A stretch of 64,000 nucleotides of DNA from the IMG/VR virus record IMGVR_UViG_3300035180_002574, positions 1 to 64,000 of that record; one strand, 5' to 3'. Source of the DNA: a virus. The translations under genes were made by a program, and so were the position numbers. The stretch's first letter is position 1. Each line of letters opens with the position of its first letter. A model generated the notes under the pieces. That model had not been told where the DNA came from. It saw nothing but the letters and a program-made list of their open reading frames with translations, and ran no database searches. Of the stretch, positions 1 to 64,000 are shown piece after piece.

Positions 1-345
1 CCAAGCCGATTGGAACGTATACTTGGCTCGATTCTTCTTGCAGTAAACCATCGCTGCACCATAGATGCCAGCCTTAGTTCCCCAATTCTCGCAGCACCAT
101 TCATAACCGCCCGAGTTATAACCGTCCGGGGGAATCTTGCGCCAATCATCTCCAGGCTTCATGTTCTTCCTGGCTTCATTTGCAGCTTTATCCATCTCCT
201 CAAAGTGCTTGGGATATGGAATGTACTTGTTATGACTCAGTACCACAATATCGCCATCACGGGTTTCGCGTGAAAATTCTACGAACGCCGTGAGATCGTC
301 CTTGGGACCAGTCACAAACAAATCTTGATCGCAATGATTGGGCAT
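1..345 (-). CDS. Api92-like (DUF1281-type) phage protein, 3' end outside window
   Basis: The minus-strand frame opens with ATG at 345 and stays open to the window edge (115 codons seen). It begins MPNHCDQDLFVTGPKDDL and carries NSGGYEWCCENWGTK, the hallmark block of the Api92-like/DUF1281 family of phage and plasmid proteins with a ferredoxin-like fold. The biochemical role of this family is not established. A GAAGG Shine-Dalgarno lies upstream, and TATAAATA sits 4 bases before the ATG. The C-terminus is missing because of the window edge. Family assignment is fairly secure; function is unknown. Confidence 0.8.
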   Translation of the reverse strand, partial: MPNHCDQDLFVTGPKDDLTAFVEFSRETRDGDIVVLSHNKYIPYPKHFEEMDKAANEARKNMKPGDDWRKIPPDGYNSGGYEWCCENWGTKAGIYGAAMVYCKKNRAKYTFQSAW

Positions 346-398
346 GTTTATTTATACCTTCGTAAAGTTACGTTCCACCACTTCCAGAAATCGTTTTC

Positions 399-487
<89 letters not shown>

Positions 488-669
488 TAAACAGACAAAT
501 AGACAGATATGGACATGACATACTCAAGAACATAGTTCTCTCAAAAACATAGTTCTTGAAGTCGTCATCAACGTATCTTGCCCGAAGGGAATTCGGCATA
601 ATCACGATTTGGCTTCAATCGCATCGAACAGGCTCGGTCAAGGCGTGAAGCTCTTTTGGATTGATCCTG
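488..669 (-). other. Gap with decayed short ORF and a 17-bp tandem repeat
   Basis: No intact gene is seen. Two imperfect 17-bp copies beginning GAACTATGTT lie near 535-570 on the minus strand. At 602-665 a short frame reads INPKELHALTE and, after a +1 change of frame, LFDAIEAKS before a stop. Its presumed start is ATC behind an AGG-containing Shine-Dalgarno. It looks like a short gene that has lost its frame, or a sequencing indel. Confidence 0.4.
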
Positions 670-816
670 TCACCTACCGAAATGCTTATTTTGCATGAAG
701 TTCATGATCAGCCATCCGCCCATGAACATTCCGCAAACCAGATAGGGAGAAATCCCCATCGTATAGGAACCAACGTACAAAGCGATACTGAGAAGCAAAA
801 TGCTAGGAGTGGTCAT
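670..816 (-). CDS. Small membrane protein, 48 aa
   Basis: I chose ATG 816 because GGAAAGGAAGAG lies just upstream. The 48-residue product has two hydrophobic stretches (ILLLSIALYVGSY and ISPYLVCGMFMGGWLIM), so it should span the membrane twice with short polar ends. No family is recognised. The frame stays open upstream of this ATG and joins the second half of the broken gene at 817-1072, so this could instead be the membrane-anchored C-terminus of one longer protein. Confidence 0.55.
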   Translation of the reverse strand: MTTPSILLLSIALYVGSYTMGISPYLVCGMFMGGWLIMNFMQNKHFGR

Positions 817-1072
817 CGATCTCTTCCTTTCCATAATCTTGCCCGACGTACATCCGCCCTTGGTGCGGAGAGAAAGTCCCTCGCTTTGCCTTCCACCATC
901 GATCTTCTCGATGAGAGCCGCAATCAGCGGATACACGCCCGTCTGAATCTCAGAATCCTCCCACGCATAACTATAGGCACGAAAGTCTTATTCACCTTGA
1001 CACAACCAACAATCGTGCCAAGAAAAGACTTCAACTCAGAAGTTACTGTGATGGTTATTTTATTGGAACCTC
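817..1072 (-). pseudogene. Short phage gene with -1 frame change, no ATG
   Basis: After GCAGAGG the frame reads ITITVTSELKSFLGTIVGCVKVNKTF starting at an ATA codon. A -1 shift then continues it as RAYSYAWEDSEIQTGVYPLI and on towards 817. Both halves look coding, and joined they make one credible small protein. No family is recognised. It may be a decayed gene, a sequencing indel, or (less likely) a gene using a non-ATG start and programmed frameshift. Confidence 0.4.
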
Positions 1073-1075
1073 TGC

Positions 1076-1339
1076 TCAAGTAACCATCATGGTGGGCTTG
1101 TCATCACGATCCGTTTCTACCTCAATACACTGCGTTGCTCGCCTGATTGACATAGAGAAGTTCTCACACCCCATCAAACCATTTCGCGAATCGAAATGCT
1201 CATGAGCATAGACGAATGGACGGCTCAGATATACCTCGCCATCACGAATCATCGTAATGGTGACGGCAGAATAGATGCCCATTCCAGTCAGACGACCAAT
1301 CACACCACGAACGATCTCTTCCTCGCGAATGAGTCTCAT
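1076..1339 (-). CDS. Hypothetical protein, 87 aa
   Basis: ATG 1339 is preceded by AAAGGAG with good spacing. The product begins MRLIREEEIVRGVIGRLTG and is a mixed alpha/beta, soluble-looking protein with two cysteines and no recognised motif. Its Shine-Dalgarno overlaps the end of the preceding gene (1341-1505), so the two are probably translationally coupled members of one operon. Confidence 0.7.
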   Translation of the reverse strand: MRLIREEEIVRGVIGRLTGMGIYSAVTITMIRDGEVYLSRPFVYAHEHFDSRNGLMGCENFSMSIRRATQCIEVETDRDDKPTMMVT

Positions 1340-1340
1340 G

Positions 1341-1505
1341 TTAGGCTCCTTTATAGTCGAGAGTCAGATTATCCTCGTGAACGACGAGCATGGAGACATA
1401 ACCCCTCATTGGACCATTGCCATCCATGCCCTCGCGAATGTATCTGCCCTCATCCAATTGCACAATGTGCATGGGCTGCGGAAACACGCGGTTCTTGACG
1501 TACAC
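1341..1505 (-). CDS. Hypothetical protein, 54 aa, GTG start
   Basis: The frame reads VYVKNRVFPQPMHIVQLDEG and ends DNLTLDYKGA just ahead of the next ATG. No ATG is suitably placed. GTG 1505, about ten bases after the stop of the upstream gene, is the likeliest start; an internal ATG (PMHIV) is possible. Beta-rich and without recognised homology. The tight packing with both neighbours supports it as a real gene. Confidence 0.55.
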   Translation of the reverse strand: MYVKNRVFPQPMHIVQLDEGRYIREGMDGNGPMRGYVSMLVVHEDNLTLDYKGA

Positions 1506-1517
1506 AGTCGAATCAAG

Positions 1518-2057
1518 TCAGTAATCGTAGCCGTTTCGCTCATCATAGCGGTTCTCCATGTATTCCATGTACCGCTCCTCTTCATTCCAGTGCTCGTAAG
1601 GACGCATCATTCGCGCCCCAAGATCCGAAAGCAATCCCTGGATCACTTCCAGACGCATATGGTCCTTCTCTTCACGAAGGCGAATCTCTTTCTCGAAATC
1701 GTCTCGAACCTTATCGCGAATGGCGCGAATCTGATCCTTGGTCAGATCGGGATTCTTCTGCAATGCCTGATATTCGGCATCGCCCTGGCGCTCAGCCAAC
1801 ATCTCACTAAGGTAATCAGCCTCATCCTCGCGCTCCTCGCGCGAACGCCACGAGCGATGCTCGATTTGAGTATGAATCTCATTCCATTCCGCCGCGAGCT
1901 TATTGATCATCTCCTCGCGGACCTGCGCCTTCATGGCTTTGACTTGAGCTTCGTACGAATCCTCAGAGGGACACTTGCAGTCTCCCTCGCATTCGCATTC
2001 GCATTCGATCTCGCCCTCATCCTCATGGTCCTTTTCCATTACCCAACCACGCGACAT
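1518..2057 (-). CDS. Acidic, Cys-rich N-terminus plus charged helical protein, 179 aa
   Basis: ATG 2057 (MSRGWVMEKDHEDE) is chosen because GGTGGAGG stands 4-5 bases upstream. Residues about 15-30 are an unusual alternating Glu/Cys run (ECECECEGDCKC) that could bind metal. The rest is strongly charged and helical, with clusters such as REEREDEADYL and RDDFEKEIRLREEKD, compatible with a coiled coil. No family is recognised. A scaffolding or accessory role would be a guess. Confidence 0.7.
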   Translation of the reverse strand: MSRGWVMEKDHEDEGEIECECECEGDCKCPSEDSYEAQVKAMKAQVREEMINKLAAEWNEIHTQIEHRSWRSREEREDEADYLSEMLAERQGDAEYQALQKNPDLTKDQIRAIRDKVRDDFEKEIRLREEKDHMRLEVIQGLLSDLGARMMRPYEHWNEEERYMEYMENRYDERNGYDY

Positions 2058-2135
2058 TGGAACCTCCACCATTGAATGATTGTTTGCGCAGCCCCGCTTA
2101 TCGCGCGCTGCGCTCACGGATGAGAACGCCTGACA

Positions 2136-2240
2136 TTATGCAATCGGCTCCACGTAATCAGATGGAGCCAATCGAGCATATCGAATCTTGCCAGGATCCT
2201 TCGGCGCATTCACACGAGTGTTCTCGGGGAATGCAGGCAT
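2136..2240 (-). CDS. Hypothetical small protein, 34 aa
   Basis: ATG 2240 follows AAAGGATAAAGTG, in which the upstream gene's stop codon forms part of the leader. The product starts MPAFPENTRVNAPKDPGKIR and is short, proline-rich and basic. Its TAA overlaps a further ATG at 2136 that opens only 12 codons. Position and Shine-Dalgarno support translation; no function can be proposed. Confidence 0.5.
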   Translation of the reverse strand: MPAFPENTRVNAPKDPGKIRYARLAPSDYVEPIA

Positions 2241-2244
2241 CACT

Positions 2245-2337
2245 TTATCCTTTGGTCCCGAAGATCGCCATTCCAATGCCGGTGAACATTCCTCCACCGA
2301 CAACCAAGAATGGAATCAGATGTAGGATTACTTCCAT
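2245..2337 (-). CDS. Single-pass small membrane protein, 30 aa
   Basis: Starting at ATG 2337, the product is almost one hydrophobic helix (MEVILHLIPFLVVGGG, then MFTGIGMAIFG) ending in a basic tail. It is typical of tiny phage membrane proteins, such as holin-like or accessory peptides, but length and sequence do not allow a family call. It is followed after 4 bases by the 34-aa gene. Confidence 0.5.
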   Translation of the reverse strand: MEVILHLIPFLVVGGGMFTGIGMAIFGTKG

Positions 2338-2379
2338 GTCAGAACATGCTGGCGCACGGACGACATTGTGAACATATAT

Positions 2380-2718
2380 TTATTCTTCAGGTCCATCCCC
2401 AAAGACCGTGCGAAGATGCTCAAGCATCTGCTCAATATGCGGGCGAATAACCCATCCAGCCACATCATCGCATTCCGACCAGTTCTTAGCCCAATCCGTA
2501 TGTTGGAACCGCTCATCCGTCTCCGGGTGAAACCACTCGCCATTGATAAGAAGCGCCACCTCGAATGACTCGTAATCATCCGAAGATGCAAGCGTGTCGC
2601 GAGGAGACGAATAGTGAAATTCGCTAGCCTGAATGCTAGCAACCATTCCACCACCAAACTTCACGCCATAGAACCGACCAGGATTTCCAGGCACACGAAC
2701 CAGCTTGAACTCGCTCAT
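2380..2718 (-). CDS. Hypothetical protein, 112 aa
   Basis: ATG 2718 (MSEFKLVRVPGNPGRF) is chosen because the nearest of three tandem AAAGGATA Shine-Dalgarno copies lies just upstream; the longer frame to 2823 would run through them. The protein has a tryptophan-rich centre (NGEWFHPETD, DWAKNW) and ends FGDGPEE. No family is recognised. It looks like a soluble small phage protein. Confidence 0.7.
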   Translation of the reverse strand: MSEFKLVRVPGNPGRFYGVKFGGGMVASIQASEFHYSSPRDTLASSDDYESFEVALLINGEWFHPETDERFQHTDWAKNWSECDDVAGWVIRPHIEQMLEHLRTVFGDGPEE

Positions 2719-2725
2719 GATCATT

Positions 2726-2753
2726 ATCCTTTGGTATCCTTTGGTATCCTTTG
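2726..2753. repeat. Triplicated 10-bp Shine-Dalgarno repeat
   Basis: The plus strand carries ATCCTTTGGT twice plus a partial third copy. On the transcribed strand this gives three successive AAAGGATA ribosome-binding sites before ATG 2718. The repeat overlaps the 3' end of the preceding ORF; with one copy that ORF would end IIKG-stop, so the duplication has also shifted its stop. Confidence 0.85.
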
Positions 2754-2899
2754 ATGATATTGCGCACATATACCATATGGTAATCAATGCCAATGATACG
2801 AAGTTCCGACTCGCCCAGATCAATCTCTTCGCCTATTGATTGATGATCCGGGAATGCCAACTCATATTAGATCATGCTCTTGGCGACGTAGACGTACAT
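2750..2899 (-). pseudogene. Short gene with in-frame TAA and displaced stop
   Basis: From ATG 2899 the frame reads MYVYVAKSMI, then TAA, then in the same frame YELAFPDHQSIGEEIDLGE and onward through DYHMVYVRNIIKG into the tandem repeat. A TTG at 2860 could start the second part. The 3' end lost its natural stop through expansion of the 10-bp repeat. No family is recognised. Confidence 0.35.
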
Positions 2900-2909
2900 G
2901 AGTGTTTCC

Positions 2910-3152
2910 TTACTTGTATTCGGTCATGGACGCCACTTCACGCAAGGCGTTGCGCGGGTCCTGCGTCCAATAGCGAATCCACAAGAGACCATGAACATCG
3001 GTGACGAGAAGAACCGCTCCATTGCCAATGGGGTCGTGATACCACCCCTCACCCCTGTACTTGAAGTGACCAAGATACCTTTCCAGCTCATCGACATTCC
3101 CACACACATGGAACCAATCACTGGACGGGAATCGCGCATGTTCATGCTCCAA
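2910..3152 (-). CDS. Hypothetical protein, 80 aa, TTG start
   Basis: The frame reads from TTG 3152 (LEHEHARFPSSDWFHV) to VASMTEYK. It is rich in Trp, Tyr and His (WFHVCGNVDELERY, GEGWYHDPIGNG), giving it a coding look that the overlapping alternative frame lacks. It overlaps the stop of the 27-aa gene upstream, consistent with translational coupling. No domain is recognised. Confidence 0.6.
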   Translation of the reverse strand: MEHEHARFPSSDWFHVCGNVDELERYLGHFKYRGEGWYHDPIGNGAVLLVTDVHGLLWIRYWTQDPRNALREVASMTEYK

Positions 3153-3225
3153 CCGGAATCGCTTGCATGTTTACTTTGCCACGGTTGGTAAAATCAACGT
3201 AGGCATACCCTTCACATCGACTCAT
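3142..3225 (-). CDS. Hypothetical small protein, 27 aa
   Basis: ATG 3225 opens MSRCEGYAYVDFTNRGK and ends IPVGA at a TGA overlapping the next gene. Upstream it overlaps the end of the 57-aa gene. The interlocking start and stop signals are the main support; it is too short for family assignment. Confidence 0.45.
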   Translation of the reverse strand: MSRCEGYAYVDFTNRGKVNMQAIPVGA

Positions 3226-3385
3226 GACGAGAGTATTGCACGCTACCGAAACTGCCGAAGTAGAGGGAGGTTTCGGGATCCCTGCAATGCTCCTGCGCCT
3301 CTTCCAAGGTCAGACCTGTCTTGATGACCTGATTCTCACCTTCGAAGAAGAAACAAATGATGCTATAGGTTACAGGTTCGCTCAT
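3212..3385 (-). CDS. Hypothetical protein, 57 aa
   Basis: ATG 3385 is preceded by TAGGAGAATAAA, a strong Shine-Dalgarno. The product begins MSEPVTYSIICFFFEGENQV and continues TGLTLEEAQEHCRDPETS. This beta-strand, turn and LTLEEAQEHCRDP helix pattern is common to many small phage proteins that sense or bind a ligand, but no specific family can be named. The stop overlaps the next ATG region. Confidence 0.65.
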   Translation of the reverse strand: MSEPVTYSIICFFFEGENQVIKTGLTLEEAQEHCRDPETSLYFGSFGSVQYSRHESM

Positions 3386-3394
3386 TTTATTCTC

Positions 3395-3576
3395 CTAATA
3401 CTTGAGCTTCATCAGCCCCAGCGAATGGTGCAGGCTCTTACCATACCACAACACACCACCCCACTGACGCGCATCCCCCTGGGATTGGTTGCCTTGAGGA
3501 AATGATCATTCAGACTCGAACGAAAGGCTCGCACCGGCAACCCATCATCATGGATTATCAGATATTGAACAATCAC
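3395..3576 (-). pseudogene. Short phage gene with -1 frame change
   Basis: GTG 3576 overlaps the stop of the preceding gene (GTGA) and opens IVQYLIIHDDGLPVRAFRSS, then LNDHFLKATNPRGMRV. A -1 shift continues QWGGVLWYGKSLHHSLGLMK to a TAG at 3395. Joined, it is a credible protein of about 60 aa. It is either decayed or carries a sequencing indel. No family is recognised. Confidence 0.4.
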
Positions 3577-3751
3577 TCATAGACAACAATCTCGTAATCC
3601 GCTCGCACGTCTCGATCCAGACGATCGTTCACATGCGCTGGCTCCACATATTCGAGAGCCAACGTAATGTATAACGAACCGTTCCCAGCCCGCCAGGCGC
3701 AGACACAAGCAAGCCTTCCAGGAACTTAGGAAATTGATCTGTGAAGTTTAT
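3573..3751 (-). pseudogene. Short phage gene with -1 frame change and ATA at the start position
   Basis: Behind AAAGG the frame reads INFTDQFPKFLEGLLVSAPG, then GLGTVRY; after a -1 shift it continues ITLALEYVEPAHVNDRLDRD and VRADYEIVVYE. The codon at the expected start is ATA, where ATGA would give the overlap used elsewhere in this region. The product is unrecognised. Confidence 0.4.
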
Positions 3752-4131
3752 CCTTTGGAATCTTCCGCCTCTTTGGATTCCTTGAGCAAGCGTTCGGCTC
3801 GCTCCATCCATGGATGGGAATATTCCCATGAGAGATTCTCGAAACCGCTCACGATTGCGTGACGCGAGATATCTTTGTCTACACACAGGGACCAAAGCCG
3901 CATGATTGCTGCCAATGACTTGACATCCACCGGACCTTCGCGCAAGAAACGGCGCGAATCGACCAACCAGATCTCTTGCAATCCAGAAGGCATTAGCATG
4001 AACTTGCGCACGGCTTCACGCAAGCTAAAGCCTTGCCGTCCCGCCAAGCTAGAACATAGGATCGCCGCCAGCTGAATCTCGTTCATGAGAAAAGATCCGA
4101 CGCTTTCTTCTCGAAGATCTGAGACAGGCAT
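3748..4131 (-). CDS. Hypothetical protein, 127 aa
   Basis: ATG 4131 is preceded by GGGAGG at good spacing. The product MPVSDLREESVGSFLMNEIQ is helical, with conserved-looking aromatic positions (ENLSWEYSHPWMERAERLL) and a charged C-terminus ending EAEDSKG. It has no signal peptide and no recognised domain. The next (broken) gene begins inside its stop region. It probably acts in the cytoplasm. Confidence 0.7.
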   Translation of the reverse strand: MPVSDLREESVGSFLMNEIQLAAILCSSLAGRQGFSLREAVRKFMLMPSGLQEIWLVDSRRFLREGPVDVKSLAAIMRLWSLCVDKDISRHAIVSGFENLSWEYSHPWMERAERLLKESKEAEDSKG

Positions 4132-4167
4132 ATTCGCCTCCCTTTGGTCATTTGATTCGGCGCAGTT

Positions 4168-4245
4168 TCAAGCCGCCGCCCGCTCAATTGCGTTCTTGAG
4201 CCGGAGAACACCAGCATCGTAGAAGATAGTGAGGCGAATATCAAG
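4168..4245 (-). other. Short in-frame continuation after a TAG stop
   Basis: Directly after the TAG of the 45-aa gene at 4246, the same frame continues LDIRLTIFYDAGVLRLKNAI to a TGA at 4168. It looks coding but has no ATG, GTG or TTG start in frame. It could be a readthrough extension of the upstream gene, a gene starting at ATT, or a relic. Confidence 0.3.
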
Positions 4246-4383
4246 CTATCGCCTCTTTAGCAGTTGCTCTGGTATCCAAGCCCCGCGGGGACCACGTACG
4301 CAAGTGTCTATATACTTGCGCTTGTTCTTCTTGATCTTGCGAGCCGCGCTTTTCTTTTCCGTTGGTTGCGCCCCATGTGGCAT
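4246..4383 (-). CDS. Small basic protein, 45 aa
   Basis: ATG 4383 lies directly behind a doubled 14-bp motif (4385-4409), with CGACAAG abutting the start codon. The product is very basic (EKKSAARKIKKNKRKYIDTC), with an RGPRGAWIPEQLL tail, suggesting nucleic-acid binding. Its RBS would have to be within the motif itself. It is the clearest case of the motif immediately preceding a start codon. Confidence 0.6.
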   Translation of the reverse strand: MPHGAQPTEKKSAARKIKKNKRKYIDTCVRGPRGAWIPEQLLKRR

Positions 4384-4384
4384 C

Positions 4385-4409
4385 TTGTCGATCGATTGTC
4401 GATCGATGG
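4385..4409 (-). repeat. Tandem copy of the 14-bp start-associated motif
   Basis: Two overlapping copies of TTGTCGATCGATGG on the plus strand (CCATCGATCGACAA in the direction of transcription), just upstream of ATG 4383. A similar doubled copy is at 11891-11915. Confidence 0.9.
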
Positions 4410-4501
4410 AAGAGACGTGCGGATGCCGGCAACTCATCGTTTGCCGTCCTAGACACTGAACCATGGTGGGTTCGCATACATGAAGGAACCCAAAACCAAA
4501 T

Positions 4502-4931
4502 TTACTCAATCATGTTATTGGCTCGGAGACTGAAGTGACTGCGCATTCCATGCTCATTCACGCCAATAATCAAGTGATCGAGCAACTGAAGATCCACATG
4601 CCTTGCCGCTTGCGCAACCCTCCGGGTAAGGATAATGTCGTTGCCCGAGGGATGGTTGTGCGCGAGAATGAACCCGCGCGCACCCATTAGCAAAATTGGG
4701 CGAAGCACACCACGCAGCAGACTCCGAACCAATGGCGACAATGGTAACGCCCAGGGCTCGATTCCTGGCATCCAATCCAATGGCGAGCAAATGCTCGCGA
4801 TCGGGCGTACCAATCAGCTCATGCACCAATGCCGCTGATGCTTCGGAGTCGTGCAGGTTCGCGCTTGGAATCATAACAGAACCATCACGAACCAGTTGGA
4901 CCTTCTGAATCGGAACGCGATATCCGCTCAT
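4502..4931 (-). pseudogene. radC: RadC-like JAB/MPN-domain protein, frameshifted
   Basis: The first frame (4931 leftward) gives MSGYRVPIQKVQLV, then DREHLLAIGLDARNRALGVT and IVAIGS. The second frame gives LRPILLMGARGFILAHNHPS and LDHLIIGVNEHG. Together these are the RadC JAB/MPN core, including the HNHPSG metal-binding signature. The shift (+1 or -2) falls near 4740, and the spacing between halves is a few residues short of the family. RadC relatives are common on phages and mobile elements; their function is debated. It is either inactivated or mis-sequenced. Confidence 0.75.
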
Positions 4932-4937
4932 GTGCCC

Positions 4938-5078
4938 TCACTTGAGTTTGAGAATCGCCTCGCGCATCTTCGGATCCATGTGAGGATTCGTTTGCGCCGC
5001 TTCCTTCATGGCTTCCAATGCCTTCTTGCGATTGGCATTGATATTCTCGATGATTGCCCTGCGCTCGTCTGCGGTCAT
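4938..5078 (-). CDS. Hypothetical helical protein, 46 aa
   Basis: ATG 5078 follows AAAGAGG, which directly abuts the 14-bp motif (5088-5101). The product MTADERRAIIENINANRKKA continues with a helical, charged sequence ending MREAILKLK. It is too short for the usual ORF cut-off, but the RBS, motif and codon usage make it convincing. No family is recognised. Confidence 0.65.
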   Translation of the reverse strand: MTADERRAIIENINANRKKALEAMKEAAQTNPHMDPKMREAILKLK

Positions 5079-5321
5079 TCAACCTCTTTGTCGATCGATG
5101 GGAACCGGATATGCCACCTTGCGATTGCTCTTATAGCACGCAAGTTGCGTGTCGCTATTCCAACCCGTGCGGGTGAATAGCTCTCCGCTCACGTCCACCA
5201 CTTCGGGCAACGACTTGTAATGGTCGTAATCCCTACACTCCACTTCGATGATGTTCTCGCCTTCGATGCTGACGTAAGACAACACCGCGATGAGTTGCGT
5301 GGCTTTGGCTTGCATGTTCAT
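5079..5321 (-). CDS. Hypothetical protein, 80 aa
   Basis: ATG 5321 overlaps the stop of the 109-aa gene. The product starts MNMQAKATQLIAVLSYVSIE and reads as a small beta-rich protein (GENIIEVECRDYDHY). Its last codons (PIDRQRG) are encoded by the 14-bp motif that forms the leader of the next gene, so coding sequence and motif overlap. No domain is recognised. Confidence 0.65.
   Translation of the reverse strand: MNMQAKATQLIAVLSYVSIEGENIIEVECRDYDHYKSLPEVVDVSGELFTRTGWNSDTQLACYKSNRKVAYPVPIDRQRG
5088..5101 (-). repeat. 14-bp start-associated motif
   Basis: A perfect copy lying between the C-terminal codons of the 80-aa gene and the Shine-Dalgarno (AGAGG) of the 46-aa gene. Confidence 0.9.
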
Positions 5322-5647
5322 GCCCCCGGCTGATCGATCGATGGGCTCGATGCCATCCGATTCTTGGCGATATCCGCAAGCTGACCCACGTACTTGAGTG
5401 ACATGGTTCTAGCGCGAGCGAGATGCCGTCCGCTCAGATGCTTTCCTTCCAAGATCCATCGGGCATAATACGAACCCAAGCTCGCATCCGCGCCCGAGAA
5501 TCCTCGACCATTGGAATGTCTGGTGGTTTTCGTGGCTTGCTCATCCGCGGTTTGACACGCATAGATGGCAAGGATCGCACGCTCCACCGCATCGTCCCGT
5601 TGCATCAACAACCATTGAATGTATGCAGGATCGCTCTTGTCAATCAT
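5318..5647 (-). CDS. Hypothetical protein, 109 aa
   Basis: ATG 5647 opens MIDKSDPAYIQWLLMQRDDA, behind a GTGAGAG-type ribosome site. A helical N-terminal half (VERAILAIYACQTADE) is followed by a Gly/Ser-rich segment and a basic helix (SGRHLARARTMSLK). Its end (SPSIDQPGA) is again encoded by a motif copy (5332-5344). Possibly nucleic-acid associated because of its basic charge; no family is recognised. Confidence 0.65.
   Translation of the reverse strand: MIDKSDPAYIQWLLMQRDDAVERAILAIYACQTADEQATKTTRHSNGRGFSGADASLGSYYARWILEGKHLSGRHLARARTMSLKYVGQLADIAKNRMASSPSIDQPGA
5332..5344 (-). repeat. Variant copy of the 14-bp motif
   Basis: GATCGATCGATGG on the plus strand, upstream of the start of the 80-aa gene (ATG 5321) and inside the 3' end of the 109-aa gene. 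Confidence 0.75.
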
Positions 5648-5661
5648 GCTCTCACCCTCGC

Positions 5662-5675
5662 TTGTCGATCGATGG
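5662..5675 (-). repeat. 14-bp start-associated motif
   Basis: Perfect copy 15 bases upstream of ATG 5647; the GTGAGAG Shine-Dalgarno lies between motif and start. Confidence 0.9.
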
Positions 5676-5734
5676 GTCCGTTCGTAGCAGGGATTCGCTT
5701 TGCATTCACCAGAGGTTACTAAAGCGTTTCCCAG

Positions 5735-5812
5735 ATCGCCTAGTAGGAATCGAACCTACCTCGTCTCCATGCTCTCAGACATGGGCAGCCACCCAGGGTA
5801 TTCTCTAGACGA
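5735..5812 (-). tRNA. tRNA-like gene, isotype uncertain
   Basis: The minus strand folds an acceptor stem TCGTCTA/TAGGCGA (one G-U pair) and a T-arm GTAGG-TTCGATT-CCTAC. The anticodon stem is CCATG/CATGG, but its loop (TCTGAGAG) has eight bases instead of seven, and no regular D-stem can be drawn. CTG or TGA would be candidate anticodons. No CCA is encoded. It shares acceptor and T-loop sequence with the other two tRNA-like genes here. It may be degenerate, unusual, or affected by an indel. Confidence 0.65.
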
Positions 5813-5880
5813 AACTCCCCGTTCACAACACTCAAGGTTTGTCACGAAATCAAGCACGGGGACACACTCCGAAATCGCGG

Positions 5881-5952
5881 ATCGCCTAGCAGGACTCGAA
5901 CCTGCACCTACCTACGCCAATGCGCTCGCTCTACCAGTTGAGCTATAGGCGA
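5881..5952 (-). tRNA. tRNA-like gene, isotype uncertain
   Basis: Acceptor TCGCCTA/TAGGCGA, D-arm GCTC-AACTGGTA-GAGC and T-arm GCAGG-TTCGAGT-CCTGC are all canonical. The anticodon arm (between D-arm and T-arm) does not pair as a normal five-base stem, so the anticodon cannot be read safely; GGC or TGG are possibilities. No CCA is encoded. It lies about 70 bases upstream (in transcription) of the tRNA-like gene at 5735. Confidence 0.7.
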
Positions 5953-6128
5953 AACATCCCCTATGGGGAATCAGCTATGCTGTCTCCGTTCAACCACGGA
6001 TGGGCGCGAATCCTTATGGGCGATTCATTGCTGCCCTGGATTCGCCAGCGAATCACACCCGCCTCTACTTATACTTTGCTTTGTATAAGGAACCGTTCGG
6101 TTCGTTTTGCTTGCTTTTCAAGAGAGGC

Positions 6129-6142
6129 TTGTCGATCGATGG
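6129..6142 (-). repeat. 14-bp motif in the tRNA leader
   Basis: Perfect copy in the 260-base gap between the 136-aa gene (ending 6215) and the tRNA-like gene at 5881-5952. I see no protein gene in this gap. Confidence 0.9.
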
Positions 6143-6214
6143 GAACCGGGGAACCGACCGAAGCCGGCTCCCCAATCCCCTAACCGATCACTGAACGAAT
6201 CTCGCTTCGCTCGA

Positions 6215-6625
6215 TTACTTCTTGGCAGCCTTCTCCGCCTCGATGCGGGCACGAAGACCCACACCGCCGCCCTTGCCCTTGCCGATGAGGAACTTCGAGC
6301 TGGGACGCTCCTGCGTCCCGTCCTCCGCGATCTCGCCCTGCGCATTGTCGCGAATGTAGCTGTGGATGCGATCCGAGAGAACCTTGTGGTTCTCGGGCTG
6401 TGCATTCATCTTGACCAGCGTCATCGTGATGAGCGCCGGAACATTCATCTTGACCAGCGCCGGATATGCATCAAAGACCGCATCCACCGCATTCGCGATG
6501 GTCTGAGTCTCCACCTCACGCTCCGAGGCATACTTGACCAGCTCCGCCTCAAACCGAGAACAGGTCTCCGCGAAGTTGAGAGAACCGTCCGCATACCGAA
6601 CCAGGAAGGGAACCACATTGCTCAT
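6215..6625 (-). CDS. Hypothetical protein, 136 aa
   Basis: ATG 6625 opens MSNVVPFLVRYADGSLNFAE; the preceding leader is AGGTATAAC. It is helical (FEAELVKYASEREVETQTIA) with a flexible basic Gly/Lys-rich tail (FLIGKGKGGGVGLRARIEAE). It is the first gene of the transcription unit served by the two sigma-54-like promoters at 7220 and 7288. No family is recognised; the tail suggests contact with nucleic acid. Confidence 0.7.
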   Translation of the reverse strand: MSNVVPFLVRYADGSLNFAETCSRFEAELVKYASEREVETQTIANAVDAVFDAYPALVKMNVPALITMTLVKMNAQPENHKVLSDRIHSYIRDNAQGEIAEDGTQERPSSKFLIGKGKGGGVGLRARIEAEKAAKK

Positions 6626-7219
6626 TGTTATACCTTACTTTCCGAATGCCCTTTGGGGCTTCTATTACCACGAACCATTGGAACCTTTCGGGTTCCAAGA
6701 TACTTCCCATTCCAACCCCGGAAACCGGGAGAAGGTGAGTCGTATCTAACGTATCCAAGCTGCTTGGCACCTTCAATGATGCCCCGCCTTGTCGATCGAT
6801 GGAATGCGTCAACTGCCCGCTTTGTCTTCCCAAGATGCCAGAGAGCGTTGTCGCCCTCCCAAGTTTCAAGTCTCTTGTCGATCGATGGAGCCTTGCCGCC
6901 AACGTTGCGCCGCGTCATTCGCTCACCGTCGCATTCCCGCGCCGCATTGTAGATCGATGGAATCCATCGACTTGCATCGCGCCGCGCGCCTTCACGCTCG
7001 CTTTGCTCCCTTCGCCCGCATTGTCGATCGATGGACATTCATCGTCAACGGAATCGGGAATCGAGCGAACCGTCAACCAGCGTTCACAACGCGCACCGCT
7101 TGCGTTTCCGCTACACCGTGTCGCGTCGCTTGCTGCGATTGTGTCTCATATTGTCGATCGATGGTAACCCGGCGCCCGTTGCATGTAAGGTATCGCGCGC
7201 GCGCAAAAGGATTACCCTC
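6626..7219 (-). other. Long untranslated leader with motif array
   Basis: About 600 bases without a credible gene on either strand, between the promoter pair and ATG 6625. It contains five copies of the 14-bp motif. The apparent ORFs here repeatedly read SIDR or VDRW through the motif, which marks them as artefacts. Confidence 0.7.
6789..7164 (-). repeat. Array of five 14-bp motifs
   Basis: Copies start at 6789, 6875, 6947 (one base changed), 7021 and 7151, all in the same orientation, separated by about 60-115 bases of unrelated sequence. Spacers are not of uniform length and there is no cas gene, so it is not a CRISPR array. It is transcribed as part of the leader from the promoters at 7220 and 7288. 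Confidence 0.9.
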
Positions 7220-7239
7220 TATTAGCACGTCCCGCGCCA
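7220..7239 (-). promoter_or_regulatory. Sigma-54-like promoter
   Basis: Minus strand TGGCGCGGGACGTGCTAATA: -24 box TGGCGCG, four bases, -12 box GTGCT, then AATA. The spacing equals the RpoN consensus TGGCACG-N4-TTGCW. It points into the motif-bearing leader of gene 6215-6625. A tandem partner lies 68 bases upstream. Confidence 0.7.
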
Positions 7240-7287
7240 CGCCACATTACAATCTCACTGGAATCATAAACCTGGTATGTTGTTCGC

Positions 7288-7307
7288 TATTAGCACGTTC
7301 CGTGCCA
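7288..7307 (-). promoter_or_regulatory. Sigma-54-like promoter
   Basis: Minus strand TGGCACGGAACGTGCTAATA has the complete -24 box TGGCACG, N4 and GTGCT. It is the upstream member of the tandem pair that drives the 6215-6625 unit. Confidence 0.75.
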
Positions 7308-7406
7308 AGCACGATTAGCAAAACCCACATGCACCTACATCCGGGTAGAAAAATACAATATCCCTATAAAAACCCATAGGGGAGGGAAATGGGTAAATGC
7401 GTCCGG

Positions 7407-7442
7407 CGCAAAAATCCGCCCCGGAAAGGGGTGGATTTTGCG
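7407..7442 (-). terminator. Strong hairpin, probable terminator
   Basis: CGCAAAA-ATCCGCCCC pairs with GGGGTGGAT-TTTGCG around a GGAAA loop, about 110 bases beyond the stop of gene 7551-7976. It closes the transcription unit before the next promoter pair. A second hairpin is at 7472-7497. There is no long U-run. Confidence 0.65.
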
Positions 7443-7471
7443 TTATCCGTTGGTATGTTTGGGATTGGGTC

Positions 7472-7497
7472 CCCCACCAGCCATCATGGCTGATGGG
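7472..7497. terminator. Second hairpin downstream of gene 7551-7976
   Basis: CCCCACCAGCCA and TGGCTGATGGGG form a nearly perfect palindromic stem with a very short loop. It lies between the gene end and the hairpin at 7407, so the two could act as tandem terminators. Confidence 0.5.
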
Positions 7498-7550
7498 GAA
7501 TGAACCGCGCGTGAATCCAAGCGTCCGAAAACGATTCGGATGCCGCCACC

Positions 7551-7976
7551 CTACGTGGGAAGGGTCCAGATACCGTTGCGCTTCCTAACACCAAGCGTAC
7601 CAGCGATGGTGTCGATGCTTTTCGCCAAGCCGACCGAAGTCTTGTAACCAAAGGATTCGCGCATTGCCGTCACTTGCTCGATGACGTCGAGGCGACTCAT
7701 GGCGCCTTTGGATAGGACTTGACCCACACAGGCGCGAATGGAACCGCCATTGAATGGACGCCCACGAGGGCGACTGGATTCGGTCTCGAACAACTCCACT
7801 TCATCAGAGTTGATCTTTTCGGCAAGCTCATCCAGCTTTGCCTTCTCTTCCTCGCTCAGATTTTCCTGAATCTCCTCGATGCGCTTGTCGATCGACGGGC
7901 GCATGATCGTGTGCCCGTGTCGAAGGAGGGCGAGAACGAGGGAATCGCTGGGATTATCGAGGACGATGACTCGCAC
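7551..7976 (-). CDS. Hypothetical protein, 141 aa, GTG start
   Basis: GTG 7976 is preceded by AAGAGGTGGAGAC; the internal ATG 7904 has no Shine-Dalgarno. The middle is a charged helical segment (EEIQENLSEEEKAKLDELAE) and the C-terminal part (MSRLDVIEQVTAMRESFGYK, then VRKRNGIWTL) resembles a small winged-helix fold, inferred only from pattern. A variant 14-bp motif at 7885-7898 is inside the coding sequence, read as PSIDKR. Last protein gene of its transcription unit. Confidence 0.65.
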   Translation of the reverse strand: MRVIVLDNPSDSLVLALLRHGHTIMRPSIDKRIEEIQENLSEEEKAKLDELAEKINSDEVELFETESSRPRGRPFNGGSIRACVGQVLSKGAMSRLDVIEQVTAMRESFGYKTSVGLAKSIDTIAGTLGVRKRNGIWTLPT

Positions 7977-8037
7977 GTCTCCACCTCTTTACCTTGCTGG
8001 CAGAGTGACCAATCACGAGAACTCTCATGCGCATTAG

Positions 8038-8110
8038 TTCGTCTAATGGGAATCGAACCCATATTTCCGATTGTGATGTCGGCGTCCTTCCGCAAGGCTC
8101 TCTTAGACGA
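8038..8110 (-). tRNA. tRNA-like gene, isotype uncertain
   Basis: The acceptor stem TCGTCTA/TAGACGA and the T-arm ATGGG-TTCGATT-CCCAT are perfect. The anticodon arm is one base short: CCGA/TCGG around CATCACAA, or a five-pair stem with a C-A mismatch around a six-base loop. CAC (Val) is the most plausible anticodon. The D-arm pairs poorly. The acceptor 5' strand is tandemly duplicated just upstream. No CCA is encoded. Confidence 0.65.
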
Positions 8111-8140
8111 TAGACGAAACTCAGATATTCCGAACTTGTA

Positions 8141-8485
8141 TCAGACGGAGATCTTCTCCGTCTTTCGCCACTTTTCGAGCGCGTTCTTGGTGGCGCGCAC
8201 CGTCGCGGTCGAACCATGACCACGCCGGGTGACGAATCCCCCGCGAGCCAGCTTGGTGCAGGCGCTCGACACGTCGGATTCACTGTAGGCGTTCTTGAAC
8301 CGACCGTTCAAGTGATCGGTGAGATCCTGCGTGCTCACACCCTCGGCTCCGAATCGGAGAACGGCGAGCAGGGTCAGCTCGCATCGCTTCTTGAGCCCCA
8401 GGCTCACCTCGATGCGGTCACCCCTGCGAACCAGCTTGGAATCATGGCGATTGAACGTGACGCTCTTGCGGAAACGGATGCTCAT
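8141..8485 (-). CDS. Probable winged-helix DNA-binding protein, 114 aa
   Basis: ATG 8485 (MSIRFRKSVTFNRHD) is used because GAAGG lies before it; the longer frame to 8560 begins only 3 bases from a 14-bp motif and would translate a hairpin. The segment CELTLLAVLRFGAEGVSTQD through KLARGGFVTRRGHGSTATVR has the helix-turn-helix plus wing pattern of small transcription regulators, inferred from sequence pattern. It may regulate its own unit, but there is no direct evidence. Confidence 0.65.
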   Translation of the reverse strand: MSIRFRKSVTFNRHDSKLVRRGDRIEVSLGLKKRCELTLLAVLRFGAEGVSTQDLTDHLNGRFKNAYSESDVSSACTKLARGGFVTRRGHGSTATVRATKNALEKWRKTEKISV

Positions 8486-8503
8486 GCGGAACCTTCGCTT
8501 TCC

Positions 8504-8522
8504 GACCCCACAACATGGGGTC
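8504..8522 (-). promoter_or_regulatory. Leader hairpin before gene 8141-8485
   Basis: GACCCCA-CAACA-TGGGGTC lies between the 14-bp motif (8563-8576) and ATG 8485, with a further GGGGTC copy beside it. It could act as an attenuator or RNA-stability element. Confidence 0.45.
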
Positions 8523-8562
8523 AAGGGGTCATTCCAGAACTCTTCGATTGCTTGCCTCATGC

Positions 8563-8576
8563 TTGTCGATCGATGG
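8563..8576 (-). repeat. 14-bp start-associated motif
   Basis: Perfect copy in the leader of the winged-helix gene, upstream of the hairpin at 8504-8522. Confidence 0.9.
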
Positions 8577-8638
8577 AACCGAGGACCGGGCTCGATTGCC
8601 CGGTCCCCAATCCCAATCAGATCACGGAACGAACATGT

Positions 8639-8845
8639 TCAGGGCTTACCCGCCCATGCAAGAATGGCGGATAGCGTATCCATGCTCACCTGCACAGATT
8701 GACCATTCTGCTCGATGCGGAGAACCTTTGCGTTCTTCTGAGTCGAAAGGGGATGAGGATTGCTCATCACCACTTCGACCATCGGAGTGTCCTCGTTCCC
8801 GCCCGTGAACAAACACTGCTCGCCCAGCGGCTTGAAAACCTGCAT
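8639..8845 (-). CDS. Hypothetical protein, 68 aa
   Basis: ATG 8845 opens MQVFKPLGEQCLFTGGNEDT behind a GGAG site. It is a small beta-rich protein with a helical end (SMDTLSAILAWAGKP). The overlapping frame 8646-8918 reads through a motif copy and is judged a shadow. No domain is recognised. Confidence 0.6.
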   Translation of the reverse strand: MQVFKPLGEQCLFTGGNEDTPMVEVVMSNPHPLSTQKNAKVLRIEQNGQSVQVSMDTLSAILAWAGKP

Positions 8846-8891
8846 TGTCAGACTCCGAGTTTGAAGGTTGTAAACGTGGATAGGGGCGATG

Positions 8892-8902
8892 TTGATCGAT
8901 GG
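8892..8902 (-). repeat. Shortened copy of the 14-bp motif
   Basis: TTGATCGATGG on the plus strand, lacking three bases of the motif, 47 bases upstream of ATG 8845. Confidence 0.7.
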
Positions 8903-8933
8903 GAACCTTGACGATCACTTACTCGATTCTTGG

Positions 8934-9119
8934 TCAATCACCATCCGCATCCATGGATGCTTCGATGGCATCACGCTCGGCGGCGTGCCGATCGCCCTTG
9001 CGCTCCTTGTGCGGACCACCAGACTTGCATCTGCGGAGATCTTCGTAGGTATCGAAGCTGCGCCCCTTGATCTCTTTCACCTTGGAATTACCGCCGATCT
9101 TTTTGAACGACTTACCCAT
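8934..9119 (-). CDS. Small basic protein, 61 aa
   Basis: ATG 9119 follows GAGGAACGAGGG. The product MGKSFKKIGGNSKVKEIKGR is lysine and arginine rich, with a short acidic tail (EASMDADGD). Its composition suggests binding to nucleic acid. It is one of a run of small genes in the unit fed by the promoters at 10462 and 10620. Confidence 0.6.
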   Translation of the reverse strand: MGKSFKKIGGNSKVKEIKGRSFDTYEDLRRCKSGGPHKERKGDRHAAERDAIEASMDADGD

Positions 9120-9155
9120 GACCCTCGTTCCTCCGCTTGTCGATTCGCAACTCTT

Positions 9156-9386
9156 CTACCCATTCGTAACGATGTGCCTCGTCATTCCAGACGACAAGGA
9201 GACGGGAACCCAGGTTCCCTTGACGGGCTTGCGCAGGTTGGCGAACATGGGCGGAAGGGGCTTGAGAATCGCAAACCCTCGGCAATAGGCGTGCTGCGAG
9301 TGCGGAGCCGCATTGGACTTCTGTCCGCACTTGGAACACACGCACGGTTCCACCTTGACGCCCGCCGACTTCTTGCTCTTCGCCAT
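9156..9386 (-). CDS. Small zinc-ribbon-like protein, 76 aa
   Basis: ATG 9386 follows AAGAGG, which abuts a motif copy (9397-9410). The product MAKSKKSAGVKVEPCVCSKC then GQKSNAAPHSQHAYCRG has CVCSKCG followed by a His and a further Cys, a plausible one-zinc finger. The C-terminal half is hydrophobic to neutral (PLPPMFANLRKPVKGTW). It is not obviously related to the larger CxxC family in region B. Confidence 0.65.
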   Translation of the reverse strand: MAKSKKSAGVKVEPCVCSKCGQKSNAAPHSQHAYCRGFAILKPLPPMFANLRKPVKGTWVPVSLSSGMTRHIVTNG

Positions 9387-9396
9387 CTTGAACCTC

Positions 9397-9410
9397 TTGT
9401 CGATTGATGG
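9397..9410 (-). repeat. 14-bp start-associated motif (one change)
   Basis: TTGTCGATTGATGG on the plus strand, directly followed on the transcribed strand by AGAGG and, 6 bases later, ATG 9386. Confidence 0.9.
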
Positions 9411-9515
9411 ATCACGCTTGGCGCGATGATTACCATTATAACTGTCGAACCACACCTTTCCATACCAAAACCTTTTCGGTATGGAATATGAGTTATGAGT
9501 TTCGTTCGCGGGCGT

Positions 9516-10148
9516 TCAGCCGCGCGAAAACTTGGCGGCGTCTTGCTTGACCTTGACTCCGAACCCCAAGCCACCACTGGTGCCAACCTTGACGGTCTTG
9601 TGGACCGCCATGCGGGGAGCCCGCAGAAGTCGCTTCATGGACTCATCGCGTGAGACGATTCGCACGGGATTCAGCTTCTCGGGACAGAGAAGCCAAGTGA
9701 TGCTTCCGTGCCAATTGGGCGCGCCGTCAACGAGCTGACGGTCGACCCACCGCTCCGCATCTTGGGGCATGTCGAAGTCGGCAATCAACTCTTTCATGTC
9801 ACCAGAATCGGTGACATGAAACTGGACTCTGCCCAGCTCGTCGAGAATCTGAGCAACGTATGCTTTGGGCTCCTTCTCTTCCTTGGGGAGAAGGAATCGC
9901 TCAGCCTTAGATTGATCCTGAAGCATGATATGAGACCAGACCGCAGACTGAATCTCAGTCAAGGCAGGAGTCGGCATCAGAGCACCACTGTCCACCATGT
10001 GAACAATGGGCGACGTCAGAGGAGCCAACTCCCCGGTCGTGAGGTAAGCGCGATGCGCTTCGATGAAGCCGATTGCCGACTTCGCGGTGGACAACTTGCG
10101 CAAGAACCCCTTAGGGGTCATCTTGCGTTCTTTCTTGGCTTCCGTCAT
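9516..10148 (-). CDS. Hypothetical protein, 210 aa
   Basis: ATG 10148 follows GGTGGAG. First gene after the promoter pair at 10462 and 10620. The product starts MTEAKKERKMTPKGFLRKLS, has a helical first half, a central beta-rich part (GRVQFHVTDSGDMKEL, NWHGSITWLLCPEKLN) and a basic, glycine-containing tail (VGTSGGLGFGVKVKQDAA) similar in style to the tail of gene 6215-6625. No family is recognised. Confidence 0.7.
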   Translation of the reverse strand: MTEAKKERKMTPKGFLRKLSTAKSAIGFIEAHRAYLTTGELAPLTSPIVHMVDSGALMPTPALTEIQSAVWSHIMLQDQSKAERFLLPKEEKEPKAYVAQILDELGRVQFHVTDSGDMKELIADFDMPQDAERWVDRQLVDGAPNWHGSITWLLCPEKLNPVRIVSRDESMKRLLRAPRMAVHKTVKVGTSGGLGFGVKVKQDAAKFSRG

Positions 10149-10162
10149 AGCTTCGCTCCACC

Positions 10163-10344
10163 TTGCCGATCGATGGAATGCCGTCAAACCATTCGACGGC
10201 GCATCCCGTTTCGCTTTCCTGCTTTCGGTGCGCATTGTCGATCGATGGAACCACACCGCGTCTCACAATGTCGCACAATGAATCACGCCCCGTCGTTTCG
10301 CGTTTTCGCTCGGGGCATTCTCGCCACCGCTTGTCGATCGATGG
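10163..10344 (-). repeat. Array of three 14-bp motifs
   Basis: Copies at 10163 (TTGCCGATCGATGG), 10235 and 10331, same orientation, in the leader between the promoters and gene 9516-10148. The copy nearest the gene is 14 bases from its ATG. Confidence 0.9.
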
Positions 10345-10346
10345 AA

Positions 10347-10421
10347 GGCATCGCCGCTTGTAAGGCATCGCCGCTTGTAAGGCATCGCCGCTTGTAAGGC
10401 ATCGCCGCTTGTAAGGCATCC
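10347..10421. repeat. 17-bp tandem repeat, four copies
   Basis: GGCATCGCCGCTTGTAA occurs four times head to tail, followed by a partial unit. It lies in the untranslated leader directly upstream of the motif array. Confidence 0.95.
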
Positions 10422-10461
10422 TACATTATCCTACCTTGGTATCTATAAACTTGCGGATCTC

Positions 10462-10481
10462 TATTAGCAAACTTGGTGCCA
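10462..10481 (-). promoter_or_regulatory. Sigma-54-like promoter
   Basis: Minus strand TGGCACCAAGTTTGCTAATA: TGGCAC at -24, TTGCT at -12, consensus spacing. Downstream member of the pair serving the unit from 10148 to 7551. Confidence 0.75.
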
Positions 10482-10531
10482 ACTTCCCCTGCGCTCAATA
10501 TCCTACATTGTGTGTGAATGTAATAAAATGG

Positions 10532-10569
10532 ATGACTTGTCATCCCAAGCATGACTTGTCATCCCAAGT
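10532..10569. repeat. 19-bp tandem repeat, two copies
   Basis: ATGACTTGTCATCCCAAG plus one base, twice in succession, each containing the palindrome ATGAC-TT-GTCAT. It lies between the two promoters at 10462 and 10620, a position suitable for an activator site of the downstream promoter. Confidence 0.85.
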
Positions 10570-10619
10570 GAGATATGTCGGGGCGAGTAATCAAAGGTGG
10601 AAGGTGATCCGCGGAGCGT

Positions 10620-10639
10620 TATTAGCAAACGCCGTGCCA
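10620..10639 (-). promoter_or_regulatory. Sigma-54-like promoter, perfect consensus
   Basis: Minus strand TGGCACGGCGTTTGCTAATA matches TGGCACG-N4-TTGCT exactly. Best of the seven elements. Confidence 0.85.
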
Positions 10640-10744
10640 CCTACCTGCACACATAAAAACGCAGGGTGTCGTACCTTTCCTTACTTTTAGGGTCTTTCTT
10701 ACCTTTCCCTTCCCTTCCGCCCCGCTTGCACTTGCCCAAGACAT

Positions 10745-10789
10745 AGCCTCGGCGGCTCCTAGATCATTGCTAGCGAAACCGCCGAGGCT
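10745..10789 (-). terminator. Strong hairpin, probable terminator
   Basis: AGCCTCGGCGG and CCGCCGAGGCT form an 11-bp perfect stem about 180 bases after the end of gene 10972-11292. It separates that unit from the promoter at 10620. A smaller hairpin (TGCGGG/CCCGCA) is near 10886. The stretch 10790-10971 holds no gene that I can see. Confidence 0.65.
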
Positions 10790-10952
10790 CCCACGCCTTT
10801 CTCAGTCACATAATATATATGTTCCCCTCCGCGCCCACGTGCCAATCGGGAGCAAAAGAGAGGCGACCGCTAGGGCGTCCTTTGCGGGCATCACCCGCAC
10901 GTCAATACGGTGGATCTTGCATTATTGCCCCGCAATATCTAGGTGAGGTTAC

Positions 10953-10966
10953 TTGTCGATCGATGG
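10953..10966 (-). repeat. 14-bp motif downstream of gene 10972
   Basis: Perfect copy 5 bases after a stop codon and not followed by a gene, so the motif is not strictly tied to start codons. Confidence 0.9.
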
Positions 10967-10971
10967 GATGG

Positions 10972-11292
10972 CTAGTTGAGCTTGCTGCCCAGGAAGGGGA
11001 CGGGATCCGACGACGGATGCGCCTGCGCCGTGGAGACGAGCTTGTAGACGCGCACGGCGTCGGCGACGCACTCACCCTTGATGATCTTGATCTCGACTTC
11101 GTTCCTGGCGTTGCTGATGGCGGCGCTGTAGGCGGCGCGGATGTTCGGGGGCAACTGCGGCTCGAACTTGTCGAAGACGCTGGCGACAAGTTCGAGACGC
11201 CGCTCCTCGAACGCGTTCATGAGCGGACGCAACTCGGAGCCCGCCTGTTGGCACGCTTCGTAGATTTCCTTGAGAACCTTGGAGACGTTCAT
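10972..11292 (-). CDS. Hypothetical helical protein, 106 aa
   Basis: ATG 11292 (MNVSKVLKEIYEACQQAG) has GGAGG at proper spacing; ATG 11298 would be too close. The product is helical (FEERRLELVASVFDKFEPQL; ARNEVEIKIIKGECVADAVR) and ends VPFLGSKLN. No family is recognised. It is the last gene of the unit that starts at the promoter 12398. Confidence 0.65.
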   Translation of the reverse strand: MNVSKVLKEIYEACQQAGSELRPLMNAFEERRLELVASVFDKFEPQLPPNIRAAYSAAISNARNEVEIKIIKGECVADAVRVYKLVSTAQAHPSSDPVPFLGSKLN

Positions 11293-11312
11293 GTTCATAC
11301 CTCCGAACTTCT

Positions 11313-11326
11313 GTGTCGATCGCTGG
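11313..11326 (-). repeat. Variant 14-bp motif
   Basis: GTGTCGATCGCTGG on the plus strand, in the leader of gene 10972-11292, 21 bases before its ATG. Confidence 0.75.
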
Positions 11327-11332
11327 TAACTT

Positions 11333-11575
11333 CTAGAGGAGAACGGTCTCCTGGTTGGGGTGCGCGGGACTGGATGAATAGACCTTATCCAGACGATAGC
11401 CGTGCGCCTCGCACCACTTCTCGATAGACTGGAACGTGACCACGTAACCATGGAAGGGCTCGTCACCCTTGAACAGCAGAACCTCGTGACGCATGAGTTT
11501 GGGCGCGCCTCCCTTGGGCGCCGCCATAAACTCGGTTTCGGCGTCGAAGATGGAACGGAACGTGATTTCGACCAT
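11333..11575 (-). CDS. Hypothetical protein, 80 aa
   Basis: ATG 11575 (MVEITFRSIFDAETEFMAAP) follows AAGAGG with 8-base spacing. The product is beta-rich, then helical (FQSIEKWCEAHGYRLDKVYS), and ends ETVLL. The W-C-x-x-x-G-Y-x-L-x-x-V-Y pattern hints at a small alpha/beta fold; no family is recognised. Confidence 0.65.
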   Translation of the reverse strand: MVEITFRSIFDAETEFMAAPKGGAPKLMRHEVLLFKGDEPFHGYVVTFQSIEKWCEAHGYRLDKVYSSSPAHPNQETVLL

Positions 11576-11612
11576 TGATGACACCTCTTACAACACCCCA
11601 CTATCTCATGCG

Positions 11613-11873
11613 CTAGACGTCCTTGAGAGGCGCTTGATACTGGTCCTTGTTCCACTTGCGCAGGGACGCGTCTTCGATGGCTTCCTTCGACTCCTCGATG
11701 CCTGCGCCGGTGCGGTCGCGAAACTCCTTGATGCGCTGGATCTTGTTCTCGTAGACGGGAAACCTGCTACCCTTGGCGCAGGCATCGCGCGGCGGGGGAC
11801 CGAGCTTGTCGTCCTTGACCAGCTCGTCTGCGATAGCATCCCATTCGCTCCTGTCGATGAACATCTTGAACAT
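11613..11873 (-). CDS. Protein with EF-Ts/UBA-like helix motif, 86 aa
   Basis: ATG 11873 follows AGAGGTACTA. The C-terminal half reads IKEFRDRTGAGIEESKEAIE, closely matching the TGAG-x-x-x-x-K-x-A-L/I-E signature of the EF-Ts N-terminal UBA-like domain, which contacts EF-Tu, and the related L7/L12 C-terminal helix pair. The N-terminal half (FIDRSEWDAIADELVKDD) is unrecognised. It could target host EF-Tu or a ribosomal stalk factor; that is inference. Second gene of its unit. Confidence 0.6.
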   Translation of the reverse strand: MFKMFIDRSEWDAIADELVKDDKLGPPPRDACAKGSRFPVYENKIQRIKEFRDRTGAGIEESKEAIEDASLRKWNKDQYQAPLKDV

Positions 11874-11890
11874 TAGTACCTCTTACTGTG

Positions 11891-11915
11891 TTGTCGATCG
11901 GTTGTCGATCGATGG
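11891..11915 (-). repeat. Tandem copy of the 14-bp motif
   Basis: Two overlapping copies (the downstream one with a single change) ending about 18 bases upstream of ATG 11873. Confidence 0.9.
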
Positions 11916-11921
11916 AAGACT

Positions 11922-12131
11922 TTAGAAGACCGCCCGCTCCTCCACCTTGTAGGAGGTGATGACGACCTCGACCTTGGCGTCACCCACCACGCTGCCACCC
12001 TTGGCATGGTTCTTGGTCATGGCGAAGTGAGTGGCGGCGCCAATCGAGGCGAAGCCCTTGATGTCACGCCGAGTCAACTTGCCCGTGGCGGTATCGAACG
12101 TGAGGGCGGTAACGACGAACTTGGTGCCCAT
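11922..12131 (-). CDS. Hypothetical protein, 69 aa
   Basis: ATG 12131 (MGTKFVVTALTFDTATGKLT) follows GGAGG. It is a small beta-rich protein (VVGDAKVEVVITSYKVEERA) with a central helix (ASIGAATHFAMTKNHAKGG). First gene after the promoter at 12398. No family is recognised. Confidence 0.65.
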   Translation of the reverse strand: MGTKFVVTALTFDTATGKLTRRDIKGFASIGAATHFAMTKNHAKGGSVVGDAKVEVVITSYKVEERAVF

Positions 12132-12268
12132 GTATGTTACCTCCGACTTGAGGCTTGACTTCAATAGAAGGATGGCAGCTTTCACGCCTTAGCTGCCCTG
12201 TAGCGCCTTTGCGACCCGGACGTTTTCCGTCAGTGCGCTATCAGCATCGCTCACATTCTCGCCTTTCA

Positions 12269-12340
12269 TTGTCGATCGATGGCAGCCGTCGCTTTTTTTG
12301 TTTTCGTTCCCTGCCCTCGCCTTTCATTGTCGATCGATGG
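12269..12340 (-). repeat. Pair of 14-bp motifs
   Basis: Perfect copies at 12269 and 12327, each preceded on the plus strand by CGCCTTTCA, in the leader between promoter 12398 and ATG 12131. Confidence 0.9.
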
Positions 12341-12397
12341 TGGACCGCCGCCGCACGTTCCTTATTATACGCGGCGACGACCACACCACACGCCCTT

Positions 12398-12417
12398 TAT
12401 TAGCAACGCGCGTACCA
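12398..12417 (-). promoter_or_regulatory. Sigma-54-like promoter
   Basis: Minus strand TGGTACGCGCGTTGCTAATA: TGGTACG-N4-TTGCT. Single promoter for the genes 12131 down to 10972. Confidence 0.7.
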
Positions 12418-12526
12418 ACCACAATGTAATCAGGAATATATCGGGGGAAACGTGCCAGATAAGCGTCGGGCGCCCTAAACCACCTTCACTCACCGTGTGG
12501 ACAGATGCTTACATGTAGGATAAACG

Positions 12527-12563
12527 ACGAAAGCCCGCTCGCTTTTCAGCGGCGGGCTTTCGT
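12527..12563. terminator. Strong hairpin, probable terminator
   Basis: ACGAAAGCCCGC pairs perfectly with GCGGGCTTTCGT around a 13-base loop, 10 bases past the stop of gene 12573-13217. It closes the rightmost unit of region A before the promoter at 12398. Confidence 0.75.
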
Positions 12564-12572
12564 CCGTCAGTA

Positions 12573-13217
12573 TCAGTAGGCGTTGCTTGCGTCGTCGAGC
12601 TGGCGCGCCTGCGCCAGCAGCTTGTTCGCGAGCGTCACGTTACCCTCCTTGTCCGCCTTGCTGGCGGCGTCGAGCAGGACGCGCTGCTTCGCCTTCATGT
12701 CGGCGACCAGGCGCCGAGCGGGCGCGGGCATACCGGCAACGTAACCGGCAACCGTGGGCGAGAGACGCGGCGCCTTCCCCTCGCCCGGGTTTGGATCGAG
12801 GGTGAGACGGGCGCGGCGAGTCGCCGCCGCGAGCGCGGTCCCCAGGTCGTCGACCTTGAAGCCGCAGCACTGGAGCAGAAGAATGGTGTCGTGACGCACT
12901 TCGTGCGGATTCTTGAACGTGACGGGCTTCCGCTTCAGGTTGACAGCGGGCGCCCCGGTCACTGGATCGATGGCTTGACGAACGCCAACCATCGACGCGA
13001 GCCTGAGAAACTCCACCGCGTCGTTCGTCTCGTTCAAATCGAGCACCACGCCCACCGTCTCATGCGGAATGACCTTGGCGCTCGCCGCGCCGGCAACGCG
13101 CTCCACCTTGGGAGCCTTGACCGCCTTGACCGTTCGCGACGTATCGTCCAGCTTCGGGTCTTCGACCAAGCTGGAAACGGTGCCAGTCGCATCGGAGAGG
13201 AGAGAGGAAAAGTCCAT
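12573..13217 (-). CDS. Hypothetical protein, 214 aa
   Basis: ATG 13217 follows AAGAGG. The product (MDFSSLLSDATGTVSSLVED) has a low-complexity Ala/Val/Lys stretch, a central alpha/beta segment (HETVGVVLDLNETNDAVEFL) and an alanine-rich basic C-terminal helix region (RRLVADMKAKQRVLLDAASK). It is the only gene in its transcription unit, between two promoters and a strong terminator, which suggests a well-expressed product such as a virion or DNA-associated protein. That is inference. Confidence 0.65.
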   Translation of the reverse strand: MDFSSLLSDATGTVSSLVEDPKLDDTSRTVKAVKAPKVERVAGAASAKVIPHETVGVVLDLNETNDAVEFLRLASMVGVRQAIDPVTGAPAVNLKRKPVTFKNPHEVRHDTILLLQCCGFKVDDLGTALAAATRRARLTLDPNPGEGKAPRLSPTVAGYVAGMPAPARRLVADMKAKQRVLLDAASKADKEGNVTLANKLLAQARQLDDASNAY

Positions 13218-13339
13218 TGAAAACCTCTTAGGGTTTGGGTTCGGGCGGAGCTTGCGCCCCGCGATGAATTCCCTTGCCTTTCGCGCCGTCCGCCAGTAGT
13301 AGGGGCGAGAACTTTGTCTCGCTGCACCTTGGAATCACC

Positions 13340-13429
13340 TTGCCGATCGATGGTACCTGGTTTCCCCCTCCCACTTCGGTTCGTTCCCTTTTTCGTTCCC
13401 TGTCTCAGCCTTCCATTGCCGATCGATGG
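13340..13429 (-). repeat. Pair of 14-bp motifs (TTGCC variants)
   Basis: TTGCCGATCGATGG at 13340 and 13416, both with the same C-for-T change, in the leader of gene 12573-13217. These are the rightmost copies; none is seen in regions B to E. Confidence 0.9.
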
Positions 13430-13462
13430 GAGACCGGATTCCAGTCGGGACGGAACCGGCGC

Positions 13463-13482
13463 TATTAGCACACCTTATGCCA
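13463..13482 (-). promoter_or_regulatory. Sigma-54-like promoter
   Basis: Minus strand TGGCATAAGGTGTGCTAATA, with TGGCAT at -24 and GTGCT at -12. Downstream member of a tandem pair, 66 bases apart. Confidence 0.65.
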
Positions 13483-13528
13483 GCGGTAGGGTGATGTAGG
13501 ATAGGCTCCACGACACTCGCTCGACCGC

Positions 13529-13548
13529 TATTAGCAACTACCATGCCA
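13529..13548 (-). promoter_or_regulatory. Sigma-54-like promoter
   Basis: Minus strand TGGCATGGTAGTTGCTAATA, with TGGCATG-N4-TTGCT. Immediately upstream lies the palindrome CCTACAATGTAGG (13548-13560), a possible activator site; related TACATTGT or TACATGTA words occur near several of the other promoters. Confidence 0.7.
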
Positions 13549-13560
13549 CCTACATTGTAG

Positions 13561-15170
13561 GCTAAAAAGACCGAAACCACAGATGCCAAACATTCCAATC
13601 GGAAAATAAAAATCTTATACTACATGTAAGATAAAAAATTACTTTATACTTCATGTAGTGTGATGTAATAATAAAAAGTATTTATACGACATCGTAGGAG
13701 CTATAAGAGAAGGTGGTAGAGGTAACCAATAAGCGCCCAATGGGCGAAAAGGTAGGCGATGTGGGTGGAGGTGGTAGATGTGTGCCTGGCAAACAGGAGC
13801 ATCTGTGGCTTATATTGATTAAAAGTTACTAAAAAACCATAAAACCACCACCCACCTACCTCTGCACACCATTTCAAATCGCCCCTTATACCTCTAGAAA
13901 GTTAGTCAATAGAACCCAATTAGAGTCCCTATAATGATTCAAATGGGACTTATTACCACTTCTCCCCACCAAATGACACCTTTATAATTATGTTTTTTAA
14001 CCAAACATCTTGTGTAATTAGAAATAATTTGCTTTTTAGGTAAAAATATTAAAAATATTAATCGTTTTATTTTCCGAATTAGTTTAGAGAATATGATATT
14101 GAGGCGTCCACATTTTTGAGATGATTGAAAGGCATAAGTTAGTGAGGCTTATCTGGTTTAGTGAAGCTTATCTGGTTCTTAGGTTGAAGAGAAGTTAAAC
14201 GGAATATTAATTTGTACGGTATTTTGGAAATGCATAACATATTTTATTTTACAATATTTACAATTGATCCAGATGCCATAGACATTATCGGTGATATTTT
14301 GTAGTTAGGGAGCCAGATTATAATTGTTCAGGTTTCATGAGAATATGAGATAAGTTTTCATTTTATGTTTAAGTTCTGGGGGTGTCATATTAAGAAATTT
14401 ATTAGCGTGATCATTATCTTTACCGAAGAAGGAGATTTTGTATAACCGAGATCTTCAGCCAGAGAGATGTTGGATATGGTGATAATATATTCCACGAATC
14501 ATTTGGGTCATCAATTTTGTGGGGGAGAGGGGTTACAATTGTAGCAATTGATAATCATGGGGCGGGTGGCGTCATGCAAGGATTTTGGCAATAAAGATTT
14601 TTGCAATACGGGAAGCCAGCAAGGAACTTTCTTTAGGTAAGTTATAAATTTTATTAATATGAATTTTATTAAGGGGATATGATCGAGGGCTATATTATGG
14701 AGGTTGTAGAAAAGCGATGGAGAGGCAGGAGCCATCTTGTTCTCCGATGGAGATGGCTAACCATTGATTTGTGTTTTCAATTGATTTGTGTTTTCATGGG
14801 ATATTGGACCTGACAATATAGACGGCTTCGAGATCTTCATTGCGGGGCATTTGGAATATCATTTAGGCAGAACCAGCGAGGAATAGATTTGGGAATCGAG
14901 GAAGATCATATGAATGGGAGGAGTGGACAGGAGATTGAAGGAGATTGAAGGAGATTGAGGCGGGAGATATCGAGGGATTGTTTTTGAAAATTAAGACGAA
15001 TTTCGATAACATTTGATTTGGTTGTCATTTATTGGGGAGATGAGGTGGGGGTTTCCACATTTTTGGCAATGGAGCATTTGATTTTATTGCAAAGCCGGCA
15101 TTGAATATTCATGAGGGCGCGAGATAAGTTTTGATTTTTGTGGATTTTATCCGGGGACCAAGTTCGGGCG
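13561..15170 (-). other. AT-rich gene-poor stretch with relics of the CxxC family
   Basis: No intact gene is seen. Short minus-strand fragments retain family hallmarks, for example CRLCNKIKCS after an ATG near 15105, RWFCLNDIP near 14880 and a broken CW-x-x-YCKN block near 14600. Starts and stops are scattered in all frames. It looks like the decayed far end of the paralogue array. Repeats ACATGTAAGATAAA-like near 13620 echo the promoter-flanking words of region A. Confidence 0.5.
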
Positions 15171-15439
15171 TTGTGTTAGTTTAACTTTATTATTGGGCGG
15201 GGACCATAGGAGAGCGGAGGGGGTTTAAGCAAATTGATAAATTGGTCCCGGGGGTTTTGGTTCCATAATAAACGACGATCTTTTGAAAAGATCGGAGGGT
15301 GGATTGATGATTTGTGGTGTCGCAAGTATATTTGGCAATAATAATAAATGATTTCCCATGTAATCAGTCTTGCAGATTGTGGAATTATTTTATTACAAAA
15401 CCAGCAGGTGATTTGCTTGGGCGGAGCATTTAGATCATA
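15170..15439 (-). pseudogene. Decayed CxxC-family paralogue
   Basis: One frame reads QITCWFCNKIIPQSARLITW and later DQFINLLKPPPLS, matching the CWFCNK start and K/L-rich ending of the intact copies. The ATG is out of frame with it and the second CxxC is lost. It overlaps the next copy through ATGA at 15435-15439. Confidence 0.5.
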
Positions 15440-15744
15440 GGAAAGGGATTAATTTCTTTAATTTATTGGAAATTTGATCTTTATTGAGATGGGGGCAAGA
15501 TTATTTTTTCCGATTTGATTATGTGTGGAGATAATTAGCTGATTGGAATGCGGGAGAAATCCGAGGTATAAATTTTTGAAATAAAAATCGGATATTTGTT
15601 CGGGATGATTGCGATCATAGAAATAGGCATTATAGGCAGAGGAGCAGTCATTGCATATTGGCATGGAGAATGATTGGTGGCATCTCCATGTTGATTGCGG
15701 ACCAAATTAATTTCTTTATTGCAGAGCCAACAAGCGGGAATCAT
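15435..15744 (-). pseudogene. Frameshifted CxxC-family paralogue
   Basis: The N-terminus is MIPACWLCNKEINLVRNQHG. After a frame change it continues MPICNDCSSAYNAYFYDRNH, the second CxxC-x-x-x-Y knuckle, and the end is NKLKKLIPFL. All family features are present but in two or three frames. Confidence 0.6.
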
Positions 15745-16076
15745 AAGAAAAAGATCAATTGGTTTACTTTCTTTTTAATTTGTTCGATGGACATATGGAG
15801 AAGATTTTGTTCGCCGCTGGCTAGGATATTATCTCGATCCACGATGGCATAACCTCCCTCCGGATATATTCTGGCTCTTATATTGGTTTTAACATCAATT
15901 TCCCAGAATTTGATATCTGGTTTATCATGATATTTAAGAACGAAGAGGGTATGACATTGTGGGCAGCGCGAAGTTTTTTGAAATTCTCGAATTGAGAATG
16001 AATAAGCTTTTAATTCGGTATAAACATATGGAGTTTTGCAATAATGGCATTGAATATGAAAAGAATTGGCAATCAT
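15741..16076 (-). CDS. CxxC-family paralogue, 111 aa
   Basis: The start overlaps the preceding stop (CTATGA). CHYCK at about residue 10 and CPQCHTLF at about 38 form a likely zinc-binding pair. The middle is beta-rich (IKFWEIDVKTNIRARIYPEG) and the end is IEQIKKKVNQLIFFL, the family's helical C-terminal signature. Function unknown; no similarity to a named family is recognised. It is probably cytoplasmic and translated in a coupled series with its neighbours. Confidence 0.75.
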   Translation of the reverse strand: MIANSFHIQCHYCKTPYVYTELKAYSFSIREFQKTSRCPQCHTLFVLKYHDKPDIKFWEIDVKTNIRARIYPEGGYAIVDRDNILASGEQNLLHMSIEQIKKKVNQLIFFL

Positions 16077-16462
16077 AGGAATGGCAATAATTTATTAAAT
16101 CGTTTATGAATATATTGAATAGGAGAAGATAACAGCCAAATTGGGTTCAAAATCATAATGATTGAGCATTTGAATGGGTTAGTTTTTAGCTCGAATAATT
16201 TGGCTTCAAAATTTTTGAACAGGAATTCGATAAAAAGGTTATCGGAAATATGGAGCATAAATCTTTCCACCTCGAATCCGAGTGTGGAGCGCGTCCAAAA
16301 GTATGAGATTTTGCATTTGGTGCAATTAATAATAATAAAAGTATTTAATTTGAATGGAAGTTGATCATACCCTTTAAATTTATTATCGACCTCTTCGGGG
16401 GAGAGGAGAATATTATTACAAAACCAACAATGGGGCGTTGGGTTCATGCAAATGGAATTCAT
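16073..16462 (-). CDS. CxxC-family paralogue, 129 aa
   Basis: ATG 16462 overlaps the stop of the decayed copy upstream; a 15-bp duplication supplies a second ATG at 16447. CWFCNN (near residue 12) and CTKCKISYFW (near 47) are the two knuckles. The C-terminus is IHKRFNKLLPFL. The second half is hydrophobic (CSIIMILNPIWLL). Coupled by ATGA to the next copy. Function unknown. Confidence 0.75.
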   Translation of the reverse strand: MNSICMNPTPHCWFCNNILLSPEEVDNKFKGYDQLPFKLNTFIIINCTKCKISYFWTRSTLGFEVERFMLHISDNLFIEFLFKNFEAKLFELKTNPFKCSIIMILNPIWLLSSPIQYIHKRFNKLLPFL

Positions 16463-16789
16463 GCAAATGGAATAAGTTTGTTAATTCTTTTGAATATGAC
16501 ATCCAAATTATTGGGCGGGGCGGGGCGGGGCGGGACATAATCTAAAGAGAGGGGGCATGAGAGAATATTTTCCTTGGGCTTTGAATTTTTATTCAAGCGG
16601 GGCATCATTGTGGATATGGTAAGTACTTAAGCAAAGATCAGAAAATGGAACATCAACATTTATTATGTGAACAAAATTCTCTGAGGAGAGATGATAAGCT
16701 TGACATTGAACAGACAGAATGCAAAGTAACCCTCTTGTTCTTAGGTTGAGATATTTGTTTTGTGCAGCTCCAGCAAAAGAAAATTTCAT
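16459..16789 (-). pseudogene. Decayed CxxC-family paralogue
   Basis: From ATG 16789 the open frame (MKFSFAGAAQNKYLNLRTRG) is out of register: the +1 frame reads FCWSCTKQISQPKNKRV with the first knuckle, and the copy ends FKRINKLIPFA at a TGA overlapping the next ATG. A G-rich slippage tract (GGGGC repeats) near 16515 interrupts it. Confidence 0.55.
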
Positions 16790-17161
16790 TTATAAAAATG
16801 GCATAAGTCTTTTAACTTGATTTCTAATTAATTTTAGATCTTTGAGAACAAAAGAGAATGGAATGTTAATTACATTATGATTAATTCCTGAAAAGGTTCC
16901 AATATAAGTCTTATTTTCTTTTAAGTTTGCTAAAACGTAAAGATTATCTTTTATATAGATTTCAAAATAATTTAGAACCCAATTAATTTTATCTGTTTTG
17001 ACGGAATAACCAACCTGGCAATTATGGCAGTAGGCGAACCAACCCTGGATTGGTGGATTTTGAACATATGGACTTTTGTTATTTACAAAATCAATAAGAA
17101 AAGCGCCTTCTTGATGGAGGCTTGGTATTTCTTTATTGCAATAAAAACAGGTTGGTTTCAT
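16790..17161 (-). CDS. CxxC-family paralogue, 123 aa
   Basis: ATG 17161 overlaps the upstream copy's TGA. CFYCNKEIPS at about residue 5 and CHNCQVGYSV at about 48 are textbook knuckles of the family. The centre is beta-rich (NWVLNYFEIYIKDNLYVLAN) and the end is KLIRNQVKRLMPFL. Among the best-preserved copies of this part of the array. Function unknown. Confidence 0.75.
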   Translation of the reverse strand: MKPTCFYCNKEIPSLHQEGAFLIDFVNNKSPYVQNPPIQGWFAYCHNCQVGYSVKTDKINWVLNYFEIYIKDNLYVLANLKENKTYIGTFSGINHNVINIPFSFVLKDLKLIRNQVKRLMPFL

Positions 17162-17471
17162 GAAAACGGAATAAGTCTTAAGACCTTATTTTTAAGGGTT
17201 TAAAGCGGGAGATGAATGATGGATCCAATAGGAATATATTATTAAGAGCTATTTTATTTATTGGATAAAGATGAGTCATACCATCCCTTTCAGGAGAAAC
17301 ATTTATTATCAAAGCTAGCTTATCACCCAATAATTGGGATCTTCATTTATATCAACGGGATCTTTCATATAGGATGAATAACTAACATCTAATTCTTCTA
17401 AGAGAAGTTTTAAGAGAATAAGCCTCATTATTGGTCTCTTGATTACAAGAAAAACAATGGGTTAGTTTCAT
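17158..17471 (-). pseudogene. Decayed CxxC-family paralogue
   Basis: Starts MKLTHCFSCNQETNNEAYSL, then runs into stops; the end LKNKVLRLIPFS is preserved and overlaps the next gene's ATG. The middle is scrambled over several frames. Confidence 0.6.
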
Positions 17472-17825
17472 ATGAATGGCAATAATTTCTTAATTTTGTG
17501 TTTTAGTTCCGGGATGGTTAAATACAGAACCTGTTCCATTGGAATCTCAAATAATGTATATGTTCTATATATTCCATATTCTTTATATTTTTTCATTGTG
17601 CAAGCATTACCGCTATAATAAATGAATTTCGGTATTAGTATCGTCAATTTCTATATTAATGGAGCGGATTACTTGAATATAAACGTTTCGCAAGATAATA
17701 TAAATAGTTTTGCAATACGAGCAATATACGTGTCGGAATGCTTCATCATAGCGATAATCTTCTTCTTGAAATTCCTTATTACAGTAATAATAGTAGTAAC
17801 AATAATAACGGCAAAATTCCATCAT
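17468..17825 (-). pseudogene. Frameshifted CxxC-family paralogue
   Basis: The first part reads CRYYCYYYYYCNKEFQEEDY and CSYCKTIYIILRNVYIQV. After a stop, another frame gives YTLFEIPMEQVLYLTIPELK and HKIKKLLPFI. The tyrosine tract suggests slippage in the first knuckle. Confidence 0.6.
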
Positions 17826-18250
17826 GAGAATACGCTATACATCTTAAGTTTTTTAACTATAATATCCATATTATGGTTGAATAAGAACCAATCTTCGAGT
17901 TCGGAAATCATTTTAGTATTGACGTTGCTGGAAAAATTATTCCATTCTACTTTAAATGATTTAAGAACAGTAGATCCGTTAAAACACCACATATGAATAC
18001 ATAGGTCCTTATATGTAGCTACCACTGCATCTACTACCCATTCTTTAATATCTTCTCTATTCCAACTATAAACCAATTGAAAATCAGATCCGTTAAATTG
18101 GTGATGGCAGATAGACAGAGATTTATATATGAAAGTTATTTTATTGGAATTATTTATTGTTGTTGTTTTATTAACCTCAAGATTTTCCATTGCGGAATTA
18201 CACATAAAACAAACGGCATTAGGTAAATTGTCGGTATAATTTTCTGTCAT
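17822..18250 (-). CDS. CxxC-family paralogue, 142 aa
   Basis: ATG 18250 overlaps the preceding stop (AAATGA). CFMCNSAMEN at about resid 14 is the first knuckle; the second appears replaced by CHHQFNG. The body is beta-rich and Trp-containing (QLVYSWNREDIKEWVVDAVV). The end is DIIVKKLKMYSVFS, the full family signature. Function unknown. Confidence 0.75.
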   Translation of the reverse strand: MTENYTDNLPNAVCFMCNSAMENLEVNKTTTINNSNKITFIYKSLSICHHQFNGSDFQLVYSWNREDIKEWVVDAVVATYKDLCIHMWCFNGSTVLKSFKVEWNNFSSNVNTKMISELEDWFLFNHNMDIIVKKLKMYSVFS

Positions 18251-18675
18251 TTCAATATGGAGTAGGTAAGGATCTTTTGATTAATTTTTTGGAGATTTGA
18301 TTGTAGAATCCAATATGGAGGTAATTCCATAACGGTTAGTAGATCGGCATTTTTTCTACGTTCATACATAATTGAGGCGCCATCCACCAGAATGTTACTA
18401 GCTCGTGGAGCTTGAATGATTGAATAGATGATAAAGTTTTTGTAATTAAGAATTATAGATGACATAATCCAAACGCCATCTTCTTTAATCCAAGAATAAA
18501 TGATTTCATTTTCCGGAACATGTCGAAAACATCTAATTCTTATACTTTCTCGACCTAATGATCCTGGTGATTCTTTTATTTGCCAGGCTCCAGAATGGTT
18601 CTGAATATCTTTTTGGCAGAACCAGCATAGAGTTACTTTAGGAAAATCTTTTGGTAGATTGAGGTTCATTGACAT
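18247..18675 (-). CDS. CxxC-family paralogue, 142 aa
   Basis: I use ATG 18675 (MSMNLNLPKDFPKVTLCWFC) because other copies start close to the first CxxC; a longer frame reaches 18747. CWFCQKDIQN is the first knuckle. The internal block IYSWIKEDGVWIMSSIILNY resembles the neighbour's YSWNRED block. The end is LQKINQKILTYSILK. Last intact copy before the metalloprotease pair. Function unknown. Confidence 0.7.
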   Translation of the reverse strand: MSMNLNLPKDFPKVTLCWFCQKDIQNHSGAWQIKESPGSLGRESIRIRCFRHVPENEIIYSWIKEDGVWIMSSIILNYKNFIIYSIIQAPRASNILVDGASIMYERRKNADLLTVMELPPYWILQSNLQKINQKILTYSILK

Positions 18676-18791
18676 CTGCTTCGGACGTAGATATAGCACG
18701 TCTGGGATTATTAATGTATAATCTTTAAGACCTCGATGCACTGCCACGGGGTCTTCTGTGGCTTCATTTGGGGTCTAGCGGGAGCTTAGAC

Positions 18792-19289
18792 ATGAAGCAT
18801 TCTCTACTTTTTGCATCAATAATAGCCATGGCGCTGATGACGTTCAGTTTTACCATAGGCTGTGCAACACATAAACCAGTGGCACCATGGTTATACACGC
18901 ACGTAAGTCCACCATTGCACATAAACAATTTGCAAACCATTCCGGTTTGGGTTAATGGTAGTTTTAAAGCAGAACAAATTAAGTCAATTAAAGCAGCCAT
19001 CAATGAATTAACCTTCGTTCGTCGTTTTAGCGATCATCTAATGGTAGTTGTAGGCGATAGATTAGGAGACCGCAACATTAAAACAATCATTATGCATGAA
19101 TTTGGTCACATTTTTGGCTGCTTTGACTGCTATCACATAAATATAAAAAACAGTTTAATGGTTCCAATTTATGGTAAAGATCAAGCCGATTGCATTGATA
19201 AAATATCAGTCGCCCAAGTAGCCAGCTATATGGGATTAGATGTTAATATACTTAATTATTGTGTAACCCCTAATTTCAGTAAATTATGA
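18792..19289 (+). CDS. Lipoprotein metzincin-like metalloprotease, 165 aa
   Basis: ATG 18792 follows GGGAG. The signal peptide MKHSLLFASIIAMALMTFSF ends in a lipobox (FTIGC), so it should be a periplasmic or outer-membrane lipoprotein. At about residue 107 HEFGHIFGCFD matches the metzincin HExxHxxGxxH/D zinc site with Asp as the third ligand. There is no propeptide. It overlaps the next gene by ATGA, forming a two-gene operon. Such proteases are unusual on phages; a role in modifying the host envelope is inference. Confidence 0.8.
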   Translation: MKHSLLFASIIAMALMTFSFTIGCATHKPVAPWLYTHVSPPLHINNLQTIPVWVNGSFKAEQIKSIKAAINELTFVRRFSDHLMVVVGDRLGDRNIKTIIMHEFGHIFGCFDCYHINIKNSLMVPIYGKDQADCIDKISVAQVASYMGLDVNILNYCVTPNFSKL

Positions 19290-19903
19290 AAATAATACTT
19301 AGAATTTTTTTCTGGGTTATGTTTATAACATTAATGGGCTGCCATATCGACAAAGATTTTATCGGTCCAGCATATGTGATTCACGAGACTCATCCTACGC
19401 CGCTTTACGTGATACCAGTTTACATAGATGATAATTTCACAATAAAAGACAAAGAAGCCATTAAGGTTGCTGTTAAAAATTGGAACGAATCTCTTTGTGG
19501 GTATTTGGTATTAAAAATATCTTCCACTGAATTTAAGCTTGATCGGCGAACTATCAATCTTGCTGAAGGTGGCAAGGTTTATCTAATTCTTAAAACCTAT
19601 AGTTCCAATCCAATTATAAGTTCTAGAGACCACGCAAACTATATTGCCCTAGGTTTGGCTAATAAAGTGGGCGGAAATTGGTTATGGATAGTAAGAGATA
19701 GATTGGATGATAGCGATATCATCAATATTACCATGCATGAATTGGGACATTTATTGGGAGCAGAACATACACCCAGATACCTTATGAGCCCTAATTATTC
19801 TAAAATCGAATATCAATGCATTGATAAGTCCGCAATACAACAAGTTGCTGACAAATGGAGCCTACCCATGTCTAAATTGAGTTATTGCGTGTACAATGAT
19901 TAA
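19286..19903 (+). CDS. Lipoprotein metzincin-like metalloprotease, 205 aa
   Basis: Begins MKIILRIFFWVMFITLMGC, a lipoprotein signal with lipobox LMGC. The zinc site HELGHLLGAEHT at about residue 152 is a complete HExxHxxGxxH, followed by YLMSP, a Met-turn as in matrixins. It is paralogous to the upstream gene (both share VxDRLxD and the QVAxxxxL-x-x-x-x-L-x-YCV ending). Start overlaps the previous stop. It ends at a TTAA shared with the convergent CxxC-family gene. Confidence 0.85.
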   Translation: MKIILRIFFWVMFITLMGCHIDKDFIGPAYVIHETHPTPLYVIPVYIDDNFTIKDKEAIKVAVKNWNESLCGYLVLKISSTEFKLDRRTINLAEGGKVYLILKTYSSNPIISSRDHANYIALGLANKVGGNWLWIVRDRLDDSDIINITMHELGHLLGAEHTPRYLMSPNYSKIEYQCIDKSAIQQVADKWSLPMSKLSYCVYND

Positions 19904-20265
19904 GAAAAAACAAGTATCGTCTTAATCTTCGCATTGAAATTTTTTGGAGTTAGATTAGGCATCTCTTCCAAAGAGAACTTCCTAATTACTTTGGAGGGAC
20001 CTTTGTAATTATCAATATTAAATTGATCATCTTGAATTACATAAAATGTAATAGATTGTGGAGAAACGAAAGCTTCGCCAATTCTATTATCACTTATTCT
20101 GGTATACATTATCCAAGAATACCTAAACCCATTGACGTAATTATACCTAACTTGACATGAATCACATATCCACCAATCCAGTACAAACCAGAAATGTGTA
20201 GATTTTCTTAATTGAAGGTTGCAAAATTTGCAAATGTGATGTTCTTCTTCAGGAAAAGACGACAT
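19900..20265 (-). CDS. CxxC-family paralogue, 121 aa
   Basis: ATG 20265 (MSSFPEEEHHICKFCNLQLR) lies inside the end of the preceding copy. CKFC and CDSCQVRYNY are the two knuckles, followed by a Trp-rich strand (FRYSWIMYTRISDNRIG). It ends NFNAKIKTILVFS. Its stop and that of the convergent metalloprotease share TTAA. Function unknown. Confidence 0.75.
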   Translation of the reverse strand: MSSFPEEEHHICKFCNLQLRKSTHFWFVLDWWICDSCQVRYNYVNGFRYSWIMYTRISDNRIGEAFVSPQSITFYVIQDDQFNIDNYKGPSKVIRKFSLEEMPNLTPKNFNAKIKTILVFS

Positions 20266-20605
20266 AGAGGTCAACTTTTTTCTTCAACTTTTCTAGAGTC
20301 GGTAAATCTGGCTCTAATATTTTATTAAGTGTTAATGTCCTCTCGATCCCTTCCTTAAAACATCGAATATCTGTGGTGCCAGTAACATAATTGATCTCCA
20401 CAAATTTAGTATATTTTGGATTCAAAGATACTTTAAATATCTTCACAGAATTATCTTTGGGATCAGAAAAAATTTGTAAAGTATGATTGGTGCCGGTGCA
20501 AAGTCTTGTTGTGAGAGAGGATATTTTGTTAGGAAATTTCACACTTACATCGTGTTTATTTCTCATTTTGCACCCACAAACTGGGCAATTTTTGAAGTCA
20601 TCCAT
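20249..20605 (-). CDS. CxxC-family paralogue, 118 aa
   Basis: MDDFKNCPVCGCKMRNKHDV carries a CPVCG-C knuckle. The body is beta-rich (VKIFKVSLNPKYTKFVEINY) and the end LEKLKKKVDLYVVFS is one of the clearest C-terminal signatures. A second cysteine pair is not evident. Function unknown. Confidence 0.75.
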   Translation of the reverse strand: MDDFKNCPVCGCKMRNKHDVSVKFPNKISSLTTRLCTGTNHTLQIFSDPKDNSVKIFKVSLNPKYTKFVEINYVTGTTDIRCFKEGIERTLTLNKILEPDLPTLEKLKKKVDLYVVFS

Positions 20606-20633
20606 ACACAGGTATATAACCTGCCGAAATGAC

Positions 20634-21008
20634 TCACGAAAAGGTAATATAAGTCTTTATCTTATTCGCAAGTTTTTGATAACCTAGAGAAAAATCGGGC
20701 TCGAAAAATGGAAGTTGGACTATACTTTTTTTGTCTACAAATTCAATACGAAATGAGTTTTCGTAAAAATTCCAAATTGCCCACATTTTTTTCAGAGGGT
20801 CCACTAATAATTTAATTGTGCCGATGGAATCTAAATTAATGATGTTGGATACAATAATTACGCAATGATACACAGACGTACATGATCTACTCTCCGCAGT
20901 TACAGAAACACTTGTAAGAGAGCTATTATTGCCAATAGTTCCATAAATGGGTATTTCGCTATATGGCATTGACTTATTACAAAATGGACACTTGTTTATC
21001 ATCTTCAT
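20634..21008 (-). CDS. CxxC-family paralogue, 124 aa
   Basis: ATG 21008 overlaps the preceding TGA. MKMINKCPFCNKSMPYSEIP carries the knuckle. A beta-rich body (IIVSNIINLDSIGTIKLLVD) leads to the ending YQKLANKIKTYITFS. Function unknown. Confidence 0.75.
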   Translation of the reverse strand: MKMINKCPFCNKSMPYSEIPIYGTIGNNSSLTSVSVTAESRSCTSVYHCVIIVSNIINLDSIGTIKLLVDPLKKMWAIWNFYENSFRIEFVDKKSIVQLPFFEPDFSLGYQKLANKIKTYITFS

Positions 21009-21370
21009 GAGAATGTTAAATACATTTTAATTTTGTTTGTCAATTTCTCTAAGTTGGAGACATCTGGATTCCAAGTCTTTTCAATCTTGATTCTTTTATT
21101 AAGATCTTTGCCAGATGTCGTGCCAACACTGGACCAAATTTCAGAATATCCTTCATCAAAATTAATCTTAAGAAGATAATGCTTGTCTTGCATTTTCCCT
21201 AATCTAATTCTGATTTTGGTTCTCTCTATGTTTTTAGAGAAAGCGTTTTCTACAAAGCGCATGAGATACGCATGATCATCGCTTAAACACGAATAATCAA
21301 GATACTTGATCTTGTAATCTGTATCCATTTGACGCGAACAAATAGGGCAATTTTTCGTCTCAATTTCCAT
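21005..21370 (-). CDS. CxxC-family paralogue, 121 aa
   Basis: MEIETKNCPICSRQMDTDYK carries the knuckle. The body contains KHYLLKINFDEGYSEIWSSV, similar in layout to the copy at 20249. The end LEKLTNKIKMYLTFS is a full signature. Coupled to the next copy by ATGA. Function unknown. Confidence 0.75.
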   Translation of the reverse strand: MEIETKNCPICSRQMDTDYKIKYLDYSCLSDDHAYLMRFVENAFSKNIERTKIRIRLGKMQDKHYLLKINFDEGYSEIWSSVGTTSGKDLNKRIKIEKTWNPDVSNLEKLTNKIKMYLTFS

Positions 21371-21407
21371 ATTTTTTACTCATAAACTGATATATAATAA
21401 GAATAAA

Positions 21408-21839
21408 ATGAGCGTTAGTAAAGTTAAACACCAACACAAAATTATACTAGATTTTAGTGATCAAAAATTGACGAAATGCAATATTAAAAGATCTCTGAGA
21501 GATTTAAATATTGAACCCTTATTTAAGGATGTTTCCAACCATCTAATCGGGGATCAATTCATATGTATTGATAATGAAATACAGGTGGGCATGTATAGGA
21601 TAAGTCTCTTATTGCCTCCCGCAATATCTCGTTTCACAAGCCATAAGTTAAAAGAGTTTGGAGATTTCAAAATCAAAATCTTTGAAACCGGAAACAAAAG
21701 CGCCCGTGAAATTAATCTGCGCCAAGACGGTAGGTTCAAAGAACAACACTGGGTACAGAAAAATAACTACGCGTTAAAAGATCTAGAAGAGATTATCTAC
21801 CACTGTAAAAGATTAAATTATCTGAAAGCATTTATTTAA
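21408..21839 (+). CDS. Plus-strand gene within the array, 143 aa
   Basis: ATG 21408 has no clear Shine-Dalgarno but follows GATATATAATAAGAATAAA. It lacks the CxxC. The end (LKDLEEIIYHCKRLNYLKAF) resembles the helical ending of the CxxC family. It shares LRQDGRFKEQHW with the other plus-strand gene at 25419 (MKDSRFKNRAW), so these two form their own family. Stops of this gene and the convergent copy overlap at TTAA. Confidence 0.7.
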   Translation: MSVSKVKHQHKIILDFSDQKLTKCNIKRSLRDLNIEPLFKDVSNHLIGDQFICIDNEIQVGMYRISLLLPPAISRFTSHKLKEFGDFKIKIFETGNKSAREINLRQDGRFKEQHWVQKNNYALKDLEEIIYHCKRLNYLKAFI

Positions 21840-22426
21840 GAGAATAAAACGTACATTTTAAGTTTCTCTAGTAGTTTCTTTTTGCTTCTATATTTTCTCA
21901 TCGGAATATATGGAAGGCGTACCGTTGAAGGGGCAATAATTCTTGATGAATCTATTCTCCTAACAACAAGCTCACTTTTATTTAAAGTGGCAAAAGAGTG
22001 CAAAGAATATACATTATATTCGTCATTTATAATGACGAACTCCAACAATATCTCAGTTGGAAATATAAATCCATATTCCAAATTGAACTTTAATGGAATG
22101 CTTCGCACGCGCGTGTGGCATTTGTTGCAGTAATAGTCTAAGAACAATTTATGATCGGCGAGGTACTTTGTCAAGCCTGCAGTATTTGTAATATTGAATT
22201 TATTGGTTTTGCAGTCAATTTTTAATTTTACTGACCCCACATAACGAATCGCGACATCCACCTCTAAGTTAGTGCCACTAATATTAGGTGTAAGATAAGT
22301 CTCATCGCCGATGAGATGGTCACTACTTGAATTTATTTTTGAACATAATCTGAATAGAGCCGGTCTTCCACAACTAAAACAAGGACTATCATATAGAATA
22401 AAGTCTTTGATCGTAAACTTTTTCAT
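21836..22426 (-). CDS. CxxC-family paralogue, long form, 196 aa
   Basis: MKKFTIKDFILYDSPCFSCG has an N-terminal extension of about 15 residues ahead of the first knuckle, as in the copies at 23608, 24189 and 25946. YYCNKCHTRVRSIPLKFNLE is the second knuckle at about 100. The end is KKLLEKLKMYVLFS. It lies directly downstream of the RF2 gene. Function unknown. Confidence 0.75.
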   Translation of the reverse strand: MKKFTIKDFILYDSPCFSCGRPALFRLCSKINSSSDHLIGDETYLTPNISGTNLEVDVAIRYVGSVKLKIDCKTNKFNITNTAGLTKYLADHKLFLDYYCNKCHTRVRSIPLKFNLEYGFIFPTEILLEFVIINDEYNVYSLHSFATLNKSELVVRRIDSSRIIAPSTVRLPYIPMRKYRSKKKLLEKLKMYVLFS

Positions 22427-22431
22427 AAGTG

Positions 22432-23532
22432 TTATGCAAGTTTATCGGTTCCAGTTTTCAAATATGAAAGAAGAAAAGATTGTATGTTTCCGTCTAATAC
22501 CGAATCAGAATCTCGTGATTCCCAATCCGTCCTATGATCTTTAACCAGCTTATACGGCATCAATGTATATGTTCTAATATGATTTCCAAAAGAAATATCA
22601 GACATACTATCTATATATTTGTCTTTTTCTGTCTGTCTTTTTTTCATCTCTAATTCATAGAGTTTAGATTTTAGCATTTTAATAGCCATTTTTCTATTAA
22701 CATGCTGGTCTCTTTCGGATCTAGAATTAATTACAATTCCTGTGGGAATATGTTTCAACCTAACTGCGGACTCAACCTTATTAACATTTTGCCCGCCGGC
22801 GCCAGAAGCACGCATGGTTGAGATTTCTAAATCTTTTTCATTAATTTGAATATCGATGGTATCTTCAATATCTGGGGTTACTGCCACAGCGGCGAATGAG
22901 GTATGTCTGGCATCACCGGCATTAAATGGAGAATTTCTAATTAGACGATGAACTCCTGCTTCGCCTTTTAAGAAACCATAAGCATATGGTCCCTCAATTC
23001 TAATTGATACGGAATCCGTACAAATAGCACTATGTTCTTCTGAAGGCTTGGTGTCTAATATCTCTATCTTAAAGTCATTTGAGCCTGCCCAACGACAATA
23101 CATACGCAGCAATATAGTTACCCAATTAGCAGCTTCTAATCCACCAGCCCCAGCATTAATTGATAAAATAGCTGGATTATCATCGTTCGGTCCAGACATC
23201 ATCTGTCTGAATTCAAAGTCGGATAGATCTTTATGAGCCTTTTCTACCAGGTGAGAGATGGCTGCAATCTCATCTGGAACTACTTCTAACCCTTCTTTAT
23301 AGAAAGATACTTCATCATCAAACGTTTGCAATTTATGCAAAAGAGTGGCTAATTTTTGTCGCTCCTTCATTAAGGCAGAAGCCTTTTGAGGATCCGACCA
23401 CGCATCAGGTTTACTGACAAGGTGATCTATTTCCTCTACTCGTAATTGATATGTTTTAACTGGAATCATCTTTTTGAGAGAAACTAATTTCTCTACACAG
23501 GATTCAATCAGTTGATGCAAATTTGTAGACAT
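22432..23532 (-). CDS. prfB: Peptide chain release factor 2
   Basis: ATG 23532 ([20 protein letters not shown]) follows GAGGAAAA and gives 366 residues, the length of bacterial RF2. It contains the stop-codon-reading tripeptide SPF ([19 protein letters not shown]), typical of RF2 (UGA/UAA), and the catalytic GGQ ([19 protein letters not shown]) that triggers peptidyl-tRNA hydrolysis in the ribosome. There is no internal UGA frameshift site as in many bacterial prfB genes. It sits inside the CxxC array in the same orientation. A phage copy may favour phage translation termination. Confidence 0.95.
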
Positions 23533-23607
23533 GATGCACTTTTCCTCCTCGCACAACATAACAATTGCTAAAAATTTGTCAAGGCGCCGGCAAGGATATA
23601 AATTATT

Positions 23608-24192
23608 TTATGAAAATGTGATAATTGTTTGGATCTTTTTTAACAACTTTTCTTTTGGGACCGAATCAAAAGGAATAAGATCCAGTTCTATAGGAACAGC
23701 CTCTACATTTTCAGTAGAATAAATTTTTGTTTTATTTTCCGCCCAATCATTTTGAACCCATGATGAATTAACATTGAATGATTCCCAGGACAAATTAAAA
23801 GAGCCGATCTTACTATTAAAAATAGTAAGATTGCTAGATGTAAGATAATAATGACAGCAATCATCTCTGTCACAGGATAATTCCATATGTATAAAATTTC
23901 TCCGTAAAGTATTAAAAACTATTGACTCTATAACAAAATCATGAATGAATTCATCAGCACCTTCATATCTATGTTTTATTTCTCCGGTCGAACCATCGAT
24001 CGTACCCATTATATTAGGATATCCCGAGCGACCATTTTTTATCTTAAAAGAGATTTTTCCATTTTTGTATGGATTATAGATCTTTAATTTATCCGCAACT
24101 CCCTGGCAAAGCGTTGGGTATAAATCATTTTTACAAAATACACATTTCTTTTTATAGTCAACAAACTCTTGGATATTATTAAACTGGATCAT
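23608..24192 (-). CDS. CxxC-family paralogue, long form, 194 aa
   Basis: MIQFNNIQEFVDYKKKCVFC has the extended N-terminus and first knuckle. CDRDDCCHYYLTSSNLTIFN is the Cys-rich second site at about 100. The end is KEKLLKKIQTIITFS. Its start overlaps the previous stop by ATGA. Function unknown. Confidence 0.75.
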   Translation of the reverse strand: MIQFNNIQEFVDYKKKCVFCKNDLYPTLCQGVADKLKIYNPYKNGKISFKIKNGRSGYPNIMGTIDGSTGEIKHRYEGADEFIHDFVIESIVFNTLRRNFIHMELSCDRDDCCHYYLTSSNLTIFNSKIGSFNLSWESFNVNSSWVQNDWAENKTKIYSTENVEAVPIELDLIPFDSVPKEKLLKKIQTIITFS

Positions 24193-24728
24193 GAAAATAT
24201 TACCAATTTTCTTATCCTGGCTAACGTCTCATCAGGATTATTTAGATTTATATCTATCATGGGAAACTTAGTTGTCCTAGTTTTACCAGCGCTATCATAC
24301 GTAATGAACCAAGTTTCCTCTAGCTCATAGTAAGTTCTTACTTCTGATATTAGGTTATTTTCTTCGAACGTAACTGACATAAAATTAAGATCTACTCTGG
24401 TTATCTCTGGTTTTGTAGTATCAAATTGAACACTATAAACTGTAGAAAATTTAGAACACTCTTGACAGTCTACAAGCAATGTAGACCAAAAAATTCCATT
24501 AAAATTCAAAAATTTCTTTTGTGTTTTTTGGTTATCTTCTTTTATAAGAAGAACATTTCCAGTATCTATATGAACCACATACGCATCATTTGTTTTGTTA
24601 GATAGTGGAAATTTTATTCTACTTATATCTTCATGTTGATTTTTAGAATCTAAAAATAAACGCTCGTTACACACTGGACAATGTATGATAAAATTTAAAG
24701 CATGCTTCAAACTAGTAAAAGTTATCAT
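24189..24728 (-). CDS. CxxC-family paralogue, long form, 179 aa
   Basis: MITFTSLKHALNFIIHCPVC has the extended N-terminus and knuckle CPVCNERL. CQECSKFSTVYSVQFD is the second knuckle near residue 93. The end is ETLARIRKLVIFS. Start overlaps the stop of the kinase-like gene. Function unknown. Confidence 0.75.
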   Translation of the reverse strand: MITFTSLKHALNFIIHCPVCNERLFLDSKNQHEDISRIKFPLSNKTNDAYVVHIDTGNVLLIKEDNQKTQKKFLNFNGIFWSTLLVDCQECSKFSTVYSVQFDTTKPEITRVDLNFMSVTFEENNLISEVRTYYELEETWFITYDSAGKTRTTKFPMIDINLNNPDETLARIRKLVIFS

Positions 24729-25372
24729 GATTCGTAAAAATCTTCAAATACTTTCTTAGTTAATCCAGTGTCTATTAAAACAGGAACTCCATCTTTAAGC
24801 CCCCAAGATGATTCTTTTGCCAAATCTCCTGGCATTAACTTAAATTCATCACCTAACTCTTTGATTTCTTTATAAAAATCATTTTTACTTACCTCATCAA
24901 ATGATTCCGGCTTATCTTTATCTGTATTACCGCTAACATTTTTTAAACCGTATCTAATACATTCTCCGAAATCATCAAAATCTATACCCGTGGCTTTTTC
25001 AAATTGTTTAGCAGTTATTTTCTTTAGGAAATGAGTTTCAATCCAGGTAAAGTTGTCGGCATGTTTTATGATCTTATTAACATATTTTGACTTTAATTTA
25101 GGGTTTGCTTCTGCTTTATTTTGAGCAATGCCCTTATCATTTTTAGCCAATTTAACTACTGTTTTGTCGGGTGTCAAGTATACAATTCTTGAAGATCCAG
25201 AGGATAAATGCTTAAAATTGCGTTCCGCGTATTTTTTACGCGCATGATACGTTTCTAGTTTTTTGAGATTATCTAATACTGTCTTAACATCTTTAGAATC
25301 CTTGGGCAGCTCTTCAGCTTTTGCCAAGGATAAAAATATGCCAGCAAATCTCAATAGTTTATTAGTATTCAT
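24725..25372 (-). CDS. Kinase-like phage protein, 215 aa
   Basis: MNTNKLLRFAGIFLSLAKAE opens the protein. The block SSGSSRIVYLTPDKTVVKLA then KNDKGIAQNKAEANP resembles the glycine loop and ATP-binding lysine strand of protein-kinase-like folds seen in many phage proteins of unknown role. The catalytic HRD/DFG motifs are not obvious: LMPGDLAKESSWGLKDGVPV and LIDTGL may be the corresponding D-containing end. Activity is uncertain. It is followed by a coupled CxxC-family gene. Confidence 0.55.
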   Translation of the reverse strand: MNTNKLLRFAGIFLSLAKAEELPKDSKDVKTVLDNLKKLETYHARKKYAERNFKHLSSGSSRIVYLTPDKTVVKLAKNDKGIAQNKAEANPKLKSKYVNKIIKHADNFTWIETHFLKKITAKQFEKATGIDFDDFGECIRYGLKNVSGNTDKDKPESFDEVSKNDFYKEIKELGDEFKLMPGDLAKESSWGLKDGVPVLIDTGLTKKVFEDFYES

Positions 25373-25418
25373 ACGGTAAATACAAAGTTATTAATATTTG
25401 GTTATATTCATATATAAT

Positions 25419-25949
25419 ATGAACAGAATATCTGTTGAAGATTTTTTGAAACTAATTCAAGACTCTCAGGAAGAAGATTATACCACCGAGAGTGAAGAAG
25501 AAGTTTGGGCAAATGATCATTACTATCTTCCGGATAAGTACAAAAAACTAGAAAAATTCCTACATTTTAAACCGCCCAGCGAATCTATTATTGATCTTAC
25601 CAATTGTAAGAAGGACGACATTCAAGAGCTTTTATTTAAAAGTACGAAGTTTAAAATTGGTAAATTTACATTAACCATCAATAAATATTATGGAATCCCC
25701 GGAGATGCGGAATCTTCATTAGCACTAGACATTAGATTAATGGAACATAGGATCAAAACCCCAAATGGGAGTCCATGTAATATGGATTTTGATATCGACA
25801 TCATGAAAGATAGTAGGTTCAAAAATAGAGCCTGGCTTTCTTATTTTAATACCAAAGGCAGGAGTTATGGTATCGGAATACCCACTGATGTAGTAGTGGA
25901 TATTGTTAGATGGTTACAAGCCATTACCAAACTTTGTGCTTTTCTTTAA
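25419..25949 (+). CDS. Plus-strand gene within the array, 176 aa
   Basis: ATG 25419 (MNRISVEDFLKLIQDSQEED) follows CATATATAAT with no Shine-Dalgarno. There is no CxxC. Its block MKDSRFKNRAWLSYFNTKG matches that of the gene at 21408, and the ending VDIVRWLQAITKLCAFL is like the helical end of the CxxC family. The stop shares TTAA with the convergent copy. Function unknown. Confidence 0.7.
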   Translation: MNRISVEDFLKLIQDSQEEDYTTESEEEVWANDHYYLPDKYKKLEKFLHFKPPSESIIDLTNCKKDDIQELLFKSTKFKIGKFTLTINKYYGIPGDAESSLALDIRLMEHRIKTPNGSPCNMDFDIDIMKDSRFKNRAWLSYFNTKGRSYGIGIPTDVVVDIVRWLQAITKLCAFL

Positions 25950-26590
25950 GAAAAAATGATTAATCGTTTAATTCTATTCGTCGTCTCTGACTCAGAAACG
26001 AAATCTATAAGCGGAACTTCTAAGAAGTTTGCATTATGAGCGATAGCGTCATGAACAGCATCTAACTGATGGTTAGATTTGAAATAGAATATGTGGCTTT
26101 TTTCTTTAGAAGGATTATTTATTAACCTATATATTTTATAGGTACCGTTTTCCATTTGAAGAAAAAGTCCAAAAAATTCTGAATGTATCCCAGGGATGTC
26201 GATTTTGCAAGCATTAAAATCAATATTTAATTGATTTGAATTGCAGGAATATCTTTGGCAATCATAATTATCGCAGAACATATAAAAAGAGAACGCGCCC
26301 AGGTTATCATAAAATTCTTTAAATCGATTAATAATCGATATGCTAACATAATCATGCAAATGAACATTTTTATTATAAAACTCTATACAAAAATTATTAG
26401 TTTCATGTTCTATTGAAAAACCTACAGCGTATTCTTTTTGTTTATTCTTTTTGAGAAGATCAAAAATAATTAGTCTGCTATTATTTTCTAACTTCCATCT
26501 TTGTTTTCTTTTGGAATGAAAAACACACCTAAGTGAAGACCCGCAAAAAGGACAATGGGAACGTCGGTTAAGAAAATCAGATAAATTCAT
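25946..26590 (-). CDS. CxxC-family paralogue, long form, 214 aa
   Basis: MNLSDFLNRRSHCPFCGSSL has the knuckle at residues 13-16. A second Cys cluster (MFCDNYDCQRYSCNSNQLNI) lies near 108. The end is SETTNRIKRLIIFS. Function unknown. Confidence 0.75.
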   Translation of the reverse strand: MNLSDFLNRRSHCPFCGSSLRCVFHSKRKQRWKLENNSRLIIFDLLKKNKQKEYAVGFSIEHETNNFCIEFYNKNVHLHDYVSISIINRFKEFYDNLGAFSFYMFCDNYDCQRYSCNSNQLNIDFNACKIDIPGIHSEFFGLFLQMENGTYKIYRLINNPSKEKSHIFYFKSNHQLDAVHDAIAHNANFLEVPLIDFVSESETTNRIKRLIIFS

Positions 26591-26635
26591 GTAGCCTCAT
26601 TCCCTACAACATAACACTTCGGCAAAACATTGCAA

Positions 26636-27247
26636 TCAGGAAAATAATACTAAAGTTTGGATCTTTTTTCTTATTTTTCAGGATCAGCCCTATATTTATA
26701 TAATTTGTTAATTGGTAATACCAAAAGTGGTTCATAGTTAGCATATCTGTATTGTAATTTTGACGCTTTAAGAGTGTCACTTATAAAAGTTTTAGATGGC
26801 AAAAACTCATTAATTACTTTAAAATATCCACCATTGATATCTTGTATATAATAACTTTCCTTAACGGGTCGATGACCAATAAAATTGAAAATACATCTTA
26901 TCTAATTCCAATTTTAAACTGTATTCACATTCATGTTCTCTTGAATATCTCTTGTAAAAATACTTTCAGATAATCAATCTCATCATCTTTTCCCTCCATG
27001 TCACAAGAGTCGTTAGTCATACTAACAACCACATTAAAATTAATAGTTCCATTATACAATCTAACTTTAAGCGGAAAAATTATCCTTTCACCATCATTGT
27101 TAAATGATTTACTTGGAGAGAAACTGGTCTCATAACCATTAATATATGCTGGGTCAGACATGTCATAATAAAGAGGTGTAAGTGGTTCTCCACATAAGCA
27201 AGTAGACTTATATTCGAATAACTCCCCAAATTAGTTATGGCTTCCAT
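26636..27247 (-). pseudogene. Frameshifted CxxC-family paralogue
   Basis: ATG 27247 gives MEAITN, then in another frame GELFEYKSTCLCGEPLTPLY and MSDPAYINGYETSFSPSKSF to FKRT. A further frame holds IGHRPVKESYYIQDINGGYF, and the end KKIQTLVLFS is in yet another. All family parts are present but at least three frame changes occur, some beside A-runs. Confidence 0.6.
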
Positions 27248-27320
27248 GCACTGTATATAACCCACTCCCCCTATAATATCCCCCTCACGTTTGTCGAGAA
27301 AAGCTTGCAAAAGGTGGAAA

Positions 27321-27354
27321 ATAAAAAAAATGCCGGACTTTTCAATCCGGCATT
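27321..27354 (-). terminator. Rho-independent terminator
   Basis: On the minus strand AATGCCGGA pairs with TCCGGCATT and is followed by eight T residues. It closes the unit containing the gene at 27444. On the plus strand, TAGGAGGACTTTCATAATG at about 27400 offers a strong RBS but opens only 11 codons. Confidence 0.85.
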
Positions 27355-27443
27355 AAGCTAATTTGTGCGGCAATACTACCAACTTTCTAACCTGATAGGA
27401 GGACTTTCATAATGCCTCGCTGCATAAGGCACATATGTCAAGT

Positions 27444-28076
27444 TTAGAATTTTTCTTTTATACCACTTGTGTTAAGTTTATTATATATACTAAATAATTT
27501 ATCAACCATTGATTCTAATTTTGGAATAGTATTATTAATGTCCTTTATTCTTTCAGCTATTCTTGGTCCGGCTTCTTGCGTTTTAGGTTCGGTTAATAAC
27601 GCGCCTTTTGTTCCTTTTAGTTTAGTTAGCATATCTAATAATTTTGAACGAATATCTGTATATTCCTGCACTTTAAGCCATGGTTTTCCGGCTACCAATA
27701 ATGGTTCGGCTTTTTGTAATAATGCATTTGCCTCATTTACCTTTGGCTCAGATGATGTCATAAAATCATATTTAGGATAAATCGTATCTTTAAACTTATC
27801 TACAATTGCAGGAGTTGTTGTTTGAGGCATCTTATTGATATCTTTAAGTTGAGATTCTGGTACTCTCGATTGTGGATATGAAGGTTCTTCTGGAAGAGTA
27901 CTTTGATTTTTTGTATCAACTACCGGTTCATGAGAACTAATTGGTTCATATGGTCCTGGAGGTAATCCTGGTTCTGTTTGAGCTAATGCTTTTAGAAAAG
28001 CTTTTCTATCACCATAGGTGGCAATTCTTTCGAATGATTTTGCTTTTGCTAGTAATTTGTCGATTTCCTTCATCAT
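27444..28076 (-). CDS. Hypothetical protein, 210 aa
   Basis: ATG 28076 follows AAAGGA. The N-terminal helix (MMKEIDKLLAKAKSFERIAT) is followed by a Pro-rich linker (EPGLPPGPYEPISSHEPVVD) and helical C-terminal half (KLLDMLTKLKGTKGALL; IPKLESMVDKLFSIYNKL). It resembles minor virion or internal proteins in build, but no family is recognised. Confidence 0.65.
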   Translation of the reverse strand: MMKEIDKLLAKAKSFERIATYGDRKAFLKALAQTEPGLPPGPYEPISSHEPVVDTKNQSTLPEEPSYPQSRVPESQLKDINKMPQTTTPAIVDKFKDTIYPKYDFMTSSEPKVNEANALLQKAEPLLVAGKPWLKVQEYTDIRSKLLDMLTKLKGTKGALLTEPKTQEAGPRIAERIKDINNTIPKLESMVDKLFSIYNKLNTSGIKEKF

Positions 28077-28102
28077 ACATATCCTTTATCTAGACCTGTA
28101 AA

Positions 28103-28121
28103 TTATGCACAGTTATGCACA
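28103..28121 (+). promoter_or_regulatory. Two tandem DnaA-box-like nonamers
   Basis: TTATGCACA occurs at 28103 and again at 28113, both perfect matches to TTATNCACA, in the gap between genes 27444 and 28135. Another copy is at 42488. It could be a DnaA site, but two such words can occur by chance in AT-rich DNA. Confidence 0.35.
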
Positions 28122-28134
28122 GTTATTCCCATAA

Positions 28135-28617
28135 TTACTTCCTATTAAGAAAATCTTGGTTGTTAAATATATTATCTGGATTGGCGTCATGTACATGACT
28201 AGGGTCATTTGGATCAAATAACATATCTTGAATTGGTCTTGGCAATGTACTGGATGGACCCCCAGCTGGTAGATTTTTGTTGGCTAATAAGCTATAGATA
28301 TTTAACCTTTCAATATCTAGTGTAACACCCGGCGGTCCGTATTTGTTTGCTAATATGCTGGCAACCCCCGCCTTGACAAAAATTACGACGTCCGCATACT
28401 CACGGTTGGTATAGTCTGACAAATTATCTCGAATTACGAGGATGCGCAATTGGTTTAATTCCACATTCTGCGGGTAATTTGGATCAACAAGCATTTTGCT
28501 ATCGAATTCCTGACCACTCATTGAGTCGTCAATAAGTAGCTGTTGAATTAATTTATTCTTAATAGGAGGATTAATATCACTATTTACGAAAATTATGGCG
28601 GAAGGGACGGTAGTCAT
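28135..28617 (-). CDS. Hypothetical protein, 160 aa
   Basis: MTTVPSAIIFVNSDINPPIK opens an alpha/beta protein with a strand-rich first half (LNQLRILVIRDNLSDYTNRE; ADVVIFVKAGVASIL) and a proline-rich end. No family is recognised. It diverges from the dUTPase gene; the two starts are 72 bases apart. Confidence 0.65.
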   Translation of the reverse strand: MTTVPSAIIFVNSDINPPIKNKLIQQLLIDDSMSGQEFDSKMLVDPNYPQNVELNQLRILVIRDNLSDYTNREYADVVIFVKAGVASILANKYGPPGVTLDIERLNIYSLLANKNLPAGGPSSTLPRPIQDMLFDPNDPSHVHDANPDNIFNNQDFLNRK

Positions 28618-28689
28618 ATAAATAATAGTATTTTATTGCCCTTGACAGGCAAAGTTCAAAGATTAATATGTCCATATTACGAGGTAACC

Positions 28690-29226
28690 ATGTCTGATTT
28701 GGAAATTCCAGAGTTTAAGTTCGCAATTCGTGAAGATTTGAACGATACAAAAGATTTATTCGTACCACATCGGGCTACAGCTCGATCTGCTGGTTGGGAT
28801 GTAAAAGCCGCAATGAAAGACCGCGCGCCTCTTGAAATGAATTTTGGCGATTGTGCTAAGATTCCTTTAGGGTTTCGCGCTTTTTGTCCAGATGGTTGGT
28901 GGTACGAATTGAAGCCGCGTTCTTCAACTTTCGGTAAAAAGAATCTCCATGCTTTATATGGAACCATTGATGAGGATTTTGAGGGCGAATTGGTGTTTGC
29001 CTGTCAGTATCTTCCAGATATAGATTTTCAACAGGGTTTAGAGGGATTATACTGCCGTCAGTTTAAATCTCTAAAAATAGAGTTTGGTGAAGCGATTGGT
29101 CAAATCATTCCAGTTCGTCGTCAAGACATGATTGTCACGCGTGTCTCCAATTCGGAGATAGAAGATCTCTATAAGCAAAGAGGCGCGGAACGTGGCGCTG
29201 GCGGATTTGGCTCTACCAGCAAATGA
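28690..29226 (+). CDS. dut: dUTPase-like nucleotidohydrolase, 178 aa
   Basis: ATG 28690 (MSDLEIPEFKFAIREDLNDT) follows GAGGT. All five dUTPase motifs are visible: RSAGWDVKA (1), KPRSSTFGKK (2), YGTIDEDFEGE (3), GEAIGQIIPV (4) and the C-terminal RGAGGFGSTSK (5). The enzyme hydrolyses dUTP to dUMP and PPi, feeding the thymidylate synthase below and keeping uracil out of DNA. It is slightly longer than the usual 150 residues. Overlaps the next gene by ATGA. Confidence 0.85.
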   Translation: MSDLEIPEFKFAIREDLNDTKDLFVPHRATARSAGWDVKAAMKDRAPLEMNFGDCAKIPLGFRAFCPDGWWYELKPRSSTFGKKNLHALYGTIDEDFEGELVFACQYLPDIDFQQGLEGLYCRQFKSLKIEFGEAIGQIIPVRRQDMIVTRVSNSEIEDLYKQRGAERGAGGFGSTSK

Positions 29227-30143
29227 AAGTTAATAATAAAACAACAACACAAAAAAAATCAATTAAAGGATATGATTTTGATCCTCGTGAAGACATTGTA
29301 GGTTCTTCCGAAAAATATGTTGAACCATGGTATGATCCTCATGCCGAACTAGAAAGAAATATGATGCATGAAAAGATTTTGAGCGCTAAAAAAGGTCTTA
29401 TAGACCAGATTCGATCTGAAACCGAAAAATCATGGGATGAAGAATTTCCTCAGTATGAGTATGAAGAATATGAGTCTGAAGAATATGAGCCGCTGAAGAA
29501 GCTTCCTAAGCAAGCAGTGGTTTTAGCTTCTGAAGAAGATCAGAAAGCAATAAATGATCTTCAATCAAGGCACCCGGAAATGTTTGGGTCATTGAAAAAA
29601 GAACACGCATCTTCATTTTACCCAAATGAAGCCTGGATTCAAACACATACCAGGGCTAGATTCACTCCAACAAAACCAATGGTTCAAGCCATTGATCTTG
29701 AAGATATAGCTCATTCTTTGTCATTGCAGTGTAGATTTGCTGGTCATTGTAGCGAATTCTATTCAGTTGCCCAGCATTCCGTATTAGTTAGCTATCTTTG
29801 CGGCGTTCAAGACGCTCTTTGGGGATTAATGCATGACGCCTCAGAAGCTTATCTAGTAGATGTGCCCAGACCTCTTAAAATATCTGGAAAGTTTGATAAG
29901 TACCTAGAATTCGAAAAAAATATGCAGGATGCCATTTGTGAAAGATTTCATTTGCCAAAAGAAGAGCCAATATCTGTTAAGGTGGCAGACCAGATTGCTT
30001 TGGCAACCGAGGTGAGAGATTTAATGGGCGGTCCAAGACCCGATTGGACCTTAGAGTTTGAACCTTTCCCAGCCAAAATAATTCCGCTATCTCCCAAAGA
30101 AGCTAAGGAATTGTTCCTTAAAAGATTTGCTTTTCTCAAGTAA
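29223..30143 (+). CDS. HD-domain phosphohydrolase (YfbR-like), 306 aa
   Basis: Residues 1-125 are acidic and low complexity (EEYESEEYEPLKKLPKQA). The HD domain follows: DIAHSLSLQCRFAGHCSEFY, AQHSVLVSYL, then GLMHDASEAYLVDVPRPLK with the paired His-Asp, and KVADQIALATEVRDLMG. Phage and bacterial relatives are 5'-deoxynucleotidases of the YfbR type acting on dNMPs. The next-door dUTPase fits a role in nucleotide pool control. The N-terminal extension is unusual. Confidence 0.8.
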   Translation: MKVNNKTTTQKKSIKGYDFDPREDIVGSSEKYVEPWYDPHAELERNMMHEKILSAKKGLIDQIRSETEKSWDEEFPQYEYEEYESEEYEPLKKLPKQAVVLASEEDQKAINDLQSRHPEMFGSLKKEHASSFYPNEAWIQTHTRARFTPTKPMVQAIDLEDIAHSLSLQCRFAGHCSEFYSVAQHSVLVSYLCGVQDALWGLMHDASEAYLVDVPRPLKISGKFDKYLEFEKNMQDAICERFHLPKEEPISVKVADQIALATEVRDLMGGPRPDWTLEFEPFPAKIIPLSPKEAKELFLKRFAFLK

Positions 30144-30173
30144 ATCAATTATTATATTTGATATAAATAATGT

Positions 30174-30464
30174 ATGAATGAAGAAAATCCACGCCCAAAT
30201 GTTAAAATTGTCATCGCAAAAAAAGATGATAAAAAAGAGCCCAAACCAAAATATTATTATGATGTAAAGGTTGAAGTAATGCTTCCGGCAACCCTAACCT
30301 ATAGGGTCTTGGCGGAAGATGCCAATCAAGCAGCAGCAATGATAAAAAACTTACAACCTAATTCTGTTAATCATAAATTGATTGGAAGAAAAGAATTGAG
30401 ACTAAAAGTTTATGATGCGGGCAGCTCTATGATTAGATTTGTAAAAGAATTATTTGGAAAATAA
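30174..30464 (+). CDS. Hypothetical protein, 96 aa
   Basis: MNEENPRPNVKIVIAKKDDK opens a charged tail followed by a beta-alpha-beta segment (YYYDVKVEVMLPATLTYRVL, AEDANQAAAMIKNL). TATAAATA, the T4 late-promoter word, stands 4 bases before the ATG, leaving no leader. Overlaps the SET-domain gene by one base. Confidence 0.65.
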   Translation: MNEENPRPNVKIVIAKKDDKKEPKPKYYYDVKVEVMLPATLTYRVLAEDANQAAAMIKNLQPNSVNHKLIGRKELRLKVYDAGSSMIRFVKELFGK

Positions 30465-30946
30465 TGTATAATAGATTTCTTAAGGAAATACAAACCAAAA
30501 CAGGTAGAGGAGTATCTTCTACGGTTGATATTCCTGCCGGTCAGCCCATCACCGAAATGGTGGGTGATATTGTTACCTATGATCAGGTAGTGAATCCTGA
30601 TATGTTTTTACAAATTAGTCATCTGTGGTTTATCGGACCGTCTGGTGGTTTAGATGATTTATTTAATCATAGTTGTGATCCTAATTCCTATTTACATATC
30701 GTAGGGAAAAGGGCTATATTGATTTCTTTATATATGATTCCGGCTAATACGGAAATCACATTTGATTATTCTTTGTCTGCTACAGATACCTATGATTCTT
30801 GGAAGATGGACTGTAAATGTGAGTCTACAAATTGTAGGAAAATAATTAGTGGATATCAATATTTAAGTGAAGAAGTAAAGAATAATTATAAGAAACTTGG
30901 AATTGTGCCAATATTTTTGGCGGAGAAAGCTTTTCAGGGACGGTAA
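30464..30946 (+). CDS. SET-domain protein methyltransferase, 160 aa
   Basis: A compact SET domain. GRGVSSTVDIPAGQPITEMV is the N-terminal core, DDLFNHSCDPNSYLHIVGKR has the NHSCDPN pseudoknot motif that binds S-adenosylmethionine, and ITFDYSL supplies the catalytic tyrosine. CKCESTNC resembles a post-SET zinc motif. SET enzymes methylate protein lysines, mostly in eukaryotes and some bacteria; a phage copy might modify host or virion proteins (inference). Confidence 0.8.
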   Translation: MYNRFLKEIQTKTGRGVSSTVDIPAGQPITEMVGDIVTYDQVVNPDMFLQISHLWFIGPSGGLDDLFNHSCDPNSYLHIVGKRAILISLYMIPANTEITFDYSLSATDTYDSWKMDCKCESTNCRKIISGYQYLSEEVKNNYKKLGIVPIFLAEKAFQGR

Positions 30947-30949
30947 TAA

Positions 30950-31582
30950 ATGAGTTTAAAATTCTATGTGATAGATACTGAAACAACTGGATTAAAAGCC
31001 AATTATCATGAAATGACAGAAATTGGTATTATTAGATGTACAGATAGGGTTCAACTACATAGGTTGATTAAGTGCGAATATCCAGAGAGGGCTAATTTTG
31101 ACGCTTTGGCTATCACTAAAAAAACATTAGCTGATTTGGAGCGCGGTAGCGATCGAGCAGCCGTCGTATCTGAATGTAATAAGTTTTTTCAGGAAGATGG
31201 AGCAACTCCCGCTCATCGTTGCATTGTCGCGCACAATGCCCCCTTTGATCGTAAATTTTTACACGCGTTATGGGAACAATGTGGAGAACAATTTCCAGCT
31301 AATTTGTGGTTGGACACCATTGCTTTAACCAAAGTTTACGCCAAACAAATTGGTTTGGTTAAACCAAAGGTCAACTTACACGCCGCATGTGATATTGTTG
31401 GAATTAAGAAGATTTCTGAAGCACATAATGCAAAGGTAGACTCTAGAAACACCTATCTGCTTCATAGAGATTTAGTTGAAGTAAAACAAGTGGATTACCT
31501 TCCTCTTATAAAAACTGCTATTCACGATTTTGCATCATCTGGATCAGATGATGGTCTTGATCCTTCATTATTAGATTTATGA
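30950..31582 (+). CDS. DEDDh 3'-5' exonuclease (DnaQ-like), 210 aa
   Basis: FYVIDTETTGLKANYHEMTE is Exo I (D-x-E), CIVAHNAPFDRKFLHALWEQ is Exo II, and EAHNAKVDSRNTYLL is Exo III with the DEDDh histidine. The fold corresponds to the epsilon proofreading subunit of DNA polymerase III and RNase T. It is related to the exonuclease at 40158. It could proofread or trim nucleic acid. Overlaps the next gene by ATGA. Confidence 0.85.
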   Translation: MSLKFYVIDTETTGLKANYHEMTEIGIIRCTDRVQLHRLIKCEYPERANFDALAITKKTLADLERGSDRAAVVSECNKFFQEDGATPAHRCIVAHNAPFDRKFLHALWEQCGEQFPANLWLDTIALTKVYAKQIGLVKPKVNLHAACDIVGIKKISEAHNAKVDSRNTYLLHRDLVEVKQVDYLPLIKTAIHDFASSGSDDGLDPSLLDL

Positions 31583-32229
31583 GAAACTACAGCCTGGAAT
31601 CTTTTTATTTCAAAATCAGAAAAGATATTTTGTTGATTGAGTCATATTCGGAAATTCCAGAACTATCAAAAATCATAAAAGCTTGTCGTCTCGTCCCGCA
31701 AGATAAAGTGCAAAGAAAAATAACAATCTATCGAGATTGGATAGACGAGTTTGGAAATAAATTATCAATTGATAAAAACAAAAAACCTATCATTTCTTTA
31801 AATGATCTATCCATTGATAGATCTAAATTACCTACATCAGATTTATATTATGGTTTAGATTTGGATAGACAATTAAAGATAAGTAAATTATTATATATTT
31901 GCTATGGGCAAGATGATGACGATTTTACTAAAATGTACTGTGTTACATATTTAGGATTGGATAATTATCTTAGAAGTTTTATTAATTTTGGTGATGGAGA
32001 ATGGATTAGAGTTTCTCCTTTAATACTTGGAATGAAACATTTATCCAATATTTTTACAAATTTGGACGTCCGCTATTTTATAGAATTCCCGAATAAAGAA
32101 AAATTACCATTCCCTTGCCTTTCGGGTCGGGCGTGGCTAAGTTGTATTCCGGTCCCGATGGACCTTGAACGATATGCAGATAAGGAGCATGAGGCTCTTT
32201 ACTCAGTTATAAAACAAAAAGGAAAATGA
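31579..32229 (+). CDS. Hypothetical protein, 216 aa
   Basis: MRNYSLESFYFKIRKDILLI opens a mixed alpha/beta protein; near the end SGRAWLSCIPVPMDLERYAD resembles the RFKNRAWLSYF block of the plus-strand gene at 25419, so it may be a distant relative. No named family is recognised. Coupled to the exonuclease gene. Confidence 0.65.
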   Translation: MRNYSLESFYFKIRKDILLIESYSEIPELSKIIKACRLVPQDKVQRKITIYRDWIDEFGNKLSIDKNKKPIISLNDLSIDRSKLPTSDLYYGLDLDRQLKISKLLYICYGQDDDDFTKMYCVTYLGLDNYLRSFINFGDGEWIRVSPLILGMKHLSNIFTNLDVRYFIEFPNKEKLPFPCLSGRAWLSCIPVPMDLERYADKEHEALYSVIKQKGK

Positions 32230-32236
32230 AGCAAAT

Positions 32237-32449
32237 ATGTCAGACGATAAATTAGAGTTCGAGGGCGAAGTAATAGATTCTAACAAAGGTCAATTCAAAG
32301 TTAAAGTCAATGAAAATGTCATTGTTCTTTGCTCTTTGAGCGGTAAAATTCGCATGAATTCAATCAAAATCCTTACTGGGGATAAAGTTAGAATTGAAGT
32401 ATCGCCATACGATACGACCAAGGGAAGAATCGTTCACCGTTTTAAGTGA
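32237..32449 (+). CDS. infA: Translation initiation factor IF-1
   Basis: The 70-residue product is full length and has the S1/OB-fold signature of IF-1: EFEGEVIDSNKGQFKVKV, SLSGKIRMNSIKILTGDKV and EVSPYDTTKGRIVHRFK at the C-terminus. IF-1 binds the 30S A site and helps initiator-tRNA selection. Phage-encoded IF-1 is rare, and it joins RF2 as a second translation factor here. The start follows the previous stop by 7 bases. Confidence 0.95.
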   Translation: MSDDKLEFEGEVIDSNKGQFKVKVNENVIVLCSLSGKIRMNSIKILTGDKVRIEVSPYDTTKGRIVHRFK

Positions 32450-32450
32450 A

Positions 32451-33377
32451 TTAAACAACGGCTTCTTCTATCTGGTCTAAGAACTCATCATACTTCTGCA
32501 TCACCTGTTCCGATCTCGCTTGAGTTTGTGGAACGGTTGGTGCAGGAGTTTTTTGTGTTTTAGCTTCAGCAGCGCTGGCATAAGTTTTATATGAGCCAGG
32601 CTTATCAGAAATGAACGGTATAAATTCTTTATACTTTGGATCCGTCATTATCTGTTCTAAAGTTAAAGGACCAATGGTTTTGCCATTTTTTTTAAATATA
32701 AAATTGCCTGTTAATCTGGTCCCATGTGAATAATCAGCATAATCAAGCCCATGGTTAGATTGTCTAAATCCCTGAATTGGTTTACCATTAGTATCATACC
32801 AACCAGTTGCATGCACAAAGTTTGGATCTCCTTCTGGAACTATGAGATCTTTCATGCCGCCACCATAAATGGTATTATCATCAGCCTTGTACTTCGCCAT
32901 CTCTTTTTGATATGAATCGCTAAAATTAGCAATTTCTTTAGAAGAAGTAATGGCATGAGAGCTAGGATCAATGGGCTTCGGTGGTATCTTCGCAGTAGAA
33001 GCTTCATAAATTTGTTTGGACATCTTACCTGTTGGTAAACTTAGTCCAAAGTGGTGGGCGATCCTCTCCGCAACAACAGGAGAGACCGGCACCTTAAGAC
33101 CATCAATGGTCAGATAATCTGGCATGACGTCATAGCTGGCGGACACTCCGTTTACCGGAGGTAATGTCACTGCCACCATTCTGGGTGGTGGCATCTTAAT
33201 CGCTTCTTGATAGACCAGTTCATCCCTATCTTTCCCCATAGGAAGAGCCATGAATCTTTCTCGGAAAGATCCTTTTTTTGGAGCGATTGGGGCGCCTAAT
33301 TTCTGAAGAGCCTCTTTTCTTTTTAAGATTGCCCAGCTCCTGAGTTGCACTATTCTATCTGATTCAAAACGACTCAT
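32451..33377 (-). CDS. Hypothetical protein with YADYSHG domain, 308 aa
   Basis: Opens MSRFESDRIVQLRSWAILKR. The shared domain with the next gene includes LSLPTGKMSKQIYEASTAKI, then GWYDTNGKPIQGFRQSN and GLDYADYSHGTRLTGNFIFK, and near the end TDPKYKEFIPF. The C-terminus is Thr/Pro/Ala rich. The conserved His residues (HGLDYADYSHG) suggest an enzyme or metal site, but I cannot name the family. Tail to tail with infA. Confidence 0.7.
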   Translation of the reverse strand: MSRFESDRIVQLRSWAILKRKEALQKLGAPIAPKKGSFRERFMALPMGKDRDELVYQEAIKMPPPRMVAVTLPPVNGVSASYDVMPDYLTIDGLKVPVSPVVAERIAHHFGLSLPTGKMSKQIYEASTAKIPPKPIDPSSHAITSSKEIANFSDSYQKEMAKYKADDNTIYGGGMKDLIVPEGDPNFVHATGWYDTNGKPIQGFRQSNHGLDYADYSHGTRLTGNFIFKKNGKTIGPLTLEQIMTDPKYKEFIPFISDKPGSYKTYASAAEAKTQKTPAPTVPQTQARSEQVMQKYDEFLDQIEEAVV

Positions 33378-33380
33378 GTA

Positions 33381-34184
33381 TTAATACCTGGTAAATAGTA
33401 GAGGACCCTCATCGCTAAGCAATTTACTTAATACTGGATCAGTAAAAGCCTGGTGTATTCTCATGGGAGATCCATTTACCATTATATCATTAGCGATTAA
33501 TCTAATACCATGACTATAGTCAGCATATAAATCATCGTGATCTGATGGATTTAGATCTTGAATTGGCTTGCCGTCTGGCAAAAGGAACCACCCATAGATG
33601 GCTACCCTTTTATTAGGATTATTTGGTCTTAAAGCATTGGTAAGAACCACATCTTTCTTGTGCCCTGTCGTCAAGGCACTGTGATCTAGACCAACCAATT
33701 GATTATTAATGGTTGAGTTATGAACACCTATTCTATAGGTTGATAGCATTTCTAGATTGTAAGGGGGTCCCCAAGGTTTAGGCGCTAACTTATTTTTAGC
33801 AGAACTCCAAATATCATTGCACATTTTTCTAGTTGGTAAAGTACAATCATATTTATCAGCGATGGCTTGAGCAGTATGAGGATTCATTGGCATACGAACA
33901 TAATCTTGTTCACTTCCAATAGATAATACATCGGGCATTACTAAATAGGTAATTTTATTTGTGCCATCAGATAATTCAATAGGGACCATTCTTCTTAAAA
34001 AGTCCGGAATGTTACCGTGAATAAATTCACTAAGAATATTTTGTTCACGAACAGCTCCGCTCAAATTCATATTGTTTTGAATGAAGGCAGAACCCGTTAT
34101 AGATCCTGGGTCGCGCGGAGGAATAGGACCACCGCTACCTGCAATACCATTAAGAGCACTAAAAATATCTATTGTCATAACCAT
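33381..34184 (-). CDS. Paralogue with YADYSHG domain, 267 aa
   Basis: Paralogous to the gene at 32451: CTLPTRKMCNDIWSSAKNKL, then GWFLLPDGKPIQDLNPSD and DLYADYSHGIRLIANDIMVN, and TDPVLSKLLSDEG. The N-terminus is Gly/Pro rich (IAGSGGPIPPRDPGSITGSA). The two genes are 3 bases apart. A structural or cell-wall-related role is possible, but is a guess. Confidence 0.7.
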   Translation of the reverse strand: MVMTIDIFSALNGIAGSGGPIPPRDPGSITGSAFIQNNMNLSGAVREQNILSEFIHGNIPDFLRRMVPIELSDGTNKITYLVMPDVLSIGSEQDYVRMPMNPHTAQAIADKYDCTLPTRKMCNDIWSSAKNKLAPKPWGPPYNLEMLSTYRIGVHNSTINNQLVGLDHSALTTGHKKDVVLTNALRPNNPNKRVAIYGWFLLPDGKPIQDLNPSDHDDLYADYSHGIRLIANDIMVNGSPMRIHQAFTDPVLSKLLSDEGPLLFTRY

Positions 34185-34295
34185 CTCCCTTTAACTTACA
34201 TACTTGTATGTAAAAATATTCTATTTAAGACAGGCTTGACTTCTAATTTTTAGTAATTATGGTTTAGAAAAACGCGCTTCATTTGCGGAGTAATT

Positions 34296-35351
34296 ATGAA
34301 CATAATTGAAGGTTTAACATTTGATGACGTCCTACTTGTCCCCAAATATTCTTTGGTTGGTAGTAGGTCGGAAATAGATATTTCAGCGAGTATGGGTGAT
34401 TATAAATTCAATCATCCTATCATACCCGCTAATATGAAAACCATAACTGGAAGAGAGATGGCACTAGAAGTCTCTAGATCTGGTGGGCTATCTATTTTAC
34501 ATAGATTTATGCCAATTGAAGATCAGTTTGAAATCGCTAAAGACATGATAGATGAATTTGGTTTATCAAAACAATTTGCGGTTTCTGTTGGAATTAAAAA
34601 CGAAGATAAATTATCGGTTAATACTTTTTATGAAATAGGAGTTAGGATTTTTTGCATAGATATTGCGCATGGTGATTCAGCTCATTGTGAATCCATGACA
34701 AAATGGATGAAAGAAACTTATCCAGACATATTTTTGATTGCGGGAAATATTGCAACCAGAGAAGGCGCTAGAAGATTGTGGCTGGCAGGGGCTGATGCTG
34801 TAAAAGTTGGTATTGGACCTGGCTCACTTTGTACGACCAGAATTGAAACTGGAAATGGGGTGCCTCAACTTACAGCTTTAGAAGACGTATATAATGAAAA
34901 AACCACATTGCGCAAGCAATATTGGTGTGATGAGACTCGTAGATGGAAAAGCTCAATCTCGCGAGAGATTTATATTATCGCAGATGGTGGGATTAAATCC
35001 GCTGGAGATATTGTTAAAGCCCTATGTTTTTCAGATATGGTCATGGCTGGCAATTTATTTGCTGGGTGTGTGGAAACTCCCGGAACAACGTTATTGATTG
35101 ACGGGCATTCATATAAAGAATATGCTGGCAGCTCTACTCATAAGAATTCTCATAAGGAAGGTGTGGTCGCCCTAGTTAATTCTAAGGGAAGATTTCAGGA
35201 TGTACTTACTAAATTATTAGAGGGGTTACGTTCCGGATGTTCTTATCAAGGCGCAAGAAATTTAACAGATCTTAGGGTTAATCCGACATTTGTTAAGATA
35301 ACATCTGCTGGTTTGAAAGAGTCTCACCCACACGACGTTATCGTTAAATGA
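34296..35351 (+). CDS. IMP dehydrogenase/GMP reductase-family enzyme, 351 aa
   Basis: ATG 34296 follows GGAG. It opens with [14 protein letters not shown], typical of IMPDH/GMPR. The catalytic loop [18 protein letters not shown] holds the active cysteine; [16 protein letters not shown] is the phosphate site; the end [14 protein letters not shown] is IMPDH-like. There is no CBS pair, and the length suits GMP reductase. It probably acts on IMP/GMP in guanine nucleotide supply; which reaction is uncertain. Confidence 0.85.
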
Positions 35352-35358
35352 GTTAAAT

Positions 35359-35544
35359 ATGTGGAAGACTAAAAAAGATCTATTACAGATAATTTCTTGG
35401 ATTTTTGCAGGAATTGTCATTATTCAAAGTCTTATATCTGGTATAAAATATGGTTGTTGGGGCGGGTTTATTGTTTTATTGGTTGGGGCGGTGTTAGGAA
35501 CTGCTTATTACTATTACAAAATTAGTCAATTCAAACAAATTTGA
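35359..35544 (+). CDS. Small membrane protein, 61 aa
   Basis: MWKTKKDLLQIISWIFAGIV opens two hydrophobic helices (IISWIFAGIVIIQSLI and GGFIVLLVGAVLGTAYYYY) separated by a short loop, with basic ends. It lies between IMPDH/GMPR and thyA with tight spacing. Holin-like topology is possible, but the neighbourhood does not support lysis particularly. Confidence 0.6.
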   Translation: MWKTKKDLLQIISWIFAGIVIIQSLISGIKYGCWGGFIVLLVGAVLGTAYYYYKISQFKQI

Positions 35545-35550
35545 GAATAC

Positions 35551-36468
35551 ATGAATACAGAAGAAAGAGCTTACCTAGACTTATTGACCAAGATAATTAA
35601 CCTTGGCGATGAGAGGTTAGATAGGACGGGCGTAGGTACATATTCTTTATTTGGGAGTCAGCTTAGATTCTCATTGGAAAATAATCAAATACCAATGTTG
35701 ACTACTAAAAAGATGTTTTCTAAAGGCGTTATCGAAGAGCTTCTCTTCTTCCTTCGAGGAGATACGGATACTAAAATATTGGAAGAAGCTGGCGTCAATA
35801 TTTGGAAGGGTAATACTACCCGAGACTTCTTAGATAAACGAGGTTTGGCATATCTTCCAGAAGGAGATATGGGAAAAGGATATGGTTTTCAATGGAGAAA
35901 TTTTGGAGGACAAACCTATAACAACTCTTCTCCGCACTTTTGGAAAATTATGTCGTCTCCTCCCGGAACCGATCAATTACTAGAATTAATTGATGGGTTA
36001 CAAAAAGATCCTTTCGGTCGCAGACATATTATAACTGCTTGGAACCCAAATCAGTTAGACGAAATGGCATTACCCCCATGTCATATATTAGTTCAGTTCT
36101 ATGTAAGTTCTGACAATAAATTATCTTCTCAGTTTTATATGAGATCGGTAGATTCCTTTTTAGGACTTCCGTTTAATATCTTGAGCTATGCTATTTTGAC
36201 CCGTATTGTGGCTCAGACAGTGGGTATGGAAGCCAAAGAAATTGTTTTCGTGGGCGGCGACACACATGTTTATAAGAATCATCTTCAGCAGGTGGTGACA
36301 CAGATCGGTCGCAACCCACATGAATTTCCTACATTGACCATAAACGCCAACTTATCTGGCGGTAATATTGATGAAAAAATTCAGGCAATCGAAAATCTAA
36401 AATTAGAAAATTTCGTAATTGAAGGATACCGAAGTCATCCGGCAATTAAGGCAGAGATGGCGATATAA
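35551..36468 (+). CDS. thyA: Thymidylate synthase
   Basis: Converts dUMP to dTMP with methylene-tetrahydrofolate. DRTGVGTYSLFGSQLRFSLE is the N-terminal core, ALPPCHILVQFYV holds the catalytic cysteine, and MRSVDSFLGLPFNILSYA contains the dUMP-binding Arg-Ser and Asn (Asn rather than Asp favours thymidylate over hydroxymethylcytidylate synthase). GGDTHVYKNHLQQV completes the site. 305 residues, slightly long. Overlaps the start of the DHFR gene by one base. Confidence 0.95.
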   Translation: MNTEERAYLDLLTKIINLGDERLDRTGVGTYSLFGSQLRFSLENNQIPMLTTKKMFSKGVIEELLFFLRGDTDTKILEEAGVNIWKGNTTRDFLDKRGLAYLPEGDMGKGYGFQWRNFGGQTYNNSSPHFWKIMSSPPGTDQLLELIDGLQKDPFGRRHIITAWNPNQLDEMALPPCHILVQFYVSSDNKLSSQFYMRSVDSFLGLPFNILSYAILTRIVAQTVGMEAKEIVFVGGDTHVYKNHLQQVVTQIGRNPHEFPTLTINANLSGGNIDEKIQAIENLKLENFVIEGYRSHPAIKAEMAI

Positions 36469-36968
36469 TGTTTCCCACGGTAACTATGATAGCTGCCGTC
36501 TCCCAAGATGGAGTTTTGGGAGTAGATGGCAAGATACCTTGGATTGGGAAATATCCTTCCGATCTTAAACGCTTTAAAAGATTAACATCTGGAGCCAGTG
36601 TGGTGATGGGATCCAAAACATACCAATCCATTGGCAAACCACTGCCAAATAGACATAACTATGTGGTAAGTAGCCAGCCACACTTATATCCAGAAGTGTC
36701 GGTAGTAAATAGACCGTTTACTGCTGTTAGAGAATCATTTTATGTACATCCGACATCCAATGTTTGGATTATTGGCGGAGCATCTATTTATCTGCAATCA
36801 ATGGGTATTGCTGATTATATTGATCTTACTATTATACCAGAAACTATAAATCCATATCACACACATGATATAGCAAGATTTCCATGGATTAATCCATGTC
36901 AATTTAGAATTGTAAGGTCAGATCCTGGTGAAGATGGATTGCTTCATCTTTTATATCAGAAATATTAG
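36468..36968 (+). CDS. folA: Dihydrofolate reductase
   Basis: MFPTVTMIAAVSQDGVLGVD and GKIPWIGKYPSDLKRFK give the DHFR N-terminus with the PW loop and the carboxylate; VVMGSKTYQSIGKPLPNRHN is the NADPH-binding block; VWIIGGASIYLQSM is the second GG motif. It regenerates tetrahydrofolate used up by ThyA, with which it forms an operon. 166 residues, normal for the family. Confidence 0.93.
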   Translation: MFPTVTMIAAVSQDGVLGVDGKIPWIGKYPSDLKRFKRLTSGASVVMGSKTYQSIGKPLPNRHNYVVSSQPHLYPEVSVVNRPFTAVRESFYVHPTSNVWIIGGASIYLQSMGIADYIDLTIIPETINPYHTHDIARFPWINPCQFRIVRSDPGEDGLLHLLYQKY

Positions 36969-37624
36969 ATCATACCGAGAATCACATCTAGCGGAAATCC
37001 TGAGCCGGGATCTGTGTGATTAGATTTTTTAAATGCCTTGGACACTTCTGCGTGGGTAGTTATGCCTTTCTTGCCAGCTATAAGTCCAGCAGCATCCACG
37101 AATTGAGTTGGTATTCCATAAGTACTACACCAACTAGAAATAATTGAAGCTGCATTCTTTAAGGTTTTCTGGCGCTTAAGCCAGTCTTCTCTTTTCATAG
37201 AGGCATATCCAACAATCTCGATATGTAAACCGTCCCTGTTAGCCCCCGGTGCTGCCCAAGGCTCTGCCGCATCTGGCAAAGTTCTAAATACTCCATCCTC
37301 ACCTACAACAAACTGAGTTGAACCAGTTGATTGAGGGGCTTGGAAGTATTGCGCCGTACTCTTGGCGCTTCCGCTTTCGGTGGAATGTATAACAACCCAC
37401 TTAATATTTTTGAGATCCCTAGCCCCACTATCATGCTTGGCACGAAGAGTTTGAACCTCATCACTCATTTGAGGTTTTTGCTGCACCCCCGAGCCTGGAA
37501 TTTCTTTTTCTATCTGCTCGTATAGATCCTGTAATTGTTGGTCTATTTGAGCGATGTACTGGCTAATTTTTCTCATGGAGAAATACAGAAAAATTAGCAG
37601 AATGCTAAGAAACAAAAATCCCAC
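36965..37624 (-). CDS. N-acetylmuramoyl-L-alanine amidase (Amidase_2), membrane-anchored
   Basis: WVVIHSTESGSAKSTAQYFQ has the zinc His of Amidase_2, GLHIEIVGYASM the second site, and TTHAEVSKAFKKSNHTDPGS the final His and catalytic block. It should cleave peptidoglycan at the MurNAc-L-Ala bond at lysis. The N-terminus (FLFLSILLIFLYFSM) is a signal anchor if GTG 37624 is the start, but that GTG is inside a terminator hairpin; ATG 37576 (MRKISQYIAQ) would remove the anchor. A coiled region links to the catalytic domain. Start uncertain. Confidence 0.85.
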   Translation of the reverse strand: MGFLFLSILLIFLYFSMRKISQYIAQIDQQLQDLYEQIEKEIPGSGVQQKPQMSDEVQTLRAKHDSGARDLKNIKWVVIHSTESGSAKSTAQYFQAPQSTGSTQFVVGEDGVFRTLPDAAEPWAAPGANRDGLHIEIVGYASMKREDWLKRQKTLKNAASIISSWCSTYGIPTQFVDAAGLIAGKKGITTHAEVSKAFKKSNHTDPGSGFPLDVILGMI

Positions 37625-37644
37625 GAATATAAAATATTCGTGGG
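37620..37644 (-). terminator. Hairpin terminator overlapping the amidase 5' end
   Basis: CCCACGAATAT and ATATTCGTGGG form a perfect 11-bp stem with a three-base loop; on the minus strand it is followed by ATTTTTGTTT. It sits between gene 37668-38162 and the amidase and may decouple or attenuate amidase transcription. Confidence 0.7.
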
Positions 37645-37667
37645 ATTTTAAATTTCAGAAAATTATT

Positions 37668-38162
37668 TTAGACTGGTTCTTCGTAGAAGTAAACCGAGAC
37701 GCCTTTTTCAATCAAACATTTTGAAAGAAGCGCGCTAAGTTCCGGGATCGAATCCGTTAGTAATGTAGAAACGTGAACAGTTGCTTTTTCATATTTGGCA
37801 GACGCACAAACTTTATTCAAGCACGATTCAAGAGCATCAAGGTCGGTATCTAATTTGTCGGTTTGACAAAGCATGTGAATTACCCAGGTATCGCTCTGAA
37901 CCGCGGTAGTGTTGGTCGCGCCCAATTTATAGTCTCCAGTACGGGTATTATACCAGCCTTTAGCCTCTTCCTTTACCTTCTTCCACTTCTTATCGAATAA
38001 GGGGTAAAGGGGACTTTCAGTCTTTCCTGCCATATTATTAATGGATAGGACGAATCTTAATCCAGCATTTTCTGGAGCTAAAATGCTTCCCTTGATCAAT
38101 TTGGTTTTGCCCATTGGCTGAAATCTATTCTTTTCTTCGGTGTTAGTTAGTGGTTTGCTCAT
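37668..38162 (-). CDS. Macro-like protein (tentative), 164 aa
   Basis: ATG 38162 follows AAGGAA. MSKPLTNTEEKNRFQPMGKT precedes SILAPENAGLRFVLSINNMA; the layout KLGATNTTAVQSDTWVIHML, then a helix (LDALESCLNKVCASAKYEKA) and TVHVSTLLTDSIPELSALLS, and the end VSVYFYEEPV, recall phage macro-domain (ADP-ribose-binding) proteins. The glycine loops of active macro domains are weak here. The call is a pattern-based guess. Confidence 0.45.
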   Translation of the reverse strand: MSKPLTNTEEKNRFQPMGKTKLIKGSILAPENAGLRFVLSINNMAGKTESPLYPLFDKKWKKVKEEAKGWYNTRTGDYKLGATNTTAVQSDTWVIHMLCQTDKLDTDLDALESCLNKVCASAKYEKATVHVSTLLTDSIPELSALLSKCLIEKGVSVYFYEEPV

Positions 38163-38198
38163 TTTATGTTCCTTAATTACTCCACGCACTACTATATA

Positions 38199-38582
38199 TC
38201 AGCGATCGAAGTCTTTTAGGTTTTCTGGATCTTCTGCTAGCTTTTCTAATTTGTTTTTTACCTCATCGAAATGACCGATAAAAAAGTAAAACCCAGTAAC
38301 CAATTCCGATGAATAAGAGTCCGTTATTAAGAAAATCGGCTTGTTATTGGCGTTTTTCATTAAATGAAATACTGCGCAAATTGCGCTAATCAGCCCGTCA
38401 TATCTTGGTTTGGTTTTATCTTTTTCTCGCAAAATAAATGAAAAGGCGGCATTTTCTAAGACGCTCGATGCAAGTTTAGAAGCTAAACCATTTAGAACAA
38501 CCGATTCATTTATCTGATCTGCTCTGCCTTCATGTGTATGATTGTCATCAATGTAATGAGTGTTGTCGAATAAAAAAATCAT
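38199..38582 (-). CDS. Hypothetical protein, 127 aa
   Basis: MIFLFDNTHYIDDNHTHEGR opens an alpha/beta protein with many acidic and His residues near the N-terminus and a strand KPIFLITDSYSSELVTGFYF. No domain is recognised. Its start overlaps the stop of the HAD gene by ATGA, so the two are coupled. Confidence 0.65.
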   Translation of the reverse strand: MIFLFDNTHYIDDNHTHEGRADQINESVVLNGLASKLASSVLENAAFSFILREKDKTKPRYDGLISAICAVFHLMKNANNKPIFLITDSYSSELVTGFYFFIGHFDEVKNKLEKLAEDPENLKDFDR

Positions 38583-39193
38583 AATCTCTCCACAATGTTT
38601 TCAAGCTCGCCCATCTTGCCGAAATAGTTTTTTGCATCATCTAATGTAAACTGAAATGTTTTGAATCCAAATTTTTGGGAGGCTTCCAAATTTTCTGACA
38701 GATCATCTATGTAAACACAATTTTTGAATTCTGGATTAGACATTAAAAAACTAATATAGAACAGATCATTTGGTTTGCGGGCACCAACTTGGCAACTAAA
38801 ATGTTTAATAGCTTCTCTATAGAAATTATAACTTCCAAGTGTTTTTTTCATCATTTCGGCGTGTTCGGGTCCTATATTAGATAATAAAGCAATCTTAAGA
38901 TCATATTTTTCTTGCCACTCATCTAGTTTGCCTAAAAAATATGGGTTTGCAGTTATACATCCTTCCCACTCATATTTAATGATATCTATAATTACTTCAG
39001 ATCTAATATGTAATTTATCTCGTAGTTCTGCTGCAATATCTGTAAGCCCGAGATCATGAGATTTTTGAATCCTTTGAATAAAGTATTTGGCTTCCTCCAA
39101 CGTGGTATTGGCGTGCTTGGAGATTGCTTCAAACAACTTTCTAAAATCAACATAACATAAAACGTTACCTATATCTATAGCTAAATACTTCAT
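38579..39193 (-). CDS. HAD-superfamily hydrolase, 204 aa
   Basis: MKYLAIDIGNVLCYVDF carries motif I with the nucleophilic Asp (second Asp replaced, as in several D-x-G-N-V-x HADs); IALLSNIGPEHAEMM is motif II; VGARKPNDLFYISFL has the motif III Lys; NCVYIDDLSENLEAS is motif IV. A helical cap lies between I and II. It is probably a phosphatase of unknown substrate. Coupled to both neighbours by ATGA overlaps. Confidence 0.8.
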   Translation of the reverse strand: MKYLAIDIGNVLCYVDFRKLFEAISKHANTTLEEAKYFIQRIQKSHDLGLTDIAAELRDKLHIRSEVIIDIIKYEWEGCITANPYFLGKLDEWQEKYDLKIALLSNIGPEHAEMMKKTLGSYNFYREAIKHFSCQVGARKPNDLFYISFLMSNPEFKNCVYIDDLSENLEASQKFGFKTFQFTLDDAKNYFGKMGELENIVERL

Positions 39194-40161
39194 GCGTCTT
39201 TTAAATCCTCATGCAATAAGCTTATGCTTGCGCTGTATAATGGTTGTATTTTTTTATCCATAAATTGGTTGATATCATCACCAAGATAATATGATGCGCT
39301 CAAACCAAGATGTCTTGAATACAATGAATTAGTAATACATTCTAGATCTTTATAATTAGTAACTGTTATACTAAATTTTCCGTTATAAAATGCATCTGCT
39401 AAAAAACTTGTTTGACCCTCACACACAAATAGTGGAGAGTTAAATATGTTACAATAATAATCTTCAGATTTCCAAATTGGTTTTGATATAACCGTAGAAT
39501 ATTTTTCATACGGGAATTCTGAAAATATAACGGAGTCATCTTGATGTTTTAACATGTGAGAAATCTGTACATTGGGTAAAAGTAATCCTGCTACTATTTG
39601 GTGTGTGCATGGTTTATACGGTTTGCCAATTTGGTGATATGGTCTAGTCCACTCATATTCTGATTTTATATTGGGAGGCGTATTTATGTCGCCAAAATGA
39701 GAATACACCATTCTTCTATCAGAATTAATAATAATGTTTACTATTTTCTGATAATGATCAGAATCTTGTTTTAAGAGACCTAAATATTGATTAGATAAGC
39801 CTGTATTATATTTGCTTTTATGTGATATGGCAAAATTTATAAGTGATGAGCTATATTGCCAAAGTGGTATGTTTAATAACCGGGCAATATAAGAAGTAAA
39901 ATAGTCCAGATCCGAAATAATCAGATCTGGACCATAAGTTTTTATTTGTTCATAATAGACATGAACATTATCGTTATTTAAGGATATTGATCCATTGGGA
40001 GATAATAATGCATCCAGAGTCCAATCTATATTAATTGGAGGGCTAGATTTTTTGTAAGCGGCTATTTTTAATTGAATTGTGGTTTTACTTAATTCCTGGT
40101 AAACTCTCCACAATTGAATTTTGGAATTGTAATTGTTTCCTGCCGCGTACAATATCTTCAT
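39190..40161 (-). CDS. GT-B-type glycosyltransferase-like protein, 323 aa
   Basis: MKILYAAGNNYNSKIQLWRV opens a GT-B style N-terminal Rossmann half; YEQIKTYGPDLIISDLDYFT and SYIARLLNIPLWQYSSSL resemble the acceptor-side DxD-like region of MurG/UGT relatives. Near the C-terminus LFVCEGQTSFLADAFYNGKF corresponds to the donor-binding E-G-x-x-S/T loop. It may glycosylate DNA, virion or host surface; the substrate is unknown. Coupled to the exonuclease and HAD genes. Confidence 0.65.
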   Translation of the reverse strand: MKILYAAGNNYNSKIQLWRVYQELSKTTIQLKIAAYKKSSPPINIDWTLDALLSPNGSISLNNDNVHVYYEQIKTYGPDLIISDLDYFTSYIARLLNIPLWQYSSSLINFAISHKSKYNTGLSNQYLGLLKQDSDHYQKIVNIIINSDRRMVYSHFGDINTPPNIKSEYEWTRPYHQIGKPYKPCTHQIVAGLLLPNVQISHMLKHQDDSVIFSEFPYEKYSTVISKPIWKSEDYYCNIFNSPLFVCEGQTSFLADAFYNGKFSITVTNYKDLECITNSLYSRHLGLSASYYLGDDINQFMDKKIQPLYSASISLLHEDLKDA

Positions 40162-40745
40162 TTATTTAATACAGATTTGAAAAACTCAACTTGTTTTTCA
40201 AAAACTTCCTTGGTAGCTTTCACGTCAGCTTCGGCTGAGTGCGCTTTTTCGTTTTTCACACCATATTTCTTGACCAAATTGGATAAGCTGTATCCTTCAG
40301 CCATTTTACCTTTGCAAAAATCCATAAAGAACTCTAATTGCATGGTGTCTAGAGATCGTCTTCCAAAAGGATAGGTGTCCTTGGCATTACACTTGTTCCA
40401 TAATTGTTGAAGCATGTCTCGGTCAAATGCAATATTTTGACCAACAAGAATTCTATCTTCGGCAGGAGACCCATCTTCCTGGATCCAGTTTTCTATTTCT
40501 ACCAAGGCAGCGTTGGGATCTTTATAGGTATCTTTGCCATATTTCGTAAGCAACTTAAGATCCTCTAATTTATGACCATTGATTCTTAATGCGGCAGACT
40601 CTGCTTGATCTGGGTTAAGAGGTTTCAAAAACCAAGTCTTTTGGATGCCGTCCGAAAGACGAAGCAGAGATAACTCAATTACATCATGAGTCCTGCTGTC
40701 CAATCCTGTTGTTTCTACGTCAGCCACATAAAGCGTATATTTCAT
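40158..40745 (-). CDS. DEDDh 3'-5' exonuclease (DnaQ-like), 195 aa
   Basis: YVADVETTGLDSRTHDVIEL is Exo I, RILVGQNIAFDRDMLQQLWN Exo II, and KNEKAHSAEADVKATKEVFE Exo III. It is a clear paralogue or analogue of the exonuclease at 30950. It could serve as a proofreading or RNA/DNA-trimming enzyme. The spacer to the next gene contains a GC-rich hairpin (GGCGGC/GCCGCC) near 40775. Confidence 0.85.
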   Translation of the reverse strand: MKYTLYVADVETTGLDSRTHDVIELSLLRLSDGIQKTWFLKPLNPDQAESAALRINGHKLEDLKLLTKYGKDTYKDPNAALVEIENWIQEDGSPAEDRILVGQNIAFDRDMLQQLWNKCNAKDTYPFGRRSLDTMQLEFFMDFCKGKMAEGYSLSNLVKKYGVKNEKAHSAEADVKATKEVFEKQVEFFKSVLNK

Positions 40746-40805
40746 TTAACACCCTTTGTTAGTTATTCCGCACTAATATAAGGCGGCTGCCGCCGGCTGT
40801 CAAGC

Positions 40806-41240
40806 TCAGGATTTATTTATCTTTTTGCGCCCGCGCTTCTTTGGGACTTTTTTATTACTAGCTTCTACTTTTACTTCTTCTGATTTACTGATAGTCTTTT
40901 TTAGCTCTGTTCGAAAACTGTTTAATGATTTTATTCCAGTTTTCGCTTGAGCTAAAATGAAATTAAAACCCTCAACTGTTTGAAGGTATTCTCTTTCTCT
41001 TTTAGAGATTTTAGTACTTTCAATAGTAAAAATAACTTTATTATCTTGCATGACCTTCCATTTTTCTCCCTTGTTTGGCATGGAGGATCGCTTAACTCTA
41101 ATTACTTTCTCAGCAATATCATCTTCTTCATGATAAAGATCATATTCAAACTTACTGAAAGTATATTTTGAATTTTGTTCCTTTACTTCATCAGTAATCG
41201 GGGTAACAAAAGAATTATCATTATTAGTTTTAGTGGACAT
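40806..41240 (-). CDS. Hypothetical basic-tailed protein, 144 aa
   Basis: ATG 41240 (MSTKTNNDNSFVTPITDEVK) is chosen over ATG 41252 because an AGAAAGA site precedes it. The middle is beta-rich (NKGEKWKVMQDNKVIFTIES) and the C-terminus is a Lys/Arg tail (KKVPKKRGRKKINKS) with an AT-hook-like RGRKK. Likely DNA binding; function unknown. Confidence 0.65.
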   Translation of the reverse strand: MSTKTNNDNSFVTPITDEVKEQNSKYTFSKFEYDLYHEEDDIAEKVIRVKRSSMPNKGEKWKVMQDNKVIFTIESTKISKREREYLQTVEGFNFILAQAKTGIKSLNSFRTELKKTISKSEEVKVEASNKKVPKKRGRKKINKS

Positions 41241-41252
41241 GTTCTTTCTCAA

Positions 41253-42464
41253 TTATTTGCAAATACTATCAACTGCTATTAAGCCAGAAACGCCCGCACT
41301 TAATAAACCAGGGATGCCGGCACTTTCGCCAACAACAAACATGCCCCCTACTTCTGTCTCTAAATTATTACCAATATTTATTTTTGGAGCCAGAGGCATG
41401 ATAGTTGGGGCATGATAATAACCTTTGGTAGCTAAATCTGGAATGATTGCCGTCAATTCATTAATTGATTCTTTTAACCAATCATATTCTTTAATATCTG
41501 ATATTTTAGATTTACCAGACAAAATATGAGTTATTCTTTCTTTAATAACTCTATCGTTAGTTAAAACAAATGTTAATTTACCAATTCTATCTGTTTGTTC
41601 AAATCCTTTATTTGGAAAGGGTCTATTTCCTATTAAAGAAAATGAAACCTTATCTGATAACCATCTATTTTCATTGGATCTAAATGCAGATATAGCCATG
41701 TCGATATGATCTTCTGGAATAACCGTTCCATTCCATGAAAATGGTCCTAACTCCAAATCATCTCGTATTAAAGAACAGTTGGACTTATTAAAATCCTTCA
41801 TATATGAAGAATTAATTTCCACTCTAATTCCAAATCTAGCAATATCGTTATTATCTACAATTCCAAATGAATTGAATAGATCTTTAGCCCATCTCCAACC
41901 ACTCCTACCAGCTGCAATAATTACTTTTTTACATTTATACTCTTGACCTTCGCCTCCAATAATAACGAAGTATCCCTTTTGTTTGTAAATGGTTTTGATT
42001 TCATTATCAAAACTCAAAGTAACGTTTTTACAATCTTCGGCTGCATCAGAAATGTATTTAGACAATGAATGTACTTCTTTTGGGTACATTTGAATGTAAT
42101 CATTCGTAACTATCTGAAAATTAAGTTTATTAATTTTCTTGGTGAGAGCCGCATTGGGAGCCTTATCACGTATGATTTTAAACAAATCAATATTTGACAA
42201 TGCTTTATTTAACCAAGTATTGGCTGATTTTGCTCTGCGTAATCCAGTGATTTCTGCCACTCTATCAATATCGCTAAGATAGAACTTTCCATCACTGTTT
42301 GGAAGACACCCGAGCCAACCCTCTAGCTGGCGGCGCCTTTTCATGGGCGGTCTGCCCAAATCAAAAACTATAGTTTTAACGTCACGATACTCTTTTGCAA
42401 TCTTCAAAGTTGCAAAAGCTCCCGCCACACCGGCACCAATGATTCCTATATCGAAATTACTCAT
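41253..42464 (-). CDS. FAD-dependent dehydrogenase-like protein, 403 aa
   Basis: FDIGIIGAGVAGAFATLKIA is the N-terminal dinucleotide-binding GxGxxG. CKKVIIAAGRSGWRWAKDLF is the second FAD-contacting segment, and GGMFVVGESAGIPGLLSAGV the C-terminal FAD motif. It belongs with the uncharacterised NAD/FAD-utilising dehydrogenases (COG2509-like). The Cys-containing CLPNSDGKFY segment follows a basic RRRQLEGW stretch. Substrate unknown; a role in flavin-linked modification of RNA or metabolites is possible. Confidence 0.8.
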   Translation of the reverse strand: MSNFDIGIIGAGVAGAFATLKIAKEYRDVKTIVFDLGRPPMKRRRQLEGWLGCLPNSDGKFYLSDIDRVAEITGLRRAKSANTWLNKALSNIDLFKIIRDKAPNAALTKKINKLNFQIVTNDYIQMYPKEVHSLSKYISDAAEDCKNVTLSFDNEIKTIYKQKGYFVIIGGEGQEYKCKKVIIAAGRSGWRWAKDLFNSFGIVDNNDIARFGIRVEINSSYMKDFNKSNCSLIRDDLELGPFSWNGTVIPEDHIDMAISAFRSNENRWLSDKVSFSLIGNRPFPNKGFEQTDRIGKLTFVLTNDRVIKERITHILSGKSKISDIKEYDWLKESINELTAIIPDLATKGYYHAPTIMPLAPKINIGNNLETEVGGMFVVGESAGIPGLLSAGVSGLIAVDSICK

Positions 42465-42528
42465 ATTTTAATATTCCGCAAATGTGCTTATGCACACGCC
42501 GAGTATTATATCATGAGGTAAATTTCTT

Positions 42529-43182
42529 TTACACTTTTTCGATCAATACATCAATAGTATCAAGCACTTTATCATCATATGGGTGCTGGTTATTTAAAAT
42601 CTTTTGAATAGCACCATCAAATTGCCTGTCGATATTAGAAAATGGCCACATATAATAATAGTATCTTTCTTTAAACTGTTCTAGATAGCCCCGTTTGCTC
42701 ATATTTAGGTCTACACTAAAATTTAGTTTTTTACTTAATTTATACAAAGAGTACATCGAGACAATATAAGCCCTCTTTTCAAAATACATTCTAAAATAAG
42801 CTGGAATTGGCAAAGCAGCGATAATTAATAAAGGCAAGAATATCTTCCAAGACAATAATAGAAGAGGTAGAAATAATAAAACTAATATCTGTGGAAACAA
42901 ATATAAGAACCCAAAGAGAAATTTACTAATCTTTTTGGCATCATTAATATGTATTAATTCATGAAGTAAGACTATAGAGCTTGATACTGGTCTTGCTTTA
43001 ACAGAACTTTCGGTAGGGAAATAAACGGTGGAACCAATAGTAGTGATATAACTACTCATAAAATCTTTATTGAAAAATAGTAATTTGCCCAATATTTTCA
43101 TAAAAGTAGATTGATCTTTGTATTTAATCTGAAGATCTGGGAAATTTTCTTTTGCACTAGAAACTAAACTATCAAATGACAT
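42529..43182 (-). CDS. Membrane HExxH metallopeptidase-like protein, 217 aa
   Basis: ATG 43182 (MSFDSLVSSAKENFPDLQIK) follows GGCGG. IVLLHELIHINDAKKISKFL holds a zinc-protease HExxH. Two hydrophobic segments follow (LFGFLYLFPQILVLLFLPLL and WKIFLPLLIIAALPIPAYF), so the active site lies at the membrane. A third-ligand acid may be in the ...EKRAYIVSMY segment. It resembles small M48/SprT-type proteins only loosely. It diverges from the large fibre gene. Confidence 0.65.
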   Translation of the reverse strand: MSFDSLVSSAKENFPDLQIKYKDQSTFMKILGKLLFFNKDFMSSYITTIGSTVYFPTESSVKARPVSSSIVLLHELIHINDAKKISKFLFGFLYLFPQILVLLFLPLLLLSWKIFLPLLIIAALPIPAYFRMYFEKRAYIVSMYSLYKLSKKLNFSVDLNMSKRGYLEQFKERYYYYMWPFSNIDRQFDGAIQKILNNQHPYDDKVLDTIDVLIEKV

Positions 43183-43265
43183 AATGACCGCCTTTACGCC
43201 CAATTTATCAGGCACAGGATATACTAAATTTTTAGTATATATGTGAAATTTATAGAGGTTAAACA

Positions 43266-46200
43266 ATGGTACAAACAAAATATCCAGCTCAATTAGATGA
43301 TAATGCTAGTCTTCCAAAGGCTGTAGATAATAAAACTCCTGTTCAAGCAGACGTAGTTAATAGGTTGCGTGCTGCCATTATTGCTACAGAGTCAGAACTT
43401 GGTGTAAAACCAAGCGGAGTGTATTCTACAGTTAGATCAAGATTAGATATCATTGAAAATGGTTTGAATAATCTTCAAATAATTAAATTAAATCAAGATT
43501 TGGGTGGAACTTTAGATGCACCAAAAGTCATCGGAATTCAGGGAAGACCAGTTTCTAGCGCAAATCCAAACTTATTTGACGCCATTGTTTGGAATGGAAT
43601 TGCCTGGGCGCCTCATGCTATTGGGCTACATGGAGTAATAATTTCTGGAGATCTTTCCGGAGATACAAACTCTCAACGAGTTATTGGAATTCAAGGAAGA
43701 CCAGTTTCTAATACCGCTCCAACTACTGGACAATCATTAGTTTGGAATGGATCTACATGGACTCCAGGCGGTGGATCCAATACGCTAGATGGTGATGTTA
43801 CAGGAGATTCATCTACCAATATCGTTTCTTATATTAAAGGAATTGCTTCTCCAGATCCTGCACATATTGCTGTAGCTGATTTAATTGAAGTTAAATCTGA
43901 TACTACACCACCTCCGCCAGCGGTTGAGGTTCCAAATATTACATCACCTTGTTTTGTAGTAAGCTCTTCCGATGGGTATATTTATGTTGGACAAAACTTT
44001 CCAGATATGGGTCCGGGTCCTGTTCCTATTCCTTCTCCATACGCAAAAGTATATAAAATTAACGTAGACGGAAATGTTGTTTATGGATCTTCATTAATTG
44101 ATTTGTCGAGCATTTGTGATAGTATTTATGATTTGGCAGAAGATGATAATTATTTATATACTGTCTTTGGTGAACATGGCGATGTATTTGCCGCCATCAT
44201 TAATAAATCAACTATGGTAATTGCTGGTTATGGCGCTTTACAAGGCAATGGAAATTCCATTTGTGCCGATAATGCTGGTAATTTTTATTGTATCAGTTAT
44301 AATAGTGGTGTAGGAAATGTATATATTGAAAAATTTATAACAGCAGATTGTTTAGGAACCATTCCTACAACTGCTCCAACATCCAAGGTATCGGCATTGC
44401 TAACCAATACTATTTATAAAATAACGTTTGGTGGTGGTAAAATTTGGGGATGTAATGGTGGCGAATCGGATTATGCGGTAACAAGATTTAATTCAACTAC
44501 TTTAGCTGTAGAATTAGAAGCAAATCTAGTTGGAGATACCACTCTTACTCAGGCAGATGCCATATTGTATAGTAATTCTTTTGTGTGGGCAGGCACTGGA
44601 AGTATAGTATTCAAATTAAACCCTACAGATTTATCTACTCTAAATTATTATGTACTATCAATACCTGCATCATTTAACACGATCGTTCAGCTATGTGGGG
44701 GTCCAGATAATTCTGGAAATTTGCATAATTGTATTTATGCGTCGGATAGATATAATTCTGTAATTGGTCAAATAAATATAAATACCGGATCTGTTAATGT
44801 ATATCCTATGTCTTCCAATAATAATAATGTTATTGCGGGAATAGCTTCAATTGGTAGATTTGTATATGGTATGGTGCCATCAAATAAATTCTCCACAGCT
44901 CAAGTTAGAGTATTTAGTTCATTTAATCAATCTAATAAATCTTTAGTGGGTTATGTTCCTCCAGCTCCTCCAGCCCCTCCACCATATTTGGCTTATTCTA
45001 AAATTGGTGGGGATATATCTGGACCAATAACCAATGTAGTTTTAGAATCAATAAAAGGAATATCAGTACCAGAATATAAGGGAGAGCCTGATAATGACGT
45101 TTTAGGGTTAAAAACTTTAAATATATTTAGCATGCCAACAGGATCGCATTATGATGTTAACACCGGTTTACTTTGGGTCACTGATTATAATTATCCTTAT
45201 GTACATGCCATAGATACCAAAAAAAGACAAGTAATAGCAACTATTAGATTAAATAATGTTATTCAACCAATGGAATCTTCATTTACATGGGAATTAAATG
45301 TTAATGAAGGTCAAACTACTGATTATGGATTAAGACTAACAGCAGATGACGATTATGTTTATATTAATGATAACTCTGATAGTGATCCTTCATTAATATT
45401 TGTCATTAGCAAAAAAACTAAAAAAGTAGTGGGAGTATTAAATACTACTGATCCTGTAGTAGATCTATCACCAGATAACAAAGGTAATTTATGGGTAACT
45501 GTTAATTTTGCCGGGTATCCAGACTCTCCGCCACCAGGATTTACCAACGTTAGAAGATATAGTTTACAGCCAATTTTAGCATCATTTCCGGCAACATATG
45601 TTCTTAATGCAAGTGTTGCTACTATGATTGATAATCAATTTAGTGCAATTTGCTATGGAGATAATGAAGTTTGGGCAGGTTCAAATGACCCAAGCCATAC
45701 TGTATACAGATTAAATGAGTCTGCCAACATCATATCTTCGGGTGGAGCATCGCTTTCTAATTTTACAAACTATTATGGTATGTCATATATAAATGGTAAC
45801 GTATATGCTGGATCCAATAATAGATCTTTAGTAAAAATTAGTCCGTCATTATTCCCGGGTCCAGGCTCTATTACAACAAGAAATATTGGTATTATTGTAC
45901 CAGGTACTTATAGATTAGCATATCCAGTTTATGATGATGTAAATAAATTAATTTTAGTAGCCGATAATTATAATGCTTTAATTTATAGGTTTGATGAATC
46001 TCACTTTATATTTTTTGACTCTATTAAACAAGATAATTTGATCGGGGGTCATATTGGTTTTCCAAGTGTACCATCAGTAGTTTATTCCAAATCAACTTCT
46101 GAAATTTGGGCGCCAACCGGCTGGCATGCATTAAATATCAATTCAGACACTGGATCAGCAGGAGATGATTATACTACGGCAACATGGTTGGGACCAGTTC

Positions 46201-47960
46201 AATTAGAATATATGTCTCCTCAAACAATTAGTGGCGTAACAGTTAGTGGTACGCCGTCTATTGGTCAAGTATTAACTGCTACTTCTTCTACAACAGCAGA
46301 CTGGGAAACCAAAACATCAAATGTAATTGATGGAGTTACAGTTTCTGGTGTTCCAGCATTTGGACAAGCCATACTAGCAAATTCTAATACTACTGCATCT
46401 TGGCAAGATATCACCACAATAGCTGGTACTTTTATTAATGGGTCCGCATACACCTCTCCTGTTGATAATGTTATATTAACCGCAACTGCATCTGGAAATG
46501 CTAGTTGGTTGCCATTAGCATATGATAATGCTAATGCTGCTAGAGTTACAGATTCTATTGGAGCGTCTGTAGAATATAGATTAGAGAAAAATATAAATAT
46601 AGGATCTAACCCTGGAGACGTTCATATCCATGATGGTTATAATTTATGGGTTATTGGTATTGTTAGTGGTAATTTATACATCACTTGCATAAATAAAATA
46701 ACTGGCAACATTGATTCTAGTAGAACTGGAATATATGATGCTGATGCTACATATTCTGTTGTAGCTGCATCCAGTTATGGATATTTGGTTACTCAAAAAT
46801 ATGCGTGTGGAGTTTATGGAAACGGTCTTAATGGAGAGAAATTCTATATTTATATAGGGTACAAACAAACCTCCACCAACTTACCAGTATTGGCTGTATT
46901 TGATCCGACAACAAATGTATTAACTAAAACAACATTAAGTGTAAGCACGGGGCAAACACGAGCCCTTTTCTTTGATGGCAAATATCTGTGGGCAGCATAC
47001 CAATTAGATAGCGCAAATGGAGTAATTGCTAAGATTGATGCGTTTGGTAATCCCGGCGGTCTTACCGTTACAAGCGCCGTTGCCATTCCAGATACCTGGG
47101 CTCCTTCCATTTTTATTAAAACAAATGTTGGAATAATTTTTATTACATTGGGTCCATCTCCCAACTATTATTCAAATGTTTACATATTTGATAATATTGG
47201 TGCCACCTGCACACTTGTACAAAATGCTTTTGCTCAATACAATACTGTTGCATATGACGGAAACTATATTTATACTGTCCACGCAAATAATGTTACAAAT
47301 AAAAATGGAGTCTCTGCTTCTTTTGGTATTCAATCCTTAAATAAGTATTTTACTAGTGTTTTAGCCTCAGCAAACAAATTAGTATTTGATGGTAGATATA
47401 TTTGGCTATTAAATAGGGGATATGATGGAAAAAATTATCTATATGCCACAGATCCATTATTATATACAAGTAATAGCACTAATTGTATAGTGGCTTGGGG
47501 AATTCAAGCGTCTGGAAACACTACTTACGTATATGACATGACATATGATAACGATTCTATTTGGACGTCTGGACAATCTTATGTTGTACAAATGTCTAAA
47601 AGAAAATATGTAAATACATATGGAATCAATAATGCTGGTCCGCTAGTTGAGAGAGTCAGGTTATCTCAACCGCCATTAACAGTCAGTACAAATGTTAATG
47701 AAAATGAAAATATAATTTTAGTATCTCCTTCTGGCGGGTACGACGCTTCCAATGTAGTTGTTAATCTTCCTGCAAATGCAGTGGTTGGGCAGGAATTTAC
47801 TATCAAAGATGCTGCTGGAACCGCCGCCACACATAATTTGATTATTACTCCTCCTGACGGTCATACCATTGATGGCGCTTCAACACAATCAATCGCCACC
47901 AATTATGGTCGTATGAAAGTAATATACAACGGAAGCAGTTCTTGGTTTATTATAGGATAA
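43266..47960 (+). CDS. Large tail fibre/receptor-binding protein, 1564 aa
   Basis: Start follows AGAGG. The N-terminus (ATESELGVKPSGVYSTVRSR) is a short coiled region. Repeats of the form GDLSGDTNSQRVIGIQGRPV and then SLVWNGSTWTPGG, common in phage tail fibres, follow. The long middle consists of YVY-x-N and NGxLWVT-like strands with VxRLN spacing, suggesting one or more beta-propellers. Pro-rich linkers (PPAPPAPPPY) separate modules. The C-terminal 90 residues (VVVNLPANAVVGQEFTIKDA) are a module reused in the other fibre genes. Probably a trimeric distal fibre. Confidence 0.85.
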   Translation: MVQTKYPAQLDDNASLPKAVDNKTPVQADVVNRLRAAIIATESELGVKPSGVYSTVRSRLDIIENGLNNLQIIKLNQDLGGTLDAPKVIGIQGRPVSSANPNLFDAIVWNGIAWAPHAIGLHGVIISGDLSGDTNSQRVIGIQGRPVSNTAPTTGQSLVWNGSTWTPGGGSNTLDGDVTGDSSTNIVSYIKGIASPDPAHIAVADLIEVKSDTTPPPPAVEVPNITSPCFVVSSSDGYIYVGQNFPDMGPGPVPIPSPYAKVYKINVDGNVVYGSSLIDLSSICDSIYDLAEDDNYLYTVFGEHGDVFAAIINKSTMVIAGYGALQGNGNSICADNAGNFYCISYNSGVGNVYIEKFITADCLGTIPTTAPTSKVSALLTNTIYKITFGGGKIWGCNGGESDYAVTRFNSTTLAVELEANLVGDTTLTQADAILYSNSFVWAGTGSIVFKLNPTDLSTLNYYVLSIPASFNTIVQLCGGPDNSGNLHNCIYASDRYNSVIGQININTGSVNVYPMSSNNNNVIAGIASIGRFVYGMVPSNKFSTAQVRVFSSFNQSNKSLVGYVPPAPPAPPPYLAYSKIGGDISGPITNVVLESIKGISVPEYKGEPDNDVLGLKTLNIFSMPTGSHYDVNTGLLWVTDYNYPYVHAIDTKKRQVIATIRLNNVIQPMESSFTWELNVNEGQTTDYGLRLTADDDYVYINDNSDSDPSLIFVISKKTKKVVGVLNTTDPVVDLSPDNKGNLWVTVNFAGYPDSPPPGFTNVRRYSLQPILASFPATYVLNASVATMIDNQFSAICYGDNEVWAGSNDPSHTVYRLNESANIISSGGASLSNFTNYYGMSYINGNVYAGSNNRSLVKISPSLFPGPGSITTRNIGIIVPGTYRLAYPVYDDVNKLILVADNYNALIYRFDESHFIFFDSIKQDNLIGGHIGFPSVPSVVYSKSTSEIWAPTGWHALNINSDTGSAGDDYTTATWLGPVQLEYMSPQTISGVTVSGTPSIGQVLTATSSTTADWETKTSNVIDGVTVSGVPAFGQAILANSNTTASWQDITTIAGTFINGSAYTSPVDNVILTATASGNASWLPLAYDNANAARVTDSIGASVEYRLEKNINIGSNPGDVHIHDGYNLWVIGIVSGNLYITCINKITGNIDSSRTGIYDADATYSVVAASSYGYLVTQKYACGVYGNGLNGEKFYIYIGYKQTSTNLPVLAVFDPTTNVLTKTTLSVSTGQTRALFFDGKYLWAAYQLDSANGVIAKIDAFGNPGGLTVTSAVAIPDTWAPSIFIKTNVGIIFITLGPSPNYYSNVYIFDNIGATCTLVQNAFAQYNTVAYDGNYIYTVHANNVTNKNGVSASFGIQSLNKYFTSVLASANKLVFDGRYIWLLNRGYDGKNYLYATDPLLYTSNSTNCIVAWGIQASGNTTYVYDMTYDNDSIWTSGQSYVVQMSKRKYVNTYGINNAGPLVERVRLSQPPLTVSTNVNENENIILVSPSGGYDASNVVVNLPANAVVGQEFTIKDAAGTAATHNLIITPPDGHTIDGASTQSIATNYGRMKVIYNGSSSWFIIG

Positions 47961-47970
47961 TGAGGAATAA

Positions 47971-50394
47971 ATGACAACATATTTTATGAGAGCATACAAA
48001 ACTAGTGCGCCAACTGGTTATGTTCATTGGTCTGTAGAAAATGCTCCAGATGCAACTGGTACAAATTCTGGATATTCTCCAGGTGAATTAAGAAATATTA
48101 CAGTGTCATATGCTTCTGGAAGTGGTGGCGGCGGTGTTTCTGTCGACGGACATCAGCTTAATAAAGATATCATTGAAGTAGCAATGACTAAAAGCGGTCT
48201 TAATGTAAGTCTTATTAGTCCTAAATCAATAATTATTGATGGTAATTATATGTATGTGGGACAGCATGATCCCTATGGAAATATTGAGGCTAATAAAATT
48301 TGGAGATTTACTCTAAATGGCACTGATGTTACTGATGCGACTTATGTAGATTTATATCCAATATTGTCACTTCATTTTAGAACTAAACAAGCAATGACTG
48401 TTAGGGATATAGCGCATGATGCTACATATTTGTATGCAACATGCTGGGATACTGGACAAGTTGCAATTATTCAAAAATCTACTTTTACAGTTGTTGGATG
48501 GGCATCTATTCAAAGAAATGTCGGAAATGCAAAATTAAATGCAGTAAGCGTTGCAACTAGTTATGATTATGATGGAATTACAGATGGATTTTTTTATGTG
48601 ACATCAGTTGGAGATGTACAAAGAATTAGTAAATTTGAGACTTCAGTATTATTGGGTCAAGAGCCATTAAATAATGTGGCAGCTTCTGGATATAATTTAG
48701 ACACACTTCATGTTCGTTGGGTAACATATGCAAATGGCAATTTATGGGTAACTGGAAATAAAGCATTTGCATTAAAACAAATTAATCCTGTAAATATGGG
48801 CTTAACGCATACCGTTTCAACTTTAGGAGGAAGCGATAGTTCTATGGTCGCTACTTATGCATTCGGATCTATTTGGGTCGCAATGGAAAGTGGAGATGTT
48901 TATAGATTAGATCCAAATACATATACAACAAATGCTGGATATCCAATTACTTGCGTAAATAATAATACTCCTGGCGATATAGTTATGGGTCCAAATAAAA
49001 ATGGGATACCAAATACTTTAATGTATATTTCAGATCAAGAGGCTTCTGGATTTAGTAGCATTAATCCGGCTACAAATGTTCATGAATATTTTCAAATGGG
49101 GTCAAATGGACAGGTTGAAGGTATTGCAATATCTGGAAACAATATATATTTTGCAGATCATGGTGCATGGGCAATTGATTATTTTGTAAGAACAACAGGG
49201 CAAACAGGTCATTTGTTTCTTAATAAAGAGCAATTTAGTGTAACACAAAAATATACTGCTATAAGTGGAGATATTAGAACAGACATTAATAATACTAAAG
49301 TTAATATAATTAATGGTGCAAGAATAATGAATGATTTAGGTCATGCTAATATGGTTTTGAAATCAGAACAAAACTATTTTGATACACCATCAGGATTGGC
49401 ATATGATTCTAATAAAAATAACTTATGGATTTCTGATGCTGGAACATCTTTTCTATACAAATATAATGAACAAGATAATTTTTCATATAAAATGTATGAG
49501 CTTGGTGAGCTAAATGTTAATAATATCAAACTAAATAAATATAATAAAGGAATTGATGGCATTAGGAATATTACCATTAATGGCAGTTATTTATTTGCAA
49601 CCCCAACATTTAGTTCAGATTATTCTACTTTTGTAATAGATTTGGACGCAGAAAAATTAATTTGCATTACTGAAGGTACAGCATCAAATGATGATAGAGT
49701 AGATTGTGTTATTGTTAATAATAAATTATGGACATTAAGTTTAACTACATTAGACAAATATGATTTAATAAATGTTACTGATAGAAAATATCCGATTATA
49801 AAACCAATATACTCTATAGTATTAAGCAGCACTGGCGTATATAATACGGCACTAGCGACTGATGGTAGATACATATATTATTCTAATAAAAATGGGCAAT
49901 TATTTTACGTAGATTCTACGTTAACTAATCCTGATACTAAAAGCTTGTGGACACATCCTTTTGCAAATGGCGCCAATTCATTAAAATATGCAAATGGATT
50001 TCTTTGGTATGCAGCTTTTGAAGGCATCTATAAAATAGATGTTTCTAATTTAGCATCTCCAGTAGCAACTTTAATAACAGGCACTAATACAAGTAATAAT
50101 AGCTGGGTTGGCACAGTATATGCAGAGGCATCAATATGGTCTGTAGAAAAAAATACTGGAGCTGGAATGGTTCAAATTGACACTTTAACAAATGCGGTCG
50201 TTAATACTTATATAAATAGTGCCAATGATAGGTTTACTAATATATATTATAATTCTGTTAATAATAAATTATATTTAACTAATCTTAGCTCTCTATCGAA
50301 TGCTCAATCAATTGTATCTTATGATGCAGCATTCCCAGGTTCTGGATCAATAAATAGTCAGGGTCCGCTTGTTTTGCGTTGGAGCGCCCCATAA
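47971..50394 (+). CDS. Second fibre protein with propeller-like repeats, 807 aa
   Basis: GAGGA precedes ATG 47971, 10 bases after the first fibre gene. MTTYFMRAYKTSAPTGYVHW is unlike the first fibre's N-terminus. The body repeats strands such as YANGNLWVTGNKAFALKQIN and ATDGRYIYYSNKNGQLFYVD, as in the first fibre. It lacks the C-terminal shared module and ends SGSINSQGPLVLRWSAP, a sequence nearly repeated in the first gene (GPLVERVRLSQ). It is probably a companion adhesin or adhesin subunit. Confidence 0.8.
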   Translation: MTTYFMRAYKTSAPTGYVHWSVENAPDATGTNSGYSPGELRNITVSYASGSGGGGVSVDGHQLNKDIIEVAMTKSGLNVSLISPKSIIIDGNYMYVGQHDPYGNIEANKIWRFTLNGTDVTDATYVDLYPILSLHFRTKQAMTVRDIAHDATYLYATCWDTGQVAIIQKSTFTVVGWASIQRNVGNAKLNAVSVATSYDYDGITDGFFYVTSVGDVQRISKFETSVLLGQEPLNNVAASGYNLDTLHVRWVTYANGNLWVTGNKAFALKQINPVNMGLTHTVSTLGGSDSSMVATYAFGSIWVAMESGDVYRLDPNTYTTNAGYPITCVNNNTPGDIVMGPNKNGIPNTLMYISDQEASGFSSINPATNVHEYFQMGSNGQVEGIAISGNNIYFADHGAWAIDYFVRTTGQTGHLFLNKEQFSVTQKYTAISGDIRTDINNTKVNIINGARIMNDLGHANMVLKSEQNYFDTPSGLAYDSNKNNLWISDAGTSFLYKYNEQDNFSYKMYELGELNVNNIKLNKYNKGIDGIRNITINGSYLFATPTFSSDYSTFVIDLDAEKLICITEGTASNDDRVDCVIVNNKLWTLSLTTLDKYDLINVTDRKYPIIKPIYSIVLSSTGVYNTALATDGRYIYYSNKNGQLFYVDSTLTNPDTKSLWTHPFANGANSLKYANGFLWYAAFEGIYKIDVSNLASPVATLITGTNTSNNSWVGTVYAEASIWSVEKNTGAGMVQIDTLTNAVVNTYINSANDRFTNIYYNSVNNKLYLTNLSSLSNAQSIVSYDAAFPGSGSINSQGPLVLRWSAP

Positions 50395-51480
50395 TTATGT
50401 ACAAAAACTAAGATTAGATTTAATTCTATTAACTTCATTTTCTGGAAGTTTACCACTAGATAACAGGGCTCTGTTTAAAAACAGAGCCTCTTGTTTTTTA
50501 CCAATATAGAACGCTGCAATTGCAAGCTCATCCATAATCTTCCAGTCATAACATCCTGTATCTACAAATAATGAATCTTGGGGTCTAGATATACTAGACC
50601 CAACTTTGGCATAAAAATAGGCTTTATTAAATAATTTCATCTTTCTACAATAAGCACTTAAATAGCATAATGCTTCGTTTCTAATAGGTAATAAGTTGTG
50701 AGCTAATAAATAACTTGTCTCTATCGTATTTAGATCATTTGGTTGAATTTTTTCTAATAATTTCCCGATTTCTAACGCTGAAACAAATTGTTCTTCAACC
50801 CATCCGCCCATAGAAATTCTTTTATTATAAAACTCTATTGCCTTATAACAATTATTATGATTTGTTATACTAGAATCTCTATATGATTGAGCGCAATAAA
50901 AAACATATCTCTCATTATTTGGCTCTTTTAATAATGCCTTTTCAAATATTAATGCATCATTATAATACTTATTTGGATCTTTTGATCTACTACCAGTGCC
51001 TCCAAAAATAATGCTAACATTTTCTAATTTTGAAACAACTGTATTTGGAGGAGCCTCTAAATATTCATGAAGGACTCCAACCCATTTGCATCTAATATCG
51101 TTTCTAATTAAATGAGGTCTTTGATACGTAATTGAACCATGTTTGATTTCTATTTTATAGATAGGATCTTTCAATTCATTAAATGCTAATTTATCATTTA
51201 CCAATAATGTATCATCTGCGTCAATCCATAAAATATAATCAGATTTATTATAAGATAAGTCGAGCGCTAAATTTCTATTCGTTTCAAAATTTTCCCAGGC
51301 ATGCTCATGAAGCTCGCCAGGAATATCTTTTAAATAATCTCTAATAATCTTTTGAGTTTCATCTGTGCTTCCGGTATCACAGATTACCCAATAATTTATA
51401 AATTGTTTTACAGAGTCGAGACAATCTTTAATGCAGTGTGCTTCGTTTTTAACGATCATTGACAGACAGATTGAAGTCAT
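50395..51480 (-). CDS. Family 2 glycosyltransferase with TPR-like repeats, 361 aa
   Basis: SICLSMIVKNEAHCIKDCLD and VICDTGSTDETQKIIRDYLK form the GT2 nucleotide-sugar site; DYILWIDADDTLLVND carries the metal-binding DAD. This layout (SMIVKNE, DTGSTD, DADD, then helical repeats) is typical of bacterial and phage GT2 enzymes. Residues about 180-340 are helical and TPR-like. It may decorate fibre or host glycans. It sits between oppositely oriented fibre blocks; stops converge with the fibre gene. Confidence 0.85.
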   Translation of the reverse strand: MTSICLSMIVKNEAHCIKDCLDSVKQFINYWVICDTGSTDETQKIIRDYLKDIPGELHEHAWENFETNRNLALDLSYNKSDYILWIDADDTLLVNDKLAFNELKDPIYKIEIKHGSITYQRPHLIRNDIRCKWVGVLHEYLEAPPNTVVSKLENVSIIFGGTGSRSKDPNKYYNDALIFEKALLKEPNNERYVFYCAQSYRDSSITNHNNCYKAIEFYNKRISMGGWVEEQFVSALEIGKLLEKIQPNDLNTIETSYLLAHNLLPIRNEALCYLSAYCRKMKLFNKAYFYAKVGSSISRPQDSLFVDTGCYDWKIMDELAIAAFYIGKKQEALFLNRALLSSGKLPENEVNRIKSNLSFCT

Positions 51481-51539
51481 ATTACAACATATACCAGTTT
51501 AACCTATAGCCTTTAAAAATTATAATTTTAAAGTTTGCC

Positions 51540-52256
51540 TATTTTCATATTAAAGAGTCAGTCCTATTCTTAAAAGATATCTGTTGAATTGTTCCTGGAG
51601 CTGAAGGTAATATAATATTTATAGTGCCTATAGTCGGATTTATAGATAGATATCTATCTGTGCTAATAGCAAGATATGGTGACGTATATCCATCTCCAGA
51701 TCCACCATATGGTATATTAGAGCCATTTATATTATAATTGATGATATCCCGCCACCACTTCCGCTTCCTCCTAAATAGGCGCCGGCGTGCCAGGTTCCAG
51801 TTAATGTTCTAAATGCATTTAGATCTACTGACGCTGTATTAACATCAGTTAGCGTTATTTCGCCCGGAATAATTTGCTTATCTAAATTATTAAACACAGT
51901 AATTACCACATATTTATTATTGAAATTATGAGGAATTGTTAATATGCCAGAGCCATCTAAATAACCATCTGTGAATGCAAATATATAACCATCACCAGTA
52001 GCACCTGTGGCTCCGGTAGCGCCTGTAGCCCCAGTTGGTCCTATTATACTAGTATGTGTATGATATCCATCAGCATTACTATTATCTGTTAATTTTTTAA
52101 TGCAGTAGCTATAACTGTTGATCCAACAGAAATATCTGCAATTTTAAATCTATTAGATTCTTGATTTGGTAAATTAATTGTAGTGGATATAAATTTATAT
52201 CCATCCCAAAATATACCATCATACTGATTTATAGGTTTACCAGCGAAACTTATTTA
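51540..52256 (-). pseudogene. Decayed collagen-like fibre gene
   Basis: Read in several frames: SFAGKPINQYDGIFWDGYKF (compare [21 protein letters not shown] in the intact neighbour) behind an ATA instead of ATG; then, after an A-run, TDNSNADGYHTHTSIIGPTG and [12 protein letters not shown]; then FNNKYVVITVFNNLDKQIIP; and after a G-rich tract INYNINGSNIPYGGSGDGYT. Three frame changes and the lost start make it non-functional as it stands. Confidence 0.65.
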
Positions 52257-52293
52257 TTATCACTTATGATTAAATATCAAGTTATTTAAACTA

Positions 52294-54400
52294 TTATAAT
52301 ATATTCCATTCTGTACCATTCCATACAAGAGAGCGTGCGCCATAATTAATTGCAATTGTGCTTACTGATGACCCATCTATTGTATTTGTATTTCCAGATA
52401 TAGTTATATTATTTGTCGCGGCATCGCCTTTACCATCTTTAATATCAATTAAATCTCCAGCAACTAGAGATGTATTTGGTAAATTAATTGTAATTGGTCC
52501 AGCAATAGTTTGATTTATAACTAATATTCTCCAACTAGTTCTTGCAGGAGCATATGGGCTAGTCCCCGTATATAAATCGAATACGCTTGAAGCAGATGTC
52601 CCAGTAGCTCCTGCAACTTGTTCAATTATATTCCATTCAATTGAATTATAAATAAGTGTAATTGATCCCCAATTAACTGATATTACGCTAGAAGATGCTC
52701 CATCTATTGTTTTACCATTTCCATTAATAGTAATGTTATTACTATTTGCATCGCCTTTTGCGTCTTTAACAGTAACTATATCTCCATTAAGTGGCGTAGC
52801 TGGCAAATTTAAAGTATATGGTGCGGGCGTAGACTGATTAACAGCAACTACCCTCCATGATGTCTCTGATGGCGAATATGGTCCAGCCAATGGCTGGAAA
52901 TCCATTTTTCTTATTCCAATTATCTTAGTCACATCAATATTTGCATCTGCTGCAATATTATTATTTGTTATGAGCGTGGGAGTCCATTTGCCATAATTAA
53001 TAATTGGATTACCAGATAGATCGTATCCAGTTTGAGTTGTTGGTGACCACGCTAATACATTATTTGCTACTGGCACATTAGGTGCAATACCATATCTTTG
53101 TAATCTTGTAACTACATTATTATCAGAGCGTCTATAAACATCTCCAGTCATGGAGCGAGCATAAAATCTTTTAGGTTCTCCAACTGCAAATGGAGTCATA
53201 GAATTTACATATGAGCCATGTAAGATATTACTATTAGAAGAGCTGCAAATATACACAGTATGGCTAGTGGTAGATACCGCCATGTCATTAAGAGTTATTA
53301 ATGTTGGAGATAAATTAAGTGATACAGCTGCGCCAATAACTGGATAGCCAGCACCGCCATTCGAACAATCAACTGGCGTTAATTCGTTAGCATATCCAGT
53401 ATATTGATTTGTAGATATGATAATCATACTAGCCGTGCCTGCTGAATTTATAATTCTATTATGAGGGGCAGTTGGGCTAACTGCTAATGGAGTATATGTT
53501 GCTTCGGAAATACTTCCGCCTGCAGCATAATTAAAATATCCATCTCCATTGCCACCATCAACGCCAACAATAAAATTACCAAAATAGCTCCAATCAAAAT
53601 CTATCATTTCTGCTGTCGCACTTGATTGTTCTGTTATTCCGTCTAAAGTAACACTTGTAAGCGATGTTGTTCCAATAGGGGGCTTTGGCGGGAAACCAAA
53701 TGATCCTGGTATTTGCTTATGACATACCCATGCCTTTCCATCAAAGATTTTTAAACGTGATGGTATACCTTGGGCAGCTAAAGTCACAAATGTGGATGGG
53801 GTAAGATTACTAGAAGTAATTGTGTTTAAAGTAATTGACCCAGTAAACATATTAGCTGTAACTATAAGTAACCTAGAATGTGCAGAGTCCCACGCAATAT
53901 CTTTATATGATAAAGGGAATAATATTGATCCAGTTGTTGAGATATTATTCGTTACTGGGTCAAACCTTGCAATATTGTCTCCACCCATAGATTGGGTTCC
54001 ATTTAGAATGAAAACACAACCATTTCCACAAGCCAATCGGAAACTAGATGTTGAAAATGATGATACATCATATGAGGTATATGCATAGTTATTTCCTACA
54101 TCTGTTCTAATTAAATAACCATTGCTAAATGACCAAACTACGTCTGATCCGCCAGTTCCGGCACCCCCTTCAACTGCTATTGCGGTTGGGTTCGCCCCCC
54201 CTCTGCACCGCCTGCAACCTCCATAATTTCACCGCCAGTCAATGTAGGTACAGTTAATGTTGTGCCTTGAATTTTACTTAATGTTTGGCTAGTATTTGTT
54301 CCAGATAAATCTCCACCAGTTGTAAATTTAGTTTCTGTAACAAATTTATGTCCATCCCAATATAAGAAATCATTAATATTTGCTGGCTTTCCAGAATGAC

Positions 54401-54404
<4 letters not shown>
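52294..54404 (-). CDS. Fibre/adhesin protein, split by a poly-G frame change
   Basis: ATG 54404 overlaps the stop of the collagen-like gene. The first frame ([20 protein letters not shown], ending [11 protein letters not shown] at 54177) and the long second frame (from about 54180, [20 protein letters not shown], to TEWNIL) join at a run of seven G (54195-54201 on the plus strand as C). One base more or less gives a single protein of about 700 aa. The body is beta-rich. Two tandem C-terminal copies of the shared module ([40 protein letters not shown]) end it. Phase variation is possible. Confidence 0.65.
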
Positions 54405-54988
<584 letters not shown>

Positions 54989-55044
54989 TTACCCTCATTA
55001 ACTTTTAATTAAGTTTCATGAGAATGCCAAAATGTTAGTATATT

Positions 55045-55215
55045 TTATATGTCTGAAGTAAGTCTTTTAAACTCTTCTTTAGTTATTTCAACGGCATTAG
55101 TTATCTTTTTAAGATTATTTAGCTGGTCTTTTGCAGAAATTATAATAATTATTTTATCAGGGTTATCTGATTTTTTACATTCAATATACGACTTATCATC
55201 AAATTGTATTTTCAT
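55045..55215 (-). CDS. Hypothetical protein, 56 aa
   Basis: ATG 55215 follows AAGGAAA and overlaps the stop of the 24-codon ORF upstream (AAATGA). MKIQFDDKSYIECKKSDNPD continues IIIIISAKDQLNNLKKITNA. A small alpha/beta protein with no recognised family, lying just outside the IS element. Confidence 0.6.
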   Translation of the reverse strand: MKIQFDDKSYIECKKSDNPDKIIIIISAKDQLNNLKKITNAVEITKEEFKRLTSDI

Positions 55216-55286
55216 TTGAATTTCCTTACACTAGCAATAACCTTGCAAACACCACCGTCATCATCTTCTAATAGTGAACTACTCAT
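55212..55286 (-). CDS. Short ORF at IS edge, 24 aa
   Basis: MSSSLLEDDDGGVCKVIASV then RKFK; its ATG overlaps the tnpB stop. It is coupled to the 56-aa gene downstream. Probably the 3' part of a gene interrupted or displaced by the IS insertion. Confidence 0.35.
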   Translation of the reverse strand: MSSSLLEDDDGGVCKVIASVRKFK

Positions 55287-56406
55287 CGCCTAAAGGCGAG
55301 GGCTTCTTGGATCGTCATTGATCCAACATATGATGGTTGAGTCATCATAGCCTGTTCCAGGCAAAAAACGTTATCTGCTGCATTCTCATCTCGATCATAT
55401 ACACTTCCACAACTACAAGTTATTGTTCGATCTGAAAGCTTCAGATCAATATGTATCTTGCCGCACTTATTACAGGTTTTAGAAGTGTTTCTCGGATTAA
55501 CTAAAACTAAATTATTGGTCTTATAGCCGAGAAAAGAAAGAAACTGTGCTAATTTAGCATTACGAATGCTTCTGTTTAGGTTCGTCCATTTACCTTCTGA
55601 CATTGATTTAACAGATAGGTCTTCCGCATAGATCGTATCATATGTTGAACCAAGTCTTTTAGAGACCTTATGCTGATAGTCATTGATCTTTCTGACTTTC
55701 GCATCATACAATCTATTTGCTACTTTTTTAGAAACTTATACTGATTAGAGCCTTTCGTCAAATGATCGGCTCTACTTTGCACTTTAGCGATTTGCTTATC
55801 GAAATACTTGCTATCAGTTCTATTCTTGATCTTTGTTCCATCGGTAGTAACTACTAAATATTTCAATCCAATATCTATACCGATACTACCAGTAGCCTGT
55901 TTAGCTTCGATATAATCTGTTATAATATTGAGATAGAACTTATTGTTCTTATTTGAAATGCTAACTTGTTTGATTTGACCTTTCAAATCTCGATGTTGCA
56001 CGAATGACATTTTGCCATATACTTTAGTGATTAAGATACCATTTTCAATCTTGAAGCCAGATTGAGGATAACAGATACCAAAGAAGTTTTGACAGCTGCG
56101 AAATCTGGGAAAGCCAGCTGTCTCTTTAGACTTAACTCTTCTAAAGAAGGCTTGATAGCTACGATCTAATCGTAGTGGAACTTGCTGCAATACTTGACTA
56201 TGCATCTCATCTAATATTGGCTCGCTTGCTTTTAAGCTAACTAATTCTGCTTGCTGTTCTTTTCGACCAATCTTAATGCCATTCTTATAGTTTTCGATAC
56301 GTTGATTGAGAAAATAGTTGTACAACCAGTTAAGTTTATTGGCGTGTTGCCATAGCTTGACTTGTTGATCTTTGGTAGGATATAAGCGGTATTGAAAGGT
56401 TATCAC
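55283..56406 (-). pseudogene. tnpB: TnpB (OrfB) RNA-guided nuclease, one frame change
   Basis: The first frame (56406-55720) gives MITFQYRLYPTKDQQVKLWQ and the RuvC first Asp (SIGIDIGLKYLVVTTDGTK). The second (to 55283) gives IYAEDLSVKSM (catalytic Glu), the zinc finger CNKCG/CSCG, YDRDENAADN (third Asp) and the end EALAFRR. A run of six A near 55715 lacks one base for a continuous protein of about 374 aa. The 3' end and the IS right end probably encode the guide (omega/re) RNA. Homopolymer miscall or real mutation. Confidence 0.85.
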
Positions 56407-56835
56407 TCTTGCTCTGCTCTTTGATTTTCAACATACTTCTTTAAGACATCAATAGACACATTTCCAGTAGTAGAAAGAAAATAAGAAGGTGACCAAAAAC
56501 TATCTCCCCATAGCTTATCTTTTAGAAAGTCTTTGTATTTTTCTCTTAACATTCTGCTGGAACGACCTTTTAAGATATTGATGAACTTGGTTAGTTCCAA
56601 AGTGGGTTTAGTTCTAAACAAGATATGCAAATGGTCATCGCCACATTCTTGTTCAATAATTTCTACCTCAAACTCTTCTGCTATTGTTTTCATAATAGTT
56701 TTCATAATAGTTTTCAAATCAGCAATCATCAGATCGTCTTTGAAGACTTTCTTGCGATATTTAACTACCGTTATGAAGTGGTAGCAAAGCGAGAAAACAG
56801 CGTTGTTAGTTCTATCAGTTCGATAGATTTTTCAC
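56403..56835 (-). pseudogene. tnpA: TnpA Y1 (HUH) transposase, frame change at 5' end
   Basis: From GTG 56835 one extra A in a five-A run separates the start from the frame YRTDRTNNAVFSLCYHFITV; VKYRKKVFKDDLMIADLK continues to the open frame. DDHLHILFRT is the HUH motif and LKKYVENQ holds the catalytic Tyr. It would cut single-stranded DNA at IS ends. It contains a short duplication (MKTIMKTI). Without the 5' fix, a truncated product from ATG 56729 would lack part of the first strand. Confidence 0.8.
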
Positions 56836-56930
56836 CTACCATATTATATATCGTAGTTATTGGTAGATTTGATCAACTTTCTGCATCGTATTCATCCCAC
56901 TGCCTAAAGGCAGGGGATTTCTGCGGTCTG

Positions 56931-57069
56931 TCAGGTTAAAGCTTCTTTGATATCTGTTTTATTTGCATCAATCAATTCATTCAATAGTTGAAGGGCTTGA
57001 TTAAATGATAAATTAGAATAGCCTTGTCAAGGTATATTTTTTAGTTTCTAATAAAGCAATATATTGCAT
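56931..57069 (-). pseudogene. Short gene with frame change beside the IS
   Basis: ATG 57069 follows AGAGGAAA. MQYIALLETKKYTL is continued in another frame by QGYSNLSFNQALQLLNELID and ANKTDIKEALT. The length is not a multiple of three. No family is recognised. It directly borders the left end of the IS element. Confidence 0.45.
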
Positions 57070-57159
57070 ATCAATTTCCTCTATTCGTTATTGAGATTGC
57101 CACGTTATGTTTTCTAGACAAATAGATCGAAGCGTCTTTATAAAGAAAATCTCTAACTT

Positions 57160-57799
57160 TTAATGCAAACTTACCCTTGAATCTAAGTTGTGGAGTTTTT
57201 TATTATGATAGTCTATATTATTTGAACATTTAAAACTACAATCTTTTTGTAATATCTTCTTATATGTTTTAAGAAATTTTTCAGTTCCACGTATAGAGCT
57301 ACATAGTCTATTATTAGATAATTCTGAATTTATAAAAAAGCTACCATCACCATCGAAATAACCTCTCATGAAATGATGTTTAAGAGGATGTTTTTCAAGC
57401 CATTTGGGAAATGTATAAATCAAACTTTTCTTTGGAACAATATTGAATTTAATCAAATCATTTGCTATTTGTTTTGATGTAATTAGTAATTTGCTCTCCC
57501 ATACATCATTCCATTTAGGATTCTTTTTAGAATTTTTTATTAGATAATTTTTAATTGGATTAGTGCTTTCTAATAAATTTCTAACTAATTTCAAATGATC
57601 TTCATCATTTTTCGATACAGAAATCAGAAATCTGTAATCTATGATTGATATAATTGCGAGTTTTATTTGTTTTAGAAATCCTAATGCACCCATCTGCCGC
57701 CATAAATCCTGCTAAATAAAAAGATCGTTCAGTTTCTTCTTGAAAAATATTATGATTGACTTTATATTTTGAATGGGATTTCTTTTGGATATGGGTCAT
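57160..57799 (-). pseudogene. LAGLIDADG homing endonuclease, broken by 7-bp duplication
   Basis: The first frame (ATG 57799) holds SFYLAGFMAADGCIRISKTN, the first LAGLIDADG helix; the second holds HHFMRGYFDGDGSFFINSEL, the second helix. Between them ATTTCTG is tandemly duplicated (near 57625); deleting one copy restores LQISVSKNDEDHLKLVRNLL and joins the halves. The start lies inside the 3' end of the methionine aminopeptidase gene. Such endonucleases spread themselves by cutting intron-less or endonuclease-less alleles. Confidence 0.8.
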
Positions 57800-58592
57800 T
57801 CTGTTTCCATGTTATAATTTCGACCCTATCCATATGCACAAATATTGAGTGTTCTGTGTGGGCGCCAATATCTGGGGTTAAAACGGTCCAATTATCAGAA
57901 GCTACTTTGGTTTCTGGAAGATAAATCGTTAACATCGGTTCTATTGCAATTGATAACCCGGCAGCTATTCTAATTCCGGTATTTGGATCTGATTTATTCT
58001 CAACGAATGGGCTTGCATGCGGTTTATTATACTCTAAGCCGTGCCCGCCATATTGTGTAACAATTCCAAAACCATCATGTGCTGCAGATTTAGCTATTGC
58101 ATTGCCAATAACCCCTAATCTTTTACCAACGCTAATTGCCTGGATTCCTTTGAGCAATGCATTTTCTGTAGCTTTTATTAAAGCGACGTGTCTTATATTT
58201 TTAGGCTTACCATAAATGCAAGTGATAGCCGAATCAGCAATAGCTCCCTCATAAGTAGCTCCCAAATCAAAAGATACGACATCTCCTTCTTGAAGAACAT
58301 AATCTTTAGGTATACCATGCACCAGCTCTTTATTTACAGATATGCAAACCGCTTCTGGAAAGCCTTTATAGCCTTTAAAAGTCGCAGTACATCCGGAATC
58401 TAGGATGATTTGTTCTGCTTCCAAACTGAGTTGTCTAGTGGTTAGATTTGTTTTTTGTTCAACCAACCTCTGTAAATGAGTCAAACAATGAGCCACTATT
58501 CTGCCAGCAATTCTTTGCTTTTCCAGCCATTCGTTATCTTTCAATGTAAAAAAGCCACTTGTAGAAAATGGCTCTTTAGTATTTATTCTCAT
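57762..58592 (-). CDS. map: Type I methionine aminopeptidase
   Basis: GFPEAVCISVNKELVHGIP has the first active-site His; GDVVSFDLGATYEGAIADSA holds the two metal-binding Asp; TQYGGHGLEYNKPHASPFVE the metal His; AIEPMLTIYLP and HTEHSIFVHM the two Glu. It removes initiator Met from nascent proteins. 276 residues; the last few (KQNDPYPKEIPFKI) overlap the endonuclease gene and may have been added by its insertion. Phage copies are known in some large phages. Confidence 0.92.
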   Translation of the reverse strand: MRINTKEPFSTSGFFTLKDNEWLEKQRIAGRIVAHCLTHLQRLVEQKTNLTTRQLSLEAEQIILDSGCTATFKGYKGFPEAVCISVNKELVHGIPKDYVLQEGDVVSFDLGATYEGAIADSAITCIYGKPKNIRHVALIKATENALLKGIQAISVGKRLGVIGNAIAKSAAHDGFGIVTQYGGHGLEYNKPHASPFVENKSDPNTGIRIAAGLSIAIEPMLTIYLPETKVASDNWTVLTPDIGAHTEHSIFVHMDRVEIITWKQNDPYPKEIPFKI

Positions 58593-58609
58593 TTAACTTT
58601 CTCCGAGAA

Positions 58610-58882
58610 TTATTTAGATTTTAATCCAGACTTAATTCTATTAGCTTCTTCAAAAACACCGCTGTTTAATTGTCGGCTTTCAATTAAAGCTTGCCGCGCC
58701 GAACCATAATCAATATATTCTTTAAACTCTGGAGTACTTAATATTTTAATGATCTTCTTATCAAGAAGAAGGAGCATTGCGCTCATTTCCCCCAGCGTTT
58801 TTCTATCTATACTGCCATTGTTTTGTGACGTAGCTAAATAGCCCCTAATTTGTATTAGGGACGTTAATTCGTCCAGTTTCAT
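58610..58882 (-). CDS. Hypothetical helical protein, 90 aa
   Basis: MKLDELTSLIQIRGYLATSQ starts an all-helical protein (LGEMSAMLLLLDKKIIKILS; ARQALIESRQLNSGVFEEAN) with a basic end. No domain is recognised. It is in line with the genes around it and lies 2 bases from the next start. Confidence 0.65.
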   Translation of the reverse strand: MKLDELTSLIQIRGYLATSQNNGSIDRKTLGEMSAMLLLLDKKIIKILSTPEFKEYIDYGSARQALIESRQLNSGVFEEANRIKSGLKSK

Positions 58883-58884
58883 AA

Positions 58885-59169
58885 TTATACCTTTGGTGGT
58901 AAAGCTCCGCCACGAATAACGGTGCCATCTTCATGAATAGCATCCGCCTCAGTCAGACCATATCTCATATATATTTGAAGAACAACATACTTGTATGCTA
59001 GCTCTGCATTTTCATTTTGAGCAAGAGCTGCTTTAGCTTCTGCTAAAGCTACCTGCTTTTTTGCCTTTGCCAAATCTAAAGCAGATCTGTCGGCATCTGA
59101 AATTTTTTCTATAATTACAGGCTCAGAGGGAGTGGCTGGTAGTGTTGGAGTTTTTACATCTTCTGACAT
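58885..59169 (-). CDS. Hypothetical protein, 94 aa
   Basis: MSEDVKTPTLPATPSEPVII begins with a Pro/Thr-rich tail, then an Ala/Lys/Glu helix (LDLAKAKKQVALAEAKAALA) compatible with a coiled coil and an acidic end (YGLTEADAIHEDGTVIRGG). It is similar in build to short phage proteins of unknown role. 12 bases after phoH. Confidence 0.65.
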   Translation of the reverse strand: MSEDVKTPTLPATPSEPVIIEKISDADRSALDLAKAKKQVALAEAKAALAQNENAELAYKYVVLQIYMRYGLTEADAIHEDGTVIRGGALPPKV

Positions 59170-59181
59170 TCTGGCTTCCTT

Positions 59182-60495
59182 TTATAAAATTTCCGCCGCC
59201 CTGGATGCTAGTCTGCTGCGCTCGCCCTGCACGAATGTTATATGACCCGCCAATTCGGAATCTTTAAACTTCTCGATAATATAGGTTAAGCCGTTGTTGG
59301 TTGCATCCAATTCGGAATTATCAATCTGCTCTATATCACCTGTAAGTATGATTTTTGAGCCCTCGCCTGCACGAGTTAAAATAGTTTTTACTTCTTCTTT
59401 GGTTAAATTCTGGCATTCATCAACCAAAATAATAGAATTTGTAATGCTCCTACCACGAATATACGTAATGGCTTCCATTTCTAATTGACCTTTTCTTTGA
59501 AACATTTCTAAACTTTGGCGCCAATTGTTTGAGCCCCTTTTGTCATTTGCCCCCAGCAAAAACTCAAAATTGTCCAAAATAGCTTGGAACCAAGGTCCAA
59601 GCTTCTCTTCCATTGTACCCGGAAGATAACCTATATCGTTACCAACTGGCTGTATTGGACGATAGATGACGAATTTGTTAAATTTCTTCTGATTAACCAC
59701 CATATCAAGGGCGGCAGCCAAAGTAATAAGGCTCTTGCCAGTTCCGGCTTTACCTATTAAAGTCACCAGATCTACGCCTTTATCCATAATCAAATCTATT
59801 GCAAAAGCCTGCTCTTTATTTTTGGCAGAAATGCCCCAAGGAAAATTCTTCTTAATAAGTTTTATCTTATCAAAATTAACTTTTCTTCCCATAGCAATAC
59901 CATTACCATCTTGGTCTTCAAACAAGACACACTCATGCGGATTTAGATCTAATCTAAATAATCTTGGGTCAATGCTTCCATTTTGTTGTAATTCTAATCC
60001 AGCATCCGGATCAGTAACTATTTGAATTCCGGCATATAAATCGGTGGCATGAAAATTTTGACTAATGTGTGCAATCGCATTAATTTCGCGAGACTTCGCT
60101 TTTACACGCAAATTAATATCGTTACTTACAAGAGTAACGTTACCTTGCTCCATATGATGGATTAAAGCACAATACAAAATTTGTGTATCACCGTAATTTG
60201 GATTTCCAAATCCATAAAATGAATGTAAAAATGGATCATAATAGGTTGCATCCACCTTCAATGATACGCCGTTGTCTAGCGAAATGCCTGTACTAATATT
60301 ACCCTGAGCACTAATATCATCAAGTAGGCGAATGGCAGCTCGCGCCCCCTTTCCAGATTCACTGGCAAGTTTTTTCAAATTATCCAATTCATTTAATACT
60401 GCTACTGGAATAATTACATCACTGTTATGATATTGATTGTATGCATTAGGATCACTGACCAAAACCGAAGTATCTAAAATGTATGTTTTACGCAT
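59182..60495 (-). CDS. phoH: PIN-PhoH family protein, 437 aa
   Basis: Residues 1-140 are a PIN nuclease domain (KTYILDTSVLVSDPNAYNQY, VAVLNELDNLKK, GDTQILYCALIHH). Residues about 215-437 are a PhoH-type P-loop ATPase: VTLIGKAGTGKSLITLAAAL (Walker A), SITNSIILVDECQNLTKEEV (Walker B) and ILTGDIEQID. PIN-PhoH proteins are RNA helicase/nucleases in bacteria, and PhoH is very common in phages. Likely RNA handling during infection. Confidence 0.93.
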   Translation of the reverse strand: MRKTYILDTSVLVSDPNAYNQYHNSDVIIPVAVLNELDNLKKLASESGKGARAAIRLLDDISAQGNISTGISLDNGVSLKVDATYYDPFLHSFYGFGNPNYGDTQILYCALIHHMEQGNVTLVSNDINLRVKAKSREINAIAHISQNFHATDLYAGIQIVTDPDAGLELQQNGSIDPRLFRLDLNPHECVLFEDQDGNGIAMGRKVNFDKIKLIKKNFPWGISAKNKEQAFAIDLIMDKGVDLVTLIGKAGTGKSLITLAAALDMVVNQKKFNKFVIYRPIQPVGNDIGYLPGTMEEKLGPWFQAILDNFEFLLGANDKRGSNNWRQSLEMFQRKGQLEMEAITYIRGRSITNSIILVDECQNLTKEEVKTILTRAGEGSKIILTGDIEQIDNSELDATNNGLTYIIEKFKDSELAGHITFVQGERSRLASRAAEIL

Positions 60496-60497
60496 AT

Positions 60498-60869
60498 TTA
60501 TTGTTGTTCCGTTTCCTCAAAAAGCGACCAACAGTTGACTTCCATTTCAATAAAAAGTTGTTTTCTGGGATCTCGTTGTCTCAGATCCCTTTTGATTTTG
60601 TAATTACATTTATGCCACTCTCCAACAAGCTCGTCCTCAACATATACTTGCATGTGCCCGTCCAAATCGTCTATAACTTGGACGCTGTATGTCAGAAGGA
60701 TCTCGCGTAACTTTATTTTTTCCTGAATAGACAAAAGACCATCTGAGGTCCAGAACTCAGTTACTGGAACGCCCATTTGGTCTAATAATTCCTTTAGAAA
60801 TCTATGCCTTTCGATCTCGGCTTCACGCCTCACGTCAGCATCGTAATTCAGTAGAATTGTGCCTTTCAT
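60498..60869 (-). CDS. Hypothetical protein, 123 aa
   Basis: MKGTILLNYDADVRREAEIE opens a soluble alpha/beta protein with a Trp-rich C-terminal half (LVGEWHKCNYKIKRDLRQRD). Between phoH and RNR with close spacing, suggesting an operon. No family is recognised. Confidence 0.65.
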   Translation of the reverse strand: MKGTILLNYDADVRREAEIERHRFLKELLDQMGVPVTEFWTSDGLLSIQEKIKLREILLTYSVQVIDDLDGHMQVYVEDELVGEWHKCNYKIKRDLRQRDPRKQLFIEMEVNCWSLFEETEQQ

Positions 60870-60887
60870 CTCATATACTATGTCAAG

Positions 60888-63413
60888 TTATCCGCATTTG
60901 GAGTACGTACAATCTGGCGCAATGCATTTTGTACAATGTTCGTAATAAATTATTGAATTTTCCGCACCACACTCTGGACATTTTTTTTCTGAAGTGACCT
61001 TCACACCATCTTTTATATACGACTTTAAAACTCTAGCAATAATTTTAGAAAAAGAGGTAATTTCTGCATATTGATCTTTGGTTAGTTGTTCGACAATAAA
61101 TTCAATCGGTACGCCATGTCTCAAACTCAAAGAAATCATTCTTGTGAATGCTCCATGACTTTTGTTTTCAAAAATGTTGGCAATATCCTTGATCATCATT
61201 TGGTCGTCACCCTCCCCAACTGATAAGTTATAAGAGGTAATTCCATCGGCATTCTTCCCGTTTTTGATAATCTTTCCGGTTTTATATTTGTTTGGAATAT
61301 CTACATATTTAGATAATCCTCCGAAAATTTCGTACGGACGCCCATTAAATAGACCCACAAATAATGTCCAAGCTTCACCATTAATTTTTGCTTTTTTTAT
61401 CTCGCACGCAAGCTCCGCGGGACGTTTTGGTGCCATTACACCAACAATCTCGTCTGGTCTTCCATCAGCAGTTGTAGTAACTTTCTTGGCAGCATCTTGA
61501 CTAACCAAAACTCCCGTTCTACATCCGTCACGATAAACTGTAAATCCTTTACAGCCAGATTCCCATGCCCTCATATAAACTTGAGAAACAACGTCTTTAC
61601 TTACATTAGATGGTAGGTTGCACGTTTTACTAATGCTATGGTCAACTGATTTTTGAGCAGCTGCCTGCAAATCCACCGAGGCAACCCAATCAATTTCATT
61701 AGATGTAGCTCCCCAATATGGTGATTTAGTAATGTCGGTTTCGCCAGTTATTTCCATCCACTTCTTAACACCATGATGATAAATAGTAAATTCTTGCCAC
61801 TTATCACCAAGCGCATCTATAAAATCTACTCTGGCATCTTTATCAGATGGGTTAATCTTCTTTCTACGAACATAAGAAAGGAGATATGCCGGCTCAATTC
61901 CAGAAGTAGTTTGAGTAAGCGTGGAGACAGATCCAGTTGGAGCGGTTGTAGTGAGCGCGATATTGCGACGCCCAGTTTTTTCCCACATATCCATAACTGT
62001 TTTACCGGCATCTTTTATAATACTGCTAAGGTATTCATGATTTTTCTCTTTAGCAAAAGAGAAAATAGGGAAAGCACCTCGTTCTTTTGCCATAATACAA
62101 GAAGATGTATGAGCTCCAACAGCTAATGCACGATAGATTTCGCCAGTCTTACTTATAGATTCTTCTGATCCATATTTGATATTCAATGCTGCTAAAGCAT
62201 CTCCTAAAGCAGTAATACCTAAACCAGTGCGGCGCCCGCTGACATTCATGGCACGAATTTTATTCCACAAATTCAACTCAACCGCCTTCACCTCTTCTGG
62301 CTCTTTGTCGGCTTTAACTTTAGCAATGATCTTATCAATAGATTCAATTTCTAAATCAATAACATCATCCATTAATCTTTGAGCAATAATTGTGTGTTCT
62401 TTGAACAGTTCAAAATCAAAATATGCATCTTTGGTAAATGGATTTTTGACGTATGATAATAAATTCAATACTAATAGGCGGCACGCGTCATATGCTGGTA
62501 GAATAATTTCTCCACAAGGATTAGTAGATACTGAGTTGTGACCTTCCTCAGCATAAATATCTGAAGGAGTATTCTTTTTAACATTGTCCCAAAATAAAAG
62601 ACCTGGCTCTGCTGCAGACCAAGCAGCATCTATTATCATATCCCAAATTTCTTTAGCCTTTACTGTCTTTACAACTTTCGCTTCTTCTAAAGATAAATGA
62701 GCTGGCCAGCGCAAAGTATATTCGGAATCATTTTTAACCGCCATCATAAATTCATCAGTTAATCTGATTGAAATATTGGCACCAGTTACTTTGGTGAGAT
62801 CGCGTTTGATCTTAATAAACGTTTCGATCTCTGGATGATTTACAGAGATCGTTATCATTTCAGCGCCACGGCGCCCATTTTGGGCAACCTCTCTACAGGT
62901 ATTGCTAAATCTTTCCATGAACACAGCAATGCCGTCGGTGGTTTTTGCAGCGTTATTAGTGATAACGTTTTTAGGACGAATACCGGAAATATCTAATCCA
63001 CAACCGCCGCGACGCTTCATAATTTGAGCAAGTTCTTGATCTGCAAGCATAATTCCGCCATAAGAATCAAACTCATCAGAATGAACTCCTTGAATTACGA
63101 AGCAATTGGAGAGGCTTTGCAATTGATATGGATTACCAATTGCAGACATAGGGCTGCCTTGTGGAACTATATATTGAAAGTTTTTAATCAAACCAAATAT
63201 CTTCGATTCCGTAAGTGGATTCGGATATTTCTTTTCAATACGTGCAAATTCTTTTGCGAGACGATGATGCATATCATCAGGTGTTAACTCTAAGAAAACT
63301 CCCTGTTGATTTTGTAGCGCATACTTATCTACGAAAACTTTCGCAGCAAACTCATCTCCACCAAAATACTTTGTCGATGCCTCTAAAACCTGAGAATAAG
63401 TGTATCCCTTCAT
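60888..63413 (-). CDS. nrdJ: Class II (adenosylcobalamin-dependent) ribonucleotide reductase
   Basis: 841 residues in one polypeptide. LQSLSNCFVIQGVHSDEFDS holds the first redox Cys; GGCGLDISGIRPKN and NGRRGAEMITISVNHPEIET the substrate site; SVSTNPCGEIILPAYDACRL the catalytic NPCGE block; LTTTAPTGSVSTLTQTTSGI the phosphate loop. The C-terminus CPECGAENSIIYYEHCTKC has zinc-finger-like cysteines common in NrdJ. No small subunit is adjacent. It reduces NTP/NDP to dNTP/dNDP using B12 and works with or without oxygen. Confidence 0.92.
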   Translation of the reverse strand: MKGYTYSQVLEASTKYFGGDEFAAKVFVDKYALQNQQGVFLELTPDDMHHRLAKEFARIEKKYPNPLTESKIFGLIKNFQYIVPQGSPMSAIGNPYQLQSLSNCFVIQGVHSDEFDSYGGIMLADQELAQIMKRRGGCGLDISGIRPKNVITNNAAKTTDGIAVFMERFSNTCREVAQNGRRGAEMITISVNHPEIETFIKIKRDLTKVTGANISIRLTDEFMMAVKNDSEYTLRWPAHLSLEEAKVVKTVKAKEIWDMIIDAAWSAAEPGLLFWDNVKKNTPSDIYAEEGHNSVSTNPCGEIILPAYDACRLLVLNLLSYVKNPFTKDAYFDFELFKEHTIIAQRLMDDVIDLEIESIDKIIAKVKADKEPEEVKAVELNLWNKIRAMNVSGRRTGLGITALGDALAALNIKYGSEESISKTGEIYRALAVGAHTSSCIMAKERGAFPIFSFAKEKNHEYLSSIIKDAGKTVMDMWEKTGRRNIALTTTAPTGSVSTLTQTTSGIEPAYLLSYVRRKKINPSDKDARVDFIDALGDKWQEFTIYHHGVKKWMEITGETDITKSPYWGATSNEIDWVASVDLQAAAQKSVDHSISKTCNLPSNVSKDVVSQVYMRAWESGCKGFTVYRDGCRTGVLVSQDAAKKVTTTADGRPDEIVGVMAPKRPAELACEIKKAKINGEAWTLFVGLFNGRPYEIFGGLSKYVDIPNKYKTGKIIKNGKNADGITSYNLSVGEGDDQMMIKDIANIFENKSHGAFTRMISLSLRHGVPIEFIVEQLTKDQYAEITSFSKIIARVLKSYIKDGVKVTSEKKCPECGAENSIIYYEHCTKCIAPDCTYSKCG

Positions 63414-63456
63414 AATTCACCCATGAGAATTAAGTCCTGTACTTAAGATAAAATGT

Positions 63457-64000
63457 TTATATTTTAATGTGATCTTTCATTAATGAAAGGGCACTATTAA
63501 TAACCTTCACGCAATGAGGTCTCGATATGTTTAGCTTCTTACAGATTTTGTTTATGGACATCGGTTTGTCACCATCAAACCCATAAGCTAATTCAATAAT
63601 TTCTTTCTGCTCATCAGAAAGTAAAGCAGTTACGTTTTGTATTGCCGCATTAACTTGCACATCTTCCAATTCGAGATCAGGGCAATGCCTCTCCTCAATC
63701 AAAGTGGGCATAACTGCTTCTTTATGTGGAGCGTTATTTTTTGCCACTTTTAATGGATATCTAATTGTTGTATGTAAATTGGCACTTCTAGAGATTCTCG
63801 TATCAATATACTTGTGAGCCCACCAGAAGAAAGACCCCTTCTTTGGGTTGTAGTTTGCCATAGCCTTAATAAGGGCTTCAAAGCCCTCTTGATTCAAGTC
63901 GTCATAGTTAGAGAAGGCTTTATAACGACCAGTCTTCATACTTACTAGGTATTTGAATTTTTCAATGCACAACTGTTCGTGTTTCTTTAATTCAAGCGCA
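63457..64000 (-). CDS. Sigma-70-family RNA polymerase factor, 5' end outside window
   Basis: The frame is open to the right edge. SNYDDLNQEGFEALIKAMAN and YNPKKGSFFWWAHKYIDTRI match sigma region 2 (core binding and -10 recognition). LSDEQKEIIELAYGFDGDKP then MSINKICKKLNISRPHCVKV match region 4 with its helix-turn-helix. The linker is short, as in group 3/4 or phage sigma factors. It likely redirects RNA polymerase to phage promoters, which must differ from the sigma-54-like sites in region A. The N-terminus is not seen. Confidence 0.8.
   Translation of the reverse strand, partial: ALELKKHEQLCIEKFKYLVSMKTGRYKAFSNYDDLNQEGFEALIKAMANYNPKKGSFFWWAHKYIDTRISRSANLHTTIRYPLKVAKNNAPHKEAVMPTLIEERHCPDLELEDVQVNAAIQNVTALLSDEQKEIIELAYGFDGDKPMSINKICKKLNISRPHCVKVINSALSLMKDHIKI

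Follow-up and report, generated by a model that had tools for sequence, protein, structure and literature searches.

A one-way 14-base repeat as a mark of the early, GC-rich part of a very large phage genome

What does a phage gain from a 14-base word that recurs, always pointing the same way, within one short part of its genome? The question is raised by a window of 64,000 nucleotides (positions 1 to 64,000 of the IMG/VR record IMGVR_UViG_3300035180_002574), in which a first-pass annotation had reported about 25 copies of such a word within 9 kb, all in one orientation, and none in the following 50 kb. A scan of the 64 kb for CCATCGATCGACAA, allowing up to three mismatches and controlled by 100 dinucleotide shuffles, gave 29 matches compared to 5.3 ± 2.3 in the shuffles, none of which (0/100) reached 29. 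Twenty-six copies lie on the minus strand at 4385-13429 (15 exact, 7 with one mismatch and 4 with two), in agreement with the reported number and orientation. The sole plus-strand match (7025) stems from the palindrome in the copy at 7021, which it overlaps, and the only two matches past 14 kb have three mismatches each, which is the chance level; the reported absence thus stands, with the qualification that the limit of the motif coincides with a change in GC content. Across the full 181,177-bp record, all 22 copies with at most one mismatch are in the reverse orientation (22/22) and fall within 4385-13429. The window has neither copies in both orientations nor a scatter of copies through genes. 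The repeated signal is real, and it labels the early, GC-rich part of a very large phage genome. Its sites, all on the minus strand, are as follows.

13340..13429, minus: leader array, copies 13416-13429 and 13340-13353 (CCATCGATCGGCAA); the sigma54-like site at 13481 lies 53 nt upstream
12269..12340, minus: leader array of two copies without mismatch, at 12327-12340 and 12269-12282, with TGAAAGGCGAG behind each
11891..11915, minus: doubled copy, 11-bp period, ahead of the Shine-Dalgarno sequence (SD) of gene 11613-11873
11313..11326, minus: copy whose CCAGC end is exactly 23 nt before the ATG of gene 10972-11298
10953..10966, minus: exact copy right behind the stop codon of gene 10972-11298
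10163..10344, minus: leader array of three (10331-10344, 10235-10248, 10163-10176)
10163..10176, minus: last copy of that array, 23 nt ahead of the ATG at 10148-10146
9397..9410, minus: copy ahead of the SD of the gene ending at 9156
9137..9150, minus: degenerate half copy (..ATCGACAA) ahead of the SD of gene 8934-9119, as read in the sequence
8889..8902, minus: two-mismatch copy upstream of gene 8639-8845
8563..8576, minus: exact copy, 2 nt from the ATG of gene 8141-8560
7885..7898, minus: one-mismatch copy within ORF 7551-7976, the only gene-body copy
6789..7164, minus: leader array of five (7151-7164, 7021-7034, 6947-6960, 6875-6888, 6789-6802), spacing 72-130 nt
6129..6142, minus: exact copy past gene 6215-6625, ahead of a tRNA-like stretch
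5662..5675, minus: exact copy, exactly 23 nt from the ATG of the 109-aa ORF 5318-5647
5331..5344, minus: two-mismatch copy ahead of gene 5079-5321
5088..5101, minus: exact copy ahead of the SD of gene 4938-5078
4385..4409, minus: doubled copy, 11-bp period, adjoining the ATG at 4383-4381

The gene starts that had been named for the motif (the 4938, 9156, 11613 and 4246 genes) are correct, and leader arrays of five, three, two and two copies were located behind sigma54-like promoters, as had been described. The two doubled copies (4385/4396 and 11891/11902) were likewise found. One copy (7885-7898), however, lies inside an ORF. The palindrome TCGATCGA, to which attention had been drawn, is in the motif but is not its conserved part: the most constant parts of the copies are CCATC and ATCGACAA, and variants break the palindrome without compensation, so it was rejected as the functional core. 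When viral contigs and genome contigs were scanned for paired motifs, to find exact arrays outside the window, the result was one chance match, and then none.

The motif range ends together with the GC-rich block, where the base composition drops from about 55% to 33% GC. The terms early and late refer throughout to timing that we infer from the layout.

13600..14000, no strand: GC step, where the GC-rich early DNA meets the AT-rich late side; the same step is seen in relatives
12573..13217, minus: first of the early genes (214 aa), with weak similarity to its counterparts at the first early position in relatives (common GYVxGMP stretch)
9516..10145, minus: early gene; seven relatives have homologues of it in their early regions, at 26-43% identity
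6215..6625, minus: early gene; six relatives have homologues of it in their early regions

Such a step raises the suspicion of a chimeric contig. That suspicion was rejected, since the relatives (353-481 kb) have the same step at the syntenic place, as well as early-region homologues of the genes in the block. Searches for relatives with two early proteins as queries returned nothing; the relatives were recovered with the release-factor-like and kinase-like proteins of the AT-rich side. The known RNA families at 1-14.6 kb come down to one tRNA, and two winged-helix-like genes near the motif have weak Pfam matches only.

Among the relatives, every clade carries an oriented early motif of its own, in most cases built on a CCCAT core. 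The versions are CCCATC, CTCCCATTCAC (carried by phage G009), TTCCCATTTA and CCCATCATGAAACA, and the motif type tracks the phage tree; two relatives have the GC step and sigma54-like sites but showed no motif. The long versions are mostly confined to gene gaps. The short version of the relatives also occurs within genes, with the orientation always kept. CCCATC is found in three genomes, with more than 200 copies in the densest region; its information is limited to the hexamer, with no informative flanks or AT-rich partner, and its density peaks at the GC step and declines with distance. In this clade its polarity goes with the strand of the genome, not with that of the gene or its mRNA. Judged from the sequences, these lineage-own oriented motifs point to an undescribed control signal of early genes.

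The sigma54-like elements of the window, all of them pattern matches, are listed below.

13530..13547, minus: sigma54-like -24/-12 element GGCATGGTAGTTGCTAAT, pattern match only
13464..13481, minus: sigma54-like element GGCATAAGGTGTGCTAAT, pattern match
12399..12416, minus: sigma54-like element GGTACGCGCGTTGCTAAT, pattern match
10621..10638, minus: sigma54-like element GGCACGGCGTTTGCTAAT, pattern match
10463..10480, minus: sigma54-like element GGCACCAAGTTTGCTAAT, pattern match
7289..7306, minus: sigma54-like element GGCACGGAACGTGCTAAT, pattern match
7221..7238, minus: sigma54-like element GGCGCGGGACGTGCTAAT, pattern match

In several phages the first motif stands about 40-70 nt downstream of such promoters, and at 32 of 66 sigma54-like sites it falls at 40-80 nt, compared to about 6.7 expected; in the window and in G010 it is farther away than in other phages. 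The repeat-to-repeat distance is mostly at least 60 nt: copies in the arrays of the window are 58-130 nt apart, and the two GC-richer CCCATC genomes have a mode of 80-120 nt with few distances below 60. The preferred position before the ATG is exactly 23-24 nt for three motif types and for three window genes. There is no intrinsic-terminator bias at the motif, which argues that it is not part of a terminator, and no preference for unpaired RNA.

That three motif types keep a spacing exact to the nucleotide would suit an mRNA element (positions -29 to -24) recognized by the ribosome at initiation, for example by a ribosome with a bS21 protein from the phage. All six of the near-complete relatives that were searched encode bS21, and the gene is here oriented with the majority of genes. 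Motif-bearing starts in G002 and G013 also lack an SD; those of four other phages, however, have a strong one, and there is no increase in RNA accessibility. As for a purely translational role or RNA processing, both named as possible in the first-pass annotation, neither explains why the polarity goes with the genome strand and not with the gene strand. Many copies also sit in genes or distant from any start. We regard such a translation-start element as unlikely. Published accounts of huge phages (PMC9723584, PMC7162821) report phage-owned bS21 genes as seen here; the available parts of these accounts describe no oriented motif, while in the CCCATC clade a motif-free late block starts near the bS21 gene.

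In the CCCATC clade, the late genes of three relatives are without the motif, and the reverse complement GATGGG is almost erased genome-wide; the 156-177-kb late block has three coding GATGGG sites only, all forced by Trp-Met-Gly. With synonymous-codon shuffles as the control for coding-sequence bias, sense CCCATC was observed 155 times in plus genes of the middle region compared to 43 in the shuffles, and once compared to 24 in late-core genes. The corresponding numbers for GATGGG are 0 versus 65 and 3 versus 59. Neighbouring hexamers show no comparable bias.

An exact hexamer without flanks, with the polarity of the genome strand and a density that is highest at the GC step, could also be a DNA signal apart from expression, such as type III restriction polarity, a Chi-like site, packaging or entry polarity, or strand-specific nicking. 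Such a signal would not explain the fixed ATG distance, the position behind promoters or the confinement of most long versions to gene gaps, and we give it a low probability. The type III version, in which T7-like polarity leaves no head-to-head pairs, is not borne out: 12 GATGGG sites persist in the dense region of the three genomes, and it is mainly there, in the most dangerous place for such pairs, that reverse sites are kept. N6/N4 methyltransferase genes are present in G010, G013 and G011; they do not track the CCCATC clade, being absent in G002 and G004.

Jumbo phages are known to have very short promoters. The motif might be an early promoter or initiator, a short element of the early transcription machinery with the start just behind it and a minimal leader before the ATG. 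The strict direction, the absence from the late block, the erasure of reverse sites and the fixed ATG distance are all compatible with this proposal, yet good sigma54-like promoters precede the arrays of copies by 40-130 nt, the hexamer has no AT-rich partner, and the enrichment within genes is left unexplained. No phage-encoded RNA polymerase was found with PF04998, a search that could miss divergent jumbo-phage polymerases, or with PF00940, a search without a positive control. A promoter is rather doubtful.

Two known systems are nearest in kind, and neither is a full fit. The start-associated sequences of Cluster K mycobacteriophages (SAS/ESAS; PMC3203893) are asymmetric 13-14-bp repeats, mostly in one orientation and directly upstream of gene starts, with partner repeats that vary between subclusters and a function that is not known. 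The copies immediately ahead of gene starts are alike in layout, but the SAS consensus GGGATAGGAGCCC is unrelated to CCATCGATCGACAA or to the CCCAT-core motifs of the relatives. Unlike SAS, the present motifs belong to huge phages, form leader arrays behind sigma54-like promoters and keep a fixed 23-24-nt spacing; the hexamer version has genome-wide strand exclusion, and CCCATC also occurs in genes. The stoperators of Cluster A mycobacteriophages (PMC6550527) are 20-30 asymmetric 13-14-bp sites that point in the direction of transcription and have a clade-specific consensus. The window motif is likewise asymmetric and transcription-oriented, and its copy number and gene-gap position would also suit repressor sites of an immunity system. 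The layout resemblance drawn by the first-pass annotation is supported for both systems, with a different sequence. A stoperator-like role is nonetheless very improbable: integrase (PF00589) is absent in seven records with a positive control, the sites occur only on the early side, the repressor is hypothetical, and a 6-nt version at more than 200 copies is unlike known stoperators. Neither the purging of reverse-oriented sites nor the site-free late block of the CCCATC clade is expected of it. An oriented control element at leaders and starts, as first proposed, is supported and, with the relatives included, is family-wide; each named role leaves some of the data unexplained.

The explanation we prefer, tentatively and at well below an even chance, is that each lineage of this family of huge phages uses its motif as a directional mark of early DNA, one that licenses expression there. 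A sequence-specific factor, of phage or host, would read the motif as RNA polymerase moves rightward, in the exposed DNA strand, the nascent RNA or both, and would license the transcription complex and ribosomes such that early RNA is neither terminated nor silenced. Late genes and antisense RNA would have to stay unlicensed, which may be why the mark is removed from them. The function would resemble that of ops/RfaH or of phage put/nut antitermination, with the element recurring over the length of the transcript. The ops element (PMC5995543) is a short directional leader element that acts on elongation and is tied to ribosome recruitment without an SD; leader elements behind promoters, read in one direction, are found here too. 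There is one 12-nt ops element per leader, compared to tens to hundreds of copies here, and, unlike the RfaH system, no NusG/RfaH-family gene (PF02357) was found in ten records with a positive control; the factor may be one of the host. A phage-encoded sigma54 activator was not found.

The licensing explanation draws on the leader position behind sigma54-like promoters, the fixed ATG spacing, the distances between copies, the shuffle-tested bias that neighbouring hexamers do not share, the lack of a terminator bias and the motif type that follows the tree. Against it, the loss of reverse sites is stronger than expected from antisense licensing alone, and copies deep in translated genes of the CCCATC clade are not clearly needed. 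The missing NusG/RfaH factor, the lack of preference for unpaired RNA, the two relatives without the motif, and the greater distance from sigma54-like sites in the window and G010 also speak against it.

More broadly, it seems plausible, if still somewhat short of even, that these phages have an undescribed form of genome-wide labelling, in which a short directional word of each lineage tells the transcription or translation machinery which DNA is early. The word would be concentrated in the region expressed first and, within the CCCATC clade, barred from late genes and from the other strand; six bases can suffice for it, synonymous codon choice places it in coding sequence, and it differs between close relatives. 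Because of this last property, a matching recognition factor is expected, which should be findable by co-variation. For a family of phages of about 350-480 kb, the sequence by itself shows that early genes are set apart from late ones by a short directional word, and that this word is under very strong selection in both coding and non-coding DNA. If the word does license expression, it would raise the question of how huge phages order their gene expression and evade silencing by the host, and it would offer a simple sequence test for the early regions of uncultivated phages, with one hexamer, two strands and three zones.

The first-pass annotation had reported about 25 copies of a 14-bp motif in a single orientation, and this is borne out: 26 copies of CCATCGATCGACAA and its close variants lie on the minus strand at 4385-13429 (15 exact, 7 with one mismatch and 4 with two). 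At ≤3 mismatches the window gave 29 matches versus 5.3 in shuffles, and the genome-wide search proposed earlier, run on the 181,177-bp record, found 22 copies with ≤1 mismatch, identically oriented and none outside 4385-13429. Arrays of two to five copies, as had been described, are seen in the leaders behind seven sigma54-like elements (matches to the -24/-12 promoter pattern), and single or doubled copies precede gene starts. The palindrome noticed in the middle of the motif is present but is not conserved as such; CCATC and ATCGACAA are the steadiest segments. Other features of the window are as follows.

401-487: extended run of a tetranucleotide, CTGT as read on the minus strand
4502-4937: RadC/JAB-like gene, seemingly split across two reading frames, through either a frameshift or an error in assembly
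5752-5952 and 8037-8130: tRNA-like genes between motif-bearing genes; that at 5879-5952 has an undetermined anticodon, and ARAGORN missed the others
10345-10420: 17-nt tandem repeat GATGCCTTACAAGCGGC, immediately ahead of a motif array

The motif stretch is a GC-rich block (49-56% GC) falling to 32-40% at 13.6-14 kb, a drop that raised the suspicion of a chimeric contig. Relatives were retrieved through the release-factor-like (22435-23559) and kinase-like (24728-25372) proteins of the window, and include contigs of 432,844, 451,956, 446,541, 480,838, 394,192 and 353,765 bp. The gene order of the window is kept up to the GC step (checked in two relatives). Because the relatives show an abrupt GC rise at the corresponding place, and their early regions hold homologues of window genes 9516-10256, 6215-6625 and 5079-5321, a chimera is ruled out and the block is native. 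Gene 12573-13217 has weak homology to genes in those early regions. In several relatives GC falls slowly over ~100 kb beyond the step, in the direction of early transcription ("early" and "late" are labels taken from layout). The window thus belongs to the genome of a huge phage.

The window 14-mer itself was not found in the relatives, most of which have a counterpart detected by counting strand-biased words; these counts gave none in G005 and G012. Protein tree and motif type agree, and motif density peaks beside the GC step and declines with distance. Genes for N6/N4 DNA methyltransferases occur in G010, G011 and G013, and are not common to all phages of one motif type.

Counterpart words (strand-biased word counts), GC steps and bS21 homologues in the window and its relatives (G handles)
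Window: GC step 13600-14000
G002: CCCATC; GC step ~247.4 kb; bS21 at 76688
G003/G004: CCCATC; in G004, GC step ~411 kb and bS21 at 227514
G010: CCCATC; GC step ~318 kb (reverse orientation); bS21 at 300996
G008: CTCCCATTCAC
G009: CTCCCATTCAC; GC step ~417 kb; bS21 at 192482
G011: CCCATCATGAAACA; bS21 at 289462
G013: TTCCCATTTA; bS21 at 321677

Selection on the hexamer was controlled with synonymous-codon shuffles in three diverged CCCATC genomes. Middle-region plus-strand genes hold 155 CCCATC versus 43 expected, and no GATGGG, its reverse complement, versus 65. In late-core plus genes the counts are 1 versus 24 and 3 versus 59, the three leftover GATGGG sites being the three Trp-Met-Gly tripeptides, for which the code has no alternative codons. 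Opposite-strand genes still follow the polarity of the genome, with no sense CCCATC and sense GATGGG at about the neutral rate (13 versus 9); Pfam matches confirm several of these genes (trypsin-like, HNH, GIY-YIG, LAGLIDADG, glucosaminidase, exonuclease). A translation element would agree with the ATG spacing and with bS21, but does not account for this genome-strand polarity. Restriction polarity is unlikely, since reverse sites survive mainly where forward sites are densest.

A CCCATC-free block of 156-177 kb, far longer than the gaps of control hexamers with similar counts, starts -6.4 to +1.9 kb from the bS21 gene in the three genomes. All six near-complete relatives searched have bS21, in ORFs of 112-123 aa that exceed the 55-position model; the huge phages of PMC9723584 and PMC7162821 have it as well. 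Stoperators would agree with the layout of the copies, but not with the removal of sites from the reverse orientation and from the late region, and an integrase was looked for and not found.

In 32 of 66 cases, against ~6.7 expected, the first motif comes 40-80 nt downstream of a sigma54-like element; reversed control sequence yielded next to no matches to the strict sigma54 pattern. Neighbouring CCCATC copies are mostly 80-120 nt apart in the two GC-richer genomes and more widely spaced in G002 (median 177), in both cases seldom <60 nt; in window arrays the spacing is 58-130 nt. ATG shows a sharp excess at exactly 23 nt behind CCCATC, at 24 nt behind CCCATC/T in CTCCCATTCAC phages and at 23-24 nt behind it for TTCCCATTTA, and three window genes also have 23 nt when the distance is taken from the last base of CCATC (or CCAGC). 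The peak is missing in the middle region. The 14-mer and the hexamer may share one mechanism, as suggested by their core sequence, their location, the spacing of copies and the distance to ATG. A promoter would explain part of this, as direction, absence from the late block and ATG spacing all agree, but the motif lies downstream of the sigma54-like promoters and recurs in leaders as well as inside genes. These promoters are concentrated around the GC step (window 7221-13547 and the early regions of G002, G004 and G008-G011), and many are part of a near-palindrome TTGGCATA..TTGCAATATGCAA..TATGCCAA. A sigma54 activator gene was not found in ten records.

A terminator role was not supported by the test for terminator association, and RNA accessibility at the motif showed no bias. 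Since the terminator, promoter, translation, stoperator and restriction readings each meet objections, we tentatively favour, as a possibility short of an even chance, a directional licence that a putative recognition factor would read while early genes are transcribed. The window motif itself marks the region adjoining the GC step, the origin of a long one-directional gene series.

Follow-up and report, generated by a model that had tools for sequence, protein, structure and literature searches.

A tandem family of predicted zinc-ribbon proteins with conserved gene order and a selected C-terminal end in huge phages

Multigene families are known from large eukaryotic DNA viruses, and clusters of host-takeover genes are known from phages. 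The locus described here resembles both in its many small, diverged tandem paralogues, in the presence of a conserved core next to a birth-and-death zone, and in its pseudogenes, but it has no sequence relation to either, and the likeness is one of analogy only. The nearest known thing is the lineage-specific zinc-ribbon expansion of Bacillus phage G (gp444-gp474 region, gp32), which is described in one sentence of PMC7824862. The products were proposed there to act as specific transcription factors or structural DNA-binding proteins, and no conservation across a phage lineage is reported. The phage G expansion comprises about 28 tandem genes plus scattered copies, around 35 in all. Both families belong to huge phages and consist of tandem paralogues with a CPxC...C knuckle (CPIC in G), a divergent beta body and a helical segment conserved near the C-terminus. 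However, the similarity is confined to the knuckle: hhalign aligned only 24 knuckle columns (81%), returned nothing for the long members (2.5%) and left the bodies unaligned. In most phage G members the zinc ribbon is in the middle of the protein, in the present family at the N-terminus. The conserved C-terminal helical segment of phage G, YWKENDRYL, is not fixed to the last residue, and in the alignments its YWKENDRYLxKIL form is absent from the present family, which ends in KhKxYhxFS. Copies of the phage G family were not found in the 12 records tested.

The window, meaning the whole analysed stretch of 64,000 nucleotides, is part of a 181-kb virus record in IMG/VR. The existence of one tandem family at 15741-26590 is near certain (Table 1). 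The profile built from its members and the ORF list define exactly 13 intact minus-strand genes of 111-214 aa, in agreement with the earlier note, which had read from the letters at least 13 such genes of about 110-215 aa with an N-terminal CxxC and a near-fixed ending. Three cysteines never vary in the alignment, C7, C10 and C43 as numbered in the first aligned member, and the penultimate F hardly does. Members open with a zinc ribbon at the N-terminus (CxxC plus C/C or C/H), continue into a beta-rich body and close with a C-terminal helix whose last residues are F-S. The family cannot be ascribed to chance, because orthologues with E-values down to about 1e-70 occur in the same order in unrelated contigs. 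Genes outside the family are found inside the interval at 18768+, 19286+, 21408+, 25398+, 22432-23559 and 24725-25372. No additional copy was detected by the 13-member profile in the rest of the 181-kb record, about 6% of which is spent on the family. The array had been placed at 15170-27247, limits which required correction on both sides. Five or six decayed copies are present, the leftmost at about 14.2 kb, and weak frameshifted profile matches occur at 14.18-14.45, 15.03-15.77, 16.46-16.81 and 17.38-17.83 kb, two of which are also DNA repeats. Thus, the array begins to the left of 15170, with decay under way at that end. On the right, the limit was set too far, since the ORF at 26931-27161 was rejected as a member.

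Table 1. Genes and decayed copies of the array, listed from the first array gene
Position	Strand	Feature	Length (aa)	Remarks
25946..26590	-	Family member, first array gene	214	CPFC ... RLIIFS; groups with a member of L084 (group 29)
25398..25949	+	Zinc-less companion 1	183	End KLCAFL; orthologues in the same place in 11 loci
24725..25372	-	Conserved non-family gene, phrog_4301	215	Marker of the phage lineage
24189..24728	-	Family member	179	CPVC ... KLVIFS; orthologue group 4, 9 phages
23608..24192	-	Family member	194	CVFC ... TIITFS; position in order matches members of 5 other loci
22432..23559	-	Peptide chain release factor 2	375	Embedded in array; SPF and GGQ motifs
21836..22426	-	Family member	196	TIKDFI..PCFSC ... 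KMYVLFS; orthologue group 0, 14 good orthologues
21408..21839	+	Zinc-less companion 2	143	End YLKAFI; orthologues in 9 loci
21005..21370	-	Family member	121	CPIC ... KMYLTFS; orthologue group 3, 10 phages
20634..21008	-	Family member	124	CPFC ... KTYITFS; 4-nt ATGA overlap with preceding gene; orthologue group 2, 11 loci
20249..20605	-	Family member	118	CPVC ... DLYVVFS; orthologue group 1, 13 loci
19900..20274	-	Family member	124	From TTG, likelier ATG at 20265; CKFC ... TILVFS
19286..19903	+	Matrixin/astacin-like lipoprotein (HExxH)		Pfam Peptidase_M10 1.4e-5
18768..19289	+	Second matrixin-like lipoprotein		Related to 19286+
18247..18747	-	Family member	166	From GTG, likelier ATG at about 18672; CWFC ... 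TYSILK
17822..18250	-	Family member	142	CFMC ... KMYSVFS
17385..17834	-	Decayed copy or copies		CFSC; CSYC; end KKLLPFI; weak profile matches, three frames
16790..17161	-	Family member	123	CFYC ... RLMPFL
16462..16811	-	Decayed copy		End KRINKLIPFA; weak profile matches
16073..16462	-	Family member	129	CWFC ... KLLPFL
15741..16076	-	Family member, most divergent	111	CHYC/CPQC ... QLIFFL
15032..15774	-	Two decayed copies		CWLC / CNDC split by frameshift; CWFC
14182..14454	-	Decayed copy		CKYC; end KMKTYLIFS

The same locus with the same gene order is present in 19 IMG/VR contigs of huge phages (several of 178-481 kb), with about 10 to 36 members per locus. The array is present in each of the 19 contigs that have a close homologue of the marker at 24725, and in none of the 13 whose homologue is only a distant one. 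The orthologue groups are monophyletic in the tree and collinear across the loci. The distal members vary by birth and death. Within orthologue group 1, the protein of 20249..20605 is about 40% identical to its orthologues, which share up to 67% among themselves. The lipoprotein gene at 19286..19903 is a conserved gene of the array's far end, with orthologues beyond the array in 7 phages. Huge phages spend 10-15 kb of their genomes on one family whose order stays fixed across deeply diverged genomes. No member was recovered by tblastn from 50,697 phage records, or by the search of prokaryote genome contigs, where the sole match (L107, Bryobacterales) was rejected as an unrelated short zinc ribbon. 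The Moraphages were considered as a source lineage, but no link was made, as PMC12619734 mentions neither a release factor nor a zinc family.

The beta-rich body and helical end suspected earlier are borne out by two confident AlphaFold models, those of 21836..22426 (pLDDT 85, pTM 0.80) and 20249..20605 (pLDDT 88, pTM 0.80). They show the same strand order and C-terminal helix rather than unrelated folds. Foldseek searches of the PDB with these models gave best E-values of 0.30 and 0.14, none below 0.001. In BFVD, the models resemble only proteins annotated as 'uncultured Caudovirales phage' (A0A6J5RKM0, A0A6J5RSP1, A0A6J5RX84 and A0A6J5RX69), the best match reaching TM 0.82-0.88 with 32% identity over the full length and the last two TM 0.53-0.58. 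These proteins have the same predicted fold, are themselves uncharacterised and probably are members of the family. Scans of the members against Pfam, NCBIfam, PADLOC and PHROG returned nothing usable. CpXC (PF14353), which shares a CPxC-type start, a beta-rich body and a similar size, matched one member only (E 0.067, 13.6 bits against a gathering cut-off of 25.4), and the match of one member to the Lar-like restriction alleviation family (phrog_6422, E 0.022) is not significant. Five anti-phage defence families of PADLOC-DB each matched one member, none of them shared (best E 0.0014). The functionless phrog_888 (1.2e-5, 19900-20274) was rejected, as five related distal members gave no such match. 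The databases, solved folds and literature searched thus offer no name for the family, as the earlier note had supposed. Its view of the array as an undescribed system holds for a large and unnamed family, and is qualified by the analogous expansion in phage G (PMC7824862). Taken with that expansion, which is unrelated in sequence, the family suggests that very large phages have turned repeatedly, through independent evolution, to tandem zinc-ribbon multigene families as a strategy.

The C-terminal end of the members is selected as protein. In the loci, the overlap between neighbours is exactly 4 nt (ATGA) in 100 pairs of genes, and the F-S ending could be regarded as a by-product of this overlap. 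This explanation was rejected, since genes without an overlapping start keep the penultimate F in 113 of 128 cases and the final S in 92 of 128, with all six Ser codons in use. The ending F[SLITA] is found in 232 of 279 members, compared with 34 among 612 other genes, where the two companion families account for most cases; in the record of the window itself, 5 of 147 other genes carry it, the two companions included. The selected end -(F)(S/L/I)-COOH is also carried by a second family without detectable homology. The plus-strand companions at 25398+ and 21408+ are mutually homologous and both end in -AF(L/I). Their assignment as zinc-less family members is unsupported by profile comparison; they may nevertheless be homologues diverged past detection, in which case the ending was inherited and is no separate tag. 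TGA stops are more frequent in the array (151 of 230) than in the rest of the record. A special use of UGA tied to the embedded release factor 2 was considered, but the ATGA overlaps explain the excess. A search for late promoter words of the T4 type yielded no usable signal.

In the preferred reading, to which a probability of roughly 0.38 is given, the locus of this group of huge tailed phages would be a host-takeover toolkit of non-catalytic, translationally coupled adaptors with a common C-terminal docking tail. The takeover role is suggested by analogy and by position, as the neighbouring genes belong to nucleotide metabolism (dUTPase, DnaQ-type exonuclease, SET protein, release factor 2) and not to the virion. 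The array would be made as one or few polycistronic messages, and its products would be binding proteins acting in the takeover phase. Their non-catalytic nature is inferred from the alignments, in which only the zinc ligands and the tail are invariant and no catalytic residue is. The individual beta surface of each member would bind a different host or phage target, and the common helix and tail would dock all members on one shared partner or sort them to one place. The proximal members would be a fixed core that almost no phage of the lineage can do without, and the distal ones a birth-and-death zone where phages acquire and discard host-specific tools. The common tail raises a concrete, testable question, namely what recognises it. 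Alternatively, the tail may be conserved for folding rather than docking, since the short model, that of 20249..20605, shows a well-ordered C-terminal helix (last blocks pLDDT 91). The pI of the members, from about 5 to 9.4, implies no single ligand type.

An alternative that is possible, if on balance unlikely, treats the members as zinc-ribbon nucleic-acid-binding regulators of transcription or translation of the phage's own genes, perhaps acting at repeated leaders. Such a role was proposed for the phage G expansion (PMC7824862), and it would agree with the mostly basic orthologue groups 0, 1 and 3 of the core (pI 8.3-9.5). Several relatives also carry a GC-rich block after the array, with a strongly strand-biased repeated leader differing between phages, although the link from members to this motif is only putative. 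Release factor 2 inside the array would suit the same reading; it has the SPF anticodon motif (RNSPFNAG), the GGQ motif and PHROG release factor matches, and copies 52-68% identical occupy the same place in most related loci. It is absent from this place in L121, L125 and L039, and is therefore no obligate part of the locus. Against regulators stand groups 4 and 6, which are acidic (pI about 5-6, few higher), and the failure to find an HTH or any known nucleic-acid-binding fold in the members.

A reading of the locus as a modular set of effectors, addressed by a C-terminal tag specific to it, is rather doubtful. At least two unrelated folds encoded on both strands would carry the same selected tail and share one dedicated partner, and up to about 36 host-acting modules would be interchangeable. 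If this were true, huge phages would own an expandable set of such modules.

A tail common to two families hints at sorting, and the fixed order and ATGA coupling would fit co-assembly. Such features could mark packaged or structural proteins, either hetero-oligomer subunits or internal head proteins, with the tail as a packaging or assembly signal. The internal proteins of T4 provide an analogy. T4-type internal head proteins have a cleaved N-terminal targeting sequence; the ends conserved here are the zinc knuckle and the C-terminus, not a cleavage motif. This reading is improbable, as the locus is distant from the structural module (L003) and the copy number varies from 7 to about 36. Nonpolar C-termini are known as degrons, and a tail at the extreme C-terminus that is selected as protein could be read by a host or phage protease, so that the members would be short-lived early factors. 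A degron is highly improbable, given that the tail lies within the ordered helix of the short model and that a degron accounts for the tail and not for the bodies.

The bodies of same-genome paralogues are only 9-11% identical; those of orthologues from distant phages share 23-36%, and the ends of the same orthologues 30-72%. Synonymous sites are saturated (pS 0.66-0.95) and dN is 0.13-0.88, so the orthologues are under net purifying selection, in a comparison that has no power for episodic positive selection. The earlier proposal of diversifying selection, acting in a rapidly evolving system for decoys or surface variation, is hardly credible, since, despite the divergent paralogue bodies and the turnover and decay of distal members, the orthologues are old, monophyletic and collinear with dN below the saturated synonymous divergence, no signal peptides were noted, and no sign of cassette exchange or variation-driving DNA-level repeats was seen at the array. 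What stands of the proposed fast variation is the birth and death of the distal array. The near-identical pairs L082/L083 and L103/L104 show only 2 differences each.

The window covers bases 1–64,000 of an IMG/VR virus record that spans 181,177 bases, and 13 intact genes on its minus strand can be aligned as one zinc family, encoding proteins of 111–214 aa with an N-terminal zinc ribbon, a beta-rich body and a C-terminal helix ending in F-S. Three cysteines are invariant in this alignment, and the penultimate Phe is nearly so. The profile of the 13 members found no further intact copies elsewhere in the record and recovered frameshifted remnants towards the distal end of the array; that end is therefore in decay.

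Features of the array and its surroundings (members are named by start coordinate)
Feature	Position	Strand	Placement
Zinc-family genes, 13 intact	15741–26590	−	
Frameshifted remnants	about 14.2, 15.0–15.8, 16.5–16.8, 17.4–17.8 kb		
Release factor 2	22432–23559	−	interspersed in array
Conserved 215-aa gene (24725)	24725–25372	−	interspersed in array
Zinc-less companion genes	21408, 25398	+	interspersed in array
Matrixin-like lipoproteins, two	18768–19289, 19286–19903	+	interspersed in array
306-aa gene	29223–30143		flank
SET-domain protein	30464–30946	+	flank
GC-rich block	1–13900		
AGAC microsatellite	401–507		

A search of IMG/VR by a DNA pattern representing the C-terminal motif retrieved 65 loci, 15 of which hold family members, mostly in tandem arrays, and further contigs came from profile-guided scans. 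The compared contigs are metagenomic, their records reach 480,838 bases, and members per locus range from 7 to about 36: 22 within one 12.6-kb stretch (locus L032), 23 in L075, 25–28 in L073, L074 and L076, about 32 in the record of L078 and L091, and about 36 for L084 and L095 on a 42.8-kb fragment. A few additional members lie away from the array in the larger genomes. After the profile-guided scans, the array and a close copy of gene 24725 occurred together in 19 contigs; of contigs with only a distant copy of this gene, 0 of 13 had the array. Neither a tblastn search of 50,697 phage records with two queries nor two pattern-limited scans of 84,980 prokaryote genomes turned up a member; scans of such collections depend on conserved peptide patterns and let distant relatives escape. 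The product of gene 24725 looks kinase-like by eye (SSRIVYLTP..VVKLAKN...LIDTG); it is 60–81% identical among relatives and is a good lineage marker. Xanthomonas phage XacN1 and Alishewanella phages encode distant homologues.

The E-values of self-built profiles are optimistic for the profile's own members, and collinearity was therefore used as independent evidence. Orthologue groups, defined by reciprocal best hits, follow an identical order across loci (25946 / 24189 / 23608 / (RF2) / 21836 / 21005 / 20634 / 20249), beyond which lie lineage-specific members. The flanks are collinear too, with the dUTPase, the 306-aa gene, the SET-domain protein and a DnaQ-type exonuclease on one side and matrixin on the other. 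The core groups are monophyletic, the majority with good support, and body identity is 23–36% within an orthologue group versus 9–11% between paralogues of one genome. The earlier note had proposed strongly differing bodies under diversifying selection, which these monophyletic, collinear orthologues do not bear out, nor do the saturated synonymous sites and a dN of 0.13–0.88. Judged from the sequences, the pattern is not hypervariability: selection is purifying and acts on old, specialised paralogues, and distal members come and go by birth and death.

Among 128 genes with no overlap between their stop codon and the following start, 92 end in Ser, with all six Ser codons in use, and 113 have Phe as the penultimate residue; therefore, the ending is selected as protein. 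Exactly 4 nt (ATGA) overlap in 100 neighbouring pairs, which indicates translational coupling. An F[SLITA] ending is carried by 232 of 279 members versus 34 of 612 other genes, and most of these 34 belong to the two companion families. The companions 21408 and 25398, ending in -AFI or -AFL, are homologous to each other (profile match 96%, 4e-9), and profile comparison detected no homology between them and the zinc family. The most suggestive single fact is that two families that appear unrelated, encoded on opposite strands of the same locus, share one tail. Such a shared tail may serve as a docking or sorting tag.

AlphaFold models were built from the window's own proteins plus their relatives. 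The short member 20249 (pLDDT 88, pTM 0.80) and the long member 21836 (pLDDT 85, pTM 0.80) are both predicted to contain the knuckle together with an antiparallel beta meander, and their C-terminal helix is predicted to extend to the last residues. In long members an extra domain separates the two halves of the zinc site; their profile matches that of the short members across the C-terminal halves (94%). Foldseek found no match among solved structures (best E 0.30 and 0.14) and matched three to five uncultured Caudovirales proteins among viral models; sequence libraries returned no usable match for family members.

Invariance is confined to the tail and the zinc ligands, so these proteins are unlikely to be enzymes. 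The locus is surrounded by nucleotide-metabolism genes and lies apart from the structural module. For both reasons the favoured role, with a probability of about 0.38, is a host-takeover set, in which the members would act as coupled adaptors or inhibitors docked by their common C-terminal tail. Regulation of the phage's own genes is a less likely role. A precedent for the gene expansion itself is Bacillus phage G, with about 35 zinc-ribbon copies; a review of jumbo phages (PMC7824862) calls that expansion unprecedented and guesses that the copies are transcription factors or else structural proteins that bind DNA. A packaged or structural role for the zinc family is more doubtful still, given a locus away from that module.

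The phage G array was located in NC_023719 as about 28 tandem genes at 352.5–371.0 kb (352560–371001) plus scattered copies. It shares with the zinc family the layout of a knuckle, a divergent beta part and a conserved C-terminal helix, but the profiles align over just 24 columns, all in the knuckle, and a phage G member used as query matched none of 12 relatives. The two arrays thus work like, or at least look like, the same kind of thing, with a profile match limited to the knuckle. A conserved C-terminal segment of its own, YWKENDRYLxKIL, marks the phage G array and parallels the tail of the zinc family.

Several neighbours are also retained. At least seven relatives keep the matrixin/astacin-like lipoprotein metalloproteases at the array's distal end. 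Release factor 2 has intact SPF and GGQ motifs, and its phage appears to read the standard code; in most related loci the gene stays inside the array. The SET-domain protein (Pfam PF00856, E 2.8e-12) is conserved in relatives beside the dUTPase and the DnaQ-type exonuclease. The protein encoded at L002 8897–10261 (record bases 72897–74261) resembles by eye an FtsZ/tubulin-like GTPase, with a GGGSGAGS motif.

The GC-rich gene block has about 55% GC, compared with about 34% in the remainder of the phage. Between 4.4 and 13.4 kb it holds 26 copies of TTGTCGATCGATGG versus 0.43 expected, on one strand only, many of them directly preceding genes. An equivalent block, with some homologous genes, adjoins the array in L086, L091, L092, L093 and L094. 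The repeated leader differs by phage: the L086 and L093 records carry CTCCCATTCACGG, L091 has CCCATCGCCAAACGG, L092 GGCATACTC and L094 CCTACACCCTGCC, which looks like a regulator–operator pair changing together. The AGAC microsatellite comprises 26.8 perfect or near-perfect copies, which is unusual for a phage.
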